NCBI RefSeq assembly: GCF_900141855.1
Contig: NZ_FQYU01000002.1
Location: 682,001 to 746,000 of the forward strand
Source of the DNA: Pseudozobellia thermophila
Lineage (GTDB): Bacteria > Bacteroidota > Bacteroidia > Flavobacteriales > Flavobacteriaceae
Direction of reading: 5' to 3'
Length of the DNA: 64,000 nt
The position numbers were made by a program, and so were the translations under genes. How positions within the stretch are numbered: position 1 is the first letter of the stretch; each line of letters opens with the position of its first letter. The notes beneath the pieces are model-generated. The model was not told where the DNA came from. It saw nothing but the letters and a program-made list of their open reading frames with translations, and searched no databases. Of the stretch, positions 1-64,000 are shown piece by piece.

Positions 1-418
1 TGTTGTTTTTTTCGGCCTCGTCAAATTCGGCCTCATCTATCGTAACCAGGATTTGGTTGGCGCGGGCAATGATCTTGTAGTGCTCTACATAGATATTGGT
101 TACATGGTTATTGGTCGTAATACCATTATCGGTAGGAATGGCAAAATCGGCCACATCTTCCTGTTGTTCGGTAGCCCCGAACGCCGTGTTACGGGCGTAA
201 TAGGTATTATCGGAGTGCATTTCGCCCAAATACGCCTTTGATTGGTTGTATATGGTTCGCAACGGCACGTAAGTACCATTGATCGCCTGCTCAAAATCGA
301 CCTGGGTTTGGTAGAAGGTAGGAACACTTAACGAATCTTCGGGGAAGATGGTGAGTTCGTCTTCGCAACCCGTGGCCAAGACCCCTAGCATTACGAGAAA
401 TAAATATATTTTTTTCAT
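1..418 (-). CDS. SusD-like glycan-binding lipoprotein, N-terminal part (SusD1)
   Basis: Only the first 139 codons lie in the window; the gene runs off the left edge. The ATG is at 416-418 on the minus strand. The product starts with a short lipoprotein signal (MKKIYLFLVMLGVLATGC, lipidated Cys18), followed by the SusD-type N-terminus that contains helical tetratricopeptide-like segments (for example EQAINGTYVPLRTIY and EHYKIIARANQIL). SusD proteins sit on the cell surface and cap the matching SusC channel, binding oligosaccharide. It follows SusC1 by 53 bp in the same direction, the standard susC-susD order, so the two are surely cotranscribed. The substrate cannot be read from this fragment. 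Confidence 0.88.
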   Translation of the reverse strand, partial: MKKIYLFLVMLGVLATGCEDELTIFPEDSLSVPTFYQTQVDFEQAINGTYVPLRTIYNQSKAYLGEMHSDNTYYARNTAFGATEQQEDVADFAIPTDNGITTNNHVTNIYVEHYKIIARANQILVTIDEAEFDEAEKNN

Positions 419-471
419 CTTTTTATTTTTTTACGGATAGTCAGATTCATTTAAAATGAAATGACGATTGA

Positions 472-3400
472 TTAGAAGTTAAAGTTTAATCCAAGACTAA
501 ATATGCGTGGTACCGGATAACCCGATATATCAACTCCAGAGGCCAAGTTGCCCCCATCGCCGTTACCGTCGTTCTGAACACTGATCTCGGGGTTAGGTCC
601 GCCCCAGTACTTCGTAAATATATAGGCGTTTTGTACGGATGCATAGATTCTGGCCGACTTAAAGAAGCGGTCTACCCCATCCAATGTATAGCCCAAGGTA
701 ATATTGCGAATGTTGAAGTAGGATGCATCGGCCACAAAACGATCGTTGATCCAATCCCTTTCGATACCGGTAACGTTACCGCCACCTACAGTGGTACCGT
801 AAAAGCCCCTACCCGGGTTCTCTTCGGACCTAAATCGATATTTTACATCCGACAGCAGGTTGAATACGCCGTCCAAGTTGGTGGTACTGTACAAGTGGCG
901 CACCAACAGCTCGTTGCCCTGTGATCCCGTACCCACTATTGAGAAATCCCAATTGCCGTACTTGATGTTATTGGTTATACCATAGGTAAAATCCGGAAAC
1001 GGATTGCCCATAATGGCGCGATCGTCGTCGTCACCTCCACGGGTAATTACCCCGTCGCCATTAACGTCGATCAATTTAATACTTCCGACGGTAGACCGGC
1101 CGGGCACCTGTGGGGAGTTGTCCAAATCTTCTTGGTTCAAATAAACCCCGTCGGACAAGTGGCCGTAAAACTGGCCAAAGGGCTCACCTACCTTGGTGAT
1201 GTGCCAGCCACCGGGACCGTAGACCCTGTCGATACCTTCTGCCAGTGCCACTACCTCATTTCGGTTAAAGGAAATGTTGGCATTGGTGGTCCACTTGAAC
1301 TTACCCGTAGTATTTACGGTATTTACGGCAAATTCGTGGCCCCAGAACTTAATTTCACCAATGTTGTCACTAAAGTTGGTAAAGCCCGACTCACGGGGAA
1401 CCTGTACATTGTACAATAAGTTGGTCGTGTTCTTGGTATAGAAGTCATAGACAAAGGCCACCCGATCGTTGAAAAGGCTTAGATCAAGACCTACATCGAA
1501 CTGCTTGGTCGTCTCCCAGCCCAAGTTTGAGTTGGAAAGCGAGCTTACCGCCGATCCCGGTGCAAATTCGTTGTCGAATACGGCGTTTACCGTGTTGTCG
1601 ATCAAGGCGTACTGGGTATAGTTACCTATATTGTTGTTACCCGTTACCCCGTAACTGGCCCTTAACTTCAGCATGGAAATGGCTTCTTGGTTTTCCATAA
1701 AGGTTTCATCGGACATGATCCAACCGGCGGATACGGATGGGAAATTACCCCAACGGTTATCGGCCCCGAAACGGGACGAACCGTCCCTACGTATGGCTGC
1801 CGTAAGCAAGTATTTTCCCTTGTAGTTATAGGTCAACCGCGAAAGAAAGGAAACCAAGCTCCATTCCTGTACCCGATCGTAGGTACCGCCCCTGTTGATA
1901 TTGGCCGCCCCCTGAATGGTGGGCAAACGGTCGTCGGCAAAAGTATCGGCGGCGACCCGGCTAAAGTCCCTTCTGAATTTTTGATAGGTGAACCCGCCCA
2001 ATAGGGAAAAGTCGTGGTCCCCGAAATTTTTGGTGTAGGTCACCAGGTTCTCGTTCAAGTAAGAGAAGTCGTTTTCGTCTTCCCAAATGGCCTCGGCCGT
2101 AGTCGGAATAGGTACATTTATACGATAGGTCGCCGTAGACGGACTGAAAAACTCGTACTTGCTATTGTAGAATTCGGCATTGATGCTCGATTTAATACTA
2201 AGTCCCTCTATCGGCTTGTATTCTATAAAGGCGTTCGACAGGATATTCACTTCCTTGGTCTCGTTTTTGATCTGCTCCGCCGATGTCAACCAGTTGGCGT
2301 AAGAGAATATATTACCCGTATCGGCAGGGAAGCGATTAAAGGTGGTTCGGGTACCGTCTTCGTTGTAAATAGGCATGATCGGCCATGTGTGCAAGGCATT
2401 AAAAAGTATTCCCGTACCACGGCTACCATCGGTTCTTGGCACGTTGTCGATTATATGGTTGGGGGCTACGTTAAAGCCCACCCTTACCTTATCGGAAATG
2501 GCATAATCCAAGTTGACGCGAAGGGAATATCGCTCATAGTCGGAGTTCAGCACGACCCCATCCTGCAAGAACACACCGGCAACGACCGAGGTTTTGAGCT
2601 TATCCTTGTTGGATGTAATGGTCAAGTTGTAATTCTGCATGGGAGCCGTTCGCAACAGGGCGTCGTACCAGTCGTTGGTCTTTCCTTCATATTGCGAGGG
2701 ATCTTGGAAAATTTCAGGGACGGGATCGCCCTGGTCTTCGTAGTACTCCTTTTTGAACTGGGCGAACTCCACGGCATCCATCATATCTATCCTTCCCCGT
2801 TCGGGCACATATTGTATACCCGTAGACGTATTGAAGCTCACATTGGTCTCACCGGCCTTTCCGGTTTTGGTGGTAATCAAAACCACCCCATTTGCCGCAC
2901 GGGAACCGTAAAGCGATGTGGAGGCCGCATCCTTGAGAATGGTAATGTCTTCGATTTCATCGGGATTGATGGCGTTTATTCCCCCTGAGATAGGGAAACC
3001 GTCGATTACATATAAGGGATCACTACCGCCCGATACGGAAAGTTGCCCCCTAATACGCACCGACATGCCCTGACCCGGTTTACCCGTAGTCTGATTGATC
3101 TGAACACCGGCCAACCTACCTTGGATCTTTTGGGTGACCTGGGAGACCGGAATATCGGCCAATTCTTGTGCATCGATGGTCTGTACGGATCCGGTAACCT
3201 GTCTTTTGATCTGGGTACCGTAACCGACGAGCACCACTTCCTCCAGGGCCGTTGCGTCTTCGGTCATGGTGGCGTTGATTACGCTCTGACCATTAACTGG
3301 AATTTCTTGTGTCGTAAAGCCAATGTAGGAGAAGACCAGTGTGGCATTCGCATCCTGCACATTAAGGCTGTACTTTCCGTCAAAATCTGTAACGGTACCG

Positions 3401-3576
3401 TTTGTAGTTCCTTTAACGATAACGTTGACCCCTGGTAAACCGAAACCATCGTCAGCCGAGGTTACGGTGCCGCTCACAGTAGTACTCTGGGCGTGGGCCG
3501 TAAATGTTAATAACAGGGCAAAACCAAAATACAAGGTTTTTAACCCAAATAGGATTTTTGTCATAGTAGTTTTCAT
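472..3576 (-). CDS. SusC-like TonB-dependent outer-membrane transporter (SusC1)
   Basis: This 1034-aa protein has the SusC layout: signal peptide (about residues 1-29), a carboxypeptidase-regulatory-like domain (about 32-110, GLPGVNVIVKGTTNGTVTDF), a TonB box/plug region (EEVVLVGYGTQIKRQVTGSVQ, then plug with IRGQLSVSGGSDPLYVIDG), and a 22-stranded barrel ending in Phe (RIFSLGLNFNF). It imports oligosaccharides across the outer membrane using TonB energy. It precedes SusD1 in the same orientation. The upstream 686-bp region holds a candidate promoter and a direct repeat that could bind the neighbouring HTCS. It is clearly distinct in sequence from SusC2 and SusC3, so it likely serves a different oligosaccharide. 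Confidence 0.95.
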   Translation of the reverse strand: MKTTMTKILFGLKTLYFGFALLLTFTAHAQSTTVSGTVTSADDGFGLPGVNVIVKGTTNGTVTDFDGKYSLNVQDANATLVFSYIGFTTQEIPVNGQSVINATMTEDATALEEVVLVGYGTQIKRQVTGSVQTIDAQELADIPVSQVTQKIQGRLAGVQINQTTGKPGQGMSVRIRGQLSVSGGSDPLYVIDGFPISGGINAINPDEIEDITILKDAASTSLYGSRAANGVVLITTKTGKAGETNVSFNTSTGIQYVPERGRIDMMDAVEFAQFKKEYYEDQGDPVPEIFQDPSQYEGKTNDWYDALLRTAPMQNYNLTITSNKDKLKTSVVAGVFLQDGVVLNSDYERYSLRVNLDYAISDKVRVGFNVAPNHIIDNVPRTDGSRGTGILFNALHTWPIMPIYNEDGTRTTFNRFPADTGNIFSYANWLTSAEQIKNETKEVNILSNAFIEYKPIEGLSIKSSINAEFYNSKYEFFSPSTATYRINVPIPTTAEAIWEDENDFSYLNENLVTYTKNFGDHDFSLLGGFTYQKFRRDFSRVAADTFADDRLPTIQGAANINRGGTYDRVQEWSLVSFLSRLTYNYKGKYLLTAAIRRDGSSRFGADNRWGNFPSVSAGWIMSDETFMENQEAISMLKLRASYGVTGNNNIGNYTQYALIDNTVNAVFDNEFAPGSAVSSLSNSNLGWETTKQFDVGLDLSLFNDRVAFVYDFYTKNTTNLLYNVQVPRESGFTNFSDNIGEIKFWGHEFAVNTVNTTGKFKWTTNANISFNRNEVVALAEGIDRVYGPGGWHITKVGEPFGQFYGHLSDGVYLNQEDLDNSPQVPGRSTVGSIKLIDVNGDGVITRGGDDDDRAIMGNPFPDFTYGITNNIKYGNWDFSIVGTGSQGNELLVRHLYSTTNLDGVFNLLSDVKYRFRSEENPGRGFYGTTVGGGNVTGIERDWINDRFVADASYFNIRNITLGYTLDGVDRFFKSARIYASVQNAYIFTKYWGGPNPEISVQNDGNGDGGNLASGVDISGYPVPRIFSLGLNFNF

Positions 3577-4262
3577 TAAACAAGTTAGCGATTAGTTGAG
3601 TCGAGGGAGCTGGCGACTCCACCGATTACTTCCAAATGTATTGTACTAAAAGGTTTTCGCTATCCTGTACTATCCTGCTGAAATGACAATATTGGTTATG
3701 GATTTTTCAACAACACACCAAAATATCATTGTTTAATTATAAAAAATACACCCTACATAAGATTATGTTGAGAAAACTTAAACCAAATTTGACAAAAGGG
3801 AAGAAAAAAAGCGGAAATAGAACAATAGCAAGCGCCACGACGGAAAACGCAAAATCTTAAGTAAATCAAACGGATCAATATTCCATCATAAATATTCAAA
3901 TTTCCACAAGCCCTTTAAGCGATAAAACATACCGGAAGCGCCCAAATAAAACTAATAGCTTCCAATGAAAGCCCGGAGCCCTTTTCCATTTAAACAGGTA
4001 CCGCAAAACACTTCATTTGAGGAAGAAATGGGTTTATCCGATTCCTATATTTCCTTGAACGGCTTTGCCACACACCCCATATGGCCCCTACCTGTGATAC
4101 AACGTAAACGTTATAGTCATTTCTTGACATTTCAATTGGTAATTGACCATTATCATAAAGTTTAGGCAATTCTAGCATATTTTAGAAAAAATAATCTTTT
4201 TCCTATTCTATTTTAAGTTACCTTTATAATATGTAAGAATTTTACTTCAAAATATTTTAAGG
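3577..4262. other. Divergent intergenic region between SusC1 and an orphan receiver gene
   Basis: A 686-bp AT-rich stretch without a convincing gene. It separates SusC1 (minus) from the receiver gene at 4263 (plus), so it must hold promoters in both directions. On the minus side I see a TACATTTG box and a tandem CAGGATAG repeat, listed separately. Short ORFs near 3965-4178 on both strands have no recognisable similarity and no coding-like features, and I do not call them genes. Confidence 0.7.
3633..3677 (-). promoter_or_regulatory. Candidate SusC1 promoter with tandem activator-site-like repeat
   Basis: On the minus strand TACATTTG (3640 to 3633) matches the Bacteroidota -7 box TAnnTTTG, about 57 nt upstream of the SusC1 start. 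No TTG-type -33 box is seen at the right distance. Instead two exact copies of CAGGATAG, 10 bp apart (plus-strand CTATCCTG at 3660-3667 and 3670-3677), cover that place. A weak -33 region overlapped by direct repeats spaced one helical turn is what an activator-dependent promoter would look like. Binding by the HTCS is an inference. Confidence 0.4.
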
Positions 4263-4676
4263 ATGACACCACTTATAATGTTAATCGATGATGATTTGGT
4301 CTCACAATTTGATATGCGTATCAAACTCAAACGGCATGGGCTAACCTCGGAAATAATTTCGTACGACTGCCCTATAGAAGCCTTGAGGTGGTTTGAGAAA
4401 TGGAAGGAGTCAAACGGCGTTTTTCGCTTGCCCAGCGTTTTGTTGTTAGACTGGCAAATGCCAAAGATGAACGGTTTCGAATTTTTGGAAGAGGCCATTG
4501 CGCGGGCCATCCCCCTAAATGAGATGGACATATACATGGCATCGTCCTATAGCAATTGCCTCGATGAGGCTCCGGATGAAATCAAGTCGAGGGTCAAAAA
4601 GCGGTTTATCAAACCCCTCAGCATATCGAACATTAAATTACTTTACACAAATCTATGCGTAAAGGAGAAGCTTTAA
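4263..4676 (+). CDS. Stand-alone response-regulator receiver protein
   Basis: This 137-aa protein consists only of a CheY-like receiver domain. Visible landmarks are the acidic cluster (LIDDD, residues 8-11), the phosphoacceptor Asp63 in LLLDWQMPKMNG, and the conserved Lys in KRFIKPLS. There is no output domain, so it would act through protein contacts, for instance in a phosphorelay. It has a plausible AAGG ribosome-binding site just ahead of the ATG. It is one of only two plus-strand genes here and converges on the HTCS gene with 32 bp between stops. A link to the HTCS is suggested by position only. Confidence 0.88.
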   Translation: MTPLIMLIDDDLVSQFDMRIKLKRHGLTSEIISYDCPIEALRWFEKWKESNGVFRLPSVLLLDWQMPKMNGFEFLEEAIARAIPLNEMDIYMASSYSNCLDEAPDEIKSRVKKRFIKPLSISNIKLLYTNLCVKEKL

Positions 4677-4708
4677 ATACAGTAACATCCTTTCCTTTGA
4701 CTCCCCTA

Positions 4709-7700
4709 TCACTTGATCAACTTACTGGGCGGATAACCAAACTGTTTCTTAAAACAGCGACTAAAATACAAAGGGTCGTTGAATCCGGTCAGGGCCGTCA
4801 CTTCAGAAACATTGTACTTTTTGGATTTTAATAGGCCGGCTGCTTTTTTTAGCCTTACCGTCCTTATAAATTCCTTTGGGGCCAAATCTGTAAGCTCCTT
4901 TATTTTTTGATAGAGTTTTGACGAGCTCATGCCGAGCTCTTGGCATAAAAAGGTGGTCGAAAGATCGGCCTTGTCGAGGTTCCTATCGATCAATTCGGTG
5001 ACCTTTTGCATCAATTGCCGGTCGACAGGGGAATGGGTCAAAAGCCCTACTTCACTTTCCGTTTCCCCCGAAAACTTTGCCTTGAGATCTAAACGCGACC
5101 TTATAATGTTCTCGATCATCATTTTTAATAACGAAGGGTCGAAAGGTTTTACCAGATACCCGTCCGCACCCGTACCATAGCCCTTGACCTTATCTTTATT
5201 GTCGGACAAGGCCGTTAGGAGTACTACGGGGATATGGCTGATAAATTGGTCGTTCTTTAAGCGTTCGCAAAACTCCAGGCCGCTCATTACCGGCATCATA
5301 ATATCGCATATACAGACCGTTGGCTTTATCTTTCTGCACATTTTAAGGGCCACTTCCCCGTTCTCGGCTTCATATACCTTGTAAAAGCCCGATAGATAGT
5401 CTACCAAGTACTTGCGCAGCTCAATATTGTCATCGACCACAAGGATCTTTTGTTTCAGCTCGGTGTTGTGGATCGTTTTCTTGGGCAGCCCCTTTAAGGT
5501 ACCGTCTTCCTCGGCCGAAGGAGGGAGCAAAAACTCGAACACCTCGTCATGGGTGTAAAAATGCCTTTCGATGGGAATTTCTAAAGTGAAGGCACTTCCC
5601 TTGTTGGGTGCACTTTTTACTTTTATGCTCCCCTTGTGCAGTTTGACCAGGGACCGTACCAAGGAAAGCCCGATACCCGAACCGGTATTGTTCTGTTTGC
5701 TCGTGGTGGCCTGATAAAAGCGGTCAAAAATCTTTTTTTGGCTTTTTATCGGAATGCCGATTCCATCGTCGCTCACCTCAACGGTAAGATAGCCCGTTTG
5801 CTCGTCGTATCTCAGGTACAGGTCCACGTGCCCAAAGTCGGGCGTGAATTTCAAGGCATTGGACAGGAGGTTATAAAGTATTTTATCGTACTTGTCATTA
5901 TCTACCCAACCTATAATGCTTTCATTTTCGGCAATAAACTCGAGGGTAATGTTTTTGTTGTGGGCGAGTTCCTTGTACGAATCGAAGATATTTTTGGAGT
6001 AGGCCAAAATATCGGTTTTGGTTGTTTTCAGTTGCAGTTCGCCACTTTGGGCCTTTCTAAAGTCGAGCACTTGGTTGACCAGTGAGAACAACCGATTGGC
6101 ATTCTGGTAAATTAGTTCGTACCTACTTTTTCGATAATCGCTTATTTCTTCCGATCCCTCTTCCATCAATTGTTTTACGGGGCCCAAAATCAGTGTCAAT
6201 GGGGTGCGCAACTCGTGCGAAATATTCGTAAAGAAGCGCAACTTTTCGTTGTTCAATTTTATGTCGTGCTCCCGATTCACTTTTTCGGTCAACAGTTCCC
6301 TTCTCAACTTTATGCGCTTGTCCAACTCCTTGCGAACGAGGTAGAAAACAAGCCCTAAAACCGCCAATGCGAAAACAAAGGCTTCGGGGGTAAGCCAAAA
6401 GGGACGTAAGATCTTTATGTTGTAAGCAACCGTATCGCTCCACTGCCCATCCCCGTTACGCGAGCGAATTTTAAATACATAGTCGTTGGGGTAAAGGTTG
6501 GTGTACTGCACGGTTCTGGAGTAACCGTCGGTGGTGATCCATTCCTTATCGAAACCTTCGAGCATGTATTGAAATTTATTCAATTTTTCGTTGGCAAAGG
6601 AAGGTTCGGAGAATTGTATGGAAAAATTCCGGTTGTCATAATTCAACTCTGCGGATTTGCTGAAATTAATGTCCTTTTTCAAGGGTACTTGACCGTTGAC
6701 CACCATACCGGGAAACACTTCGCGGTTGGCTATTCTAAACTCGGAGATAACCGGTTTGGAGGTAATTAAATTCTGCTCCAATGTTTCTGTAGAAAAATGG
6801 ATAATTCCGTTCTTAGCACCCAAATAGATATGGGTTCCGTCCGCAGTGTAAAATCCCTTTGAACTAAATATATCCAGCCTGTTGCCACTGGTAACGTGGT
6901 AGATATTGACCTCTTCCCCTTCCGCATTGAGCTTGGCCACACTGTTGTTGTTCATGTTCAACCAAAGGTCGCCGACTTTATCGACCAAGATATCGGTGAC
7001 CCACCTGCCCGAAAGCTCGGTAGGTTTTGTCAAAACCACAAAATCGTTCAAATCGGCATCGTAATGACCAAGTCCGAAGCGCGAAGAGGCCCAAACCCGC
7101 CCTTTTCCGTCAATGGCCACATCGCTGATATCGGCGGCATCCTCGTTGTTCAGAACGTGCTCAGCCCTTATGTCATAGGCCACATGTGCCTTCGATTCGA
7201 TATCAAACTTTACGACACCATTTTCGGTGGCCAGCCAAATATGGCCCTTACCGTCAGAGGTCATGGCATTGATCTCGTACCCCTCCAAAACCCGGGATAC
7301 CCCGGATACCGGAAGGTCTTTACGGGTGTCGAACAAGACCGCCCCCTCACCAAAGGACCCGATCAACAGTTGGTGGGTAGCGGCATTGGCAAAGGCGGTG
7401 ACCGGGGCACCCTCGAAGCCCACGTCGATTTTGCGGCCCTTATTCTTCAGGTAGTCGTAGACGAGGACCTTGCCATTCCACAAGCCACAATAAAAAACCT
7501 TGCCATCGTTTGAAAATACACTGGCAATCTCAAGTTGGTCGTGAAAGAGGGGCCTAAAATCTTCCCCTTCGGATATAAAAAGTCCGTGATGCTTAGTCGC
7601 CACCAACACCTCACCATCGTAGGTTTTTGAAAAGCCCCTTATTCTGGGGACTTTCCCTCCAATGTATTGGGAGATATCCTTATTGAGGCTGAACTGGTTT

Positions 7701-8743
7701 TCAAAGGGGTCGTACTTGTCGAGTCCGTCCTCGGTGCCGATCCACAATACCCCAGAGGCGTCGAAATAGAGGGCGGAAACCAAGTTGTCTACAAGCGAAT
7801 TGCCGTCGGACAGGATGGAGTGATAATGCGTGAATTTTCCTTGATCGATATCTTCGAGCTTATCACAAACCAAAAGTCCTCCCAGGGTACCGACCCAGTA
7901 CTTTCCATCGGGCGCCCGGGCGACGGACAAAAAATAGGGCCCTAGGTTGTTTCTGAGCTCATTATCGGCAATATAGAGGTTTTCAAAATTGTCAGCTTCC
8001 TTGTCCAATTTATAAAGGCCTTCGCGGGTACCGATAAAAACATCCTCCTTATGGTCTTCGTAGATAAAGTTCAGATAGGGATTCTTTTCGGATGAATTCG
8101 GTATTGGTAAATCGTAGGTAGCTATTTTATCTATGTTTCCCTTGTTGTCTAGGGTTATTTTCGCAATGCCGCCCGTGCCAAAACTTCCTACCCAAATATT
8201 CCCTTTGCTATCTTCAACTATCTGTTTAACGTATTCGAAACCTTCAATTTCAACCCTCTTGAAACTTTCCTCATCGGGATGAAAAATGGTAAGGCCCTTG
8301 GTTCTTGTGCCCACCCAGATCCTTTTAAATTTATCGACATAGACCGAACGTATCTCCTGTTCAGGAAGGGCATCATCTTTATTGGAATCGGGAAGAAAGG
8401 TCTTGAAACTATGTGTATCGGTATGCAAAAGCGTCAAACCACCACGGGTACCGATCCATAGGTGGTTCGATTCCTCATCTATTGCCAGAGCGGTAATATC
8501 ATTATTGAGAATAGACTTAAGCCCTGTTGATGTACTGAGGTAGGACTTGAATTGATAGCCATCGAAACGGTTCAGTCCGGAAAACGTTCCGAACCACAGA
8601 AAACCGTATTTGTCCTGTACTATATGCCTTACCGAATTATGGGAGAGTCCATTGCCATCATTGTAATGGCCGAATTTAATATCTTGGGCAAAGCCCTTTC
8701 CCCCCATGAACAAGATGATAAAAATGGTACAATAATATCTCAT
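4709..8743 (-). CDS. Hybrid two-component system sensor/regulator (HTCS)
   Basis: This 1344-aa one-protein phosphorelay controls polysaccharide-utilisation loci. Order of parts: signal peptide (1-19); two seven-bladed beta-propellers of Reg_prop repeats (about 20-690, repeated W-GT/GNIWVGS motifs) forming the periplasmic sensor; Y_Y_Y domain (about 695-770); one transmembrane helix (about 780-800); histidine kinase with phosphoacceptor His843 in NISHELRTPL; ATPase lobe (NLLSNALKF, SDDGIGIP, GSGIGLSLV); receiver with Asp1147 in CICDIMMP; C-terminal AraC-type DNA-binding domain (about 1245-1344). HTCS proteins bind an oligosaccharide in the periplasm and activate the adjacent susC promoter. SusC1 is the nearest target, though the gene also adjoins the GH92/SusC2 group. 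Confidence 0.96.
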   Translation of the reverse strand: MRYYCTIFIILFMGGKGFAQDIKFGHYNDGNGLSHNSVRHIVQDKYGFLWFGTFSGLNRFDGYQFKSYLSTSTGLKSILNNDITALAIDEESNHLWIGTRGGLTLLHTDTHSFKTFLPDSNKDDALPEQEIRSVYVDKFKRIWVGTRTKGLTIFHPDEESFKRVEIEGFEYVKQIVEDSKGNIWVGSFGTGGIAKITLDNKGNIDKIATYDLPIPNSSEKNPYLNFIYEDHKEDVFIGTREGLYKLDKEADNFENLYIADNELRNNLGPYFLSVARAPDGKYWVGTLGGLLVCDKLEDIDQGKFTHYHSILSDGNSLVDNLVSALYFDASGVLWIGTEDGLDKYDPFENQFSLNKDISQYIGGKVPRIRGFSKTYDGEVLVATKHHGLFISEGEDFRPLFHDQLEIASVFSNDGKVFYCGLWNGKVLVYDYLKNKGRKIDVGFEGAPVTAFANAATHQLLIGSFGEGAVLFDTRKDLPVSGVSRVLEGYEINAMTSDGKGHIWLATENGVVKFDIESKAHVAYDIRAEHVLNNEDAADISDVAIDGKGRVWASSRFGLGHYDADLNDFVVLTKPTELSGRWVTDILVDKVGDLWLNMNNNSVAKLNAEGEEVNIYHVTSGNRLDIFSSKGFYTADGTHIYLGAKNGIIHFSTETLEQNLITSKPVISEFRIANREVFPGMVVNGQVPLKKDINFSKSAELNYDNRNFSIQFSEPSFANEKLNKFQYMLEGFDKEWITTDGYSRTVQYTNLYPNDYVFKIRSRNGDGQWSDTVAYNIKILRPFWLTPEAFVFALAVLGLVFYLVRKELDKRIKLRRELLTEKVNREHDIKLNNEKLRFFTNISHELRTPLTLILGPVKQLMEEGSEEISDYRKSRYELIYQNANRLFSLVNQVLDFRKAQSGELQLKTTKTDILAYSKNIFDSYKELAHNKNITLEFIAENESIIGWVDNDKYDKILYNLLSNALKFTPDFGHVDLYLRYDEQTGYLTVEVSDDGIGIPIKSQKKIFDRFYQATTSKQNNTGSGIGLSLVRSLVKLHKGSIKVKSAPNKGSAFTLEIPIERHFYTHDEVFEFLLPPSAEEDGTLKGLPKKTIHNTELKQKILVVDDNIELRKYLVDYLSGFYKVYEAENGEVALKMCRKIKPTVCICDIMMPVMSGLEFCERLKNDQFISHIPVVLLTALSDNKDKVKGYGTGADGYLVKPFDPSLLKMMIENIIRSRLDLKAKFSGETESEVGLLTHSPVDRQLMQKVTELIDRNLDKADLSTTFLCQELGMSSSKLYQKIKELTDLAPKEFIRTVRLKKAAGLLKSKKYNVSEVTALTGFNDPLYFSRCFKKQFGYPPSKLIK

Positions 8744-8983
8744 AGGGCTTGGTTACGAAATTCGAGACCTACTTATTAACCAACTAAAATATAAAATTAA
8801 GGACCCACCCTGGTTTTTATCATCTGTGCCCAAGGTTTATCCCTTTCATTTAATCGCGCCGACCGAGCATACATCGGTAGGTATACCCTGCAGATCCACC
8901 AATTGCTGTCCGTCCAGGGCAACTGGCCATACATATTACACGGCAGATTCCCCAGAACCGCAAGGTAAGAATTTGGTTGCCAA

Positions 8984-11308
8984 CTAATTTGGCGATTCGA
9001 CCATGTTAAGCAGCAGTTCCCCGCCATTTACTATATCGTTGTGCTTGATGGCGTAATCGTTCAAAACTTCACCTTTAAACACAGGCTTCCCTGAATAAAA
9101 ATGGTTCTCTCCGTTGTTGTTTGCAGTAATCACGAACTGCCCCCCTGGATAAAATTCGGGATTCAGGCGGATGGTTACCTTATCGAAAATAGGGCTCCCT
9201 ATTTGGTATTCAGGATTTTCCTCGGTTCCTCCGTTCATTTGAAAAAGTCCAATCTTGTACAGTACGTTCAAACTCCCCATCAGGCCCTGGTCTTCATCAC
9301 CGTTATATCCGGTATTCGGGGCAAGGCCACTAAATGTCCTTTTTACCACGGTCCGCGTCCAATACTGGGTTAGGTCGGGCCTGCCCAGTTTGTTGAAAAC
9401 GAAGGGGGTTTGTATAGAGGGCTGGTTGCCGAGATTGATCGGTATACGCCGGTACTCGGGATGCAATTCGCTCTCGTGGGAGCTGCCCGAGGTAAAATTC
9501 AATTCTTCGGCCTTTTTGAACTGTTGGTCCAACTTTTCAACGGCCTTCCCCTTGCCTCCCATCAATTCGCCCAAACCATCGAGGTCGTGCGGTACGAACC
9601 ATGTAGACTGTGCGGCGTTCGATTCTACAAAACCATTTTCATAGGCATAGGGATCAAAGTCTTTTTTCCATTGGCCCGATGCTTCTTTGGGAGCCATCCA
9701 ACCCTCTTCGCCATTGAAAACGTTTCTGTAGTTTTTAGAGCGCTTCATAAAATAATCATAGTCTTCGTGCTTGTTCAGTTTTTGGGCCAACTGGGCAAGG
9801 GTATAATCTTGGTAGGCATATTCAAGTGTTTGGCCTGAACCGTCTAGGTGAATGCCATGCCTGCCTTCGGGCAATGGGTACGGCACATAGCCTTTTTCGA
9901 GATAGTGGGCCATTCCCCCACCGATATCGGTATTGTGCTCATAGCCCGCCTTGCCCATAATGCCCCCGGGCATATGGTTCTTTCTCAGGGCTTTGTAAAT
10001 CCCATCCAAATCTTCTTCGATAAGCCCTTTCTGAATGGCCGAGACAATGAAGGGTGTTGACGAGGCCCCGGTCATTACATAGGTATAATTGCCCCCTGAC
10101 GGACCGCGGGGTACCAGTCCCCCGTCTTGGTAATACTGCATCATGGAGAGGCTGAATTCTTTCATGATTTCAGGATATACCAAGCCCCATAAGGTATTAA
10201 TGGTCCACTGCGCGCCCCAAAACGAATCGGAATTGTAATGGTTGAACTTGGGATTTCCGTCGGCGTTCAACGGCAGCTGGCCTATGCGAAATTGATCTCC
10301 CGTATTGTCGGGGTAGGCCCCGTTTACATCACTTATGATACGGCGGCCCTGAAGGGCATGCCAAAGATCTGTATAAAACCTGCGCCGATCGTTCTCGGAA
10401 GCCCCCTCGACCTGTATTCTCGACAACATTTCGTTCCATTCGTCCTTGGACGACTTTACAACATCCTCGAAATTCCAATGGGGAAGTTCCTTTTCCATAT
10501 TCAGGGCGGCGTTGGCTACCGAGGTATAGGAAATGGCGACTTTCATCAATACGGGCCGGGTAGGTTTGTCTAGGTACAAAAGATAGTTTTTGGTCTTATC
10601 GTCCCGTTCTATGGAAGCGACAGGCACATTCAATCTTACCTTAAAATAAGTGGTCAACGGTTTGGGCCTCCTTCTGGTAGGCTGCATTACAAAACTTCCG
10701 GAAAGCTCCATATTGCCGTCTTTTTGCAAATGCCCATCACTTATTTCACAAGGCCCCAACTGGGTATTCAAATTAAAAAGAATAGAGGATTGTATATTTT
10801 CCGATTCCGGAAATGCATATTTATGGAACCCTACCCGTTTGGTACTTGTCAGCTCTACGGCAATGTTATACCTATCCAATTCCAAATAATGGTACCCTGG
10901 GGACACTTTCTCGGTGTCGTGGCTAAAACCCGAATAAAAATCCCCAAAAACAGCACTATTGGCTTCTTTGGGCTTGGCAATGGGCATTACCGAAAGTCCG
11001 CTCATCTGCCAAGCATGGATGTGGCTAAAGCCCTTAACGGTATCTACTTTGTATCGATAGCCACTGCCCCAGGCCCCATGGATTTCGGTATCGGGACTTA
11101 GGTTGACCATACCGAAGGGCCGGTTGGCCGAAGAAAAGAAAAACCAACGCGAATTTTCGGTATCCAATTGGGGATAAACAAGGTCGACCCAATCGCGGGC
11201 CGCATCATTTGTCTCTACGGACGTAGTTGTGTTTTCTTCGCAAGAGGTAAAGGTCAAGATTAGGGAAATTATCCCAAGAATAACCCATAGCGGAGTTTTT
11301 CCTGTCAT
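8984..11308 (-). CDS. GH92 family alpha-mannosidase, lipoprotein
   Basis: This 774-aa protein is a full-length GH92 exo-alpha-mannosidase, a calcium-dependent inverting family. It has a lipoprotein signal (LTFTSC, Cys23), the N-terminal beta-sandwich and the (alpha/alpha)6 catalytic domain. Family motifs are visible: HIHAWQMSG (96-104), FWGAQWT (363-369), the acid in VESNAAQSTWFVPHD (Glu562), and the base region GYNGDEDQGLMG (Asp671, Asp673). GH92 enzymes remove terminal alpha-mannose from glycoproteins and from mannose-bearing algal glycans. The start is 1 bp after the stop of the GH115-like gene, so the two are translationally coupled. This would fit a glucuronic acid- and mannose-containing substrate. 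Confidence 0.93.
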   Translation of the reverse strand: MTGKTPLWVILGIISLILTFTSCEENTTTSVETNDAARDWVDLVYPQLDTENSRWFFFSSANRPFGMVNLSPDTEIHGAWGSGYRYKVDTVKGFSHIHAWQMSGLSVMPIAKPKEANSAVFGDFYSGFSHDTEKVSPGYHYLELDRYNIAVELTSTKRVGFHKYAFPESENIQSSILFNLNTQLGPCEISDGHLQKDGNMELSGSFVMQPTRRRPKPLTTYFKVRLNVPVASIERDDKTKNYLLYLDKPTRPVLMKVAISYTSVANAALNMEKELPHWNFEDVVKSSKDEWNEMLSRIQVEGASENDRRRFYTDLWHALQGRRIISDVNGAYPDNTGDQFRIGQLPLNADGNPKFNHYNSDSFWGAQWTINTLWGLVYPEIMKEFSLSMMQYYQDGGLVPRGPSGGNYTYVMTGASSTPFIVSAIQKGLIEEDLDGIYKALRKNHMPGGIMGKAGYEHNTDIGGGMAHYLEKGYVPYPLPEGRHGIHLDGSGQTLEYAYQDYTLAQLAQKLNKHEDYDYFMKRSKNYRNVFNGEEGWMAPKEASGQWKKDFDPYAYENGFVESNAAQSTWFVPHDLDGLGELMGGKGKAVEKLDQQFKKAEELNFTSGSSHESELHPEYRRIPINLGNQPSIQTPFVFNKLGRPDLTQYWTRTVVKRTFSGLAPNTGYNGDEDQGLMGSLNVLYKIGLFQMNGGTEENPEYQIGSPIFDKVTIRLNPEFYPGGQFVITANNNGENHFYSGKPVFKGEVLNDYAIKHNDIVNGGELLLNMVESPN

Positions 11309-11309
11309 T

Positions 11310-13370
11310 TTAGTTCGGTTTATTGATTGTTTTTAAATTTTGGTCTATGGCTTCGAGCATTTCAAAGGTGGGGAAACCGTTATTGGGCCTCCTGATTTCA
11401 GGGGCGTACCAATGTTCCCACTTTTTGGCCTTATCGCCGCGTTTACGATGCTTATAAATTTCCTTCAGTTGTTTCTTTGCGCGGGGCAGCATTTTTTCGA
11501 TAGCCTTGACCATTTCGGGGTCCCCCGTTTCTTCATATTGCCGTTTCCATATCGACATCCTGTGCAAGGTTCGCTCAAAACGAATCAGGTCTTGATACAG
11601 GACGGCAGGCAGATATACATAATCGTGATAAAAAACTTTACCGGATGTGGCTTTCCTCATTCCCATCGAGGCTTCCCTAACCGCACTATCAATGAATTTT
11701 TCGGTCTCTTTCACATGTTCAAGATCGTTTTCTACCCTTTTGTAATCGTGGGGTACGGGCGACTTGCCCGGACGCTCAATGGGACTGTCGGACAAGTATG
11801 AAATCGCCTCCCCAATCTCCCAAAGGTGTTGCACATAACCGATCCGACCGGCCTGGGCCTTGTGCAAGTATTTCATCGATGCTACGGCATGCCTGGCGCT
11901 TTCAACATTAAAATAACGTTCGGTCCATGCTTTGTAAAAACCGTCGGCATCAAAACTTTCAGGATCGGCACATACTTGCGAATAGGCTTCCAAGTTAAGC
12001 AAAAAAGGGCGAAAATTTTGCCCGTTGACCAAGCAGAACTTATCGGCATCATACGTAGCGAACATGTTTTTCATTACCGATTCCACTTTGCCGGGGTATG
12101 GATTGTGCACGGTGTGGTTCAACCAAAACCCTGCGTGCATATAGGTTCCGAAACTGTAATTGTCGGTTGTATTCGGCAGGTGCTCAAAATCCCCGAAGCC
12201 GTGATCCGACCAAGCGACCGTCCAATCATTTGGTGGTCTGAAGCCGTTATTCCACATTTCCATCCCATCGGAATAACAAACCAAAACTTTGTCGGCTCCG
12301 GGCCTATATTCGTCTACCAAATCCCCGAAAGCCTTATAAACCTCATTAAAAACAGCAATCTTATTTTCCCCACAACTACTTTCATATTCCCAATCCCAGA
12401 CCTGGTGACGTGGGCGCAAGATAAAAATATCGGTTTTATGCAGCGGTGTTTTCTCCAAATAAAAACGCCAGGCCGTAAGCCAATCTTGCTTATAGTCTTT
12501 CCAACAAGTGGCCTTATCGGCAGACATGGGGTGTATCTGGTAGCCCAGCGCAAAGTCTATGGCCACCTTCATCCCTTTCTTTTGGGCGTAGTCGATCATC
12601 TTTTCAAGATAGGCAACATCTACCTGATAATCGGTCATTTTTTTATATTCCGGACGAATAAAAAACTCGGGGCGCCCAAGCATGTCAAAAAACTGAATGG
12701 CATTATACCTGAGCCTTACCAGTGCGTTTATCATTTCGGTATAGCTCTCCCAATCGTATTGTAACAATTTGCCCCTATAATTGGCCAATTCGTCCACATC
12801 GTTTTCAAAATAACAGAGTATCGGAACCTTTGGCGGTGCAATACGCCTATTCTCAAAGGCAAAAAGGTCTTCGGGCTTTTTGCCAACTATTTCCTTTCCC
12901 GTCCAATATTCCAACGGATCAACCCCCAATACTTCTTTTGAATAGTCGTAAATTGCATACTGCAGTCCCTGCACATCGGAACCCGCTATTACAATTACAT
13001 CTCTTTTATCGGCCCAATCAATTTTGGCCCATATACCGCCCCTCGGCCCCGGGTCGGCATCGGTAAGCCGTATTTTGTTGGATTTGTGCAAGGAAGCGAT
13101 TACAGGGTTTGACCGAGGGGTTCCCAATATAATGATCGTTCCCTGGCCGGTTACATCGTTCATATCGGTAACCACCTCAACGTTTACCGACAATGTTTTT
13201 CCCAAATCGGCCTGAAGGTCTCGAACTGCGTCCAGTTCGACCGCATCGGCTTTCTTTCCGATCACTAGGAAGCAAGACGGTACCAGTTCGGTTGAAAAGG
13301 AATGGACCGAAACCGTTGCCATCATTATAAATGGCAATAAAATTTTGTGTATTCGAAATGGTTTAGCCAT
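11310..13370 (-). CDS. GH115-like alpha-glucuronidase
   Basis: This 686-aa secreted protein (signal peptide about 1-26) resembles GH115 alpha-glucuronidases: an N-terminal alpha/beta domain with the deposit IVIAGSDVQGLQYAIYDYSK (the region equivalent to the 'RGTIYGIYELSE' stretch of the family), followed by a TIM-barrel region (about 170-500) rich in aromatic residues, and a helical C-terminal part. It is shorter than most GH115 enzymes (800-1000 aa), lacking their last beta-sandwich domain. GH115 removes 1,2-linked (4-O-methyl-)glucuronate side chains. The assignment to GH115 rests on overall pattern, not on identified catalytic residues; a related unclassified family is possible. It is downstream of SusD2 and coupled to GH92. 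Confidence 0.6.
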   Translation of the reverse strand: MAKPFRIHKILLPFIMMATVSVHSFSTELVPSCFLVIGKKADAVELDAVRDLQADLGKTLSVNVEVVTDMNDVTGQGTIIILGTPRSNPVIASLHKSNKIRLTDADPGPRGGIWAKIDWADKRDVIVIAGSDVQGLQYAIYDYSKEVLGVDPLEYWTGKEIVGKKPEDLFAFENRRIAPPKVPILCYFENDVDELANYRGKLLQYDWESYTEMINALVRLRYNAIQFFDMLGRPEFFIRPEYKKMTDYQVDVAYLEKMIDYAQKKGMKVAIDFALGYQIHPMSADKATCWKDYKQDWLTAWRFYLEKTPLHKTDIFILRPRHQVWDWEYESSCGENKIAVFNEVYKAFGDLVDEYRPGADKVLVCYSDGMEMWNNGFRPPNDWTVAWSDHGFGDFEHLPNTTDNYSFGTYMHAGFWLNHTVHNPYPGKVESVMKNMFATYDADKFCLVNGQNFRPFLLNLEAYSQVCADPESFDADGFYKAWTERYFNVESARHAVASMKYLHKAQAGRIGYVQHLWEIGEAISYLSDSPIERPGKSPVPHDYKRVENDLEHVKETEKFIDSAVREASMGMRKATSGKVFYHDYVYLPAVLYQDLIRFERTLHRMSIWKRQYEETGDPEMVKAIEKMLPRAKKQLKEIYKHRKRGDKAKKWEHWYAPEIRRPNNGFPTFEMLEAIDQNLKTINKPN

Positions 13371-13407
13371 AGTATTTGCAATTTAAGCCACTATCCCAGG
13401 GTATTCC

Positions 13408-13445
13408 AAAAAATATGGACAGGAGTAGCCCTCCCGTCCATATTT
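13408..13445 (-). terminator. Hairpin with T-run between SusD2 and the GH115-like gene
   Basis: Perfect 10-bp arms (AAATATGGAC at 13411-13420 and its complement at 13436-13445) enclose a 15-nt loop that can itself pair GGAG with CTCC. Read on the minus strand the hairpin is followed by six Ts, the form of an intrinsic terminator. Because GH115 and GH92 continue in the same direction only 38 nt later, it probably acts as a partial terminator that keeps SusC2/SusD2 transcripts more abundant than the enzyme transcripts, or it stabilises the SusCD mRNA 3' end. Confidence 0.7.
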
Positions 13446-13464
13446 AGCCAGCCCAACACCCTAA

Positions 13465-15126
13465 TTAATACCCTGGATTTTGTTCAATATTGTTATCGGA
13501 TAAAATAATCTCAGTAGCAGGAATCGGTCTTAATAAATGAATGGATGCGTCAAAAGAACCGTGATCGATAATATGTGGATTGTACATTTTTATACGCTCT
13601 TCCAGTTTTCCGGTTCTTTTTAGATCGTTCCACCTGCTGGTTTCACCGGCAAGCTCCAAGGCCCTCTCATCCAAAATATCGTCCAAATCAACAGTGGTAT
13701 AATAATCGGCGATTCCGGTTGCCCGCTCCCTGACTACGTTCATATGTGCAGTTGCCTGGGCCATGTTACCAGCTCCCAAATAGGCTTCGGCCGCGATCAA
13801 ATGCGACTCCGCCACCCGAAAAACGAAGGTGTCCCTATAACCACCTTCCGCCTCATCAAAACCTACATCGTCAAATTTTTTGAAGATGGGAAAATTGGTG
13901 GTGTTCGTATTGTTCGAATATTTATAATTAACACCAGGCACGTCTACCGGAGAATCGTTGTAATAATATTGATTTGGTTGGTATACGTAGTAGCGATCGA
14001 GTTTATCGGCAAGTTCATCGGCCGTCAGGGCTTTCTTCGGAAAATAGATAACCGTATCCCCAACCGCAATTTTATCGGTACCCACCGAATCTTCTACATT
14101 GGCAAACAAAACCCTATGCATCGTGGCGGCCTCCCTCGTATCGTTATCGTCGAACAACGAATAAAAGAATTCGGTCGGCATTGCACTATTGTCCTTAAAA
14201 CCATACGGGTTTTGCCTGTTCATTCCGGGCAATTGATCAACACTGAACATGAGTATGGAATGTTTGTTGTTGTTGCGGTCTTCATAATCCCCACCTGCAC
14301 CATACTGAACTGCAAACAATACCTCATCGTTTACCTGATTGTCGTAATCGAATACCTGGGCATATGTTTGCGACTTGATATCGTAGCCATCAATCGCACT
14401 TTCGGCCAGGGCGGCAGCCTTCTCAAAATCATCGGTTCCGGCAAAGGAAGTATAGGCCCTTGTCAGGTATACCTTTGCCAACAAATGCTGGGCTGCCCTT
14501 TTCGAAAACCGACCGGTTTCGGGGTAGGCCTCCAAATCGGGAATCGCCTCTTCGAGGTCGGCAATGATCTGGTTATAGGTCTCCTCTTCGGTCGAACGGG
14601 CATAATCGGCACTAATTTCCTGGATTTCATCCAGGGAAATTACCACCCCACCAAACTGTTGCACCAGATTGAAATAGGCCAAGGCCCTCAACCCCTTTGC
14701 CTGGGCAATACCATTGTCGCGTGCAGACAGGTTCGAATCGGTCCAGGAGATTTCGTTGGTAAACCGGTTTACAACAATGTTGGCCTTACTGATCACACTG
14801 TAGTTTCGGTCCCATTCGGAAGAGAAGCTGCCGTTGCTGCTGTTAAGGTTAAAATAAACGTTCAGCGAGCTTAAGTCGGTGCCAATGTTTCCTTGCGTGG
14901 TAAAGATATCGGTACCTAGCATAGTTACATCATACCCCTTATATACGGGCCTTAAGGCATTGTAAATACCTACCACCAATCTATCCGCATTATCTTCCGA
15001 AATGAAGTCCTCTCCCGTTAGGTTGGTGTAGTTCTCTTCCTCTAAGTAGTCGTTACAGGAATACGCGGTAAAGCTTAGGGCCATACCCAATAGCAACCTT
15101 CCGATGTTCTTTATATATCTATTCAT
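13465..15126 (-). CDS. SusD-like glycan-binding lipoprotein (SusD2)
   Basis: This 553-aa protein is a complete SusD/RagB family lipoprotein. The signal ends in a lipobox (FTAYSC, Cys24) followed by NDYLEEENY, the typical SusD start. Helical repeat segments (LRALAYFNLVQQFGG; AAQHLLAKVYLTRAYTSF) and the family C-terminus (DERALELAGETSRWNDLKRTGKL; LRPIPATEI..NIEQNPGY) are clear. It lies 18 bp after SusC2 and would form the lid of that transporter on the cell surface. The hairpin after its stop probably separates its expression level from that of the downstream glycosidases. Confidence 0.95.
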   Translation of the reverse strand: MNRYIKNIGRLLLGMALSFTAYSCNDYLEEENYTNLTGEDFISEDNADRLVVGIYNALRPVYKGYDVTMLGTDIFTTQGNIGTDLSSLNVYFNLNSSNGSFSSEWDRNYSVISKANIVVNRFTNEISWTDSNLSARDNGIAQAKGLRALAYFNLVQQFGGVVISLDEIQEISADYARSTEEETYNQIIADLEEAIPDLEAYPETGRFSKRAAQHLLAKVYLTRAYTSFAGTDDFEKAAALAESAIDGYDIKSQTYAQVFDYDNQVNDEVLFAVQYGAGGDYEDRNNNKHSILMFSVDQLPGMNRQNPYGFKDNSAMPTEFFYSLFDDNDTREAATMHRVLFANVEDSVGTDKIAVGDTVIYFPKKALTADELADKLDRYYVYQPNQYYYNDSPVDVPGVNYKYSNNTNTTNFPIFKKFDDVGFDEAEGGYRDTFVFRVAESHLIAAEAYLGAGNMAQATAHMNVVRERATGIADYYTTVDLDDILDERALELAGETSRWNDLKRTGKLEERIKMYNPHIIDHGSFDASIHLLRPIPATEIILSDNNIEQNPGY

Positions 15127-15144
15127 TTTCTTAAAATTTTATCT

Positions 15145-18100
15145 TTAGAATGCAACTTTTAAACCTATCAACGTAGTGCGTGTCTGAAAGCTCATATTGT
15201 ATGAGTTTTGCAGCCCTGTTTCAGGATCTGGCCCTTCATAATCGGTAAAGGTGAAAGGGTTTTGAACGTCGAGCGACAAACGTGCACTCGACATATTCAG
15301 CCTATCCAATAGGTCACTTGGGAAATTATACCCTACTCCGATATTTCCTACCTTGACGAAGGACATGTCTTCGAACCAGTACTCACCTACCTTGGGCGTA
15401 ATACCTGGTAAGGGGTTTTCAGCATTTGGGTTATCGGGGGTCCAGTACGAAGTATTTATTTTGTTGAACTGGGTTTCACTTGCATTGACATCGTGGTGCT
15501 GATGAAATTCCGAATGACCAAAGACTCCCTGTCTGGTGTACATCATAACCGACAGATCAAGGTTTTTATAGGTAAAGGTGTTGGTCATGCCCCCTGTCCA
15601 ATCGGGTGCCGTTGTACCGATAACGACTTTGTCGTTTACGGCATCCAGTACCCCGTCATTGTTTTGGTCCTTGAACTTATACTCGCCGGGTACCGCTCCG
15701 TATACCGCTGCCTCGGCGGCCTCATCGATCTGCCAAATACCCACCTTTTCGTACGAATAAATAGCGTCGGAGGGTTGCCCTACGATCAGTGCACTATGGG
15801 TTCCGAAAACCTGTAAATCCAAATCGCCATCAAGTTTTAGAATCTCATTGTTGTTTTTGGCAAAGTTCAAACTGGTACTCCAGCTAAAATTGTCGGTTTG
15901 GATGTTCTTGGTATTCAGGGTAAATTCGACACCACTGTTTTTCATGGAGCCAAAATTACCTACCGCACTATCAAAACCTGTCAACATCAATAGGTTTCTC
16001 GAAAAGATGGCTCCTTCAGTCCTTTTGTCATACAATTCCAAGGAAAAGTTGATTCTATTGTTAAGCATCCCAAAATCGAGGCCGATATTGACTTCTTCAG
16101 ATTCCTCCCAGGTCAATTCACTGTTAGACAATCCGCTAACAACGTTTCCATTGGTTAGGTTATCGCCAAAAAAGTAATTGGCTTCATTCAAAAAGGCGAA
16201 AGATTGGTAGGGCCCAACGGTGTTGTAGTTGCCCGACTTACCGTAGCTCAGTCTCAGCTTAAGGTTGCTCAGCCAATCGGCCTTTTGCAAAAAGGGTTCT
16301 TCACTTGCCCTCCATGCCAATGCCGCGGATGGGAAGAAATTCCACTTGTTTCCTTCGGCCAATTTGGAAGCGCCATCGTAGCGACCCGTAAAGGTGAGAA
16401 GATACTTATCATTGATGTTATAGTTTAAACGACCGGCGAAGGATGCCGTGGTTTCCTTTTGATAGTACGAACTGTTCTCCCTGATATCGGTACCGGCACC
16501 TGTATTATAATAGCCGTGAAAATCGGGAACATTCCTCGTTTCGATGTTGTTACCTTCCAATTGGTTGTAATAGACCGAAGCAATTAAGGTGGTGCTTAAT
16601 TTTTGATTATCGGTAATATCGAAGTTAAAATCCGCGGTATTGTCCCAAGTATATGAGTTTTTCCAATCAACACCATAGTACGCCCTGGTTCTCGAGGGGT
16701 CGTTTCTTGCCGCCTTGGTCAGCAAGCCCCTATGTTCACCATTTCTTGTGGTCGACAAATTGGGCGAGAAAGTCGTTTTCAAGTTTAGCCAATCGTTGGC
16801 TTCATACGTAAGGTAAAAATTTGAGATCACGTTCAATATCCTTTGGTTGACCTTCCATGCCCCATTAATCTCGTAATAAGGGTTCATAAAGCGGGGATCC
16901 TCTTCATCGGGAACCAGTAGGATTTCACCGTTGTCGTCGTATGGATCCGTGGTAACCGGCAACCTGTAGGCACTTCTAAAAAGTTCCCTACTGCCCGATT
17001 CTTGTTCGGAATACGAAAGATATGCCCTTAGGCCAATCGTTAATCTGTTTATTTTCTTTGACAACGACACCGACGATGTATATCTTTCATAAGCTTGATC
17101 GTTACCTACGACCCCCTCATCTTTCAAATAGCCGATAGACCCACTATAGACCAAACCATTCTGCCCGCCCGACATAGAAACGGTATGGCTGGTCTGCATT
17201 GCCATCCGGGTAATGTAATCGACCCAGTCAAAGTACCTCCCATTGGCAATGTTGTCGGTTTCCCCATTGTTAAAAAATTCGGTAGACCTGTTGATGCTAT
17301 AATTATAAAAATCGTCCGCGCTAGGGTTCGGGGTAGAACTGTTCAACCATTGGGCCGCCCATTGTTCGGCCCTTAAGCTATCATCAATAAAATCGACGTA
17401 TTGATCGCCCGACATGGTATCAACTAGATTGCTGGCCGTACTGATACCGAAAGAGGCATCGTAGGTAAACTGGGTCTTGCCCTCGATTCCGTTTTTGGTA
17501 GTAATGATCACCACCCCGTTAGCCCCTCTAGATCCGTAAATAGCGGTCGCCGATGCATCCTTTAAAATATCCATTTGCTGAATATCCGCAGGGTTAAGCA
17601 GGTTGATATTGTCCATAAAAATGCCATCGACCACATACAGGGGCCTGGACAAATCTTCCGTTACATCATCGCTTTGACCGTCCTTATTGGCCTGATTGCT
17701 GTTTGTAATCACCGTATTCCCCCTTATTCGTATGGACAAAGGCGATCCGGGCTTTGAGTTCAGCCTTCTTACATCTACCCCCGCTACGGTACCTCGCACA
17801 GCTTGGCCCAAGTCGGTTTTGCGCTGCTCGGTCAATTGCTCCGTACCAATTGAAGCCACGGCTCCCGTTAAATCGCTCTTTTTTACCGATCCGTAACCGA
17901 TGACCACCACCTCATCGAGCTGGGCGGTATCTTCTTCCAATACCACGTCTATGGTACCTTGACCTTCATAGGTAATTTCTTTGTTCTTAAACCCAATGTA
18001 GGAGAAAACCAAAACTTGGCCCTTCTCAACATCAATTTCATAATTTCCGTCAAAATCGGTTGCCGTACCTGTAGAGGTACCCTTGATTACGACGTTTACA

Positions 18101-18216
18101 CCCGGTATGGGCATATTGGTGGCATCATTTACCACACCCGATACCTGCTGTTGGGCCATGAGAGTTGAGGTCAGACCCATGCATAAGACCCACACAATTT
18201 GTTTTAGTCTTTTCAT
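15145..18216 (-). CDS. SusC-like TonB-dependent outer-membrane transporter (SusC2)
   Basis: This 1023-aa protein has the SusC layout: signal peptide (about 1-21), carboxypeptidase-regulatory-like domain (PIPGVNVVIKGTSTGTATDF), TonB box/plug (LDEVVVIGYGSVKKSDLTGAV; IRIRGNTVITNSN; LYVVDGIFMDNINLLNP), and a barrel ending in Phe (TTLIGLKVAF). It transports oligosaccharides with SusD2. In the leader, 9 nt before the start, lies a perfect 8-bp inverted repeat, and a good promoter candidate sits about 90 nt upstream. The downstream enzymes (GH115-like, GH92) suggest an oligosaccharide with glucuronate and mannose. Confidence 0.95.
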   Translation of the reverse strand: MKRLKQIVWVLCMGLTSTLMAQQQVSGVVNDATNMPIPGVNVVIKGTSTGTATDFDGNYEIDVEKGQVLVFSYIGFKNKEITYEGQGTIDVVLEEDTAQLDEVVVIGYGSVKKSDLTGAVASIGTEQLTEQRKTDLGQAVRGTVAGVDVRRLNSKPGSPLSIRIRGNTVITNSNQANKDGQSDDVTEDLSRPLYVVDGIFMDNINLLNPADIQQMDILKDASATAIYGSRGANGVVIITTKNGIEGKTQFTYDASFGISTASNLVDTMSGDQYVDFIDDSLRAEQWAAQWLNSSTPNPSADDFYNYSINRSTEFFNNGETDNIANGRYFDWVDYITRMAMQTSHTVSMSGGQNGLVYSGSIGYLKDEGVVGNDQAYERYTSSVSLSKKINRLTIGLRAYLSYSEQESGSRELFRSAYRLPVTTDPYDDNGEILLVPDEEDPRFMNPYYEINGAWKVNQRILNVISNFYLTYEANDWLNLKTTFSPNLSTTRNGEHRGLLTKAARNDPSRTRAYYGVDWKNSYTWDNTADFNFDITDNQKLSTTLIASVYYNQLEGNNIETRNVPDFHGYYNTGAGTDIRENSSYYQKETTASFAGRLNYNINDKYLLTFTGRYDGASKLAEGNKWNFFPSAALAWRASEEPFLQKADWLSNLKLRLSYGKSGNYNTVGPYQSFAFLNEANYFFGDNLTNGNVVSGLSNSELTWEESEEVNIGLDFGMLNNRINFSLELYDKRTEGAIFSRNLLMLTGFDSAVGNFGSMKNSGVEFTLNTKNIQTDNFSWSTSLNFAKNNNEILKLDGDLDLQVFGTHSALIVGQPSDAIYSYEKVGIWQIDEAAEAAVYGAVPGEYKFKDQNNDGVLDAVNDKVVIGTTAPDWTGGMTNTFTYKNLDLSVMMYTRQGVFGHSEFHQHHDVNASETQFNKINTSYWTPDNPNAENPLPGITPKVGEYWFEDMSFVKVGNIGVGYNFPSDLLDRLNMSSARLSLDVQNPFTFTDYEGPDPETGLQNSYNMSFQTRTTLIGLKVAF

Positions 18217-18224
18217 AGTTGCTT

Positions 18225-18248
18225 GTTTAGTAGTTTACCGTACTAAAC
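18225..18248 (-). promoter_or_regulatory. Inverted repeat in the SusC2 mRNA leader
   Basis: GTTTAGTA and its exact complement TACTAAAC flank an 8-nt loop, 9 nt from the SusC2 start codon. It could form a hairpin close to the ribosome-binding region and affect translation, or be a protein-binding site. Function is inferred from position only. Confidence 0.4.
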
Positions 18249-18303
18249 TATCGCAGGTCTGTCCGTGGGATATGGACAAATCGTTCCGATTTATGGATTT
18301 TAA

Positions 18304-18333
18304 CAAATTTATCCCTCACCAAGAAAACACAAA
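18304..18333 (-). promoter_or_regulatory. Candidate SusC2 promoter (TTTG / TAAATTTG)
   Basis: Read on the minus strand, TTTG (18333 to 18330) and TAAATTTG (18311 to 18304) are separated by 18 bp, close to the Bacteroidota consensus of TTTG, about 19-21 bp, TAnnTTTG. The resulting leader would be about 80 nt. No experimental support is available here. Confidence 0.45.
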
Positions 18334-18360
18334 CAACTAAAAAACAAGAACTTACATATA

Positions 18361-18417
18361 CTTAAAATATTTAAGTTTCTTTTAAGATTTGACCAGGTCA
18401 ATCCTCTTAAAATCCAT
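18361..18417. promoter_or_regulatory. Cluster of palindromes upstream of SusC2
   Basis: Two palindromes lie side by side: CTTAAA-ATA-TTTAAG (18361-18375) and TTGACC-A-GGTCAA (18389-18401). The second is embedded in a longer imperfect inverted repeat (TTTTAAGA ... TCTTAAAA, about 18380-18413). They are 30-80 bp upstream of the SusC2 promoter candidate. A dyad-symmetric operator or a terminator for a transcript arriving from GH140 are both possible; the lack of a T-run right after the second dyad favours a binding site. Confidence 0.35.
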
Positions 18418-18685
18418 TTTGCAACAACATTTCGGTCCACTTTTGACAATTTTGGATCTTAAAACCAAAGGCCTTATCAACAAAACCAAGAATCGATATG
18501 GGGAGCTTTTACCTTCCTTTGTTAAAATGGGGATGCCGCGAAAAAGAAGAATGGCCGTTGAAAGGATTTTAGAAAACAAGCATCCCGCCCTGAAAATCGA
18601 CCCGACGTTTTACCTCCACCAATAAAGGCCTTGTACCCCTTATCTTGCGGGCCTTGTTAAGAAAAGCTCCTTACCTATCGGGAGC

Positions 18686-20119
18686 CTATCCATTTTTAGA
18701 GGTCATCACGAGTACCCAGTCATTGCCGTCCCGAGGTTCCCCGGGGGGGTCGAACTCGCGTACCCCCGTATTTTCAACGGTTCCGATGTCGATGCTTTTA
18801 CCCGTACGCGGATCATACCACCTAGCTTCAATTGCATCGCCCGAAATTTTGCCCATGTTTATTTTTAGCAACCTTCCGTTATAGGTATAGATTAAGGCAT
18901 ACCCCTTTCCCCGCGTGGCTACCAGATAGTTGTATTTTTCTCCTTGGTCGGCGACCAACGATTGGTCGGGTATACGTTCAAGGTAGGGATAATGCAACAT
19001 CAGGTTCTTCAAGTGTATCATTTGACCGGAACCGGTGCTATGTAGGGCATCGTACCACAACTCCTTGTTGCCATAGGCGGCTTTGTCATTTGTCCTGTAC
19101 ATTTGCATTACCGCACTATGGCCATAGGTAAATCCGGCCGCTCCCGCAAAGACCGACCAATAGCCATATCGCCTTAAATCATCGGCTGTCCAAAGCGGCT
19201 GTAGCGTGTCGTGAAGGCCTTGGGGAATTCCCTCATAGGAAGGCTCCCCGTCCAAGGTAGGCCTAATGGGACTTAAGCCGTACCCTTCTTCGATATACCG
19301 CCACGTGTCTTGTCCGTAGCCACGCGGACTATCGTCTTGATCGTATCGCCTATGCCCCCCTTGAAACATGTTAAAATCCAACCACGACGCTTCATTGAAC
19401 CAATCAATGGATTGCATACGGCCAAATGGATGAAACGTCATCAACTTATCTGGATCACCCGCTTTTAGGGTATTGCCGATGGTATGCCACACCTCGGTTT
19501 TTTGGTCGCCGTGCGTATCACCGCCGTTCAACCAAATGATATTGTTTTTCGACCTATACCGATCGGCCAAAAAACGGGCATATGCCTCGGCTTCGTCTTG
19601 GCTTACCCCTCCTCCCTTGACATTGGTTCCCCATACCGGTACCAAGGCCATATACAGGCCTTTTTTCTCAGCCAGGTCAACGGTATAATCCACATGGTCC
19701 CAAAAATCATAGGCTGCTTGATCACTGGGGTCGTTGCCCGGTGTAACCAAGGGTTTTGAAACGTTCTGGCCCACCAAGGCCGAATCACCGTATACATTGG
19801 CCATGTCCAAAGAATGCAAGGTCATTACCTGAATTACGTTAAACCCCTTTTGTTTTCGGTCTTCCAAATAGGTTTCGATTTCCTCCCTGTTCAATTTTTT
19901 AAAAAGCAGCCATGCCGTATCGCCCAACCAAAAGAAGGGTTCGTTTTTCCCGGTTATAAAATACCGGTTGTTTTCCGATATTTTAAGTTTAGGAAGCCCT
20001 TCTTCCTTTTGGCCCGTAGGTTGCCGGGTCTCCTCGCGTGATGTCTTACATGCCCAAACCACACAAACCGCGACCACGGTGCTTAGAAGTAATTTTATCC
20101 TCTTGTACGATAGTTCCAT
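18686..20119 (-). CDS. GH140-like (DUF4038) glycosidase, lipoprotein
   Basis: This 477-aa lipoprotein (lipobox VVWAC, Cys24) has the DUF4038 TIM barrel followed by a small C-terminal beta domain, the layout of GH140. The putative acid Asp201 lies in IIWLNGGDTHG and the putative nucleophile Glu292 in LDGEPSYEG, in the same order and similar spacing as in the characterised apiosidase of Bacteroides rhamnogalacturonan-II degradation. The family also contains many members of unknown specificity. Nothing else here points to apiose, so its target is open. It follows the GH78-like gene by 72 bp and is likely cotranscribed with it. Confidence 0.78.
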   Translation of the reverse strand: MELSYKRIKLLLSTVVAVCVVWACKTSREETRQPTGQKEEGLPKLKISENNRYFITGKNEPFFWLGDTAWLLFKKLNREEIETYLEDRKQKGFNVIQVMTLHSLDMANVYGDSALVGQNVSKPLVTPGNDPSDQAAYDFWDHVDYTVDLAEKKGLYMALVPVWGTNVKGGGVSQDEAEAYARFLADRYRSKNNIIWLNGGDTHGDQKTEVWHTIGNTLKAGDPDKLMTFHPFGRMQSIDWFNEASWLDFNMFQGGHRRYDQDDSPRGYGQDTWRYIEEGYGLSPIRPTLDGEPSYEGIPQGLHDTLQPLWTADDLRRYGYWSVFAGAAGFTYGHSAVMQMYRTNDKAAYGNKELWYDALHSTGSGQMIHLKNLMLHYPYLERIPDQSLVADQGEKYNYLVATRGKGYALIYTYNGRLLKINMGKISGDAIEARWYDPRTGKSIDIGTVENTGVREFDPPGEPRDGNDWVLVMTSKNG

Positions 20120-20146
20120 CTTAGCTGTATTTAAATTTGTTTTTTT

Positions 20147-20159
20147 GCCCCAATGGGGC
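20147..20159. promoter_or_regulatory. GC-rich hairpin in the leader of the GH140-like gene
   Basis: GCCCC-AAT-GGGGC can form a tight 5-bp stem 28 nt upstream of the GH140-like start and 33 nt after the GH78-like stop. On the minus strand it is followed by A residues, not Ts, so it is not a terminator. It may mark a processing or stability element within the transcript. Confidence 0.3.
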
Positions 20160-20191
20160 CCTAATATTCTCCTAATGCGTTTAAGCCGCCA

Positions 20192-22396
20192 TCATTTTAC
20201 GGCCTTATATGAGATTTGATAATTGATGCCCGCTTCCAAGTCTATTTGATATGCGTTGACGTCCAGCTTTTTTATTGTACCCTTATTGGTCTTTGGCGTC
20301 GTCCTACTCTTTATGATCAATTTTCCCCTGCCTTCATCGGATTTCACGTGAATTTCCCGTTCGGTACACCTCAGTGAAATTTCACCATTGGGAGTAGGCA
20401 CTTTACCTTCCATCCATTTTAACCCTCCCAGGTTTGGCTCTATTATATAATCGCCATAGCCGGGGGATATGGGCTTGACCCCTAGATAGTATTTTCCGAA
20501 GAGGTAAACGGGACTGGCTCCCCAAGCGTGGCACAGGCTTTTGCCATAGGGTCGGCCATACATGGCGAGATGTTCTTTCCCCTGTTCGGTCGGGTCGTAT
20601 TTCTCCCAAAACGATGTGGCGCCCAAATCGAGCATCCCGCCCCAATAGTCGCGTATTTCATCAAGTACAAACTCTTGTTCCCCCAAGGCACATAGGGCCT
20701 CCAACTCGTAAAAGCGCATATAGGGGGTAGTGATTTTAAGAATATTGTCGTTGAGCAATACATTCTGTTTGACACTTTGCTTCTGTTCCCCATCGAAATA
20801 GTCGAAGAATATACCGAACATATTGGCATAGCGGGTTATGTCGTCCACTACCTTGCCATCCAAACGCTGGTGCATCATTACGTTTTTTGTATCGGACCAA
20901 AAGACATCGAAGAGTTTTTCCTTTGTTTTGTCCGCAAGCGACCGATAGCGCTCCCTACCTTCGGTATCACCAGCTATTTCCGCACTCAATGCCATTGCCT
21001 CCAGGCTTCTGGCCAGCAACATTTGCTCAAAGCTGATTTCGCCGGTCTTTGTCAGGCCATCGGCCCAATCTATAAAGACCCAATCTCCCGCAAGTGGTTC
21101 CAAAAACCCGTCTTCATTGCGTCGGCCGAGACAGTATTCCATCAAACTCTTCATTCGAGGATAAAAGTCTTGGATAAAACTCTCGTCGCCGGTATATAGG
21201 TAGTAATCGTAGATACCCACAAACCAATACAGCGAATAATCCATAATGGTATTGATGTGGGCGGTAACGGGATCCTTGCCCCGCAATGCCAATAAGGTTC
21301 TGCGTACAGAGGGCGAATCGAAGAAAAGGTAATAGTTCATCAGGTAGCTTTGGTGGGCGTCGCCGGACCACACCCAACGGTCGCGCTTGATCCCATCGAG
21401 AAAAAATTCCCGGGTGTTCAGATGCAGGGTATAGGCCGATACATCCCAGATCTCGTTCAGCAAATCGTCTGAACAGCGGAATTGCCCCCGATATTCAACA
21501 GGCAAATATTCGTATAACATCGATATGGAATCGTAGGCTACGCTCGCATCGGATTGGACCTGCACATACCGGAAGGCCTTCGATTGCCCAACCGTATAAT
21601 CGGATGCTTCGGCCTGATCGAAACTGAGATGGTCAAGTGTTTCGCATCTCAGGGAATCCAAGGCCTCTTCGCGGGATTCCCCATAGTACAGTGCAATTTT
21701 TCCCTTGCCCTTGACCCCATGGAGCTTGACATACCCGAAGGTTTCCTTACCAAAGTCCACAAGATGTCCGGAACCTACCGCTTCGGTTTTTTTTGCTCCC
21801 ATAGGCTCGGTAGGCAAACGGAATTCAGAGGGTTTGTTATCGGGCGCGTCAAAATTCCACATCCCGGCCGGGATCCAAGGCGTTCCCGATTGATGGGGAA
21901 TTCCATTTTCATCGATCCATTGCTTGTCCTCATGGGTCGTCAGCCATGTATTGTCGGAGTTCAAGTAGGTACCGTCAACATAAATGGCCGGTAGGGTTTC
22001 TTGATTGTATACCCTTAAAACGATCTTGTGCTTGCCAGCCGGAACTGTAAACTTCTTGGGTCGGCCATGCACCAAGACATCGTCTATCAAAAGCATAAAC
22101 CGTCCTTCGGTATAAAGGGTCACTTCATCGGGCTCGGGCAGTTCCAGCTCTTTTTGAAAGGTTACCAAGGCATAGGGACTGTAATACCGCCACAGGGGAG
22201 GAAGTACGGCTTCCCGTTCGGTTCTTCGGGCCTGCATTTTATTGCTAAGCCATATTTCATAATCGCCCGGATACCAAATCCATGTGGCTTCTTGATCGGT
22301 ATTCTGGGATGAAACCCTCCCCGGCACCAAAAAGACAACGAACAGCGCCAAGAAACATAACATACGAAGAAGCCTCAAATTCAATTGGTAAAACAT
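20192..22396 (-). CDS. GH78-like alpha-L-rhamnosidase family protein
   Basis: This 734-aa secreted protein (signal peptide about 1-30, RVSSQ) follows the GH78 layout: N-terminal beta domains with a carbohydrate-binding-like jelly roll (about 35-300), an (alpha/alpha)6 barrel (about 305-640) and a C-terminal beta-sandwich (about 645-734). The family motif is DGIKRDRWVWSGDAHQS (Asp334, Asp339, Asp346) and the later GATSFWEKYDP carries the second catalytic carboxylate (Glu). GH78 enzymes remove terminal alpha-L-rhamnose, but many divergent members act on other sugars. No rhamnose-catabolic genes lie here, so another 6-deoxysugar or a minor rhamnose branch is possible. Confidence 0.85.
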   Translation of the reverse strand: MFYQLNLRLLRMLCFLALFVVFLVPGRVSSQNTDQEATWIWYPGDYEIWLSNKMQARRTEREAVLPPLWRYYSPYALVTFQKELELPEPDEVTLYTEGRFMLLIDDVLVHGRPKKFTVPAGKHKIVLRVYNQETLPAIYVDGTYLNSDNTWLTTHEDKQWIDENGIPHQSGTPWIPAGMWNFDAPDNKPSEFRLPTEPMGAKKTEAVGSGHLVDFGKETFGYVKLHGVKGKGKIALYYGESREEALDSLRCETLDHLSFDQAEASDYTVGQSKAFRYVQVQSDASVAYDSISMLYEYLPVEYRGQFRCSDDLLNEIWDVSAYTLHLNTREFFLDGIKRDRWVWSGDAHQSYLMNYYLFFDSPSVRRTLLALRGKDPVTAHINTIMDYSLYWFVGIYDYYLYTGDESFIQDFYPRMKSLMEYCLGRRNEDGFLEPLAGDWVFIDWADGLTKTGEISFEQMLLARSLEAMALSAEIAGDTEGRERYRSLADKTKEKLFDVFWSDTKNVMMHQRLDGKVVDDITRYANMFGIFFDYFDGEQKQSVKQNVLLNDNILKITTPYMRFYELEALCALGEQEFVLDEIRDYWGGMLDLGATSFWEKYDPTEQGKEHLAMYGRPYGKSLCHAWGASPVYLFGKYYLGVKPISPGYGDYIIEPNLGGLKWMEGKVPTPNGEISLRCTEREIHVKSDEGRGKLIIKSRTTPKTNKGTIKKLDVNAYQIDLEAGINYQISYKAVK

Positions 22397-22893
22397 AGCA
22401 CCCTATTTTAGTGGTTATCCTATTCCGTTTCGTTGTTTTTTACATCCTTCCCTTATCGATTACTTCCGACAAGACGAGGCGGCAAAGTAGCACGGGCAGA
22501 CATCGGTCATTTTTAAACCGGTCAAGGCGCCCCCATATCGGTACCTGAACACTTCTTGCTCTACGCAAGATACCCTACAAACAGAAACAATAATAAAAAT
22601 TAATAAAAAAACAAAAATATAAAAAGATAATAGTAAAGAAAGGATTGACCAAGGATTTTTTACAGGGAAGCTCCCAAAGCCGTACCGGGTGTCATTTTCC
22701 ATGATGGCCAACCGCAAAGGAACCCTTGCCATCGGTCGCCAGCATGTACACCCACCGATGATGTTGGTCTTAATAGGTATAGCATCAAAACTTAAACCAT
22801 TAGAAGCAACACCCGTGATGGTATTCCCCTACCTTCGGACAAGTCAATAGGATGAAAGTGATTTTTTGTTTACCCAAGGAAAAAAAACGCCGT
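22397..22893. other. Divergent intergenic region between GH78-like and receiver genes
   Basis: About 0.5 kb with a strongly A-rich core (about 22590-22640). It must contain the promoter of the GH78-GH140 transcript (minus) and that of the receiver gene (plus). A TATTTTTG box on the minus strand (22619 to 22612) is a weak -7 match, without a well-placed -33 box. A 90-codon minus-strand ORF (22460-22732) crosses the A-rich core and looks fortuitous. I see nothing else. Confidence 0.5.
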
Positions 22894-23340
22894 ATGGATT
22901 CGATAAGCCCAAATGTTCAGACCGTATATTTAGTAGACGATGACCGTGAAGACCAAGAACTGTTTTCCGAAGCCTTGGAATTGGCCGATTCACATGTCGA
23001 CCTAAAGATATTCGATAATGGGGTTGACCTAATGGCGGACCTGTATTCGGGCCGTCCTTTGCCCGACTTGGTGTTTTTGGACCTCTACATGCCCCTGATG
23101 AACGGGGAAGAATGCCTTCGGGATATTCGCGAAAACGAGAAATTCGACAAGGTTCCCCTAATTATTTATTCCACCCTTCTCGATAGGGCAAAAATAGAAC
23201 ATTTGTTCTCCATCGGCGCCAATCGCTACCTCCATAAACCGTCTTCGTTCAAATCACTGGTCTACGCCTTGGAGCGTACCATGAACTCTGTTCGCAGGAA
23301 TAAACTTGGGGGTACGGCCATCATCAACATTGTCGGTTAA
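22894..23340 (+). CDS. Stand-alone response-regulator receiver protein (Rcp1-type)
   Basis: A receiver-only protein of 148 aa from the chosen ATG; an upstream in-frame ATG at 22852 would add 14 residues (MKVIFCLPKEKKRR) that are not part of the fold. Visible features are the acidic pocket YLVDDDREDQ, the phosphoacceptor Asp in LVFLDLYMPLMNG, and the Lys in YLHKPSS. The longer loop and DRED motif resemble Rcp1-like receivers that pair with histidine kinases lacking an attached receiver. No kinase gene is adjacent. It converges on fucP with 68 bp between stops. A role in controlling the fucose block is possible but unsupported beyond position. Confidence 0.85.
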   Translation: MDSISPNVQTVYLVDDDREDQELFSEALELADSHVDLKIFDNGVDLMADLYSGRPLPDLVFLDLYMPLMNGEECLRDIRENEKFDKVPLIIYSTLLDRAKIEHLFSIGANRYLHKPSSFKSLVYALERTMNSVRRNKLGGTAIINIVG

Positions 23341-23408
23341 ACGAAATGTCCATTCCCTCATATTTAAGCTTTCAATAGTGTTTTATCAGGAAGCGAAATT
23401 CCGTTCTC

Positions 23409-24728
23409 CTATTCCAGACCATAGGTCTTGTATGCCCTATAGCCATAAAAGGCCACTACAAAAAAGCAGAGCATCGGAAGAATAAACGAGAAGTTCACCT
23501 CAGGAACCCCCCATATGAGAACATCGCTATAGCCCGTTCCCCCAATGTCGAGGATAAGTCCTTGCAGCATGGGCATAAAGGCTCCCCCAACAATGGCCAT
23601 TACCAAGAATGCCGAAGCCGACTTGGCATCGTCGCCCAATCCGGACAGGGCTATTCCGTAAATCGTGGGGAACATCAATGACATACAGAAGGAAACCATC
23701 ACCAAAGAATACAGGCCGCCCATTCCCTCAATAAAGATGGTGCCGGCACAGAAAAGGATGGCCAGAATCGACAAGATCATCAACAGCTTTCCCGAATTGA
23801 TGAATTTTAAAAGGTAGGTACACAGAAACCGGCTCAATAGAAAGATCACCAAGGCGGCATAGGCATAGTTTACGGCATCCCTATTGTTGATCCCCAAGTT
23901 CTCGGCATACTGGTAGATGTAGGTCCAGCACATGATCTGCGCCCCTACATAGAACATTTGGGTCAACATGCCCCCTACGAAGCGTTCCTTTTTAAAAATC
24001 CGTTTGATCGACTCCCCCAGCCCCACCTGGTTTTCCTTTTTTCCCTCGGGCATCTTAACCAGGGCGATCAGCACAAACATCAGAATAACGAACAGCCCTA
24101 GGCCTACATAGGGGTTTCGTATGACCATCAGATCGGAAGTCTTGACCACGGCCTTTGCCGATTCGGACAGGGTCTCATATATATACGTGCCGTCGGCAGC
24201 GACATCGTCGGACTGCAAGGCCCCCAAAATAAACACCTGGGCCACAAAGAGTCCGGAAAGGGCCCCCAGTGGATTAAAGGCCTGGGCAAGGTTCAAACGC
24301 TGTGTGGCCGTTTCTTCGGGTCCCATGGCCAAAATATAGGGATTGGCCGTAGTTTCCAAAAAGGCAAGGCCAAAGGTGAGCACATAGAGGGCCAAAAGAA
24401 AGAACAGGTAATTCTCCAATTCGGCGGCCGGATAAAACATCAGTGCCCCTATGGCGTATAGGGCAAGCCCTACCAGGATACCGACCTTGTAACTGAATTT
24501 CTTCACGACATAGGCCGCGGGCAAGGCCATGGTAAAATACCCCCCATAGAAGGCCGCCTGAACCCAGGAAGCCTGGGTATTGTTCAACTCCAGTACTCTT
24601 TTGAAGGCCGCCACCATGGGATTGGTGATGTCGTTGGCAAAGCCCCAAAGGGCAAACAGGGAAGTAATCAATAAAAAAGGTATAAACAGTTCCTTGGGAA
24701 CTACTGCAGGTTTTTGGTTGTTTTTCAT
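23409..24728 (-). CDS. fucP: L-fucose:H+ symporter family permease
   Basis: This 439-aa, 12-transmembrane-helix protein belongs to the FucP branch of the major facilitator superfamily. The N-terminal helices carry the family pattern ALWGFANDITNPMVAAFKRVLELNNTQASWVQAAFYGGY, followed by LAFLETTANPYIL and RLNLAQAFNPLGA, both typical of FucP. It would import free L-fucose across the inner membrane using the proton gradient. It is the last gene of the fucose block, after L-fucose dehydrogenase, which supports fucose over related substrates such as glucose, galactose or N-acetylglucosamine used by other FucP-family members. Confidence 0.9.
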   Translation of the reverse strand: MKNNQKPAVVPKELFIPFLLITSLFALWGFANDITNPMVAAFKRVLELNNTQASWVQAAFYGGYFTMALPAAYVVKKFSYKVGILVGLALYAIGALMFYPAAELENYLFFLLALYVLTFGLAFLETTANPYILAMGPEETATQRLNLAQAFNPLGALSGLFVAQVFILGALQSDDVAADGTYIYETLSESAKAVVKTSDLMVIRNPYVGLGLFVILMFVLIALVKMPEGKKENQVGLGESIKRIFKKERFVGGMLTQMFYVGAQIMCWTYIYQYAENLGINNRDAVNYAYAALVIFLLSRFLCTYLLKFINSGKLLMILSILAILFCAGTIFIEGMGGLYSLVMVSFCMSLMFPTIYGIALSGLGDDAKSASAFLVMAIVGGAFMPMLQGLILDIGGTGYSDVLIWGVPEVNFSFILPMLCFFVVAFYGYRAYKTYGLE

Positions 24729-24741
24729 GGTAGGTAGTAGT

Positions 24742-24798
24742 TTAAGTTGTGAGTGCCTGGTTGAGTTGGGGGCACCCGGTTAAGTTGTGAGTGCCCGA
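24742..24798 (-). repeat. Three tandem 19-bp repeats across the fucose dehydrogenase stop codon
   Basis: Units lie at 24742-24760, 24761-24779 and 24780-24798. The first and third are nearly identical (TTAAGTTGTGAGTGCC then TGG or CGA); the middle one is diverged (TTGAGTTGGGGGCACCCGG). The third unit contains the stop codon and last codons of the L-fucose dehydrogenase gene; the other two fill the spacer before fucP. This looks like a slippage duplication of the gene end that set the intergenic spacing. Confidence 0.75.
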
Positions 24799-25565
24799 TC
24801 CAAATGCGTGTATCCTCCGTCTACAAAAATCAACTGCCCTGTGGTATGGCTTGACAGGTCGGATAGGAGAAATACTACCGTATTGGCTATTTCGGATGCC
24901 TCCGTCATGCGCTTGCCCAATGGTATCTTATCGGTAATGGACTTCAGTTTTTTCTCCGGTTCGGGAAAAGTACTGATCCACCTTTCGTAAAGCGGGGTAT
25001 AGCACTCGGCAACGATGACGGCGTTTACCCTGATGTCATAGGGCAAAAGCTCTACGGCCCACTCCCGGGTCAAGGCGTTTCTGCCCCCGTTGGAAGCCGC
25101 ATAGCCCGATGTGCCCCCTTGGCCCGTAACCGAGGTCTTTGAGCCTATATTGACAATGGCCCCCTTGCTCTTTTTAAGTTCGGGAAGGGCATAATGCGCC
25201 ATGAGGTAATAATGGACCAAACTTTTGTGGAGGGAGGCGATAAAGTCTTCATAGCTTCCGTTTTCAAGTCCGACCCCATCGTTGACCCCGGCGTTGTTAA
25301 CCAGGCCGTCTATTCTTCCGAATCGGTCAACGACCTGTTCAACGGCCTTTTTGCATTGTTCCGGATCCGTCAACTCGGCAAAGGCAAAGCCCACTTGGCC
25401 ACCGTTCTTTTCAATTTCCTTGGCAACCCCGATAATGTTCGGTTTGTTCCGTCCGATAATATAGGGTATGGCCCCTTCGTTCGATAAGGCCTGGCTGATC
25501 GCAAGGCCAATGCCCTTTGAACCACCGGTAACGATGATGACTTTGTCTTTTAAGTTTAAATCCAT
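24780..25565 (-). CDS. L-fucose dehydrogenase (SDR family) with Asn at the catalytic Lys position
   Basis: This 261-aa Rossmann-fold short-chain dehydrogenase oxidises L-fucose to L-fuconolactone with NAD(P)+, the first step of non-phosphorylative fucose breakdown. The N-terminus (MDLNLKDKVIIVTGG), the middle (GLVNNAGVNDGVGLENG, LVHYYLMAHYALP) and the C-terminal signature (TTGQLIFVDGGYTHLDRALT) match proteobacterial L-fucose dehydrogenases closely. The nucleotide-binding motif TGGSKGIG (13-20), NNAG (90-93) and catalytic Ser142 and Tyr155 are present. The YxxxK motif reads YAASN: codon AAC gives Asn159 where Lys is expected. It lies 10 bp after the FAH-family gene within the fucose block. Confidence 0.85.
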   Translation of the reverse strand: MDLNLKDKVIIVTGGSKGIGLAISQALSNEGAIPYIIGRNKPNIIGVAKEIEKNGGQVGFAFAELTDPEQCKKAVEQVVDRFGRIDGLVNNAGVNDGVGLENGSYEDFIASLHKSLVHYYLMAHYALPELKKSKGAIVNIGSKTSVTGQGGTSGYAASNGGRNALTREWAVELLPYDIRVNAVIVAECYTPLYERWISTFPEPEKKLKSITDKIPLGKRMTEASEIANTVVFLLSDLSSHTTGQLIFVDGGYTHLDRALTT

Positions 25566-25575
25566 TTTCCTCTAT

Positions 25576-26430
25576 TTATTGATATGCCTTTACATGTTGT
25601 TTTGAGCTGCCCAATCCCTCGATACCCAGCTCAACGACATCGCCGGCCTTAAGGTATTTTGGCGGGTCAAAGCCCAAGCCTACCCCTGAGGGTGTTCCGG
25701 TAGAAATAATATCCCCGGGCAATAAGGTCATAAACTGACTGATATAGCTGACCACTTCCTGAATGTTGAAGATAAAGTCGGAAGTGTTGCTGTCTTGAAG
25801 GGTCTCCCCGTTCAACTTGAGCCATAGGTCCAGGTTGTTCGGGTCCTCGATCTCGTCCGCCGTAGCGATAAACGGCCCTATAGGGGCGAAGGTATCACAT
25901 CCTTTTCCCTTGCACCATTGGCCTTCCCGCTCTATTTGAAAGGCGCGCTCGCTATAGTCGTTGTGCAGTACATAACCGGCGACATGGGCCAAAGCGTCTT
26001 TTTCCTCTACATAGGAGGCCTTTTTGCCGATAACGACGGCCAGCTCAACCTCCCAATCGGTCTTTTGGCTATTCTTGGGTATGACAAGGTCGTCATTGGG
26101 GCCGACAATGGCCGAGGTCGATTTAAAGAAGAGTACGGGTTCTTTCGGGATCGCCATACCGCTTTCTGCCGCGTGTTTGGCATAATTGAGACCTACACAG
26201 ACGATTTTGGACGGACGCGCCAAAGGGGGACCTAAACGTACATCGTTCGACACGACGGGGCAATTTTCCTGGTTCTTACCGAGCCATTCCTTTAAGCGGG
26301 CAATGCCATCGCCTCCAAAAAATTCCTCGGTGTAATCCGATATAAACTCCGAAACATCCAATCGGGTCCCGTTTTCCAATTGAACCCCGGGCTTTTCAGC
26401 ACCTGTACTTCCAAATCTGATTAACTTCAT
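25576..26430 (-). CDS. FAH-family 2,4-diketo-3-deoxy-L-fuconate hydrolase (likely)
   Basis: This 284-aa protein belongs to the fumarylacetoacetate hydrolase superfamily. The core (about 72-280) shows KIVCVGLNYAKHAAE, the metal-binding DWEVELAVVIGK (Glu127, Glu129), HNDYSER (Asp158) and the closing DIISTGTPSGVG. Family members cleave C-C bonds in beta-diketo acids. In fucose and rhamnose oxidation a protein of this type splits 2,4-diketo-3-deoxy-L-fuconate into pyruvate and L-lactate, and its place between L-fucose dehydrogenase and the second SDR supports that. FAH proteins are hard to assign by sequence alone, so the reaction is inferred from the neighbours. Confidence 0.8.
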   Translation of the reverse strand: MKLIRFGSTGAEKPGVQLENGTRLDVSEFISDYTEEFFGGDGIARLKEWLGKNQENCPVVSNDVRLGPPLARPSKIVCVGLNYAKHAAESGMAIPKEPVLFFKSTSAIVGPNDDLVIPKNSQKTDWEVELAVVIGKKASYVEEKDALAHVAGYVLHNDYSERAFQIEREGQWCKGKGCDTFAPIGPFIATADEIEDPNNLDLWLKLNGETLQDSNTSDFIFNIQEVVSYISQFMTLLPGDIISTGTPSGVGLGFDPPKYLKAGDVVELGIEGLGSSKQHVKAYQ

Positions 26431-26486
26431 ATATGTCTTTTATATTTTAATTCGCTTGTATGTTTATTTTTTGGGCCCCGGTTATT

Positions 26487-27263
26487 CTACGAGCCGTTTA
26501 AGTTAATAAATCCTCCGTCTATGGGAAAATTGCTTCCCGTAACAAAGGAGGCCTCATCCGAACAGAGGTAGACGGCCAAATTAGCCACCTCTTCCGGTTT
26601 GGCCATACGGCCGATGGGCTGGGTCTTCGACAGCTTTTCGAACATTTCCTTTTCCTTGCCGGGATAATTTTTACTTATAAACCCATCCACAAATGGCGTA
26701 TGTACCCGGGCCGGGGAAATGCAATTGCACCTGATACCGTCCGCCAAATAATCCTTGGCCACGGAATAGGTCATGGTCAGAACGGCCCCCTTGGTCATCG
26801 AGTAGGCAAACCTATCGTTGATCCCCACCGACGATGCGATCGAGGCCATATTGACGATTACCCCCTTGGTTTTCTTTAACGATGCGATACCGGCTTGCAT
26901 ACAATTATAGACTCCCTTGATATTCACATTGTACAGGCGGTCCAAGTCTTCCTCGGTACATTTTTCCAAATTTCCCACGTGGGCGATGCCGGCATTGTTG
27001 ATCAGGATGTCGATTGGCCTTTCAGCGGTTATCGCCGTAAAAGCGGCCTTCACCTCTTCCTGTACGGCCACATTGCATCCATAAGTAAATGCGCTACCCC
27101 CCATATCCTTTATATGGGCCGCGGTATCCTCTGCATTTTCCTCGCTCATTTCCAAGATGTGGACAACGGCACCTTGTTCGGCAAGGGCCAGGCTAATGGC
27201 CTTACCGATACCGCTACCTCCACCGGTAACCACTGCCTGTTTGTTATTTAAACTAAACTTCAT
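26487..27263 (-). CDS. 2-keto-3-deoxy-L-fuconate dehydrogenase (SDR family, likely)
   Basis: This 258-aa classical SDR has TGGGSGIG (13-20), NNAG (89-92), and an intact YxxxK (Tyr154, Lys158 in FAYSMTKGA) with GGFINLNGS at the C-terminus. It differs from the neighbouring L-fucose dehydrogenase, so it probably catalyses the other dehydrogenation of the route, 2-keto-3-deoxy-L-fuconate to the 2,4-diketo acid. It starts 6 bp after the L-fuconate dehydratase stop and precedes the FAH gene, the order expected for these steps. Sequence alone cannot exclude other hydroxy-acid substrates. Confidence 0.8.
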   Translation of the reverse strand: MKFSLNNKQAVVTGGGSGIGKAISLALAEQGAVVHILEMSEENAEDTAAHIKDMGGSAFTYGCNVAVQEEVKAAFTAITAERPIDILINNAGIAHVGNLEKCTEEDLDRLYNVNIKGVYNCMQAGIASLKKTKGVIVNMASIASSVGINDRFAYSMTKGAVLTMTYSVAKDYLADGIRCNCISPARVHTPFVDGFISKNYPGKEKEMFEKLSKTQPIGRMAKPEEVANLAVYLCSDEASFVTGSNFPIDGGFINLNGS

Positions 27264-27269
27264 AGCTAT

Positions 27270-28598
27270 TTACGATTGTTGTATCTCTAATTCCTTTTGC
27301 CAATAACTTCCATTGGGATAAGTATATTCCGCCAAAGATCCAGGTTTCATCGTTATGCTATAGCCTGGCATACTAGGTGGCATATAGGCCCCGTCCTTTA
27401 TGACCACCGGATCAAAAAAATGCTCATGCAAGTGGTCTACATATTCAATAATACGATTTTCCAGCGAACCGCTTATGGCAATATAGTCGATCATTGACAA
27501 ATGTTGTACATATTCGCAGAGTCCCACCCCACCGGCATGTGGACAAACGGGAATATTGAACTTTGCCGCCATGAGCAAGATGGCCAATATTTCATTGACG
27601 CCCCCTACCCTACAGCTATCGATCTGGCATATTCCTATGGCGTTGGCCTGCATCAATTGCTTGAACATTACCCTGTTCTGGCAGTGCTCGCCGGTAGCGA
27701 CCTTGATAGGCGCCACCGCCCTGGCGATCTTGGCATGGCCCAAAACATCATCGGGACTCGTTGGTTCCTCGATCCAATAGGGGTCGAACTTTTTCAGCTC
27801 GCCCATATTTTCGATGGCCTCATCAACATCCCATTTTTGGTTGGCATCCATCATCAACCTTAGATCGGGCCCTATTTCTTCGCGGATGATCGCGGCACGG
27901 CGCATATCGTCCTGCAAATCGGAGCCCACCTTGATCTTCATATGGTCGAATCCGGCCTCCTTCGCCTCCCTGCAAAGCCTGCGCATCTTTTCGTCGGAAT
28001 ACCCCAGCCAACCTGCGGAAGTGGTATAGGCCGGATAACCCGATTCTTTCAAACGGGCAATTCGTTCTTGCTTGGTACCGGCCTTTTCCCTTAACATGGC
28101 AAGTGCCTCGGCAGGAGTGATGGCATCGGTGATGTATGTAAAGTCGACGCACTTTACCAGCTCTTCGGGGCCCATATCGGCCAATAATTTCCACAAGGGC
28201 TTCCCCTCGGCCTTGGCGTACAGATCCCAAACGGCATTTACCATGGCACCCGTGGCCAAATGAATCACGCCCTTCTCGGGCCCCAACCATCGCAGTTGAC
28301 TATCGCCCGTAATCATCTTCCAAAAGGCACCCATGTCGGCGGTAAAGCTTTCAAGTGTCTTTCCCAAGACCAAGGGAGCCAACGATTGGATCGCGGCGGC
28401 ACACAGTTCATTGCCCCTACCAATGGTAAAGGTTAAACCGTGGCCTTCCCAACCGTCTTCCGAATCGGTCTTTAAGATCACATAGGCGGCTGAATAATCG
28501 GGATCGGGGTTCATCGCATCGGAACCGTCCAAGGATTTACTTGTAGGGAAACGGACGTCTTTTACCTCAACATCCGTAATCGTTATTTTTTTTGACAT
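27270..28598 (-). CDS. fucD: L-fuconate dehydratase
   Basis: This 442-aa enolase-superfamily enzyme removes water from L-fuconate to give 2-keto-3-deoxy-L-fuconate. I start at the MSKKITITD methionine; an in-frame ATG at 28616 would add MLIIEH, which has no counterpart in the family. Diagnostic stretches are VRFPTSKSLDGSDAMNPDPD, GLTFTIGRGNE and SQLRWLGPEKG, as in characterised FucD. Catalytic residues are present: Lys221/Lys223 (MKIKV), metal ligands Asp251 (MMDANQ), Glu277 (WIEEPTSPDD) and Glu304 (ATGEH), and His354 (CPHAGGVGL). It heads the fucose block; a copy of the shared promoter element lies 62 nt upstream. Confidence 0.95.
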   Translation of the reverse strand: MSKKITITDVEVKDVRFPTSKSLDGSDAMNPDPDYSAAYVILKTDSEDGWEGHGLTFTIGRGNELCAAAIQSLAPLVLGKTLESFTADMGAFWKMITGDSQLRWLGPEKGVIHLATGAMVNAVWDLYAKAEGKPLWKLLADMGPEELVKCVDFTYITDAITPAEALAMLREKAGTKQERIARLKESGYPAYTTSAGWLGYSDEKMRRLCREAKEAGFDHMKIKVGSDLQDDMRRAAIIREEIGPDLRLMMDANQKWDVDEAIENMGELKKFDPYWIEEPTSPDDVLGHAKIARAVAPIKVATGEHCQNRVMFKQLMQANAIGICQIDSCRVGGVNEILAILLMAAKFNIPVCPHAGGVGLCEYVQHLSMIDYIAISGSLENRIIEYVDHLHEHFFDPVVIKDGAYMPPSMPGYSITMKPGSLAEYTYPNGSYWQKELEIQQS

Positions 28599-28660
28599 AT
28601 GTTCTATAATTAACAAGGCGAAATTAAGACCCCGCTTTTTTTAAAGCCACTATATAATGT

Positions 28661-28685
28661 GCCCAATTCAATACTTTTTTTACCC
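28661..28685 (-). promoter_or_regulatory. Shared regulatory element, copy 1 (fucD promoter region)
   Basis: Over 22 bp this site matches copies 2 (37084-37121) and 3 (43906-43943), with TTCAATACTTTTTTT (plus-strand reading) identical to copy 3 over 15 bp. It lies 62 nt upstream of fucD. The outer half of the element is not clearly conserved here. It is either the core of a shared promoter or the site of a common regulator. Confidence 0.6.
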
Positions 28686-28708
28686 AAAAGACCCTTTCCA
28701 TGCCGTAT

Positions 28709-28730
28709 TGACCACAAAATGGTCACAAAA
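28709..28730 (-). promoter_or_regulatory. Direct/inverted repeat upstream of fucD
   Basis: Read on the minus strand, two 11-bp units TTTTGTGACCA and TTTTGTGGTCA follow each other directly; together they also give the dyad TGACCA-n5-TGGTCA (28709-28725). The site is about 110-130 nt upstream of the fucD start, just beyond the shared element. It is a credible regulator-binding site for the fucose block; the regulator is unknown. Confidence 0.45.
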
Positions 28731-28807
28731 AAACGGGTGCTATCGGGCTATCGATAATTCCTAGCCGTTCATGACCTTTTTCCCTTCGGCCCCTCCCGAG
28801 CCATTGC

Positions 28808-30322
28808 CTACCGGATCCTTTGCCGGAGCTCTTTTAACAACTTTAAGGATTCGCTGGATACCGATCCATCTTCGTACATTTCGAGGTTGATGGAAAGGGG
28901 ATATCGGTTTTCTTGGGCATGCTTTACGTAGCCGACCAATTCGTCAATTGAGTATTTGGGCTTTTTAATAGGCCTGTTAAAATCAATGTGCCCCCATCTT
29001 TCTTCAAGGGGGAAACAGGTATGGGCCATCAGCCCTTTGTGCTTACCTTCGACAAAGCGCCCCCCGTCCAAATTTGTAAATTGCTGTAGCCCTTCACCCG
29101 CGTAATAATCTTGAAACTCCGTTACCCGCGGCAAAATCCATGAATTGTAGGTCAATATCCTCCTGGCATTGCCTGTTCTGGCCGCCTCGCCCATCTTCTT
29201 GAACGAAGCGCTGAGCGGCCCGCCCTGTGAATTATCGAAACGGGAATCGTAGTAACGTTGTGCCCCGTCAAAGAACCATCCGTTCAATTTATCCCCGTAC
29301 CTTCTCCCCACTTCGGCGATAATATCGTTTACATTTTTATACAATCTGCTTTTGTCCGCTTCATACCCCCCTGCAACCTCCATCCATTCAGGGTCTTTGG
29401 AATGGTAGCAATCATAGCCATAATGGTAATAGAAAATCAGCTTAATGCCCTTGGCGTGGAGCAGATCGGCCATTTCACCCAGCAAATCGCGTTCGGTAGT
29501 ACGGCCCCCAATCAATTTATCAAGAGCAGCTATGGGTGCGGAAATATACTGCTGGCCCCAGGTAATCGACCAAATAACATAGGCCGCCCCGGTTTCTTCG
29601 ACCCTATTGACAAACCGTTGGACATCAAAATCGTTTACTTTTTGCTCCCAATCCTTAAGGGTATCCCCTTCTTTGGGCGTTGCCCTATTGGTCCATTGAA
29701 ACATAAGTCCGTATCCAGCATCCTTAAACCAGTCGGGGTCTTGCCTGACCGACATGGCCTGATCGACAATCGCCTGCCCGACGCCGGGTCTTGTAAGCTC
29801 CAAGGCCGAAACCTTGACAACTTCGTCCGAACGAATTTTCAACACCAACTTATTCCTCCCTTTTTGAAGTCGAACATTTCCTAAATCCAATCTGCCCCAG
29901 TCATCCGATCGTACCTCGATGTTTCTTTTTTCACCATTACAGTGTAGTTCCATAAGGGCATCCTTACCCAGTATTTCCCCAGTTACCTTATAAACCCCGG
30001 AGGAAGGCGCCTGTACCTGCCACGACAGGGTGTGCGTCCCGGAGGCCGTGGATTCTACCCATAGAAACATAAAGTTCAATACCTTGGAGCCCAGGTCGCC
30101 GCTTTTCAGTGCACTTCCCGCCGAAAGCACATTAATAGCTTCAGGATCGATAGGGATAGCCACTGGTTCGCCATTCACAAGCCCGCCATCCGTTTCCGCA
30201 TAGGGGTCCGGAACAAGCTGTGCGACCATGGAAAAATTTACCGCGAACAAAAAAAGCAAGCACCACAGCCTTGTGGCACTTGCTATGTGATCATACTCTT
30301 TTATATGCTTAAGCTTGTACAT
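28808..30322 (-). CDS. GH29-like protein with N-terminal carbohydrate-binding module
   Basis: This 504-aa secreted protein has a signal peptide (about 1-34), a jelly-roll carbohydrate-binding-like domain (about 80-178; GTHTLSWQVQAPSSGVYKVTGEI) and a TIM barrel (about 195-500) related to the alpha-L-fucosidase superfamily: WFKDAGYGLMFQW, YVIWSITWGQQYI, and LNGWFFDGAQ with Asp352 at the usual nucleophile place. It lacks the HHDGF motif that is intact in the 40444 gene, so substrate binding may differ. It follows the sulfatase by 27 bp at the end of the SusC3/SusD3 transcript, suggesting an exo-acting enzyme on fucose or a related sugar. Confidence 0.65.
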   Translation of the reverse strand: MYKLKHIKEYDHIASATRLWCLLFLFAVNFSMVAQLVPDPYAETDGGLVNGEPVAIPIDPEAINVLSAGSALKSGDLGSKVLNFMFLWVESTASGTHTLSWQVQAPSSGVYKVTGEILGKDALMELHCNGEKRNIEVRSDDWGRLDLGNVRLQKGRNKLVLKIRSDEVVKVSALELTRPGVGQAIVDQAMSVRQDPDWFKDAGYGLMFQWTNRATPKEGDTLKDWEQKVNDFDVQRFVNRVEETGAAYVIWSITWGQQYISAPIAALDKLIGGRTTERDLLGEMADLLHAKGIKLIFYYHYGYDCYHSKDPEWMEVAGGYEADKSRLYKNVNDIIAEVGRRYGDKLNGWFFDGAQRYYDSRFDNSQGGPLSASFKKMGEAARTGNARRILTYNSWILPRVTEFQDYYAGEGLQQFTNLDGGRFVEGKHKGLMAHTCFPLEERWGHIDFNRPIKKPKYSIDELVGYVKHAQENRYPLSINLEMYEDGSVSSESLKLLKELRQRIR

Positions 30323-30349
30323 TGATCGCCTTTATAACAGCCCTGTCAA

Positions 30350-32197
30350 TTACAGCTTTTCAATATACACGTAGTAAGCGGGGTGCACCCTTTTGTCCCT
30401 ATCGATCAATTGGGCCTCCATATTATATTTACCGGCCGGAATATTGGCGGTAAAGGAGACCTCTTTCTGGTCTTCGGCAATTTTCGCCGTTTTTTCGAGG
30501 TCGGCTATAAAAATATAGGCACTTTCGAAATCGGATTTGGTACTGGCCGGCATGGTACGGTCCAATTCGATCCTTTTTTTCTCCGCTGGAAAGGTTTCGT
30601 TTATAGCCAATCCGCTTTCGCGGGGAAACCTTCTCAAACTTATCTTGTACTCCCCGTCCTCAACAAATTCGATCTTCCATTTTCCGGTGGCCTGAACCGC
30701 AGTGGCCGCCCCATATTGGTGCCACATATGGGTAAACTTACCGGTTAACATATCGTGGGAAGAGATACGACTGGGGTTCTCTTGGGGCGAACCGACCTTG
30801 ATATAGGCATAGCGTTCGTTGGCTTTTTCATCCAATAGGGACTGCCACCATTTTTCATAGCCCAAGGCCAATTTTTCGACCACTTCGGGATGTTGGTCGT
30901 ACACGTTCGTAGTTTGGCCCCGATCCTTGTTCATGTCGTAGAGTTCGGTACCGTTTACCAAGCGCCAGTTGTCGTCCATAACCGTGTATTTCCTATACTT
31001 TACCAAATCTTGCAATCGTTGGGTATCCATGTACAACACCCGGTTCGGCCACTCTTCCCCGTTGCCGTAAAGCAAGGGTTTCAGGCTTTTGCCGTCCAAG
31101 GGTTTTACGGGGTTGAAATCCAATCCCAGCAAATCGACGAAAGTGGGCAAAAGGTCGTAATGCGCCACCAGTTTATCGATATCCTTTCCTCCGGTAAGCT
31201 TTCCATCGGGCCAACGAATAAAGAAGGGTACGCGGTGGCCTCCTTCATATTCGCTTCCTTTCCCTCCCCTAAGTCCGGCATCAAAAACCTTGTTGCCTCC
31301 TGCGGTACCGTTGTCGGTCGTAAAGATCAGGATGGTGTTATCGGCAATATCGAGTTCATCCAACTTTTGCTCCAACAACTTAAAGTTGTCGTCTATGTTG
31401 GTGATCATCCCATAAAAGCGCTGGAACCTCTCTTCCAGGCCTTTGATCCCCTTGTACATATCCAAATAATCTTTGGGCACATTCAAGGGCCCATGGGGTG
31501 CATTGGTCGCGATATAGCAGAAAAAAGGCTTGTCTTTGTTGGTCTCTATAAAATCCATGGCTTCGGAAAAGAACACATCGGTACAGTAGCCTTCGTACTT
31601 TTCCGTTTTACCGTTGTGCCAATAGGTATCGTCGAAGTAATCGTTGCCCCAGTAATCGGGTCCTTGGGTAATGCCTCCGCCCCCATGGCGTACCACTTCG
31701 TGAAAGCCCCTATCCTCTGGACGGAAAGGGTAGTTATCGCCCAAGTGCCATTTACCGAACATCCCATTGGTATACCCGTTTTGGGCAAAGATCTGGGGTA
31801 GGATCACCTCATCCTCAAAAAGCAGGGAGCGCCCCGCTATGGTATGAAATACATTGAGGCGATTGGTATGCCTTCCGGTCATGATCGCCCCCCTACTTGG
31901 TGCGCAGGTAGTCGACACGTGATAATTCGTAAAGCGCACCGCATCTTTATAGAACTTGTCTATGTTAGGGGTTTTTACATAGGGATTGCCGTAGCATCCC
32001 AAATCGCCCATACCCTGATCGTCGGTAATTACCACGATTACGTTCGGTTTTTTCCGAGCCGCATCCTGTGCCCTTAGGGCGGGAGCCATCCCCAAGGTCA
32101 AGACCAAAAATGCCAAAAGTCCTTTTGTCGTAAAATGGTGATGGGGAGGTATGGCGCCGGCCATAACTTCTACTAATTTATACATCTTCATAATCAT
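30350..32197 (-). CDS. S1 family formylglycine sulfatase
   Basis: This 615-aa secreted sulfatase has the FGly motif CAPSR with Cys98, preceded by the metal-site start VIVVITDDQGMGDLGC and followed by GRHTNRLNVFHTI. FGKWHLGDN and FTTDNG supply further conserved residues. The C-terminal 120 residues form an extra beta-rich extension (FVEDGEYKISLRRFPRESGL), absent from shorter sulfatases. The start is uncertain because several Met codons occur before the signal-like segment (about 26-43). It lies 68 bp after SusD3, so it probably acts on the sugar imported by that pair. Confidence 0.93.
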   Translation of the reverse strand: MIMKMYKLVEVMAGAIPPHHHFTTKGLLAFLVLTLGMAPALRAQDAARKKPNVIVVITDDQGMGDLGCYGNPYVKTPNIDKFYKDAVRFTNYHVSTTCAPSRGAIMTGRHTNRLNVFHTIAGRSLLFEDEVILPQIFAQNGYTNGMFGKWHLGDNYPFRPEDRGFHEVVRHGGGGITQGPDYWGNDYFDDTYWHNGKTEKYEGYCTDVFFSEAMDFIETNKDKPFFCYIATNAPHGPLNVPKDYLDMYKGIKGLEERFQRFYGMITNIDDNFKLLEQKLDELDIADNTILIFTTDNGTAGGNKVFDAGLRGGKGSEYEGGHRVPFFIRWPDGKLTGGKDIDKLVAHYDLLPTFVDLLGLDFNPVKPLDGKSLKPLLYGNGEEWPNRVLYMDTQRLQDLVKYRKYTVMDDNWRLVNGTELYDMNKDRGQTTNVYDQHPEVVEKLALGYEKWWQSLLDEKANERYAYIKVGSPQENPSRISSHDMLTGKFTHMWHQYGAATAVQATGKWKIEFVEDGEYKISLRRFPRESGLAINETFPAEKKRIELDRTMPASTKSDFESAYIFIADLEKTAKIAEDQKEVSFTANIPAGKYNMEAQLIDRDKRVHPAYYVYIEKL

Positions 32198-32265
32198 AAT
32201 TAATACGTGATTTAGGTTTGCTCTTTTTAAACAAGGGGCGCCGGTTTTCTTCGACGTTCAAGGTA

Positions 32266-33771
32266 TTAATAACCCGGGTTCTGTACAAGGTTCACATTGT
32301 TGCGCAACTCGTCCGTTGGAATGGGAAACAACAATTCCCGTTCGGTAAGGGTCGGGCCATAGGCGAATTCGTGGCCCACAAAATCCTCAAAATCCCCGGT
32401 CGATACATTAAGGGCCTTTCGCAAGCGTACCATATCGAACCAGGTTACGTTCTCATAACTTAGTTCATGCCACTTCTCTTTCCAAACGGCTTCCCTAAAC
32501 TGGTCCTTGCCCAGTCCGGATAACTCAGGAAGTTCAGCCCGCGTCCTAATACTGTTTATCGCATTATAGGCTTCCGGTGTCGGCCCTGACACTTCGTTCG
32601 AGGCCTCGGCATAGATCAAAAGCACCTCGGCATATCGGATCAAATCCCAGTTCAGGTCACTACTCGCCGTTTCGAGGTTGGCCACAATATCAAAATGCTT
32701 GTACAAGAAATGCCCCCCTAGGACAATAGTATCGGTCCTGTCGAACTTTGAGGTGTACGTGGTGTAATAAAATTCCTTTTCGGCCACCCTCTTGTCGTCG
32801 GGGTCATAGGAGTTGATAAATTCCTGGTTGGCATATATGGCCCCCGTCTGTTCCGAATACGCCGAAATATTCATGTTATAGGGTATAATCAGGGGCTGCC
32901 AATTCGACGGATCGACAAAGGCCTCATACTGTACCATAAAAATGTTCTCGCCAATATTGTTTTTTTCGGGGTCGTGCAAATCTCCATAGGACGGAAACAA
33001 ATCGTATTCTCCCGAATCGATGACCTCCTTGGCCTTTTCCGCCGCTTTCTGGTAATATTCATCCCCTTTTTGCAAGGGATAGCCCGCCATGGTCAGGTAT
33101 ACGCTGGACAACAATGATTTTACGGCGCCCAGGGTAACCTTTCCAGTTGCATCGTTAAATGGCAGTCCGGAAGATTCAGCTTCGACAAGGTCCTCTACTA
33201 TCTGCGAATAAATGTTCTCTACCTTTGCCTGGGGCGCATACAGGTCTTCCGAACTTAGATCGATGGGATCGGTCAATAACGGAACGCTTCCAAATATCCT
33301 AACCAGGTTGTAATAATAGTAGGCCCTTAAAAAACGGGCTTCTCCCAAGAGTTGATTTTTTTCATTCGCATCCATCTCGATGCCCGGTATGTTCGCAATG
33401 GCCAAATTGGCATTGGCGATACCTTGGTAGCTACTATCCCAGTAGGCCTTGCCATAGGCGTTGTCGGAGGTATTGGTCAAATTGCGTATGATATTGCTAT
33501 TATCGGCCTGGCCCAGGTCGCTATCTGCCAACCCTGTGGCAAATTCGAGCATAAGCCACGGGCTTCCCCCGTAGGAGCCTCCACGTACGTCCCTAAGGCT
33601 TGAGTAGATGGAATATACGGCTGACTCCGCATGTTCGGCGGTCTTGAAATAACTATCTGCGGTAATGTTGGAGGGGTCGGCTTCTTCTAGAAAGTCGGAA
33701 CATCCTACGGCCATGATCATGGGAAAGGCCATCAACACTGGGTAAACTTTGGTTTTTATCAAATTTTTCAT
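32266..33771 (-). CDS. SusD-like glycan-binding lipoprotein (SusD3)
   Basis: This 501-aa lipoprotein (lipobox IMAVGC, Cys24, then SDFLEEADPSN) has the full SusD fold: tetratricopeptide-like helices (LGEARFLRAYYYYNLVRIFGSVPLL; VKSLLSSVYLTMAGYPLQKG) and the C-terminal signature (EKWHELSYENVTWFDMVRLRKAL; LFPIPTDELRNNVNLVQNPGY). It follows SusC3 by 16 bp. With the sulfatase and GH29-like genes downstream, this pair probably handles sulfated fuco-oligosaccharides. Confidence 0.95.
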   Translation of the reverse strand: MKNLIKTKVYPVLMAFPMIMAVGCSDFLEEADPSNITADSYFKTAEHAESAVYSIYSSLRDVRGGSYGGSPWLMLEFATGLADSDLGQADNSNIIRNLTNTSDNAYGKAYWDSSYQGIANANLAIANIPGIEMDANEKNQLLGEARFLRAYYYYNLVRIFGSVPLLTDPIDLSSEDLYAPQAKVENIYSQIVEDLVEAESSGLPFNDATGKVTLGAVKSLLSSVYLTMAGYPLQKGDEYYQKAAEKAKEVIDSGEYDLFPSYGDLHDPEKNNIGENIFMVQYEAFVDPSNWQPLIIPYNMNISAYSEQTGAIYANQEFINSYDPDDKRVAEKEFYYTTYTSKFDRTDTIVLGGHFLYKHFDIVANLETASSDLNWDLIRYAEVLLIYAEASNEVSGPTPEAYNAINSIRTRAELPELSGLGKDQFREAVWKEKWHELSYENVTWFDMVRLRKALNVSTGDFEDFVGHEFAYGPTLTERELLFPIPTDELRNNVNLVQNPGY

Positions 33772-33787
33772 GTTTGTCGTTTTTTGT

Positions 33788-36700
33788 TTAGAAAGTGGCG
33801 TTCAAGCCGATCATGAATACCCTGGGCTTTGGATATTGGTCAAAATTCACCTCACCTTGTCCGAAGGTGGTATCACTGGTCTGCACTTCCGGGTCATAGC
33901 CCTGATACTTGGTACTTACAAAAAAGTTCTGGGCCGATGTGTATATCTTAAGCCTGCTCAGCTTGAGTTTTTCGGCTATATCGGTAGAAAAATTATAGCT
34001 CAGCAATAGGTTTCTGCCCCTAATAAAAGATCCGTCCTGTATCATGTGCGAGGTATCCAAATTGTCATAGCCTGCAGACACGGGTCTCCATTGGGCGATC
34101 GGGGTATCCTGATTTTCAGGTGTCCATGCATCCAATACCGTGGCAAGGCTATTGGCTATACCCTGACGGTTTTCTTGCGGACGTGTAGTAATGTACATGA
34201 TATCGTTGCCGTATTGAAATTGCAGGTCTACCAACAACTCGAAGTTTTTATAACGGAACGTATTGATCAAACTCCCATAGCCATCGGGAATACCTTTACC
34301 TATAATTGTTCTATCCGCTTGGTTTATAACCCCGTCATTGTTCCTGTCCTCAATTTTAACATCGCCCGGCAGTCTAAAGTACTTTGCGGCCTCATCGGCC
34401 TCGTCGGTTCCCCATGTGCCTAAATGGACCAAGCCAAAGAAGGAACCGACGGGTTCACCTTCCCTAATAATGGTACGCCCCGAAAAGATATCGCTTCCTC
34501 CGGAAAGGGCAATTACCTCGTTCTTGTTGATCGCAATGTTGAAGTCGGTGCTCCAAGAAAAGTCGGTATTCACGATATTCTTGGTGGCCAAGGAAAACTC
34601 GATTCCCTTGTTTTCCATACTGCCAATGTTCCGAAACACGGAGGCATAACCACTGCTTGTAGGAACGGGCGAGTTCAGCAGCATGTCTTCGGTCAACTTA
34701 CGGTAAACATCGGCCTCGAATGCGATTCGTCCGTCAAACAGGCCTACTTCGATTCCGGCATCTACCTGCTTCGTTTTTTCCCATTTTAAATCGGGATTGG
34801 CCAGGCGGTCGATACCGATACCGTTTACGACGGCGTCATTGACCACGTAGGCATAGTTGCCCAACCCGGGCAATGCACCGTACGCCGGTATTTCAGAGTT
34901 ACCGGTTACCCCGTAACTGGCCCTTAGCTTAAGATTTGAAATCGTGGAGGATTCCTTCAGAAAATTTTCTTCCGAGACTTTCCACGCCAAGGCGGTTGAT
35001 GGAAAAAATGCATACCTGTTCGTTTCCCCGAATTTTGAAGACCCGTCAACACGGCCCGTAACCGTCAACAAATATTTGTTTTGCAGTCCGTAATTGATCC
35101 TTCCAAAATACGAATTCAGACCGTAGGCAAATGCGCTCGAGCTTGGGGTGCCCACTACGGACCCCGCTCCCAAATTGTTGAAACCAAAAAAATCGTCGGA
35201 AAAATTCTCGGCACGGGCACTGAAGCCGGTATTGTTTATATGTTGCCAAGAAAGGCCCAAAAGACCGGTAATCGAGTGTACATCGGCAATTTCCTTTGTA
35301 TAGGTAAGGTAGTTTTCAAATTGCCAGGAGGTATATTCGTTGGTGGCCCTGGTGGCATAGCCATTGGTGGCCGTGCCGATAAAGTTCAGTTCGCGCCCGG
35401 CATACTCATCGGTTTTTTGCTCTACGTTGTTTACACCTATGGAAGTTCTGAAATCCAGTCCCTTGGCCAGGGTGATGTTGGCAAAAATATTGCCGAGTAC
35501 GGTATTGGTACGTAAGTATTTTTTGTACTCCTCGCCGACCCGAACCGGATTGGGACCACCCTCCATTCCCGGATAATCGGCATTACTGGCCCAACTGCCA
35601 TCGGGATATTTGACCGGGATTATCGGAATGTTCTCGATCATATTCCTACCGACCCACGAATCGTGTATGATGCGTTCCTTTTGATTGTTATAACTGAGAC
35701 TACCGCCTACTTTGAGCCAATCCCTAATACTGGAATCGAAGACAAAACGGCCGGAATACCGCTTTAACCACGAATCCTTCATGATGCCCTCCTCGTCCAT
35801 GTATCCTAGAAAGGCACCGTAACTGCCTTTTTCGCCGCCCCCGGTAAAGGAAAGCTGATGGTTCTGGGTAAATGCCGCACGGGTTACCTCGTCTTGCCAG
35901 TCCGTATCGTACAGCGGGTTTCCGTCGGCATCGAACAGTCTTGGATCATTTCTTTTTAGGGTGGGATCGGTATACTTTCCATTGGCAAATCCTACCGCAT
36001 CGTATTTTTCGGCATTTTGATAGGCGACTTCCTCGATCATCAAAAATTCCGCTGAGTTTAGCACGTCGACCTTTTTAGCCAGGTTACCAAGACTGTAATA
36101 GCTGTCATAACTGATTCGCCCCCCTGTCTGGCTTCCCCTTTTGGTAGAGATCAAAACAACCCCGTTGGCTCCCCTCGAACCGTAGATTGCCGTGGCCGAG
36201 GCGTCTTTTAGCACTTCTATCGATTGGATATCGTTGGGATTGATGTAATCGATGGGCGAGCTATTGTTGGCCAATCCCGTGGAGACCAAGATAATGCCAT
36301 CGACCACGAACAAAGGGTCGTTGGAAAGACTAACCGACGAATTCCCCCTAATCCTAATGTTCGATTTCCCGCCCGGCCTACCGGAATTGATGGAAACACT
36401 TACACCTGGCATTTTACCCGACAAGGATTGCGTTAACGATGCCGCCGGACGCTCTTGAAGCTCATCTGCCGAGACAGAGCCCACGGCCCCGGTAAGGTCA
36501 CTTTTCTTCTGCGAACCGTAGCCTATGACCACCACCTCGTCCAAACTCGCAGCATCTTCCTCCATGGTAACATCGATAGTGCCCGACGTACCTACCGCAA
36601 TCGACTGCGTTTTCATTCCTATATACGAAAAGACCAGCACATCGCCACTACCCGCGGTAATGGTATAGTTTCCATCAAAGTCGGTCTGTGTTCCCGTCGT

Positions 36701-36934
36701 GGTACCGTCAAGCAGTACGTTCACCCCTGCCAAGGGTATTCCCGAACTATCCAGTACAGTACCCGTAATTTGCTGTTGCACATCGTAAAACCTTGCGGTT
36801 GGCGATTCCAGGGGAATGGTAGCCGCATGGGCCTGGAAAATAAACGTAGGTATAAGGAAGGCATAGAAGCACACCTTATACAGTTCCTTTGCTCCCAGTA
36901 CAAAGGAAGAAGTCTTGGTTTTGCGTTTTTTCAT
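33788..36934 (-). CDS. SusC-like TonB-dependent outer-membrane transporter (SusC3)
   Basis: This 1048-aa protein carries a longer N-terminus (MKKRKTKTSSFVLGAKELYK) before a hydrophobic signal (VCFYAFLIPTFIFQAHA), then the carboxypeptidase-regulatory-like domain (IPLAGVNVLLDGTTTGTQTDF), TonB box/plug (LDEVVVIGYGSQKKSDLTGAV; SNIRIRGNSSVSLSNDPLF) and the barrel ending in MIGLNATF. Its promoter region holds copy 2 of the shared 38-bp element, so it is probably co-regulated with the esterase-GH29 operon and the fucose-catabolic genes. Confidence 0.95.
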   Translation of the reverse strand: MKKRKTKTSSFVLGAKELYKVCFYAFLIPTFIFQAHAATIPLESPTARFYDVQQQITGTVLDSSGIPLAGVNVLLDGTTTGTQTDFDGNYTITAGSGDVLVFSYIGMKTQSIAVGTSGTIDVTMEEDAASLDEVVVIGYGSQKKSDLTGAVGSVSADELQERPAASLTQSLSGKMPGVSVSINSGRPGGKSNIRIRGNSSVSLSNDPLFVVDGIILVSTGLANNSSPIDYINPNDIQSIEVLKDASATAIYGSRGANGVVLISTKRGSQTGGRISYDSYYSLGNLAKKVDVLNSAEFLMIEEVAYQNAEKYDAVGFANGKYTDPTLKRNDPRLFDADGNPLYDTDWQDEVTRAAFTQNHQLSFTGGGEKGSYGAFLGYMDEEGIMKDSWLKRYSGRFVFDSSIRDWLKVGGSLSYNNQKERIIHDSWVGRNMIENIPIIPVKYPDGSWASNADYPGMEGGPNPVRVGEEYKKYLRTNTVLGNIFANITLAKGLDFRTSIGVNNVEQKTDEYAGRELNFIGTATNGYATRATNEYTSWQFENYLTYTKEIADVHSITGLLGLSWQHINNTGFSARAENFSDDFFGFNNLGAGSVVGTPSSSAFAYGLNSYFGRINYGLQNKYLLTVTGRVDGSSKFGETNRYAFFPSTALAWKVSEENFLKESSTISNLKLRASYGVTGNSEIPAYGALPGLGNYAYVVNDAVVNGIGIDRLANPDLKWEKTKQVDAGIEVGLFDGRIAFEADVYRKLTEDMLLNSPVPTSSGYASVFRNIGSMENKGIEFSLATKNIVNTDFSWSTDFNIAINKNEVIALSGGSDIFSGRTIIREGEPVGSFFGLVHLGTWGTDEADEAAKYFRLPGDVKIEDRNNDGVINQADRTIIGKGIPDGYGSLINTFRYKNFELLVDLQFQYGNDIMYITTRPQENRQGIANSLATVLDAWTPENQDTPIAQWRPVSAGYDNLDTSHMIQDGSFIRGRNLLLSYNFSTDIAEKLKLSRLKIYTSAQNFFVSTKYQGYDPEVQTSDTTFGQGEVNFDQYPKPRVFMIGLNATF

Positions 36935-37083
36935 ATTCTTAGTAATTAAAGTGGTTGGATCAGTATGTCAATCGTTTTTATAAATTACTTCTAAACACCC
37001 CTAAATATTTTCAAATCGCTAAATATTCAGTGAATAATTTATCAAAACAACAAATCCAAAACTAAGGATGTGGAAAACAGCAA

Positions 37084-37121
37084 ACCACCAAAAAAAATAC
37101 CTGATTCAATATTTTTTTTGC
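37084..37121 (-). promoter_or_regulatory. Shared regulatory element, copy 2 (SusC3 promoter region)
   Basis: This 38-bp stretch is identical to copy 3 (43906-43943) at 34 of 38 positions without gaps. On the minus strand it starts GCAAAAAAAATATTGAA, then four bases, then TATTTTTTTTGGTGGT. It lies 149 nt upstream of the SusC3 start, inside non-coding sequence downstream of a terminator, which makes conservation by shared coding sequence impossible. Confidence 0.75.
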
Positions 37122-37250
37122 CTTATGCAGGTTCTATAGCCTACTTTGGCAATCAATCTCCAATAAACTGACATTCCCCCTACTCGAAAATATCGTGGAT
37201 AACTTGCCCTATGGCATTCGCCATTTTCATTTAGGGCGGATATAAAACCC

Positions 37251-37276
37251 AAAAAGCTCCCGCAGGGGAGCTTTTT
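37251..37276. terminator. Strong intrinsic terminator at the end of the esterase-GH29-sulfatase operon
   Basis: AAAAAGCTCCC and its exact complement GGGAGCTTTTT form an 11-bp stem around a GCAG tetraloop. A and T runs on both sides make it a bidirectional terminator. It lies 46 nt after the stop of the 37322 sulfatase and isolates the SusC3 promoter from upstream transcription. Confidence 0.88.
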
Positions 37277-37321
37277 TTGGCTTTGGGGCATTGTGGCCAA
37301 TCGTTAAACGACCGTATTTCC

Positions 37322-38731
37322 TTATTTTTTTTCGGATAGGGCATGCCGTGCTTTTGAGAAGCAATCGGCAGGTGGATTTTTGGGCAGGGACCTTTCAAAG
37401 GCCTTGAACTTTTCCATCAGCTCCTTTACTTTTTCGGGATTTTCTGCGGAGACATCCTTCTGCTCCGCCCAATCGGAAGAAATATCATAGAGCTCCACCC
37501 TTCCCGATTCCTCGTTTGCCAACAACTTCCAATTCCCTTCCTGTATACCCGCGCCCGGCCAAAAATCGGGCCGCTCGCTGGGATAACGCCAATCCCAGAA
37601 AATCGGTTTTTTCCGCTCGAAGGGTTGTCCCTTGATAGCCGATACGATGCTCACCCCATCAGGCTCATAATTTTCGGGATAGGTCGCCTTTGCCAACTCC
37701 AAAAAGGTCGGCAGTAGATCGACGGTAGCCAATTCGGTAGTTTTGTCCACTACGCCCGAAGGTGTTTTACCCGGCCAACGCACTAGAAAGGGGATACGCA
37801 CCCCGCCTGCGAACAAAGACCGTTTTTCCCCCTTGAGTCCCGCCGTTTCGCCCACGGAGTAATAGGTGCCCATACCCGGACCTGTGGAATTGTCCTCTAT
37901 AATCTTTTTTTCACCCGTGATCTCGGGTCCGTTGTCCGAAGAGAAAACGACCAAGGTATTTTCATCCAAGTCCAAGTTTTTCAAGGTTTCGAACAACTCC
38001 CCGATTCGGGCGTCATATTCGGCGACCACGGCCGCATAAACCTGTTGCTGCCCGTTTAAATGGGCAAATTGCCGCATGTACTTTTCCTTGGGATAATGCG
38101 GGGTATGGGTGGCGTGGATCCAAGCGTTTACAAAAAACGGCTTCTCCTTGTTTCGTTTTACAAAATCAATCGTTTTATACAGCGTCGAGTCGGCCTGCAT
38201 TTGATGCAGCTTGCTCGGCAGGTTAAACGCCCCGTATTCGTCATAGCCATATTCGAGTGGACTCGGTGCATCTTCTACATGGGTATTGGAAAGATGCCAT
38301 TTCCCAAAATGGGCCGTGGCATAGCCCGCTTCCTTTAGCATTCTTGGAAGCATGGGAGCCTGGGGGTTTAGCCAATCGGGCATTCCCCTTTTCATATGGG
38401 ATTCTACAGATGCAAAATGCCCGTGTACACTATGGCGGGCCGGAAACTGCCCCGTCATGACCCCGACCCTACTGGGCGAACAGACAGGATTGACCACGGA
38501 GAAGTTTTGAAAATCGATGCCCTCCGCGGCCATTTTATCAAGGTTGGGGGTCTTGCAAAAGGTACTGCCATGAACACCCAGGTCGCCGTAGCCCCAATCA
38601 TCGGCAAAAATGAATATGATGTTGGGACGACCATCCTGGCCCACCTCTTCGGCCTTCTTGGTCTTGGAAGCCCGTTGGCACGAAAGCACTAAGAAACATG
38701 CTAAAAGCGTTATCGTCATTCTCGATTTCAT
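37322..38731 (-). CDS. S1 family formylglycine sulfatase, lipoprotein
   Basis: This 469-aa sulfatase begins with a lipoprotein signal (FLVLSC, Cys18) and has IIFIFADDWGYGDLG, the FGly motif CSPSR (Cys84) with GVMTGQFPARHSVHG, the FGKWHLSNT motif, and VVFSSDNGPEI. It is the last gene of the operon that begins with the esterase, 48 bp after another sulfatase, and ends at a strong terminator. Lipid anchoring suggests action in the periplasm or on the cell surface. The attacked sulfate position cannot be told from sequence here. Confidence 0.94.
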   Translation of the reverse strand: MKSRMTITLLACFLVLSCQRASKTKKAEEVGQDGRPNIIFIFADDWGYGDLGVHGSTFCKTPNLDKMAAEGIDFQNFSVVNPVCSPSRVGVMTGQFPARHSVHGHFASVESHMKRGMPDWLNPQAPMLPRMLKEAGYATAHFGKWHLSNTHVEDAPSPLEYGYDEYGAFNLPSKLHQMQADSTLYKTIDFVKRNKEKPFFVNAWIHATHTPHYPKEKYMRQFAHLNGQQQVYAAVVAEYDARIGELFETLKNLDLDENTLVVFSSDNGPEITGEKKIIEDNSTGPGMGTYYSVGETAGLKGEKRSLFAGGVRIPFLVRWPGKTPSGVVDKTTELATVDLLPTFLELAKATYPENYEPDGVSIVSAIKGQPFERKKPIFWDWRYPSERPDFWPGAGIQEGNWKLLANEESGRVELYDISSDWAEQKDVSAENPEKVKELMEKFKAFERSLPKNPPADCFSKARHALSEKK

Positions 38732-38779
38732 AATTGTTTTTTTAGGTTAGCTATATGCCCGATTGAATTGGCCAAGGAC

Positions 38780-40372
38780 TTAATTCACCCATTCGGGCAA
38801 GTTCCAGCCCTCGGTTATATAGGGTTGCGGATTTCCGGGCGTGGTCCGCCCCTCTTTAATAATCTTGGTCAGTTGTTGCGTAAGCCTTTCTACTTGATCG
38901 GGATAATCAAAATAAAGATTGGTGGTCTCCCCTGGATCTTCCTCTATGTTATAAAGTTCGAATAGAGCCTCGCCTTCCTTGGGTTTTATAAATTTTGGTT
39001 TTAGCGATCCCCCCGATCCCCGAAGCATATTCAATTTCCATTTTCCGTTGCGAATGGCAAAATGGCCCGATACCGAATGGTGTACCACGGGGCCCCTCAG
39101 CGTTTGGTCATACGCATTTCCTTTTAAAATCGGCAAGAGGCTGTAACTGTCCTCTCCGGCATTATCGGGGAGTTCGGCACCGACGATATCGGCAATGGTG
39201 GCCAAATAATCGGTCTGGCAAACCGGTAGGTCCGACCGGGTTCCCGCTTGTACGACCTTGGGCCATCGCATGATAAAGGGTACTCGGTGTCCTCCTTCGT
39301 AAATATCCCTTTTGCCTCCTTTAAAATTCAAACTGCTATGGTGTCCGTATTTTTCCCTCTGATAGACATAGTTGGTTTCGGCGCCGTTGTCGGATGAAAA
39401 TATCACCAAGGTATTGTCTTCTATCCCGTTTGTCTTTAAGGCCTCAAGTACTTGGCCGATCCTATAATCGGTTTCCTCCATAAAATCGCCATAATTGCCG
39501 CAGTTACTGCGTCCTTGAAAATCGGGATGGGTGCAATGTGGTAAATGTGGACTCGTCAATGGCAGGTATAAAAAGAAGGGCTTACCGGTTTTGGCCTCCG
39601 CGGCCGATTCGTTAATATAGTCAACCGCCTTCTCCGCAAAGGTCTTTAAGACCAATTCATCGTTGAACGAGGGCGCCACTTCTACCCAGCCCCCTGTGCC
39701 TTTTATGCGGGTGCTTCTATAGGGCGGTGTCATTCGATACCCTTTCGGATTAATACTATCACTAAATGCCCTTGGTCTTTTGTCGGCCTTCTTTTTTGTC
39801 CATAAGACAGGTGGGTCCAAGACCCTATCATTTTCCAAATACGTGAGAATACCGTAGTTCATGGAAGCCGGGATACCAAAAAAATAATCGAATCCCCTCT
39901 CGATCGGTCCGTCGGTAAAAGGCTTCGACCAGTCGCGGTCCTTGCCCAAACTCCCTTCAAACTCCATTTGAAGATGCCATTTTCCTATCATGGCCGTTTT
40001 GTAGCCATTCGCCTTGAGCAGGGAAGCTATGGTCATCCTGTCCTTTTCTATCAAGCAAGGCCCGTCGGCTTCCAAAACTCCCTTTTTCAAAGAGGTACGC
40101 CAGCTATAGCGCCCCGTTAACAGCGAGTACCTAGACGGTGAGCAAACCGCATCACTGCTATGCCCATCGGTAAAGATGATGCCCTCATTGGCCAATTTAT
40201 CCATATTGGGCGTATTGAATTTAGCATCCGGATTAAGGGCACTTACATCCCCATACCCTTGGTCATCGGTATAAATTATAACGATATTGGGTTTTTGGCT
40301 CTTTTGCGATTGTACGGCTATCGCAAACAAGCTGAATAAAACTATGGCGATGTTTTGTTTCGATAATTTCAT
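38780..40372 (-). CDS. S1 family formylglycine sulfatase, secreted
   Basis: This 530-aa protein has a cleavable signal (about 1-22), the metal-site start IVIIYTDDQGYGDVSAL, the FGly motif CSPSR (Cys77) in GRYSWRTSL, IGKWHLQMEFE, and VIFSSDNGAETNYV. A longer insert (about 165-235, including RMTPPYRSTRIKGTGGW) is typical of one arylsulfatase-A-like subgroup and could line the substrate pocket. It sits between the GH29 fucosidase and another sulfatase in the same direction, in line with joint removal of sulfate and fucose. Confidence 0.94.
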   Translation of the reverse strand: MKLSKQNIAIVLFSLFAIAVQSQKSQKPNIVIIYTDDQGYGDVSALNPDAKFNTPNMDKLANEGIIFTDGHSSDAVCSPSRYSLLTGRYSWRTSLKKGVLEADGPCLIEKDRMTIASLLKANGYKTAMIGKWHLQMEFEGSLGKDRDWSKPFTDGPIERGFDYFFGIPASMNYGILTYLENDRVLDPPVLWTKKKADKRPRAFSDSINPKGYRMTPPYRSTRIKGTGGWVEVAPSFNDELVLKTFAEKAVDYINESAAEAKTGKPFFLYLPLTSPHLPHCTHPDFQGRSNCGNYGDFMEETDYRIGQVLEALKTNGIEDNTLVIFSSDNGAETNYVYQREKYGHHSSLNFKGGKRDIYEGGHRVPFIMRWPKVVQAGTRSDLPVCQTDYLATIADIVGAELPDNAGEDSYSLLPILKGNAYDQTLRGPVVHHSVSGHFAIRNGKWKLNMLRGSGGSLKPKFIKPKEGEALFELYNIEEDPGETTNLYFDYPDQVERLTQQLTKIIKEGRTTPGNPQPYITEGWNLPEWVN

Positions 40373-40443
40373 TATTTCACTTTTTAAGATCCCGATTTTT
40401 TACCTCTTATTTTGTCGCCTCGAAATACAACTTTAACCTAAGC

Positions 40444-42255
40444 CTATTCCATACTTTCAAAGGGAGTAAAACGTATTTCTTTTAGGCTGGCGTTCTTTCT
40501 TTTTCCGCCTACCAAAGAAACCGTTATGGTATGCTTTCCGGGCTTGTTAAACTTTATGAGTCCCATTTCATAGTAATTATACACCGCCGAGGAATTCTGC
40601 TGGTTCTGGACGACCACTCCCTCGTCTGAAGTAATGTTCCAAACCAAGCGGCCTTCGCCCGCATAATTCAATTCGGTTTGATAATAGCCCAGATCTTTCA
40701 CCTCTATCTCCCAAGTCACTTTACTTCCTTCCTTCCAATCTTGGGCCTGTTCGATATGCTTCCATTCCCCAAACTTCTCCATCCATCTTTTCTCGGTAAT
40801 GGCACATTTCTCGGCCGAAGCAAAGTCAACCGGAAGCACCGTGGAGAAAACAGGGTCTAGGGCATTGGAAACGGCCACCTCGGGGCTTCCCTCCATTTCA
40901 AGCTCAACGACCGAGACCAATTTATCGACCCTTCTTGCCGGCAAGGAAATGGCCAGCCAACCCTTATGCGTCGTAGTTTCCAAGGCTTGACGCTTTCCGT
41001 CTACCCATAAATCGGCGGACTTAACCTTGTTCTTCAGCCCTGGAAGCCATAGTTTGCCATCTAGGGGCCATTGGTAAACACAAAGGTTCAACTTGCCGTC
41101 TTCCGCTACGGTTACATCGCCCCATGGCAGGGCACGGCCCCATGGCGAAGCTCCCGCGTTGTATATGACCTGGGAATACCTAGCGATCCATTCGCCGGAT
41201 GCCCTGAGCGATTGTTGGGCCTCTACTGGAATTGTTCCGTCCGGTGCCGGCCCTACGTTTAACATGTAAGTCCCACCACGGGCCACGGTCGAAATGATGC
41301 TTTTTAAGATCCGCTTTGGACTTTTCCAGTTTTGGTCGTACCAGGCGTAGCCCCAAGAATCGTTGGTAACGTCTACGGTTTCCCAGAGCCCTTCAATATT
41401 TTTTCTGGGGATGTTCATATCGCCCAAAGACTTATAATCGCCCAAACCGTGGCCCGCCCGGCCTGAAATCATGGCATTGGGCTGGTGCTTGCGCACGACC
41501 TCTACCAATTCTTCCACGTATTTTTTCTCCATATTGCCGGGCGTATCGAACCAGACCATGGCGATATCGCCATATTGGGTTACGATTTCCTTGACCTGTG
41601 GAAGGCATTTTTTCTTGAAGTAGTAATCGAACCCGACCGCTTTCCCCTTTTCGTTTACCTTCGGCCCTCCGTTACCCCCGGGAAAGGTCCAATCTTGATT
41701 GTGCGAATAGTAAAAGCCAAACCCCAGCCCCAGTTCCTTGCAGGCCTGTGACAATTCCTTCATCGGGTCACGGGCAAAGGGCGTGGCCTTTACGATATTG
41801 AAGTCGTTGCTTTTTGAATCGTACATGGCAAAGCCATCGTGGTGCTTGCTGGTAACCACGATATACTTCATCCCGGCATCCTTGGCCAACTGGGCAATGG
41901 CCATGGCATCAAAATTGACCGGATCAAAGGTTTTTGCCTCGGCCCTATACTCCGCTACGGGAATATTGGCCCGTCGGGGGTTCATTATCCATTCGCTAAT
42001 ACCGTAATAGGTACTGTCTTTCCACTTATTCGCAATCTTTGAATAGATGCCCCAGTGAATGAACATGGCATAATTGCCCTCGTCAAAGAGTTTTGTTCTA
42101 GAGGCGGGCGCGTTCGCCCCCAATGTATTTTGGTGGCCCCACATTTCGTCCATATTTTTTTCCTTTTTTTGGCCGAACAAGGGGGAGGCATTCTGTAGGA
42201 TGAGCATTACCAACAGTATCGATAATGCGCTGATGCCGGTATTTTTCTGTTTCAT
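40444..42255 (-). CDS. GH29 alpha-L-fucosidase
   Basis: This 603-aa secreted enzyme (signal about 1-29) is a clear GH29 exo-fucosidase. The TIM barrel (about 50-370) shows GNYAMFIHWGIYS, KYIVVTSKHHDGFAMYDS, YSHNQDWTFPGG and the nucleophile Asp237 in IAMVWFDTPG; a C-terminal beta-sandwich (about 375-600) follows. GH29 enzymes retain anomeric configuration and release alpha-linked L-fucose, which FucP and the oxidative pathway in this window can use. Neighbours are an esterase upstream and two sulfatases downstream, consistent with trimming a sulfated, perhaps acylated fucan. Confidence 0.94.
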   Translation of the reverse strand: MKQKNTGISALSILLVMLILQNASPLFGQKKEKNMDEMWGHQNTLGANAPASRTKLFDEGNYAMFIHWGIYSKIANKWKDSTYYGISEWIMNPRRANIPVAEYRAEAKTFDPVNFDAMAIAQLAKDAGMKYIVVTSKHHDGFAMYDSKSNDFNIVKATPFARDPMKELSQACKELGLGFGFYYSHNQDWTFPGGNGGPKVNEKGKAVGFDYYFKKKCLPQVKEIVTQYGDIAMVWFDTPGNMEKKYVEELVEVVRKHQPNAMISGRAGHGLGDYKSLGDMNIPRKNIEGLWETVDVTNDSWGYAWYDQNWKSPKRILKSIISTVARGGTYMLNVGPAPDGTIPVEAQQSLRASGEWIARYSQVIYNAGASPWGRALPWGDVTVAEDGKLNLCVYQWPLDGKLWLPGLKNKVKSADLWVDGKRQALETTTHKGWLAISLPARRVDKLVSVVELEMEGSPEVAVSNALDPVFSTVLPVDFASAEKCAITEKRWMEKFGEWKHIEQAQDWKEGSKVTWEIEVKDLGYYQTELNYAGEGRLVWNITSDEGVVVQNQQNSSAVYNYYEMGLIKFNKPGKHTITVSLVGGKRKNASLKEIRFTPFESME

Positions 42256-42322
42256 GGGCTTGGTTCTTAGGTTTTGAATCGCAAAGTTTTTTAATGAGTT
42301 ACAAAGTCGTTGGTTTTTGGGC

Positions 42323-43663
42323 TTACTCAGCCCCTGGCATTTTCATCGGCGAACTGTACATGATACCATCCGAATTGATGACATTTACAAAGTAGGCCAC
42401 GGCCTTTTCGGGAAGCTTTGCCGAAATTGTTTTTTGGGTATCCGATACCTGGGCCGGGGTTTCTACCCATTGGTAATTGTCCTTGCCCCAATCGCCCGTA
42501 TCGGTGGTATAATAGAGAAAGGCAGCGTCGATATCGCCTTGGTAACGGCAGCGCAGCCGCTTTCTTCCTTTCTTCAACATTTCTTTCGGAAGATCTGGCG
42601 GGGTCGTGTTTTTTGTAATATAATCGGCAAAGGCATAGATCGATTCGGGCGTCCATCCTGCTTGGTGCCCATGCTTCATATTATGTTCAATGTACAAATA
42701 TTTTTCGTTGGGGGAGGCTTCAAAGGTCTTGGTAAAACTGTTCATGGTAAAGTGAAAATCGTTGGTTCCGTTGACGAACAGCGTAGGTTGTCTTTGATGC
42801 GGCACGTATAGCGAAGGTTCCCAATTCCGAAGATAAAAATCCCGTTGTTCTTTGTCCAACTTGCTTAACAAGCGACTATAATTGGGGGTTTCCTGTAAAA
42901 AGCCGCAACCGTACACCGGTATGGCAAAGGCATAGCGGTTATCTACCCCGGTTATCACATTGGTAAGGATACCTCCCCAAGAAATTCCGGTAATGCCAAT
43001 TTTATCCCCGTCGACATTGGGCAGGTCCTTCAACAGGCTTGTGGCCAACATTGCATCGGCCACTGCATGAAAAAACCATTGGTCTTCCAATTCCGTCACT
43101 ACGACATCCTCAAAGAAACCTTGACGCCTAGGCCCGGAATGTTCAAAGGTCCGATACTGTTTTTTGCCATTTTCGCCCTCTATCTTCGCTCCGGGAATCT
43201 GTCCTTCCAAGGCAATGGACATGGCAATATACCCCCGATCGGTCCATTTCTTGACCCAAGGGACAAACGCGGTACCCCCGCCACCATGTACCAAAACCAC
43301 GGCCGGTACCTTTGCTCCCTTCTCCAGGTTCTCAGGTTCCCCGTACCAAGCAAAAACCTTGGTCGGTTTTCCTTTGTAAGCCAGTCCGTCGAAGAAGAGT
43401 CCCTTTATATTAGCCCCTGATCTTTCGTCATCAAATTCCCTTGTAAAATAATACTCCGGCGTTTGCAGTGCCCCGTTTTGGATCAGTCGGTCCTTGACCC
43501 ACATGGGGCCTTGGCCGGTATTTGTATAAAACCTTTGGCCATCGCCATCAGAGGTGGCATTGCCCTGTGCGCCCAAGGGACGGGTGCCGACAACAATTCC
43601 CATGCCCAAAAGCAAGACAGCTAGGGCCGGCGGTGCAAAATGTCTAAGTTGAGGTAAGCGCAT
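42323..43663 (-). CDS. Secreted alpha/beta-hydrolase, candidate carbohydrate esterase
   Basis: This 446-aa protein has a signal-like N-terminus (about 1-32), an alpha/beta-hydrolase core with VVLVHGGGGTAFVPW (oxyanion-hole region), the nucleophile elbow GITGISWGG (Ser228) and a C-terminal His in HNMKHGHQAGW, then a beta-rich C-terminal domain (about 355-446). It is of the acetyl-xylan-esterase/dienelactone-hydrolase type. As the first gene before GH29 and two sulfatases it likely removes acyl groups from the glycan. Peptidase activity of prolyl-oligopeptidase relatives is a less likely option. The long upstream region holds copy 3 of the shared element. Confidence 0.78.
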   Translation of the reverse strand: MRLPQLRHFAPPALAVLLLGMGIVVGTRPLGAQGNATSDGDGQRFYTNTGQGPMWVKDRLIQNGALQTPEYYFTREFDDERSGANIKGLFFDGLAYKGKPTKVFAWYGEPENLEKGAKVPAVVLVHGGGGTAFVPWVKKWTDRGYIAMSIALEGQIPGAKIEGENGKKQYRTFEHSGPRRQGFFEDVVVTELEDQWFFHAVADAMLATSLLKDLPNVDGDKIGITGISWGGILTNVITGVDNRYAFAIPVYGCGFLQETPNYSRLLSKLDKEQRDFYLRNWEPSLYVPHQRQPTLFVNGTNDFHFTMNSFTKTFEASPNEKYLYIEHNMKHGHQAGWTPESIYAFADYITKNTTPPDLPKEMLKKGRKRLRCRYQGDIDAAFLYYTTDTGDWGKDNYQWVETPAQVSDTQKTISAKLPEKAVAYFVNVINSDGIMYSSPMKMPGAE

Positions 43664-43961
43664 TTTTTAGGTTTTGAGTAACGACAAATTCTTAAATTAT
43701 ATCCACATGGCGCAAAGCTGCCGATCGATCTTCCCGCCCCCCTGTCTTTTAGGTGCTATGGGAAATTCAAAAAAATACCATTTAGGAATAGGTCGAAAAC
43801 CACGATCCCGAATCAAAAAAACCGATAATCGGAACCTAGGCCCCCGTTACAAGGCTTTTAAAAGCCTTTAAGGCAGGCTAAAACTAACAATCATCCGCCG
43901 GTCCGACCACCACAAAAAATACCGGTTTCAATACTTTTTTTGCAATTACAAAAACCCTTTG
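43664..43961. other. Intergenic region upstream of the esterase operon
   Basis: A 298-bp non-coding stretch with copy 3 of the shared element (43906-43943) and a perfect 18-bp palindrome AAGGCTTTTAAAAGCCTT (43851-43868). The palindrome may be the AraC-gene transcript end or an operator; no T-run follows it. A 65-codon plus-strand ORF here looks fortuitous. Confidence 0.55.
43906..43943 (-). promoter_or_regulatory. Shared regulatory element, copy 3 (esterase-GH29-sulfatase operon)
   Basis: This copy matches copy 2 at 34 of 38 positions; the minus strand begins GCAAAAAAAGTATTGAA and continues after four bases with TATTTTTTGTGGTGGT. It lies 242 nt upstream of the esterase start and 18 nt after the AraC-regulator stop. 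TATTTTTTG within it resembles a -7 box with one extra base, with a TTG 21 bp upstream, so this copy might itself be a promoter. Confidence 0.7.
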
Positions 43962-44831
43962 TCAGCCTTTGGACAAATGGTATTTTAAATACTCGGAAGG
44001 GGACATGCCGCTAATTACCTTAAACTGCCGGTTAAAATTTGAAATATTGTTAAAGCCCGAGAGGTAGGCTATTGAGGTAATGCTTTCCTTGTTTTCCAAA
44101 AGAAGTTTGCAGGCGTAGCCTACCTTGATTTCGTTAAGATACCGGGTAAACGACTTTCTATGTGCTTTTTTAAAGAACCTACTAAACGCCGATTTGTTCA
44201 TGCCCGACATTCGGGCCACGTCACTGGCACTGATCCCGCTATTAAAATTTTCGAACACGTAGGCATATATTTTGTCCATGCGTGAATTACCGGTCTTTTG
44301 AAAGCTGCTCAAAAAGCTCGTACTCGCCAACAGGTCATACTCCCCATGCTTGGCCAGGTCGTGGAGCACCTCGATAATTCTATATACCCGGGTGGTAAAA
44401 TCGCAATCGATAAGGTCGATTATCCTACGCACCTGTGCCGTTGTGAGCCCATTGAACCTTATCCCCCTGTTCGCCCGGTCCAAAAGTTCCGATATCTGCT
44501 TCATTTCGGGGATATTGAAAAAGTCCTTTCCCAAAAAATCCCTTGTAAAATGTACGGCAAAGGCCTCGGCCTCAAGGGTACTGTCGGGCTGAAAGTACAC
44601 TTCGTCGTTCAACCACATATGGGGCACGTTTTTCCCTATGAGGACCACCTCCCCCTCTTGAAACTTTTCGATACTGTCGCCAATGAAGCGCGTTCCCGTA
44701 CTCTTAAGGATGACGACCAGTTCTATTTCGGGATGATAATGCCAGACCCTTAAAAAATTGGGGTACACATTATGGTTAATCGAGAACGAGCGATCGGATA
44801 CAGAGGTTCTATTTAAAAAGTGAAGTTTCAT
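43962..44831 (-). CDS. AraC-family transcriptional regulator
   Basis: This 289-aa cytoplasmic regulator has an N-terminal cupin-type ligand domain (about 1-130, VWHYHPEIELVVILKSTGTRFIG and GKNVPHMW) and a C-terminal pair of helix-turn-helix motifs (about 185-285, SASDVARMSGMNKSAFSRFFKKAHRKSF and SITSIAYLSGFNNISNFNRQF). Such proteins bind a sugar or derivative and activate catabolic operons. It stands 67 bp after the beta-helix protein gene, so it may be cotranscribed with the long uronate/GH172 transcript. It borders copy 3 of the shared element and is the best local candidate to bind it. Confidence 0.93.
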   Translation of the reverse strand: MKLHFLNRTSVSDRSFSINHNVYPNFLRVWHYHPEIELVVILKSTGTRFIGDSIEKFQEGEVVLIGKNVPHMWLNDEVYFQPDSTLEAEAFAVHFTRDFLGKDFFNIPEMKQISELLDRANRGIRFNGLTTAQVRRIIDLIDCDFTTRVYRIIEVLHDLAKHGEYDLLASTSFLSSFQKTGNSRMDKIYAYVFENFNSGISASDVARMSGMNKSAFSRFFKKAHRKSFTRYLNEIKVGYACKLLLENKESITSIAYLSGFNNISNFNRQFKVISGMSPSEYLKYHLSKG

Positions 44832-44898
44832 TTGCCGCTAGTGTGTTTTCGCCAATTGTGTTTCTTAGGATTTTCATCAAGACAAGGCCCCTGTGCAA

Positions 44899-47715
44899 TC
44901 AATCGATCCCAACCTTGAACGTTTTCTCCCTATAATTGCGCACCGCCTTTATTTGTAGTGTTTTTCCTTGGGCATTCCCGAGCAAGCGCTTCAAGTCGCC
45001 GGTATCGATTACCTCTTCCCCATTCACCGCTTGCACGACCCAACCGATCCCTAGGCCCGAAGCCTTCCACATACCTTTGGGGTCTTCATATATGGTCTTT
45101 ATAAAGCATCCCGTATTGTACCCGCCCGAAGCATCTATTAGGTCGGGGTCATCGGCCATATTGACAAATGCTGCCCCGTAAATTACGACCGCATCGTCTT
45201 TTTGCAATTCTTTTTGCCCCATCGAGCCTACATAACTGCCCGAAAGCAGGGTAGCGAGCCAGCTCGGGTATTCCAATTTGTCGACCCGGGTATACCTTAC
45301 CGAATTAACAAAACCCAAGCCATGGCCCTTCCCATCGAACGAACGGAATTTTAGGTCGGTAGACTTTTCGAATACCAAGGGTACCGTATACACCTTGGAA
45401 GCCACCGTAGGCTCCGTACCGTCGGTGGTATACCGGATACTGCCCGAACCGTCCATTCTTTTATCGGGAAGGAGCCTTACCTCGATTTCCTTTTCGAACT
45501 CCCTTGAAAAAGGTACGGCCTTGGTCATTTGATGGCCAAATTCGTCCATGGGAAAATTTTTAAAGCCCAGGTCAAGGGCCGGCGAACCCTCCCTTACCCT
45601 ATAATCGCCATTTTCGGGGTCTACGAACAAGGGGTCGGCCATTTTCGAATTGAGGTCGTAGCCCTCGGCACGCCATTGCCTTAGGTTCTTTTCCTTGATT
45701 ATCCTATCAGAGGTCGGGAAGTTTACGTTCCAATAAAGGTTATGATCGTAATGGTTGCTCCACTTGGCATCTTCGGGCAGTCGAATCGGCCTGATAAAAA
45801 TGTCGGTAGGGGCCTCCTTTCCGGGCACACTTCCCGAGATAACGAAAATATTCTGGTACACCTCATCCTCGGAAGCCTTGGGCCACACGTGCCAGCCCAG
45901 GGGCACGGCGCTTACACTGATATTGTTGAACACCTTTCGGAACATGCCATCGCGTAATTTTATGGTAGAGCCCAGGTTAAGGTTGTTGTATATCTCATAA
46001 AAACTGGATCCGTCGTCGAGATCGATCGTCCAGTTGCCCGCACTGATCGATTTTCTATAGTTGGCGATCCGGTTGTTCCTGACGATTACGGGATCCAAGG
46101 CATCCAATTTCACATATTCCTTTATAAAGTCGGTATCGGCACTGCCGCCGGCGCCCAGCCACTGGCGTTCGCGCCCCCAGGAGTTGAACGGACCGTGTTC
46201 GCCCGTTTCGCGAACCGTCTCCCAGATATCGTTGTACTCTATTAGATGGCCGCCCCAGGTGCCATCGTTAATACAGATACCCGCCCGGGGACAGTTGTAG
46301 ATGGTATTGTGCGCGACGGTTATTTTGTGGCTCATCGAAATATAAACTCCGGCAACCTGTTTTCCATAATCCCCAAAGTCGTGCATCATGTTATTTTCGA
46401 CAATACAGTTTTTAGGATAATTATCGGATTTAGGTCCGGGCCTTAAGTCCATATTCTTTCGCATTTCGTTCCAGTCCTTTCCGTATATCTCCCGGTCGTC
46501 CCAGGTTTGGTAAAAGCGAACGGCATCGAGTGAACCTACCAAGGCCACCGCACTTTCACCAAGGTGGTAAAAACGGCAATCGCTTACCGTATTGTTCCTG
46601 TTGTAAGCGCTCATAAAAACACCATTGCCCCCCAAAAACTCAAAGTTACAGTCGCTGATCGTACAGTTTTCGGCCCCTTCGAGAAATAGGGCCCCTCCTC
46701 TATGAATGGCCCAATCCCCTCTGGCCAAGGGTTCGTATGCCTCCATAAAGGTGGTTCTACTTTGTGTAAAATCGATGCCATTTATAGTAATATATTTTAC
46801 GGGATTCCTACTTGTTCCTTTAATTTGAATTAAATCTTTGGCCACAGGCACTTCGATAACCGCATTGTTCAAATCGACACCTTCTTCAGGGTAGTAATAC
46901 AGTAATTTTTTTTCTTCATCCAAGAACCACTCGCCGGCCACATTGAGTTCCTCGAAGATGTTCTCGATAAAGAACCACGAGGCATTCTTGCCCTTGCCCC
47001 CGATACCGTGAACCCTTTGCAATTGCCATCCGCCTTCGCCCAGAAAAATTTTGTTTTGTTCCTTATCGACCCCCTTGATGCGGTATTGCATGTTGCCCCA
47101 GTTATGGCTCTGAAAAGCATGAACGATGCCGGTCGAAGGCCGCTTCCAATCCTTATCCTTAAAATCTTCCGGTTTCAGCTGGATCCATTCGTCGTACCTG
47201 CGGTCGGTACCACCGGCGACTTGCAGGTAGCCCTTTCCTCCGCGTAGGGGGTTGTCGTAATCGTAATTGGGATAGCGGGCGCGCACCTGGCGCTTTCCGT
47301 TGACGAAGAGTTGGTCGAAGGATAGCTTCGGGGGAAGTTCGGCCACGTAGACGTCTTCGGTATGCCTTTTCCATTCAAGTCCTTCAAGTAATTTTGACCC
47401 CTTAATTTTGACCGTTGCTCCCGGAAAAGCGGAAATCGAGAGGGGAAATTCCCTTGTTCCGGAGTGCTCGGGTCCTATTACAAGGGTTTTTTCGAGGTAA
47501 TAATGTCCTTCGAGCAACCAAATGTTCACCTCTTCCCTGCCGGCGTAGGTTTTGCTTTCGGCGAGCGCCCTTTTCAAGGAATAAAAAGGAGCTTCCCTTG
47601 AACCTTCGGAAGCATCGTTGCCCAATGGGGAAACATAGATATCCATGGCCATAAGTGCTTGGCCCCACAACAGGGCAAATAAAAACAAACCGACCGATAC
47701 TCCTTTCCTAAACAT
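44899..47715 (-). CDS. Right-handed beta-helix protein with chitobiase-like and PDZ domains (GH141-like)
   Basis: Starting at the ATG at 47715 the protein is 938 aa with a good signal peptide (MFRKGVSVGLFLFALLWG, then QALMA); an upstream ATG at 47778 would overlap the GH172 gene and spoil the signal. The body (about 25-730) is a parallel beta-helix opening MDIYVSPLGNDASEGS with right-handed repeats (NCTISDCNFEFLGGNGVFM; NCIVENNMMHDFGD), like GH141, a family with an alpha-L-fucosidase and a xylanase. A chitobiase C-terminal-like domain (about 750-805, IRYTTDGTEPTVASKVY) and a C-terminal PDZ-like domain (about 865-938, GWVVQAVNGEEVIDTGDLKRLL) follow. Function is open; fucose context favours a glycosidase. 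Confidence 0.65.
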   Translation of the reverse strand: MFRKGVSVGLFLFALLWGQALMAMDIYVSPLGNDASEGSREAPFYSLKRALAESKTYAGREEVNIWLLEGHYYLEKTLVIGPEHSGTREFPLSISAFPGATVKIKGSKLLEGLEWKRHTEDVYVAELPPKLSFDQLFVNGKRQVRARYPNYDYDNPLRGGKGYLQVAGGTDRRYDEWIQLKPEDFKDKDWKRPSTGIVHAFQSHNWGNMQYRIKGVDKEQNKIFLGEGGWQLQRVHGIGGKGKNASWFFIENIFEELNVAGEWFLDEEKKLLYYYPEEGVDLNNAVIEVPVAKDLIQIKGTSRNPVKYITINGIDFTQSRTTFMEAYEPLARGDWAIHRGGALFLEGAENCTISDCNFEFLGGNGVFMSAYNRNNTVSDCRFYHLGESAVALVGSLDAVRFYQTWDDREIYGKDWNEMRKNMDLRPGPKSDNYPKNCIVENNMMHDFGDYGKQVAGVYISMSHKITVAHNTIYNCPRAGICINDGTWGGHLIEYNDIWETVRETGEHGPFNSWGRERQWLGAGGSADTDFIKEYVKLDALDPVIVRNNRIANYRKSISAGNWTIDLDDGSSFYEIYNNLNLGSTIKLRDGMFRKVFNNISVSAVPLGWHVWPKASEDEVYQNIFVISGSVPGKEAPTDIFIRPIRLPEDAKWSNHYDHNLYWNVNFPTSDRIIKEKNLRQWRAEGYDLNSKMADPLFVDPENGDYRVREGSPALDLGFKNFPMDEFGHQMTKAVPFSREFEKEIEVRLLPDKRMDGSGSIRYTTDGTEPTVASKVYTVPLVFEKSTDLKFRSFDGKGHGLGFVNSVRYTRVDKLEYPSWLATLLSGSYVGSMGQKELQKDDAVVIYGAAFVNMADDPDLIDASGGYNTGCFIKTIYEDPKGMWKASGLGIGWVVQAVNGEEVIDTGDLKRLLGNAQGKTLQIKAVRNYREKTFKVGID

Positions 47716-47728
47716 CCTGAATATTTTT

Positions 47729-49381
47729 TTATTTATTTTCCGATTGGGCATGCAAGCCCTTGGGCAGGGGCGGTACATTTAAAACCTCTTTTTCATCCGG
47801 AACCCGGTTCGAGGTGGTTTGACCATCCCCGTACCAGTAGACCCCGACACCGTAGCCCATTTCACAATCCGTCCAACTCCAAATTTCCATATCCAATTTC
47901 AACGATGTTTCGAAAGGCATAACATCCAAAGCGCGGGTCCTTGTTTCGGTACTATAGCCCGAAGTATTTTTTTCCTTGCTTTTTTTTCGGTTCAATTTAT
48001 TGTACACATAACTTCGGGGTTGGGCATGAAAGGGGTGCTCATAAAAATCGGTGCTTCTTCCTCCCCAGGAATAACCGTAATAATCTTCGGTACCGGTTCC
48101 AAAAAGGGATGGAAAATCCTCTCCATCAACCCATATTTTTTCATCGCCCTCGCCCCACCATCTTTCAACAGGGTTCATTACCGTTAGCGCATCCCCCACA
48201 TATACCCCACGGCCCTTAAGGGTAACGTAGTTCCAATCGGAAAACGGACGGGTGGGCACGGGATATTGCCCACGCCATGCCGCGTTGAAATACATGCTTT
48301 CGGCATCCCACTCCCATGTTCCCACGGTAGACCTTAAATCTACATGTACCGGTGCATCCCCTAAATTGAGTACGGATATTTTACCCGAATCCCGATAGGG
48401 CATAACCCATCTAGAGGTCATGGTACCCGCTTCGCTTACCGTTCCGTACCACCCTTGATACGGGTTCAACCCTATACCGCTACCAAAAAAATCGCCGATC
48501 GGGCACCACACCGTTGGCCTGCCATCGAATTCCATTTTCAGGACCACCGATCGGGTTACCCGGGGATTGTTATAATCGTCGAGTTTTATACTAAGCTCCC
48601 TGACCGCGCCATTTCCCTTGGGCAGTTCTACGGACCGTTCCTCCTTGGGACCGAGGCCCATAGCCAATGAGATTTGCTCCCCCCCTTGGGGCGATGGGGG
48701 ATCCAACAACAATTTTCCCACATTTCGTGCCAAGGGCAAGGCTTTGTTGAAATCATCCAGGGCAAAGGTTTTTACAGGGGTGCCTTCGTTGTAGGCCCGG
48801 TAGGTAAATTGATAAAAAAATGGCCTTGCCGTAGTGGTTATTTTGCACCTTTTGGCATACGGAATCGGAAAAAAGGATACCGCCGAACGCAGCGATTGGT
48901 GTGCCAAGGGATAGGGAATCAACCCCGTTCCATCCAACAAGCCGAGCATGTTGCCTTCCAAAACGGGCTCGGCACTTCCGTCTAAATAAATTTTAATTTG
49001 GATATCGGTATCGGGTTTATCCGGACTCAAAAAGGGCATCCAGGTACGCACGATCGCCCCCGGCCCCTCATGATCCATCAACACCCATTCCTTTTGTCCG
49101 TTTTTCTCCTCTATCCTAATGAAGTTATGGTCTTTATCTCCGCTGTTAAAATCCTTGTTCGTAAACCAACCCACAGAATCCGCAGGAGTTTTGGAGGCCC
49201 TATTATAGCTGCTTTCCTGTTTTAACCTAAAACCGGTTTTCGGGAAACGGGCAATGGCATCGCGATCGACCATGTCCTTCAACAGCGATTCTATGGACAC
49301 TACCCCATCTTCGGTTTGGGCAAAAGCCATACCGGCAGATGCCATAAAGACCAGGCTTAGGATGATTTCTACTGGTTTCAT
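47729..49381 (-). CDS. GH172 family (DUF2961) glycosidase
   Basis: This 550-aa secreted protein (signal about 1-21) has the DUF2961 double jelly roll that defines GH172: HEGPGAIVRTWMPF (104-117), IPYAKRCKITTTA, and the catalytic motif FGTGTEDYYGYSWGG with Glu432. Characterised GH172 enzymes act on alpha-D-arabinofuranosides or difructose anhydrides and form multimers. No arabinose or fructose genes are adjacent, so the furanose or other sugar it removes here is unknown. It lies between a sulfatase (37 bp upstream) and the beta-helix protein (13 bp downstream). Confidence 0.85.
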   Translation of the reverse strand: MKPVEIILSLVFMASAGMAFAQTEDGVVSIESLLKDMVDRDAIARFPKTGFRLKQESSYNRASKTPADSVGWFTNKDFNSGDKDHNFIRIEEKNGQKEWVLMDHEGPGAIVRTWMPFLSPDKPDTDIQIKIYLDGSAEPVLEGNMLGLLDGTGLIPYPLAHQSLRSAVSFFPIPYAKRCKITTTARPFFYQFTYRAYNEGTPVKTFALDDFNKALPLARNVGKLLLDPPSPQGGEQISLAMGLGPKEERSVELPKGNGAVRELSIKLDDYNNPRVTRSVVLKMEFDGRPTVWCPIGDFFGSGIGLNPYQGWYGTVSEAGTMTSRWVMPYRDSGKISVLNLGDAPVHVDLRSTVGTWEWDAESMYFNAAWRGQYPVPTRPFSDWNYVTLKGRGVYVGDALTVMNPVERWWGEGDEKIWVDGEDFPSLFGTGTEDYYGYSWGGRSTDFYEHPFHAQPRSYVYNKLNRKKSKEKNTSGYSTETRTRALDVMPFETSLKLDMEIWSWTDCEMGYGVGVYWYGDGQTTSNRVPDEKEVLNVPPLPKGLHAQSENK

Positions 49382-49418
49382 TTTTTTAAATCTGCTTTTT
49401 CCTTTTGATCGATGTGAT

Positions 49419-50900
49419 TTACTCGGTATGTTGCGGTTGGTCCCAAAGCCTATAGGGGTCGTCGTGCGATTCCATCTCGACCAATAGCAAGGCTTCCATC
49501 TCGGCCAATTTATCGGCGTATTTCGGGTTGTCGGCCAAATTGGTCAACATCCCCCCCTCTTTTTGATGCTCTTTTAAATATTCGTTCGGATTTTCGGCCA
49601 GGTTAAACAGTTGTGTTTCGCGTACCGCACCATCCATTACATCGTATTTGATCAATTTCCAATCGCCTTTTTTTACCGACCGCATGCCAGGTTTGGTGCC
49701 TCCGCAGTACACTCCGTACATAACATCCCTAACGGTTTCCTTTTCGCCTTCCAAAACAGGCTTAAAGCTTGTTCCCTCTACTGTTTTCGGAGTCTCGATT
49801 CCGGCCAAGTCGCAAAAGGTTGGTAAAAGGTCCAACAAGTAAACATTTCCTTTAACACGCTTTCCCGATGGGAGTCCCGGCCCTTTGATGATCATGGGTA
49901 CGCGCCAGGTATGCTCGTATAAATTTTGTTTTCCCATAAGTCCGTGCCTACCAATGGCAATACCGTGATCCGAAGTATAAACGATATAGGTGTTGTCGAG
50001 TTCGCCCATGGCTTCCAACTTTTTAAGCACCTTGCCCAGCTGGATGTCTATGTTTTCGGAACAGGCATATTCCCTTCCCAACTCGTTGCGAACGGTCTGC
50101 TCGTCCCTATTCTTCCAAACCCCACTTACGCGCTCTTCGTCGCGAAGCTCCGGGTGTCCGTGAAAGAAGGGATGTGCTTCCAAATAATTGTCTTGAAGCT
50201 GCGGTTGCCTATCGTTGGCCGGAGGAAGACTGTTCTCATCGGTATGGTTTACGGCCCCGTATTTCTCGAGCAACTCGGGCGTTCCATCCCGCTTATCGTG
50301 CGGATGGGAGAATCCGAAATAGATAAAGAACGGATTTTCGTCTTGGGTACTTTCCCTGTTCTCTAAATACTCCAGAACCTGTTTCGCGTGCCATGCGCTG
50401 CCCGTTTCTTCGGTACCGCCCCTTTTTGTGGCATCTTTGACCACCGTAAACTGCCTATTGGCCCCGGGATAGGAATTGCCCTTTTTACAGGTACGCATGG
50501 TACTATAGCCGGCCCTGTTAAAGACCGCCCCGATCGACTGTTCGTCCAATTCATGGGGGGCGGTATTTTTTTGAAATTCGGCACTGGGCGGCAAATGCCA
50601 CAGGGTTCGCCCCGTCATGATCATATGTCTGGAGGGCGTACATACCGCTCCGTTCATAGAACCCATGTGGTGCGCCGTTTCCACAACGGTGCCTTCCGAT
50701 GCCAATTTTGAAATGACCGGGGTTTCCAATACCGATTCCGGGTCGTACACCTGTAAATCGAAGGGCGATTGGTCGTCGACCAGGACGAACAAAAAATTCG
50801 GGCGTTTTTTACCTTCCGGCCTGTTCTCCTTGTTTTTGCAGGAAGCCAAACCAAATATTAGCATCAATACAAACAAAAAGCCTTTGTACGCTGTTTTCAT
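49419..50900 (-). CDS. S1 family formylglycine sulfatase, lipoprotein (CTPSR motif)
   Basis: This 493-aa lipoprotein (lipobox GLASC, Cys21) has NFLFVLVDDQSPFDLQVY, the FGly motif CTPSR (Cys87) in GAVCTPSRHMIMTGRTLWHLPP, and YTSDHGIAIGRHGLMGK. Threonine at the second motif position is less common than Ser or Ala but still fits the C-x-P-x-R maturation signal. It lies 30 bp after kduD in the same transcript, which suggests its substrate is a sulfated uronate-containing oligosaccharide or a neighbouring residue. Confidence 0.94.
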   Translation of the reverse strand: MKTAYKGFLFVLMLIFGLASCKNKENRPEGKKRPNFLFVLVDDQSPFDLQVYDPESVLETPVISKLASEGTVVETAHHMGSMNGAVCTPSRHMIMTGRTLWHLPPSAEFQKNTAPHELDEQSIGAVFNRAGYSTMRTCKKGNSYPGANRQFTVVKDATKRGGTEETGSAWHAKQVLEYLENRESTQDENPFFIYFGFSHPHDKRDGTPELLEKYGAVNHTDENSLPPANDRQPQLQDNYLEAHPFFHGHPELRDEERVSGVWKNRDEQTVRNELGREYACSENIDIQLGKVLKKLEAMGELDNTYIVYTSDHGIAIGRHGLMGKQNLYEHTWRVPMIIKGPGLPSGKRVKGNVYLLDLLPTFCDLAGIETPKTVEGTSFKPVLEGEKETVRDVMYGVYCGGTKPGMRSVKKGDWKLIKYDVMDGAVRETQLFNLAENPNEYLKEHQKEGGMLTNLADNPKYADKLAEMEALLLVEMESHDDPYRLWDQPQHTE

Positions 50901-50930
50901 TTCAAGGTAGTTAGGTTGGTTATGTCTTTA

Positions 50931-51698
50931 TTATCTGCCCATCCATCCGCCATCGACCAACATTACCGAACCGGTCATGTAGTCGGAAGCCGGGGAGGCC
51001 AAGAATACGATAGGGCCCTTAAAATCTTCGGGTTGGCCCCATCTACCGGCAGGAATCCGCTCCAAGATCGATTTGCTTCGGCCTTCGTCGTTTCGCAAAG
51101 CCTCGGTATTATCGGTAGCGATATATCCGGGCGCTATGGCATTTACCTGAACGCCTTTTGAGGCCCACTCGTTCGACAAGGCCATGGTCAACTGCCCGAT
51201 GGCCCCTTTTGAGGCCGCATAGCCGGGCACGGTAATTCCTCCTTGGAAAGTCAATAAAGAAGCCGTGAAAATAATCTTCCCGCTTCCTCTTTTAATCATT
51301 TCCTTGCCTATTTCCCTAGAAAGTATAAACTGGGCGTTTTGGTTTATCTCGATTACCTTGTCCCAATACGCATCGCTATGTTCGGCAGCGGGCTGCCTTA
51401 ATATCGTACCCGCGTTGTTGACCAGAATATCGATGGTCGGGTTCTCCGCCTTTACCTTTTCTATAAAGGCGTAAAGGGACTTTCGATCGCTAAAATCGCA
51501 TTGATAGGCCTTAAAGCTCTTATTCAATTCGGTGATCCGCTTTTCTATTTTAGAGCCCGAAAGCTCCAAGGATGCCGATACACCGATTATGTCGGCCCCT
51601 GCCTCGGCCAAAGCCTCGGCCATGGCAAAACCTATACCTCGTTTGCACCCCGTTACAAGTGCTGTTTTTCCCTCTAAACTAAACTTATCCAATATCAT
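50931..51698 (-). CDS. kduD: 2-dehydro-3-deoxy-D-gluconate 5-dehydrogenase
   Basis: This 255-aa SDR (TGCKRGIG, NNAG, Ser147, and YxxxK with Tyr160 and Lys164 in VPGYAASKGA) carries the KduD signature MILDKFSLEGKTALVTGCKRGIG and ends DGGWMGR. KduD reduces 2,5-diketo-3-deoxygluconate to 2-keto-3-deoxygluconate with NADH. Directly after kduI (29 bp), it completes the conversion of unsaturated uronate. Its presence shows that part of this glycan is cleaved by a polysaccharide lyase, not only by hydrolases. Confidence 0.94.
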   Translation of the reverse strand: MILDKFSLEGKTALVTGCKRGIGFAMAEALAEAGADIIGVSASLELSGSKIEKRITELNKSFKAYQCDFSDRKSLYAFIEKVKAENPTIDILVNNAGTILRQPAAEHSDAYWDKVIEINQNAQFILSREIGKEMIKRGSGKIIFTASLLTFQGGITVPGYAASKGAIGQLTMALSNEWASKGVQVNAIAPGYIATDNTEALRNDEGRSKSILERIPAGRWGQPEDFKGPIVFLASPASDYMTGSVMLVDGGWMGR

Positions 51699-51727
51699 GT
51701 TGTTATGCTTTGATTTAATATTTTATT

Positions 51728-52558
51728 TTAAAGTACATCCTGTAATGAAGCCCCGTCCATGTCGGTAAAGGCCTTGTTCTCTCCGGCCATGCCCCAAATA
51801 AAGCGGTAATTGCTGGTACCCGAACCGGCGTGAATGGACCATGGCGGGGATACTACGGCCTCGTAGTTTTTCATGGCGATATGACGCGTTTCATGGGGCT
51901 GGCCCATATAGTGCATTACCATATTATCGCCTGGTATATCAAAGTAAAAATAGACCTCCATTCTGCGTTCGTGGGTGTGTGGCGGAAAGGTGTTCCAAAC
52001 GCTACCTTTTTTCAGTTCGGTATAGCCCATGACCAACTGGCAACTTTGAATGCCGTCTTCGTGAATATACTGGTACAGCGTTCTTTCGTTACTGGTTTCA
52101 ACCGCACCGAGCTCTACCACATTGGCATCGGAACGCGTAGCTTTTTTCGTTGGGTATTCCTTATGTGCCGGGGCCGAATTCAAATAGAATTTTGCGGCAT
52201 CGGAACCATCCGAACTGGCAAACACCACTTCCTTTGAACCTTTGCCTACGTATAGGGCCTCCAAATTATCAAGCTCGAATACTTCGCCGTCTACGCTAAC
52301 CGTACCCTTGCCCCCAACGTTGATGATTCCCAATTCCCTTCGCTGTAAAAAGTAATCGGCCTTCAACTCGTCGTAGGTAGGCAATGAAAGGCTTTTTGAT
52401 TTTGGAAAGGCCGTACCGTAAATAAAGCGGTCGTAATGCGTATAGACCATGGTGACCTTGTCTTCGCCCATGAGGTCGGAACTGTGAAACTCCTTTCGTA
52501 TTCGCTGTGTATCATATTGTTTGGCATCCTCGGGATGCACGGCGTACTTAACTTCCAT
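51728..52558 (-). CDS. kduI: 5-dehydro-4-deoxy-D-glucuronate isomerase
   Basis: This 276-aa cupin matches KduI throughout (length 278 in Escherichia coli). The zinc ligands are in place: His194 and His196 (FPPHTHERRMEVYFYF), Glu201, and His243 (PPWSIHAGSG). It isomerises 4-deoxy-5-hexosulose uronate, the open form of unsaturated uronate, to 2,5-diketo-3-deoxygluconate for KduD. It lies between the MFS transporter (19 bp) and kduD (29 bp). Confidence 0.96.
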   Translation of the reverse strand: MEVKYAVHPEDAKQYDTQRIRKEFHSSDLMGEDKVTMVYTHYDRFIYGTAFPKSKSLSLPTYDELKADYFLQRRELGIINVGGKGTVSVDGEVFELDNLEALYVGKGSKEVVFASSDGSDAAKFYLNSAPAHKEYPTKKATRSDANVVELGAVETSNERTLYQYIHEDGIQSCQLVMGYTELKKGSVWNTFPPHTHERRMEVYFYFDIPGDNMVMHYMGQPHETRHIAMKNYEAVVSPPWSIHAGSGTSNYRFIWGMAGENKAFTDMDGASLQDVL

Positions 52559-52577
52559 TTTTTGATTTTAGATTAAT

Positions 52578-53891
52578 TTATTTTGTCACGATTTTTTGAA
52601 GTTCTTCAAGTGTTTTGCCCTTGGTTTCCGGCATCATAAAGATGACGAACAATAGTTGCAGGACCATCATCCCGCTAAAAAAGAAAAATACGATACCGGG
52701 ATTGGCAAAACTACCCAGGGCAATGGGCATAAACAAGGTGATCAAGGCTGCCAATACCCAATGGGTAGAACTGCCGAACGATTGCCCCTGTGCCCGTAAT
52801 TTCGTTGGAAATATCTCGGAGATGAACACCCAGATCACGGCTCCCTGTCCAATGGCATGCGAGGCTATAAACAAAAACAGGAAAATGGGCACCATGAGTC
52901 CCTCCCACTCCAAGAAAAAGGCGAGCCCCACCATGGTCAAGGATACGATATAACCGATGGACCCTATGTACATAAGCACCTTACGCCCCACCTTGTCGAT
53001 CAAGTAGAGTCCCAAAAGGGTGAACACCAGGTTGGTCACACCGATGCCGATACTGCTCAACAGGGCCGAACTTTCGCCGAGACCTGCGGAGCTGAATATG
53101 CGCGGCGCATAATATAAAAAGGCATTGATGCCCGACAACTGATTGAAGAAGGCGATCAAAAAGGCCAACATGATGGGGAATTTGTATTTTTTAACGAACA
53201 GGGAGGCCTTCTCGGTCTGTTCGGCCTTCAATTCGTCGATTACCGATAGATCGAGCTCGGTACCGGTGAGCTCCAATTGTATTCTTTTGGCCCCTTCGAG
53301 ATCGTTCTTTTTTTCAAGCAACCATCTGGGACTTTTAGGAACCCCCAGCATGGCCAAGGTATAGATCAATGCGGGCAAGGCCTCGATACCGATCATCCAA
53401 CGCCAAGGTTCCGAACCGAAATCCTTCAACAGGTAATTGGAGACAAAGGCAATGAGAATACCGAAGACGATATTGAACTGGTACAGGGCCACCAAGCGTC
53501 CGCGGCTTTTTGCCGGTGCAATTTCGGAAACGTAGGTGGGTGCGGCCACGGTGGAAGCCCCTACTCCCAATCCGCCCAAGAAACGGAAAAACGAGAACAT
53601 ATAGGGGTCGGTGGCGAGTCCCGATCCCAAGGCCGAAACAAAATAGAAAATACCGATCCAGAGCAGGGTATTCTTCCTTCCCATCCGATCACATGGAATA
53701 TAGGCAAAAATAGCTCCTATTACCGTACCCCATAAGGCCATCGACATAATGAAGGTACCGTGAAACAGGTCGGAGGTTCCCCATAAAGTTTGCAACTGTT
53801 GATCGGCCCCGGAGATCACTACGGTATCGAAACCGAACAAGAATCCGGCCAGGGCCACAACAAAGGAGGTAAGTATAAGTTTGGTCTTCAT
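52578..53891 (-). CDS. MFS sugar-porter family transporter
   Basis: This 437-aa, 12-helix protein belongs to the sugar porter family: signature GRKNTLLW with IPCDRMGRK in loop 2-3, KSPRWLLEKK after helix 6, NQLSGINAFLYYAPRIF in helix 7, GRKVLM in loop 8-9, and PETKGKTLEEL at the end. It follows DUF4861 by 6 bp and precedes kduI by 19 bp, so it may import the free uronate or a short oligosaccharide into the cytosol for KduI. Transport of a neutral hexose or pentose cannot be excluded. Confidence 0.9.
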   Translation of the reverse strand: MKTKLILTSFVVALAGFLFGFDTVVISGADQQLQTLWGTSDLFHGTFIMSMALWGTVIGAIFAYIPCDRMGRKNTLLWIGIFYFVSALGSGLATDPYMFSFFRFLGGLGVGASTVAAPTYVSEIAPAKSRGRLVALYQFNIVFGILIAFVSNYLLKDFGSEPWRWMIGIEALPALIYTLAMLGVPKSPRWLLEKKNDLEGAKRIQLELTGTELDLSVIDELKAEQTEKASLFVKKYKFPIMLAFLIAFFNQLSGINAFLYYAPRIFSSAGLGESSALLSSIGIGVTNLVFTLLGLYLIDKVGRKVLMYIGSIGYIVSLTMVGLAFFLEWEGLMVPIFLFLFIASHAIGQGAVIWVFISEIFPTKLRAQGQSFGSSTHWVLAALITLFMPIALGSFANPGIVFFFFSGMMVLQLLFVIFMMPETKGKTLEELQKIVTK

Positions 53892-53897
53892 TAGGAT

Positions 53898-55106
53898 TTA
53901 TTTAGAGGCTTTAATGGTTACGGACAAGGGGCTGGACATGATCTGCGCCTGTTGGCTAAGCAGCGTTTCCCAATCTTCAACGGAAGCAACCTGACCGCTT
54001 TTTTCCCAGGCAAACCCGGCGTAATAGCTCAATGTACCCTGAGGTTCCGTAACGATCAGCAAGTTGCTTTGATCGGGCACTTCCGACTTATATGCGATGG
54101 CATCCGTTACGGTCTTCGGATCGATGACGACCCCTTCGCCCACTTTAGCGCCATCAATGGTTTCCCAATGGCGGAACCATCCTTCTTCCTTATTGATGGC
54201 AACTTCCCCTTCATTGTTGTGCAGGGTAATGCCCACCGTATAATTGGGGACTTGCCTATCGGAAGAAAGGGAGATATCGAATTTTGAGAAGTTAGAGCCC
54301 AGATCGAGGGTAATCCTCTTGGTTTCCCTTACCCCATATTCGCTCCACGGTGCATAGTCCAGCTCAAAAACGGTTCGAAGCGGACCTGCGGCCAAGGTAC
54401 GCGAGGCGGTAAAATTATTCGACACCAGTAAACTGTCGTTTTCCCAAATACCGATACCACCGGTACCCCTACTGGCCCCGACATGATAGGGGTCGTAGCC
54501 CTCGCCGTGATCGGTATGGTAATAGCCCGGTTGGGTCTCGTGCGCCTTGTACCATTTGTTGATTATGGATTTGTCGGTTCTTTTTAACCACAGGTCGATC
54601 CCACTCGAAAGCGTACTTCCGGGCACTCCCGCCAGGGCCTCCCTCTCGCCCGTTGGCCCATAGGTTCTAAAGGCAACCTTGTCGTTCTCCCAGGTGTAGT
54701 CGTCGGTTCTTTCAGGAACGAGCCGGGAATAGGCCACCACATCGCTTTCCGGAGCTGCTTTTGTGCTATCGATAAGAATGGTATACTCCGAACTGCCATT
54801 GGCCGCTACCTCGGCCTGAAAAAGCAGTTCGTCGTTCGTGCCGTCCTGATCGTAATCGATCCATTGGGTACGCAGGTATCCTTGATCGTCATTTCGCTTT
54901 ATCCGGATATGACCTTCGGATGTACCGTTTAAGACGGTCTTTAGATCTTGGACATCGAGCCCTACCACCTCGTTACGGGCAAAACCGAGGTCGTTCTTAA
55001 CTTCTATCAAAAGTGTTTGGTCCTTTTCGGCGGGTGCGCATGCGGTAGCCAAACAAAGTAGGCCCAGAAAGGCCAAGTGAACCGGAGATCTATGGTCTGT
55101 TTTCAT
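53898..55106 (-). CDS. DUF4861 family lipoprotein
   Basis: This 402-aa protein has a lipoprotein signal (CLATAC, Cys23) and one domain of the DUF4861 type (about 35-400), mainly beta-strand, with polar/aromatic motifs such as QWIDYDQDGTNDELLFQ, WYKAHETQPGYYHTDHGEGYDPYHVGASRG and LDYAPWSEYGVRET. The His-rich stretch around 195-215 looks like an active site. As far as I know the function is not established; family members recur beside kduI/kduD and lyases, so an enzyme acting on unsaturated or oxidised uronates is an attractive guess. It lies in a tight operon (11 bp after DUF6250-like, 6 bp before the transporter). Confidence 0.75.
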   Translation of the reverse strand: MKTDHRSPVHLAFLGLLCLATACAPAEKDQTLLIEVKNDLGFARNEVVGLDVQDLKTVLNGTSEGHIRIKRNDDQGYLRTQWIDYDQDGTNDELLFQAEVAANGSSEYTILIDSTKAAPESDVVAYSRLVPERTDDYTWENDKVAFRTYGPTGEREALAGVPGSTLSSGIDLWLKRTDKSIINKWYKAHETQPGYYHTDHGEGYDPYHVGASRGTGGIGIWENDSLLVSNNFTASRTLAAGPLRTVFELDYAPWSEYGVRETKRITLDLGSNFSKFDISLSSDRQVPNYTVGITLHNNEGEVAINKEEGWFRHWETIDGAKVGEGVVIDPKTVTDAIAYKSEVPDQSNLLIVTEPQGTLSYYAGFAWEKSGQVASVEDWETLLSQQAQIMSSPLSVTIKASK

Positions 55107-55117
55107 GGTTGCTTAAT

Positions 55118-55882
55118 TTATTGTTTTGAAGTTACTTTTTGCTTCTCTAGGCTAAACACCTTGAAATTGTCAAGGGTCATGTGGTTGTTGACCGTCCTAA
55201 AGCCAAAATGGCCCGATGTATAGGGATCGGGGTCGTAGAAATCGATGATCCGTTTGCCGTCGCGGTAATATTGGATAATTCCGTTATAGGCTATGATCTT
55301 GATCTGTGTAACCTCGTTGGGCTTTATCAGGTATTCTTCTTGCGACAGGTCATGTTCCGGCAGCAGGGGCCTTTCGCCGTTACCGGTATACCTGCGAAAA
55401 CGGGTTTTCGAATTATCGTGCCCCCCCACACCCATATAATACAGTCGCAGGCTGTCGTAGTTGGAAAACTTGCCCCCTCTTTTTCTTGAATTTACAAATA
55501 GGTCTTCGGGATGTTCCATATCCTGGGCCATCCAAAAACAATTGAGGTCCGAGACACGGTCTTGCGGACCGCCCTTATCTATTACATGGGCATCGTACGT
55601 AATCATAATCGGCCCCTCCAATTTCTTGGTCAGCCAAACGGTACACCCGGCAACATCGATGATTTCCATTTTCCCATTGTTTACCGTTACAGTACCGCCG
55701 GGCATCTGCTCTACCTTCCAATTTTGAAAGCCCAGCTCAAAGGCATCCAAATACACTAATCTCGCTTTTGCAGTGAGGGTATCGTTAATTTTTACGGATT
55801 CTTCCTGGCCGGTAATCGTATGTGAAATGGCCCCTACCAGCAACAAGGTGCCTATTAGTTTACTTTTTATTCTTCTATTCAT
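55118..55882 (-). CDS. DUF6250-like secreted jelly-roll protein
   Basis: This 254-aa protein has a signal peptide (about 1-25) and a concanavalin-like beta-sandwich (about 40-245; LDAFELGFQNWKVEQMPGGTVTVNNG, ITYDAHVIDKGGPQDRVSDLNCFWMA, YYRDGKRIIDFYDPDPYTSGHFGFRTVNNHMTLDNFKVFSL). The pattern fits DUF6250 proteins, which occur in pectin- and alga-degrading loci; some relatives are annotated as lyases or glycan-binding domains. I cannot assign an activity. It heads the kduID transcript, after a 139-bp gap that probably holds the promoter. Confidence 0.65.
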   Translation of the reverse strand: MNRRIKSKLIGTLLLVGAISHTITGQEESVKINDTLTAKARLVYLDAFELGFQNWKVEQMPGGTVTVNNGKMEIIDVAGCTVWLTKKLEGPIMITYDAHVIDKGGPQDRVSDLNCFWMAQDMEHPEDLFVNSRKRGGKFSNYDSLRLYYMGVGGHDNSKTRFRRYTGNGERPLLPEHDLSQEEYLIKPNEVTQIKIIAYNGIIQYYRDGKRIIDFYDPDPYTSGHFGFRTVNNHMTLDNFKVFSLEKQKVTSKQ

Positions 55883-56021
55883 ATAAATTTTAATCGTCTA
55901 CAAGGTCGGTCGCCCAACATTTTTTAATTCTTAATCCCCAAGTTCAAAATGTGCGTCAACCATGGCTACCAGCTTTCAACCCTTGTGAAATATATGCGCG
56001 CCCAATGGTTGTGGGCCTCTT

Positions 56022-57695
56022 CTACCAAAAGTCGTTCTCTTTTTCGGCCTTCATTTTTTTATAGATGTCGATGTACTTTTGGTCGAGCTCGGGCGAGTCT
56101 TTGTATTTTTTTCTGAGTTCCTTTAGTTTCTGCTTTAACTCCTCAACCACCTCGGCATAATCGGGATGGTCATAGACGTTGTTCAATTCATGTGGGTCGT
56201 TCAAGCGGTCGTACAGTTCCCATTCGTCAACGTCGAAATAAAAGTGGGCCAGCTTGTATTCCTTGGTAACGATCCCGTAATGGCGCTTTACCATGTGTAC
56301 GCTCGGATACTCGTAGTAATGGTAGTATACGGCATCCCGGTTCCATTTTTCCTTTTCACCCTTCAATAAGGGCATTAGACTTTCTCCTTGCATATCGGAA
56401 GGGACCTCAATACCGGCCGCTTCGAGAAAGGTCGGTGCAAAATCGAGGTTCTGTACCATTTCGTTCTCTACCGACCCCGGTTCGATCGTATTTGGCCATT
56501 TAATGATCAAAGGCGTCTTAAAGGATTGGTCGTAGATAAACCTTTTATCGAACCAACCATGCTCCCCGAGATAAAAGCCTTGGTCGGAGGTGTATACCAC
56601 AATGGTATTTTCGGCGAGTCCGCTTTCCTCCAAATAATCCAGGACTCGACCGACATTATCGTCGACCGAAGAAATACAGGCCAGGTAATCTTGCATGTAG
56701 CGTTGGTATTTCCAGCGCATTTTTTCCTCATCGGTCATCGTGGGCCAATTCTTTTCAAACTCGGCATTGATCTCATCCAACACCTCATCGTACTTTGCTT
56801 TCTGCTCCCTATTGGCACGTCCGTAGGGGCCGTAAAACCCATTCTTGAACTCCTCTACCTTCGGGGTCACCTTATCGCCCATTTTTTCGAGCAGTTCGGG
56901 TCTGATCTTGCTATCGTGGCTGTACATCATATGGGTGAACAAGTTCATCTCGGCCGTTTTGGCGGCGGTTCCGCGATTGCTATAATCGTCGAACAAGGTC
57001 TCCGGCTCCGGAAACTCTTTCTTGGTAAATTCCTTGAATTTTTCGGGAGTTGGCCACCATGGCCTATGCGGCGCTTTATGGAGGTACATCATCATAAAGG
57101 GCTTGTCCTCGTCCCGTTCCTCCTTAAGCCAATTTAGGGTAACGTCGGTAATGATATCGGTAACATAACCGGTAATCGTGGTGTCTCCCTTAGAGGTAAT
57201 AAAATCCGGATTGATATAAAAACCCTGGCCGGGCAGGATCATAAAATCGTCTACCCCCTTCGGATTGTTCCCAAAATGCAACTTGCCGAACATGGCCGTC
57301 TGATAGCCGTTTTTTTGAAAAATTTGGGGAAAGGTGACCTGTGTGGTATCGAAGGGCATCAGGTTGTCGATCTTCCCGTTTATGTGGGTATGTTTTCCCG
57401 TAAGGATGGTCGCCCTAGACGGTGCACAGATCGAATTGGTGACACTGGCATTGGTAAACAACATCCCTTCCTTGGCCAACCGGTCTATATTGGGGGTCTT
57501 TATCAATTTACTGCCATAGGCACTTATCGCCTGATAGGCGTGATCATCGGACATGATGAACAGAATATTCGGCTTCTGCGTTTTTTTTGGCTTCTTGGCT
57601 TCCGGTTTTTCGTTACAGCCCAAAAATGCAAGGGCACTTATAATTGCCACTACAAAAAACCTAGCCCCCTTTGTTTTAACCTCAAGTATTTTCAT
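56022..57695 (-). CDS. S1 family formylglycine sulfatase, lipoprotein
   Basis: This 557-aa lipoprotein (lipobox AFLGC, Cys27) has ILFIMSDDHAYQAISAYGSKL, the FGly motif CAPSR (Cys90) in SICAPSRATILTGKHTHING, FGKLHFG, and VYTSDQGFYLGEHGWFDKR. The long middle region (about 205-320, Lys/Glu rich) and the DDHAYQAI start resemble the sulfatase subgroup often found in algal-polysaccharide loci. It is 15 bp after another sulfatase and would be cotranscribed with it. Confidence 0.95.
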   Translation of the reverse strand: MKILEVKTKGARFFVVAIISALAFLGCNEKPEAKKPKKTQKPNILFIMSDDHAYQAISAYGSKLIKTPNIDRLAKEGMLFTNASVTNSICAPSRATILTGKHTHINGKIDNLMPFDTTQVTFPQIFQKNGYQTAMFGKLHFGNNPKGVDDFMILPGQGFYINPDFITSKGDTTITGYVTDIITDVTLNWLKEERDEDKPFMMMYLHKAPHRPWWPTPEKFKEFTKKEFPEPETLFDDYSNRGTAAKTAEMNLFTHMMYSHDSKIRPELLEKMGDKVTPKVEEFKNGFYGPYGRANREQKAKYDEVLDEINAEFEKNWPTMTDEEKMRWKYQRYMQDYLACISSVDDNVGRVLDYLEESGLAENTIVVYTSDQGFYLGEHGWFDKRFIYDQSFKTPLIIKWPNTIEPGSVENEMVQNLDFAPTFLEAAGIEVPSDMQGESLMPLLKGEKEKWNRDAVYYHYYEYPSVHMVKRHYGIVTKEYKLAHFYFDVDEWELYDRLNDPHELNNVYDHPDYAEVVEELKQKLKELRKKYKDSPELDQKYIDIYKKMKAEKENDFW

Positions 57696-57710
57696 ACCCT
57701 ATATTTATAA

Positions 57711-59165
57711 TTATTCTTCGTTTTGCCATACGTGGCTCCCTTTTAAAAGAAGGCCGTATTCCTTTTCAAGTAGGCGCTTCATTTGCCCGAACACGACGGG
57801 GGAATCGACAGAAAGGTCGGTGGTCTCCCTAGGGTCGTCCTTTAGGTTGTACAACTCAAAATCGGTCAGCTCACTGGTTTTAACCAGGGCTTCGTTACCG
57901 CTATGTATATTGTTCAGCCGGGGAAGGTAGTCTCCCTTGTATTTCAATCTGGCCAATATTTTATAATCGCCATGGCGCATAGCTACCTGATGTTCGTTCA
58001 GGGCATTATAAAACCCCCAAATTAGCGGTTTTTTTCTAAAAAACTGTCCGTTTTTTAGAAGAGATACAAAAGATTCGCCATCAAGTTCCTTATTTGGTAA
58101 TTCGGCACCCGTAATTTCACAAAGCGTAGGCAAGATATCGAGCGCCGAAACCACGGCATCGGTCGTACCGCTATAGGTATCCCTTCCCATCCACTTTACG
58201 ATACCGGGAACATGGAAACCCGCTTCGGTCGTCCATAATTTTCTTCCTTTCAAGCCCCCTGTTCGGCCAAAGCTCCTTTGGGCCCTTGAATACCTGTTCA
58301 AGGTTTCGGGTCCGTTATCGGAGGTAAAGATTACAATGGTATTGTCGGCTCCTTTCCTTTTCAAATAATCCAGCAAGCGCCCTACGGCCTTGTCAACATT
58401 GGCGACATTGGCAAAAAATTGGGCCTCTGCTTCATTATTGGCGTAGGGAAGGTATTCTTTTACCAAATCTTCGGGAGAAGCGATCGGTTCATGGGGCTCA
58501 TGAAAGGTTACCTGCAGGTAGAAGGGGGCATCATCATCTTTTTTGTCCAGCCAATCGATGGCCTCATCCACGACGATTTGACAACTAAAGCCTTCCATGG
58601 GCCCCACGTCTTTGCCGTTCCTGACAAAGTTTTTGGGGTTTTCATGACTGGGCGATGCATTGTTGTGCGTAGCGAACCAATAGTCGAACCCAAAGGCATC
58701 GGGTTGGGGTTGCGCCGGGTGGTTAAAAAGCGAACTGCAGTGCCATTTGCCCACCAGGGCCGTGGAATAGCCTACGGTCTTTAAGCGCTGGGGGATGGTC
58801 TCCTCCCCCTTTTGAAGGTGTACCAAATGCCTAAGGTCCTCGCTCTTTTTGGGGCCGGGAATAAAGTCATAGACGCCTGCCCTATTCGGACTACGACCGG
58901 TCAATAAACCTACACGGGAAGGGGAACAAACGGGAGCGGCCGAATAAAAATTCGTCATTTTTATACCCGTCTCGGCCAGTTGGTCAATGTTCGGGGTCTT
59001 GATCGTCGGATGTCCAAAAGACGACAGGTCGCCATAGCCCAGGTCGTCGCATAGAAACACTACTATGTTCGGCCTATTTTGTTGTTGCCGGCCTTGAGAT
59101 CGGCCCAATGCGAAATTTAGCCCAAAGGCAACTAAAACAAGTACATGAAAAGTATTCTTTAACAT
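57711..59165 (-). CDS. S1 family formylglycine sulfatase, secreted
   Basis: This 484-aa protein has a signal peptide (about 1-24), IVVFLCDDLGYGDLSSFGHPT, the FGly motif CSPSR (Cys80) in PVCSPSRVGLLTGRSPNRAGVYD, VGKWHCSSLF, and FTSDNGPETLNRYSRAQRSFGRTGG. It precedes a second sulfatase by 15 bp; the pair may remove two sulfates in order. A 99-bp spacer separates it from the oxidoreductase gene upstream. Confidence 0.95.
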   Translation of the reverse strand: MLKNTFHVLVLVAFGLNFALGRSQGRQQQNRPNIVVFLCDDLGYGDLSSFGHPTIKTPNIDQLAETGIKMTNFYSAAPVCSPSRVGLLTGRSPNRAGVYDFIPGPKKSEDLRHLVHLQKGEETIPQRLKTVGYSTALVGKWHCSSLFNHPAQPQPDAFGFDYWFATHNNASPSHENPKNFVRNGKDVGPMEGFSCQIVVDEAIDWLDKKDDDAPFYLQVTFHEPHEPIASPEDLVKEYLPYANNEAEAQFFANVANVDKAVGRLLDYLKRKGADNTIVIFTSDNGPETLNRYSRAQRSFGRTGGLKGRKLWTTEAGFHVPGIVKWMGRDTYSGTTDAVVSALDILPTLCEITGAELPNKELDGESFVSLLKNGQFFRKKPLIWGFYNALNEHQVAMRHGDYKILARLKYKGDYLPRLNNIHSGNEALVKTSELTDFELYNLKDDPRETTDLSVDSPVVFGQMKRLLEKEYGLLLKGSHVWQNEE

Positions 59166-59264
59166 CCTTACATTTATGTTTTTGCAATTACACTCCAGTT
59201 CTTCAACTACTGTTTTCCCAGGGCCGGACCAAGCCGGGCTATAGCCCCTCCCCTTGTTCGAACC

Positions 59265-60941
59265 CTATTCTTCCGGTGACCTGTACTCCAAAACCTGCCC
59301 ATCTGCCAAAAGTTTTTCCCTTAGGGTCGGGTACGGGATTTCATGGATATCCTTGTCCTTTTCGAGGGCCAAAGCCGCCAAGGTTCCCGCACTTTGCCCC
59401 AATATCATAAATACGGGCTCCATACGAATAGAACCAAAGGCGATGTGCGAACTGGAAACCGCTGCGGTAACCAATAAATTTTTGCACTCCTCCTTTTTGG
59501 GCAAGATCGTTCCCAAATGGATTTGATAAGGCCCTGGAGGCTCTACCCCCAAATCCCCTTCGTTTTGTACGTAACCTTCCTCGGTAATATAGCGTTGTAC
59601 ATTGTGGGAGTCCATCGTGTACGACCCCATACCGATAGGCTTTGTTACTTTTTTCCTTCCCATGATTTCATTCTCGGTCATTACATAATCGCCGATCATT
59701 CTTCGGGCCTCCCGCACGTAGATTTGGTAGGGCCAATGGCCATTGTCTACAAATTCGTCTTTTGCAAGTCCCCATTTACGGATGTTTTCCCTCAACCTTT
59801 CGGGAACGCTTTCATCGTGACCCCAGAAATACAATAATCCTTTATGGTAGTTAATGTGCTCTTCCAGGATCTCTTTTCGTTTTTCATAAGGTGCCTCGGG
59901 GTACTCATAGTTCATCCCAATATTGTCGGAACTAAACGGACCAACATTGTTTACATCCCGCTTTTTATTCGGTATTTTGCCTCCGCCGAACATCGAATAC
60001 CTGCCCGACTTGAAAACCCTTCTGAGCAATTCATATTGGGCCGGGTCGTAGTTTTCCGGCTTCTCAAAAGGCACGATATTTCCTTCGGCATTGGTGGTGC
60101 ACAGCCTATAGTTATAGGCTTGTACACGTTTGTCTCCCGACCCCTGCTCTCCGGGGGGTTCGGTCGATATACGTGGCAACACCCCACTGGTGGGGTCTCC
60201 TGGAATTACATACGGACTGATTTTTCGGTCCCCAAAATTATGGCTGTGGTGAAATTGTTCTTTTTGTACCCCGTTCCATTGTTCGTTATACACGCTATTC
60301 GCCTCGCGGCCCACGTGATAATTGATCCCGGCCGCAGCCATTAGGTCGCCTTCATAAGTGGCATCGACAAAAATGTTTGCTTTGTAGGTAGTGCCGTCCA
60401 ACATGGTTATCGCCGTTATTTTGCCGTCCTCTACCTCTACCCCATTTTCACGGTCAAGCCATTTATCCCTAAGAATGGTTATGTTGTGGCCTTTTACGAA
60501 CTTTTCAAAGGTCTGTTCCGCCACGTGCGGCTCAAAAGTCCACATGGTCTTATACTCATCGTCTATGGCCGTGGTTCCTTGGCCGACGTTGTCATATTCG
60601 TCTCGCGGTTGCCACCTCCAGGCATCATCGTTCTGATAATGTTTATAGATTTCTTGGTAAAACTCTTTCGATATCCCCCCTATCACCTGCTTGTTGCCCA
60701 AATCGGTAAAGCCCAATCCGCTCGCCGAAAGTCCCCCGATATGTTTTTCGGGGCAGACGATAATAAGGGATTTGTTCATTCGGGCCAATTGTACGGCTGT
60801 TGCGATTGCCGCCGATGTACCGCCATAAATAACTACTTCGGCATCGATATCGGACGCCTCCTTATTCGAAGTACATCCCAAATAATACAAGGCAAGGGCG
60901 GTTAAAATGGTACTTTTTAATACTTTGATCAATCGTTTCAT
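59265..60941 (-). CDS. FAD-dependent oxidoreductase, lipoprotein
   Basis: Starting at the ATG at 60941 the protein is 558 aa with a lipoprotein signal (ALYYLGC, Cys23); a 33-residue longer form from 61040 lacks a sensible signal. The FAD-binding Rossmann motif (EVVIYGGTSAAIATAVQLARM) and GGLSASGLGFTDLGNKQVIGG, EGDLMAAAGI and SHIAFGSIRMEPVFMILGQSAGTLAALA near the end place it in the FAD_oxidored family (PF12831). Members are common in glycan loci, sometimes mis-named xanthan lyase, and their substrates are mostly unknown. A lipid-anchored flavoenzyme among sulfatases suggests oxidation of a sugar residue in the periplasm. Confidence 0.85.
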   Translation of the reverse strand: MKRLIKVLKSTILTALALYYLGCTSNKEASDIDAEVVIYGGTSAAIATAVQLARMNKSLIIVCPEKHIGGLSASGLGFTDLGNKQVIGGISKEFYQEIYKHYQNDDAWRWQPRDEYDNVGQGTTAIDDEYKTMWTFEPHVAEQTFEKFVKGHNITILRDKWLDRENGVEVEDGKITAITMLDGTTYKANIFVDATYEGDLMAAAGINYHVGREANSVYNEQWNGVQKEQFHHSHNFGDRKISPYVIPGDPTSGVLPRISTEPPGEQGSGDKRVQAYNYRLCTTNAEGNIVPFEKPENYDPAQYELLRRVFKSGRYSMFGGGKIPNKKRDVNNVGPFSSDNIGMNYEYPEAPYEKRKEILEEHINYHKGLLYFWGHDESVPERLRENIRKWGLAKDEFVDNGHWPYQIYVREARRMIGDYVMTENEIMGRKKVTKPIGMGSYTMDSHNVQRYITEEGYVQNEGDLGVEPPGPYQIHLGTILPKKEECKNLLVTAAVSSSHIAFGSIRMEPVFMILGQSAGTLAALALEKDKDIHEIPYPTLREKLLADGQVLEYRSPEE

Positions 60942-61169
60942 AAGCTTGGTCTTACATTGGTTATTTAAGAAGAATCGATATGTAATTACCGATTTCCTTT
61001 TGTTGTTCTTTTCTATTATGCTAAGGTTACCCAACTTCAATAGACCATACGAGCTGTTCGCCTTTTTGCCTTGGGACCACGTTACCTATTTCCCCTCATC
61101 CCCGTTCTGTCCGTTTGTGGGCACCCTATAGACAGCACCGATAATCTGTGGTAGCTGTTTTCCAATATC
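60942..61169. other. Non-coding spacer upstream of the oxidoreductase gene
   Basis: 228 bp without a supported gene between the GHL15-like stop and the oxidoreductase start. It probably contains a promoter for the oxidoreductase-sulfatase transcript, but I see no convincing TAnnTTTG box or terminator. Confidence 0.5.
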
Positions 61170-62390
61170 TTAATGCCACGTAATTTTCGCTTTTCGCGCC
61201 TCCGTATCAACCCAAACACTTGCATGCTCAAATTCACGTGTAAACACCCATCCCTCCGGGTTTTCGCGTTTAAAGGCCCCCTTGGGTTTCCCTAGCGGTT
61301 TTCGCAATGCCGGGTAATCGACCAGGTTGCCATCCTCCAGGTTCCACCCCCAATTCCACTGAAAATACGAATATGGCTGGGCTCCAATAAGGTAACAGGC
61401 ATGGTAAAATTCTAATTGCTCCTTCGACCGTTGTTCTATACCGCCTGTTTTCGTAGCCCCCATGGTGATATCGTTTCGCCCCTTTCCCTTGGCGCCGAAA
61501 CGATAGATGGAGATCTTACCCGCCTTGGCAATGCGAACCATATCGTTCCATTCTTTGAGTAAGTTCTCCTTATTGGTAACCGTCGCGTTATAATGCTCGA
61601 ACATAAAGGCATCGCAATGGGGGAAGACCTCCTTGGTGCGGGCGGCATTATTACCGACCAATATTTTATCGGGTATCCCTTCCTTTAGCGCGGCCATCAT
61701 TTCCCCTTTGGCCCTTGCCAATTCGGCCAAGTCATCTACATGATAACCTGCCTTTTCGTCCACATTCATCCGGTCGACAAAAATACCATCGGCACCCGAA
61801 ATTTTAATGCCTTCAAGGGCCGAGGCCACCCACCATTTGCGAAATTCCGGGTTTAAGGCATCGAAATAGTACGAAAATGCCGGACCGTTTGTTTTTTCAA
61901 GCAACTTGCCGGTCTTGGGATCGATCGCCAAGAATTTGGCCAGTTCCTTGTTCTTGGCGATGCCCTTAGGGGTGAGGTCTTTATTGAACCGTGTAAAGGG
62001 CCATGCCACATAGGAATTGTAGTAGAACAGGACTTTAGCCTCCGGCTTTACCTTGTGAAATGCCTCCACTTCGTGCTTTGTTCCGAGCACGGCATCGCCG
62101 AGCGAGTTAAACGCATGCGATTTTTCGATACAGACAAAATCCGTTCTGTTGGCTATAAAATCAACCTCTTGGGGCTCCAAGACCCGGTCAATATCCCCAA
62201 AGTGATAGTACATTGGTGTAGTGTCCCAACTAAATTTTGGAAAATAGCCCTTTGCCTTAAAACTAGGACCATCACTTACAAACAGCGATGATGCTTCTTG
62301 GGCATATGAACCCCAGTTTAGTGCGATGAAACCACAAACGACACCTAAGGTTTTTGGGAACCGAATTCGAAATAGCGCTTTATTCTTCAT
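61170..62390 (-). CDS. Putative GHL15-type glycoside hydrolase
   Basis: This 406-aa secreted protein (signal about 1-30) forms a TIM barrel of the hypothetical glycosyl hydrolase family (PF14885, GHL15-like): YFPKFSWDTTPMYYHFG at the start, VLFYYNSYVAWPFTRF, the acidic strand ADGIFVDRMNVDEKAGY and CDAFMFEHYN, with candidate catalytic Asp and Glu. As far as I know no activity is established for the family. It is 10 bp after the heparinase-type lyase gene and so probably acts on products of that enzyme. Confidence 0.65.
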   Translation of the reverse strand: MKNKALFRIRFPKTLGVVCGFIALNWGSYAQEASSLFVSDGPSFKAKGYFPKFSWDTTPMYYHFGDIDRVLEPQEVDFIANRTDFVCIEKSHAFNSLGDAVLGTKHEVEAFHKVKPEAKVLFYYNSYVAWPFTRFNKDLTPKGIAKNKELAKFLAIDPKTGKLLEKTNGPAFSYYFDALNPEFRKWWVASALEGIKISGADGIFVDRMNVDEKAGYHVDDLAELARAKGEMMAALKEGIPDKILVGNNAARTKEVFPHCDAFMFEHYNATVTNKENLLKEWNDMVRIAKAGKISIYRFGAKGKGRNDITMGATKTGGIEQRSKEQLEFYHACYLIGAQPYSYFQWNWGWNLEDGNLVDYPALRKPLGKPKGAFKRENPEGWVFTREFEHASVWVDTEARKAKITWH

Positions 62391-62400
62391 TTTCCTTTAA

Positions 62401-64000
62401 TTATTCCAGTACAATTTTTCGCAATGCCCCGGCACTAAATTTCTTTTCTGAATTATTACGGCCTACGGTAACAGGCACTTCGTTGTGCAGGAGCAGCTCA
62501 CCGTTTTTATGTTCCAATACCATATTGCCTATATCGGAAGCCCTAATAGTATAGCCATTGGCCCTTACCTCTTTTCCGTTTCCGACAAAAACCACCCAAT
62601 CCCCGTTCTTTTCATAGGCCACCAAGGTATAGGTGGCATCGGTCGCCATGTCTTTATAATGGACCCTATTATGGTTGGCGGAAGAAAAGACCACATCTTC
62701 ACGGCCCGATTTATGGATTATGTTCAAGCCCACGAACTCCGGATTGCCGTTTTCATCGTCAAAGCTTGAAATCTTTTCGATGCTTTTTCCCTCACTGGAG
62801 GTAAAAGGTTCATACACCGCTACGAAGGGCTTTTCCCAAGCCGGACCATGCTGCCTGGCCGCCAAGGTCAGGTAAGGTGCCTTATCGACTTCGTAGGGCA
62901 GGCCGTGGTCACCCTTAAAGGCCTTGTTGGGCGGTGATTTGATGGCGAACACTTCACGGCCTTCGGTTCCCTTCATCCATAAATTCATAAAAACATCTTC
63001 CTTTTCATCGGGGAAATCGATTTTCCATTCTACTTGATAGTCTTCTTCATACCTCGCCGCTTTTTTGTCCCACATATAATCCAAGGCATACAAGTGTCCG
63101 CCCGCAAAGCCCATCTCTTCACTGGGCGTCAGCTCCAAGGGATTTCCGGCCGCATCCATGACTTTCATACCCTGCCCCAGGTTGTGGTAGTAATAATCGT
63201 GGAATTTATCGCCCTTCCGCTGCTTTTTGGAGCGGAACACATCGATGTAATACCCCGTTTCCGCACCCGTTTTTACAATGCTTACGAGGCGCGATTGGTC
63301 ACTGCGTGTCTCAGGTTCCAGAAAATAGACATCGGAATACGTGATGTTAGGGTAAAATCCTTCTTTCTGTCCCGATTTTGGATATTCTCCCATCAAGTCA
63401 AAAGCGTGGTAACTCAGCATTTCGGTATAGGACGACACCCCGTCTACCATCACTGTATTATGCGCAGGAAACTGTGAGTAATATTCCAAATAGATAGGCT
63501 GCAAATATCCTGCGCCCTTTCCGGGGTCGGCGCCTTGCACAAAGCCCTTGCCGTACAGTTCCAAATTGATGCCGTTGGCGTGCATATGGTTGCCCAGGGA
63601 TCCGTTTAGGGAGACCATCATACCGTGCTTACCCGTCCCCATGCGTTGTACGTGCCAACTGACATTGGGGGCGTTAAAGGTTTGGGTGATGTAATCTTTA
63701 ATATCGCCCTTGCCGTACTTGGCATTGAGTTCTACCGGCTTGCTGGCAAAGAAGGAGCTGATATCGGCCTTCGGCTTTCGGTTCGAATTCGATGTTTTGA
63801 CCTCCTCCGGGGCGAACAAGCGGTACATTTCGGTAAATTCCTTCTCCAGTTCCTTGTCCTTATTTTTCTGTGCCGTACGGATCATATCGCTAATGGCCTC
63901 CATTTTCAGTCCCCCGTAATAACTGTCGCCAAAAGCCACCGTTTGCCCATTGGGGAACAAATACTGCGGCAGCACCTTTACCGCCTTTTTCATAACCGGC
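62401..64000 (-). CDS. Heparinase II/III-family polysaccharide lyase, 5' end outside the window
   Basis: At least 530 codons of an open frame are present; it stays open to the right edge (GTT and CCG codons precede the ATG at 63991-63993), so the real start lies further right. The visible part has the end of an (alpha/alpha) toroid (LPQYLFPNGQTVAFGDSYYGG), then the heparinase II/III-type beta-sheet domain with SLGNHMHANGINLELYG, a likely catalytic His-Asn site, and PAHNTVMVDGVSSYTE, and a C-terminal beta domain. Such enzymes cleave uronate linkages by beta-elimination. With kduI/kduD close by, it is the likely source of unsaturated uronate. The exact PL family is not determined. Confidence 0.8.
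   Translation of the reverse strand, partial: PVMKKAVKVLPQYLFPNGQTVAFGDSYYGGLKMEAISDMIRTAQKNKDKELEKEFTEMYRLFAPEEVKTSNSNRKPKADISSFFASKPVELNAKYGKGDIKDYITQTFNAPNVSWHVQRMGTGKHGMMVSLNGSLGNHMHANGINLELYGKGFVQGADPGKGAGYLQPIYLEYYSQFPAHNTVMVDGVSSYTEMLSYHAFDLMGEYPKSGQKEGFYPNITYSDVYFLEPETRSDQSRLVSIVKTGAETGYYIDVFRSKKQRKGDKFHDYYYHNLGQGMKVMDAAGNPLELTPSEEMGFAGGHLYALDYMWDKKAARYEEDYQVEWKIDFPDEKEDVFMNLWMKGTEGREVFAIKSPPNKAFKGDHGLPYEVDKAPYLTLAARQHGPAWEKPFVAVYEPFTSSEGKSIEKISSFDDENGNPEFVGLNIIHKSGREDVVFSSANHNRVHYKDMATDATYTLVAYEKNGDWVVFVGNGKEVRANGYTIRASDIGNMVLEHKNGELLLHNEVPVTVGRNNSEKKFSAGALRKIVLE

Follow-up and report, generated by a model that had tools for sequence, protein, structure and literature searches.

In the window analysed here, a stretch of 64,000 nucleotides of the Pseudozobellia thermophila genome, a minus-strand gene (44899..47715) encodes a protein in which a GH141-like beta-helix is followed by a chitobiase C-terminal-like domain and then by a tail that, in profile searches and predicted models, is a PDZ fold. 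This architecture is conserved in 12 genomes (the focal protein and 11 orthologues, named group A), and a further 17 relatives carry a PDZ domain without the chitobiase-like domain (named group B). We propose that the focal protein is a GH141-like hydrolase which its PDZ domain docks to the C-terminus of a partner, a proposal whose chances, taken as a whole, we put a little short of even.

Gene start and domain architecture

The longest open reading frame at this position runs on the minus strand from 44899 to 47778 and has 959 codons. An alignment of the 12 group-A proteins shows that the orthologue starts agree with a start at Met22 (47715), the one chosen in an earlier reading made from the letters of this DNA alone (the sequence-only reading), and the first ATG is disfavoured because it would run into the DUF2961 gene upstream, whose end is at 47729. 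The gene as given above therefore rests on the reading frame, Pfam matches and the orthologue alignment. The parts of the protein described next are given in coordinates of this same minus strand. Residues 22-44 (47647..47715) form a putative signal peptide without a lipobox Cys, recognised by inspection of the sequence and its orthologues rather than by a signal-peptide program, and the sequence suggests a periplasmic location. A group-B relative in the same genome (L089:6691-9117) has a lipobox-like signal (LSCG) and no PDZ loop glycine, whereas the focal signal peptide is plain.

The enzyme part, residues 45-750 (45529..47646), is assigned by Pfam and by structure and sequence matches to a GH141-like right-handed beta-helix (Beta_helix, E 7.5e-16) with the GH141_M insertion, which scores 30.8 bits, above its cut-off of 27. 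It is followed at about residues 760-834 (45277..45501) by a chitobiase/beta-hexosaminidase C-terminal-like domain (CHB_HEX_C_1 / Fn3_assoc), matched by Pfam at residues 779-818 (E 2.8e-11; 43.6 bits, above the cut-off of 22) and visible as strands in the models. A linker, residues 835-857 (45208..45276), was delimited from the orthologue alignment and the model; it carries a conserved motif, YPSWLxTLxxG, in which a few group-A rows have H for Y or N for S, and residues 836-861 fall below pLDDT 50 in the full-chain model. The chain ends in the HtrA-type PDZ domain, residues 858-959 (44902..45207), identified by profile, predicted model and fold matches. Its putative carboxylate-binding loop is the IYGA of residues 866-869 (45172..45183), placed by alignment; we take this to be the loop by analogy with known PDZ domains. 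Pfam, the fold model and the orthologue alignment all bear out the domain order that the sequence-only reading had proposed. That reading had also called the order unusual: the order is real, but it is no one-off, since 12 genomes have it and group B shows PDZ tails again.

The C-terminal tail has a predicted PDZ fold

The Pfam PDZ_2 profile matches the whole focal protein with E 0.014 and 16.1 bits, and the focal tail alone with 20.3 bits, both below the cut-off of 27; with E values up to 1 admitted, 8 of 11 group-A tails match the same profile. Since these scores fall short, profile and fold were both examined. A profile built from group-A tails (11 of 12) and searched against the PDB gave HtrA-type proteases as leading matches (best E 4.7e-5), with non-HtrA chains appearing only from about E 0.4 except for the PDZ protein LRRC1 at 0.01. 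For the fold comparison, residues 740-959 were modelled with 18 sequences as input (mean pLDDT 75). Residues 119-220 of this model, which correspond to 858-959 of the protein, superpose on the first PDZ domain of DegQ with Z 14.0 and an rmsd of 1.8 A over 96 aligned residues. The best 50 fold matches of the tail model are all HtrA/Deg-type proteins or MamP, which are generally known to bear PDZ domains. In Foldseek the isolated HtrA PDZ 7l71 aligns over 98 columns with an rmsd of 2.2 A and a target TM of 0.72, alignments extending past the PDZ, with rmsd of 13-21 A, being set aside. The two-domain tail model has a pTM of only 0.42, and the orientation of the PDZ relative to the chitobiase-like domain is without a confident prediction.

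The sequence-only reading had named, as the finding that would speak against it, a profile search in which the last 75 residues were not a PDZ fold. In view of the profile search and the superposition on DegQ PDZ1 this did not occur, and we conclude that the C-terminal tail is, as modelled, a PDZ fold. The extent needed correction: the domain has about 100 residues, and the last 75 leave out the first PDZ strand and the carboxylate loop. A chance resemblance would fit the focal score under the Pfam cut-off, but it would have to account for the closeness of the DegQ superposition, the uniformity of the 50 listed fold matches, the HtrA-type proteases at the head of the profile matches and the group-B relative of the same genome (L002), in which PDZ_2 reaches 43.8 bits and clears the cut-off of 27; we regard it as highly improbable. 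The tail is like the PDZ domains of DegP, DegQ and HtrA in fold, in topology and in the loop Gly. It differs from them in that theirs are borne by a protease and the focal one by a glycan enzyme, with a Trp replacing the GD aspartate in group A.

PDZ-bearing relatives form one clade

The 11 orthologues are 59-65% identical to the focal protein, and all 12 group-A proteins align through the helix and the chitobiase-like domain and to the end of the PDZ. Their hosts span four named Bacteroidota families: Carboxylicivirga, Arcticibacter, Winogradskyella (five species), Arenibacter and Flavobacterium, plus one Flavobacteriaceae and one Saprospiraceae MAG. Group-B proteins have 785-851 residues and are 34-42% identical to the focal protein (blastp); they share with it the GH141-like helix and the PDZ, and differ in lacking the chitobiase-like domain and in keeping the canonical GD. 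The focal genome has a group-B gene (G000:C20:751021-753039) on the strand of the focal gene, 21 kb upstream of it; the group-B relative L002 matches GH141_M with 22.4 bits, below the cut-off of 27.

A tree was calculated from 45 of 51 helix regions, six more distant relatives (E below 1e-20, no PDZ-profile match) being left out. Group A (12 proteins) and group B (17 proteins) are each supported at 100/100 and their union at 96/86, each forming one side of a branch, so that by this tree the PDZ-bearing relatives form one clade; the program gave a long-branch warning that includes L034 and two group-B rows. Of the 30 close relatives that the tree contains, 29 were given a PDZ label. The exception is L034, a near relative in which Pfam finds no PDZ and which falls just outside the two groups. 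The HMM behind these labels had been trained on 26 of the same 29 tails, and therefore a Pfam scan serves as the independent count: PDZ_2 at E up to 0.01 is present in 17 of the 38 scanned relatives outside group A, a number equal to the size of group B, with L002, L004, L012 and L015 confirmed by name and the rest of the 17 as a count. In 14 of the 38 scanned GH141 relatives an L-rhamnose mutarotase family domain (rhaM, Pfam) is fused in the chain; these 14 are among the more distant relatives, L019 and L041-L059, with chains about 830-860 aa long.

Groups A and B tend to share hosts. A group-B protein is present in 9 of the 11 other group-A genomes, the two without it being MAGs, so that with the focal genome included both groups occur together in 10 of 12; for matches outside the loci that were read, the PDZ is presumed from a match reaching position 800-808 of the 808-residue query. 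Group B without group A was found in four relatives (G002, G013, G017, G031), and six more genomes from the class show the same. In wider samples, all from one phylum (Bacteroidota), the focal protein is the only full-length group-A protein among 149 relatives and 395 phylum genomes. Matches to the group-A tail occur in 26 of the 395, the focal genome included; the matched places apart from the focal gene, likewise 26 in number, are open reading frames of 197-538 aa, taken here as a set.

The beta-helix is homologous to a GH141 fucosidase

The leading fold match of the beta-helix is BT_1002, an alpha-L-fucosidase and the founding GH141 enzyme (PDB 5mqp). In the full-chain model (mean pLDDT 66, pTM 0.66), BT_1002 superposes with Z 41.1 and an rmsd of 3.6 A over 478 aligned residues at 25% identity, the next match having Z 29.1, and its profile match to the focal protein has E 2.9e-37. 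The focal helix is thus homologous to BT_1002. Of the 624 residues in the 5mqp chain, the alignment to the helix takes up 19-616, which leaves no room for a tail of chitobiase-like and PDZ domains. The top PDB sequence match is 9rx2, a 'Parallel beta-helix repeat protein' of 717 residues (profile E 2.4e-48); the match includes the segment just before the chitobiase-like domain, but the 9rx2 chain stops before that domain and the PDZ, its last matched residue being 713 of 717. A GH120 xylosidase was considered as nearest kin and dropped, as only the N-terminal stretch matches (E 8.6e-9). For the catalytic half, residues 440-640, the best PDB match in the profile search is no better than E 0.14.

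According to PMC12786026 and PMC5593877, the catalytic residues of BT_1002 are D523 and D564. We aligned the focal protein with 19 relatives and the BT_1002 segment. D564 corresponds to D588 (46015..46017, in IDLDDGSS), an Asp in every aligned row, and D523 to E527 (46198..46200), a position occupied by Glu in the group-A rows (four) and by Asp in every other row, six of group B among them. Both catalytic positions therefore carry carboxylates, with one Asp-to-Glu change. A local phmmer pairing of D523 with Gln474 was discarded after the multiple alignment because the column of residue 527 holds Asp or Glu throughout, in the focal protein as in all 19 relatives and BT_1002. The comparison of GH141 features was made with BT_1002 alone: the two share the beta-helix fold, the family's GH141_M insertion and the paired carboxylates, and the focal protein adds CHB_HEX_C_1 and a PDZ and has Glu for Asp at D523. 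Other GH141 enzymes are the endo-fucanases Wf141_1 to Wf141_4, which act on sulfated fucans according to PMC12786026, and Xyn141E, which, as described in PMC5593877, carries CBM6 and a dockerin instead of the chitobiase-like domain and the PDZ. The conserved PDZ also sets apart a GH141-like branch, with Glu for one catalytic Asp, as a target for assays of activity on sulfated fucans.

A search of the open literature, which leaves most subscription journals outside, returned no description of GH141 with a PDZ or of a PDZ on a polysaccharide-utilisation enzyme; a paper on a CAZyme library mentions PDZ solely within a reference. Automated annotation already labels a relative on a Persicobacter plasmid (NZ_AP025297), apparently of the group-B kind, as 'PDZ domain-containing protein'.

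The locus suggests a sulfated fucose-containing substrate

The focal gene lies in a locus of glycan-utilisation genes. Directly upstream, and probably in the same operon, is the DUF2961 gene (47729..49381, minus strand, Pfam), whose product we take to be of GH172 type. Also on the minus strand, the locus annotation gives a SusC/SusD pair at 32266..36934 (SusC 33788-36934, SusD 32266-33771), Pfam identifies sulfatases at 30350, 37322, 38780, 49419, 56022 and 57711, GH29-type proteins at 40444 and 28808, and KduI and SDR genes at 50931-52558, and there is an AraC regulator. Family matches identify MR_MLE, SDR and FAA-hydrolase genes at 24780-28616, a set that presumably fits a pathway for fucose or rhamnose without phosphorylation. 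GH29, GH97, GH88 and a further SusC lie outside the window. Relatives of the sulfatases are present in 10 of the 11 orthologue loci; none is seen in L009, a contig of 5.3 kb. Taken together, the sulfatases, the GH29 proteins, the SusC/SusD pair and the fucose-type pathway suggest a sulfated, fucose-rich substrate, and from these gene families a sulfated fucose-containing glycan is likely; the host bacterium probably feeds on sulfated glycans.

The KduI and SDR genes, with their KduD-like member, and the GH88 gene beyond the window (L089) would also suit a locus that targets a uronate-rich glycan, in which the beta-helix would be a lyase or epimerase acting on uronic acid, and alginate epimerases and PL6 lyases are indeed among the fold matches. 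These enzymes, at Z 29.1 or less, stand far below BT_1002, and the carboxylates kept at both BT_1002 catalytic positions and the GH141_M score above cut-off also argue against this reading, which we judge improbable. The preferred reading is a putative GH141-like hydrolase.

Some features of the locus are recorded as observations. A DUF2961 gene 72% identical to the focal one is found near the orthologue of Flavobacterium sp. UMI-01 (L014); none was seen in the examined flanks of the other ten orthologues. A protein of 926 aa in this locus (L089:401-3181, reaching into the window at 62401-64000) has no Pfam match at E 0.001, and a hybrid two-component regulator of 1344 aa (4709-8743) lies next to another SusC/SusD set, which is accompanied by GH115 and GH92.

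Conservation within the PDZ and the docking proposal

The usual picture of periplasmic glycan enzymes in Bacteroidota is one of free diffusion. A conserved tail in related enzymes suggests that these ones work docked to a partner. In the proposed mechanism, SusC/SusD would import sulfated fucose-rich oligosaccharides, which the beta-helix would cleave with the carboxylates E527 and D588, CHB_HEX_C_1 would be an accessory beta-sandwich, and the PDZ, on its flexible linker, would hold another periplasmic protein by its free C-terminus, bringing the enzyme alongside that protein. The docking step, the most tentative of these, is proposed because of the PDZ fold and the loop glycine; the conservation of this glycine and the low-confidence linker before the PDZ are compatible with it. 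The Glu at the D523 position in group A, the focal PDZ score below the Pfam cut-off and the low confidence in the relative orientation of the domains count against the proposal as a whole. Docking in particular is weakened by the modest conservation of the tail, by the losses of the GD aspartate and the loop glycine, and by the fruitless search for a partner tail, all described below.

To compare PDZ residues we counted 8 of 12 group-A rows and 13 of 17 group-B rows, leaving out four near-identical rows of each. The loop glycine, Gly868, is present in 8 of 8 group-A rows and in 11 of 13 group-B rows, the two without it being L002, from the focal genome, and L017. Gly885 and Gly890 are invariant in both groups, and R947 is found in seven of the eight group-A rows and all 13 of group B. 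Residue 913 is Trp throughout group A (8/8), whereas all 13 group-B rows have the Asp of the usual PDZ 'GD'. With the GD lost in group A and the loop glycine in two group-B rows, some of these proteins may bind peptides less well or no longer at all. On average, the 11 orthologues are 40% identical to the focal protein at residues 885-959 and 39% identical in the chitobiase-like domain, against 77% at 300-650. Within the group-A tail, the block DPDLIDAxGGYxxGC(Y/F)I at 877-893 is better conserved than the remainder. In the tail model this segment consists of a short helix and the first part of a strand, presumably near the place where HtrA PDZs bind their ligands, and it may be a specialised interface. 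Residue 891, at the start of this PDZ strand, is Cys in all eight group-A rows, and all 13 rows of group B have Val or Ile there.

Several of these observations would suit a purely structural PDZ, one that caps the end of the beta-helix or self-associates and binds no foreign C-terminus, which is the main rival to docking and, in our view, the less likely of the two. The tail is conserved well below the helix, its strongest group-A conservation is in the 877-893 segment and not in the loop alone, GD or the loop Gly is missing in the rows just described, and the search for partner tails (below) was without success. Also, only 39-47 residues separate the last helix motif from the PDZ loop in 14 group-B tails. 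In the 12 group-A proteins, by contrast, this distance is 123-129 residues, and the chitobiase-like domain and floppy linker set the helix and the PDZ apart, so that capping of the helix in the same way is unlikely. The invariance of the loop Gly in group A, and the existence of a near relative without a PDZ (L034), also argue against a structural role.

A broader form of docking, in which the enzymes of groups A and B, found together in 10 of the 12 group-A genomes, use their PDZs to bind the same partner by its C-terminus and thereby build an assembly line for sulfated fucans in the periplasm, is conceivable, but we think it unlikely. For docking in general, a PDZ conserved on an enzyme clade would give a way of tracking down assemblies of periplasmic enzymes, and the small isolated domain, used as bait, makes the question of assembly testable.

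Candidate partners encoded with group-A genes

The C-terminal tails of the neighbouring gene products were listed, and among these co-encoded proteins none has a convincing conserved hydrophobic C-terminus. The sequence-only reading had suggested a SusC-type protein as docking partner, which finds no support here: the SusC C-termini end like ordinary beta-barrel strands, and such strands would be buried after folding. The sole recurrent neighbour with a conserved tail is a GHL15 protein (61170..62390, minus strand, identified by locus comparison), which ends in W-(H/K/N). As a PDZ partner it was set aside, its last 12 residues ranking 75 of 395 windows, which is unexceptional. GHL15 is found near 7 of the 11 orthologues at identities of at least 24%, and near 6 of the 11 above 50%. 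Among the 149 related genomes it occurs in just two, both with PDZ-bearing GH141-like proteins; GHL15, partner or not, therefore shares a locus type with these genes.
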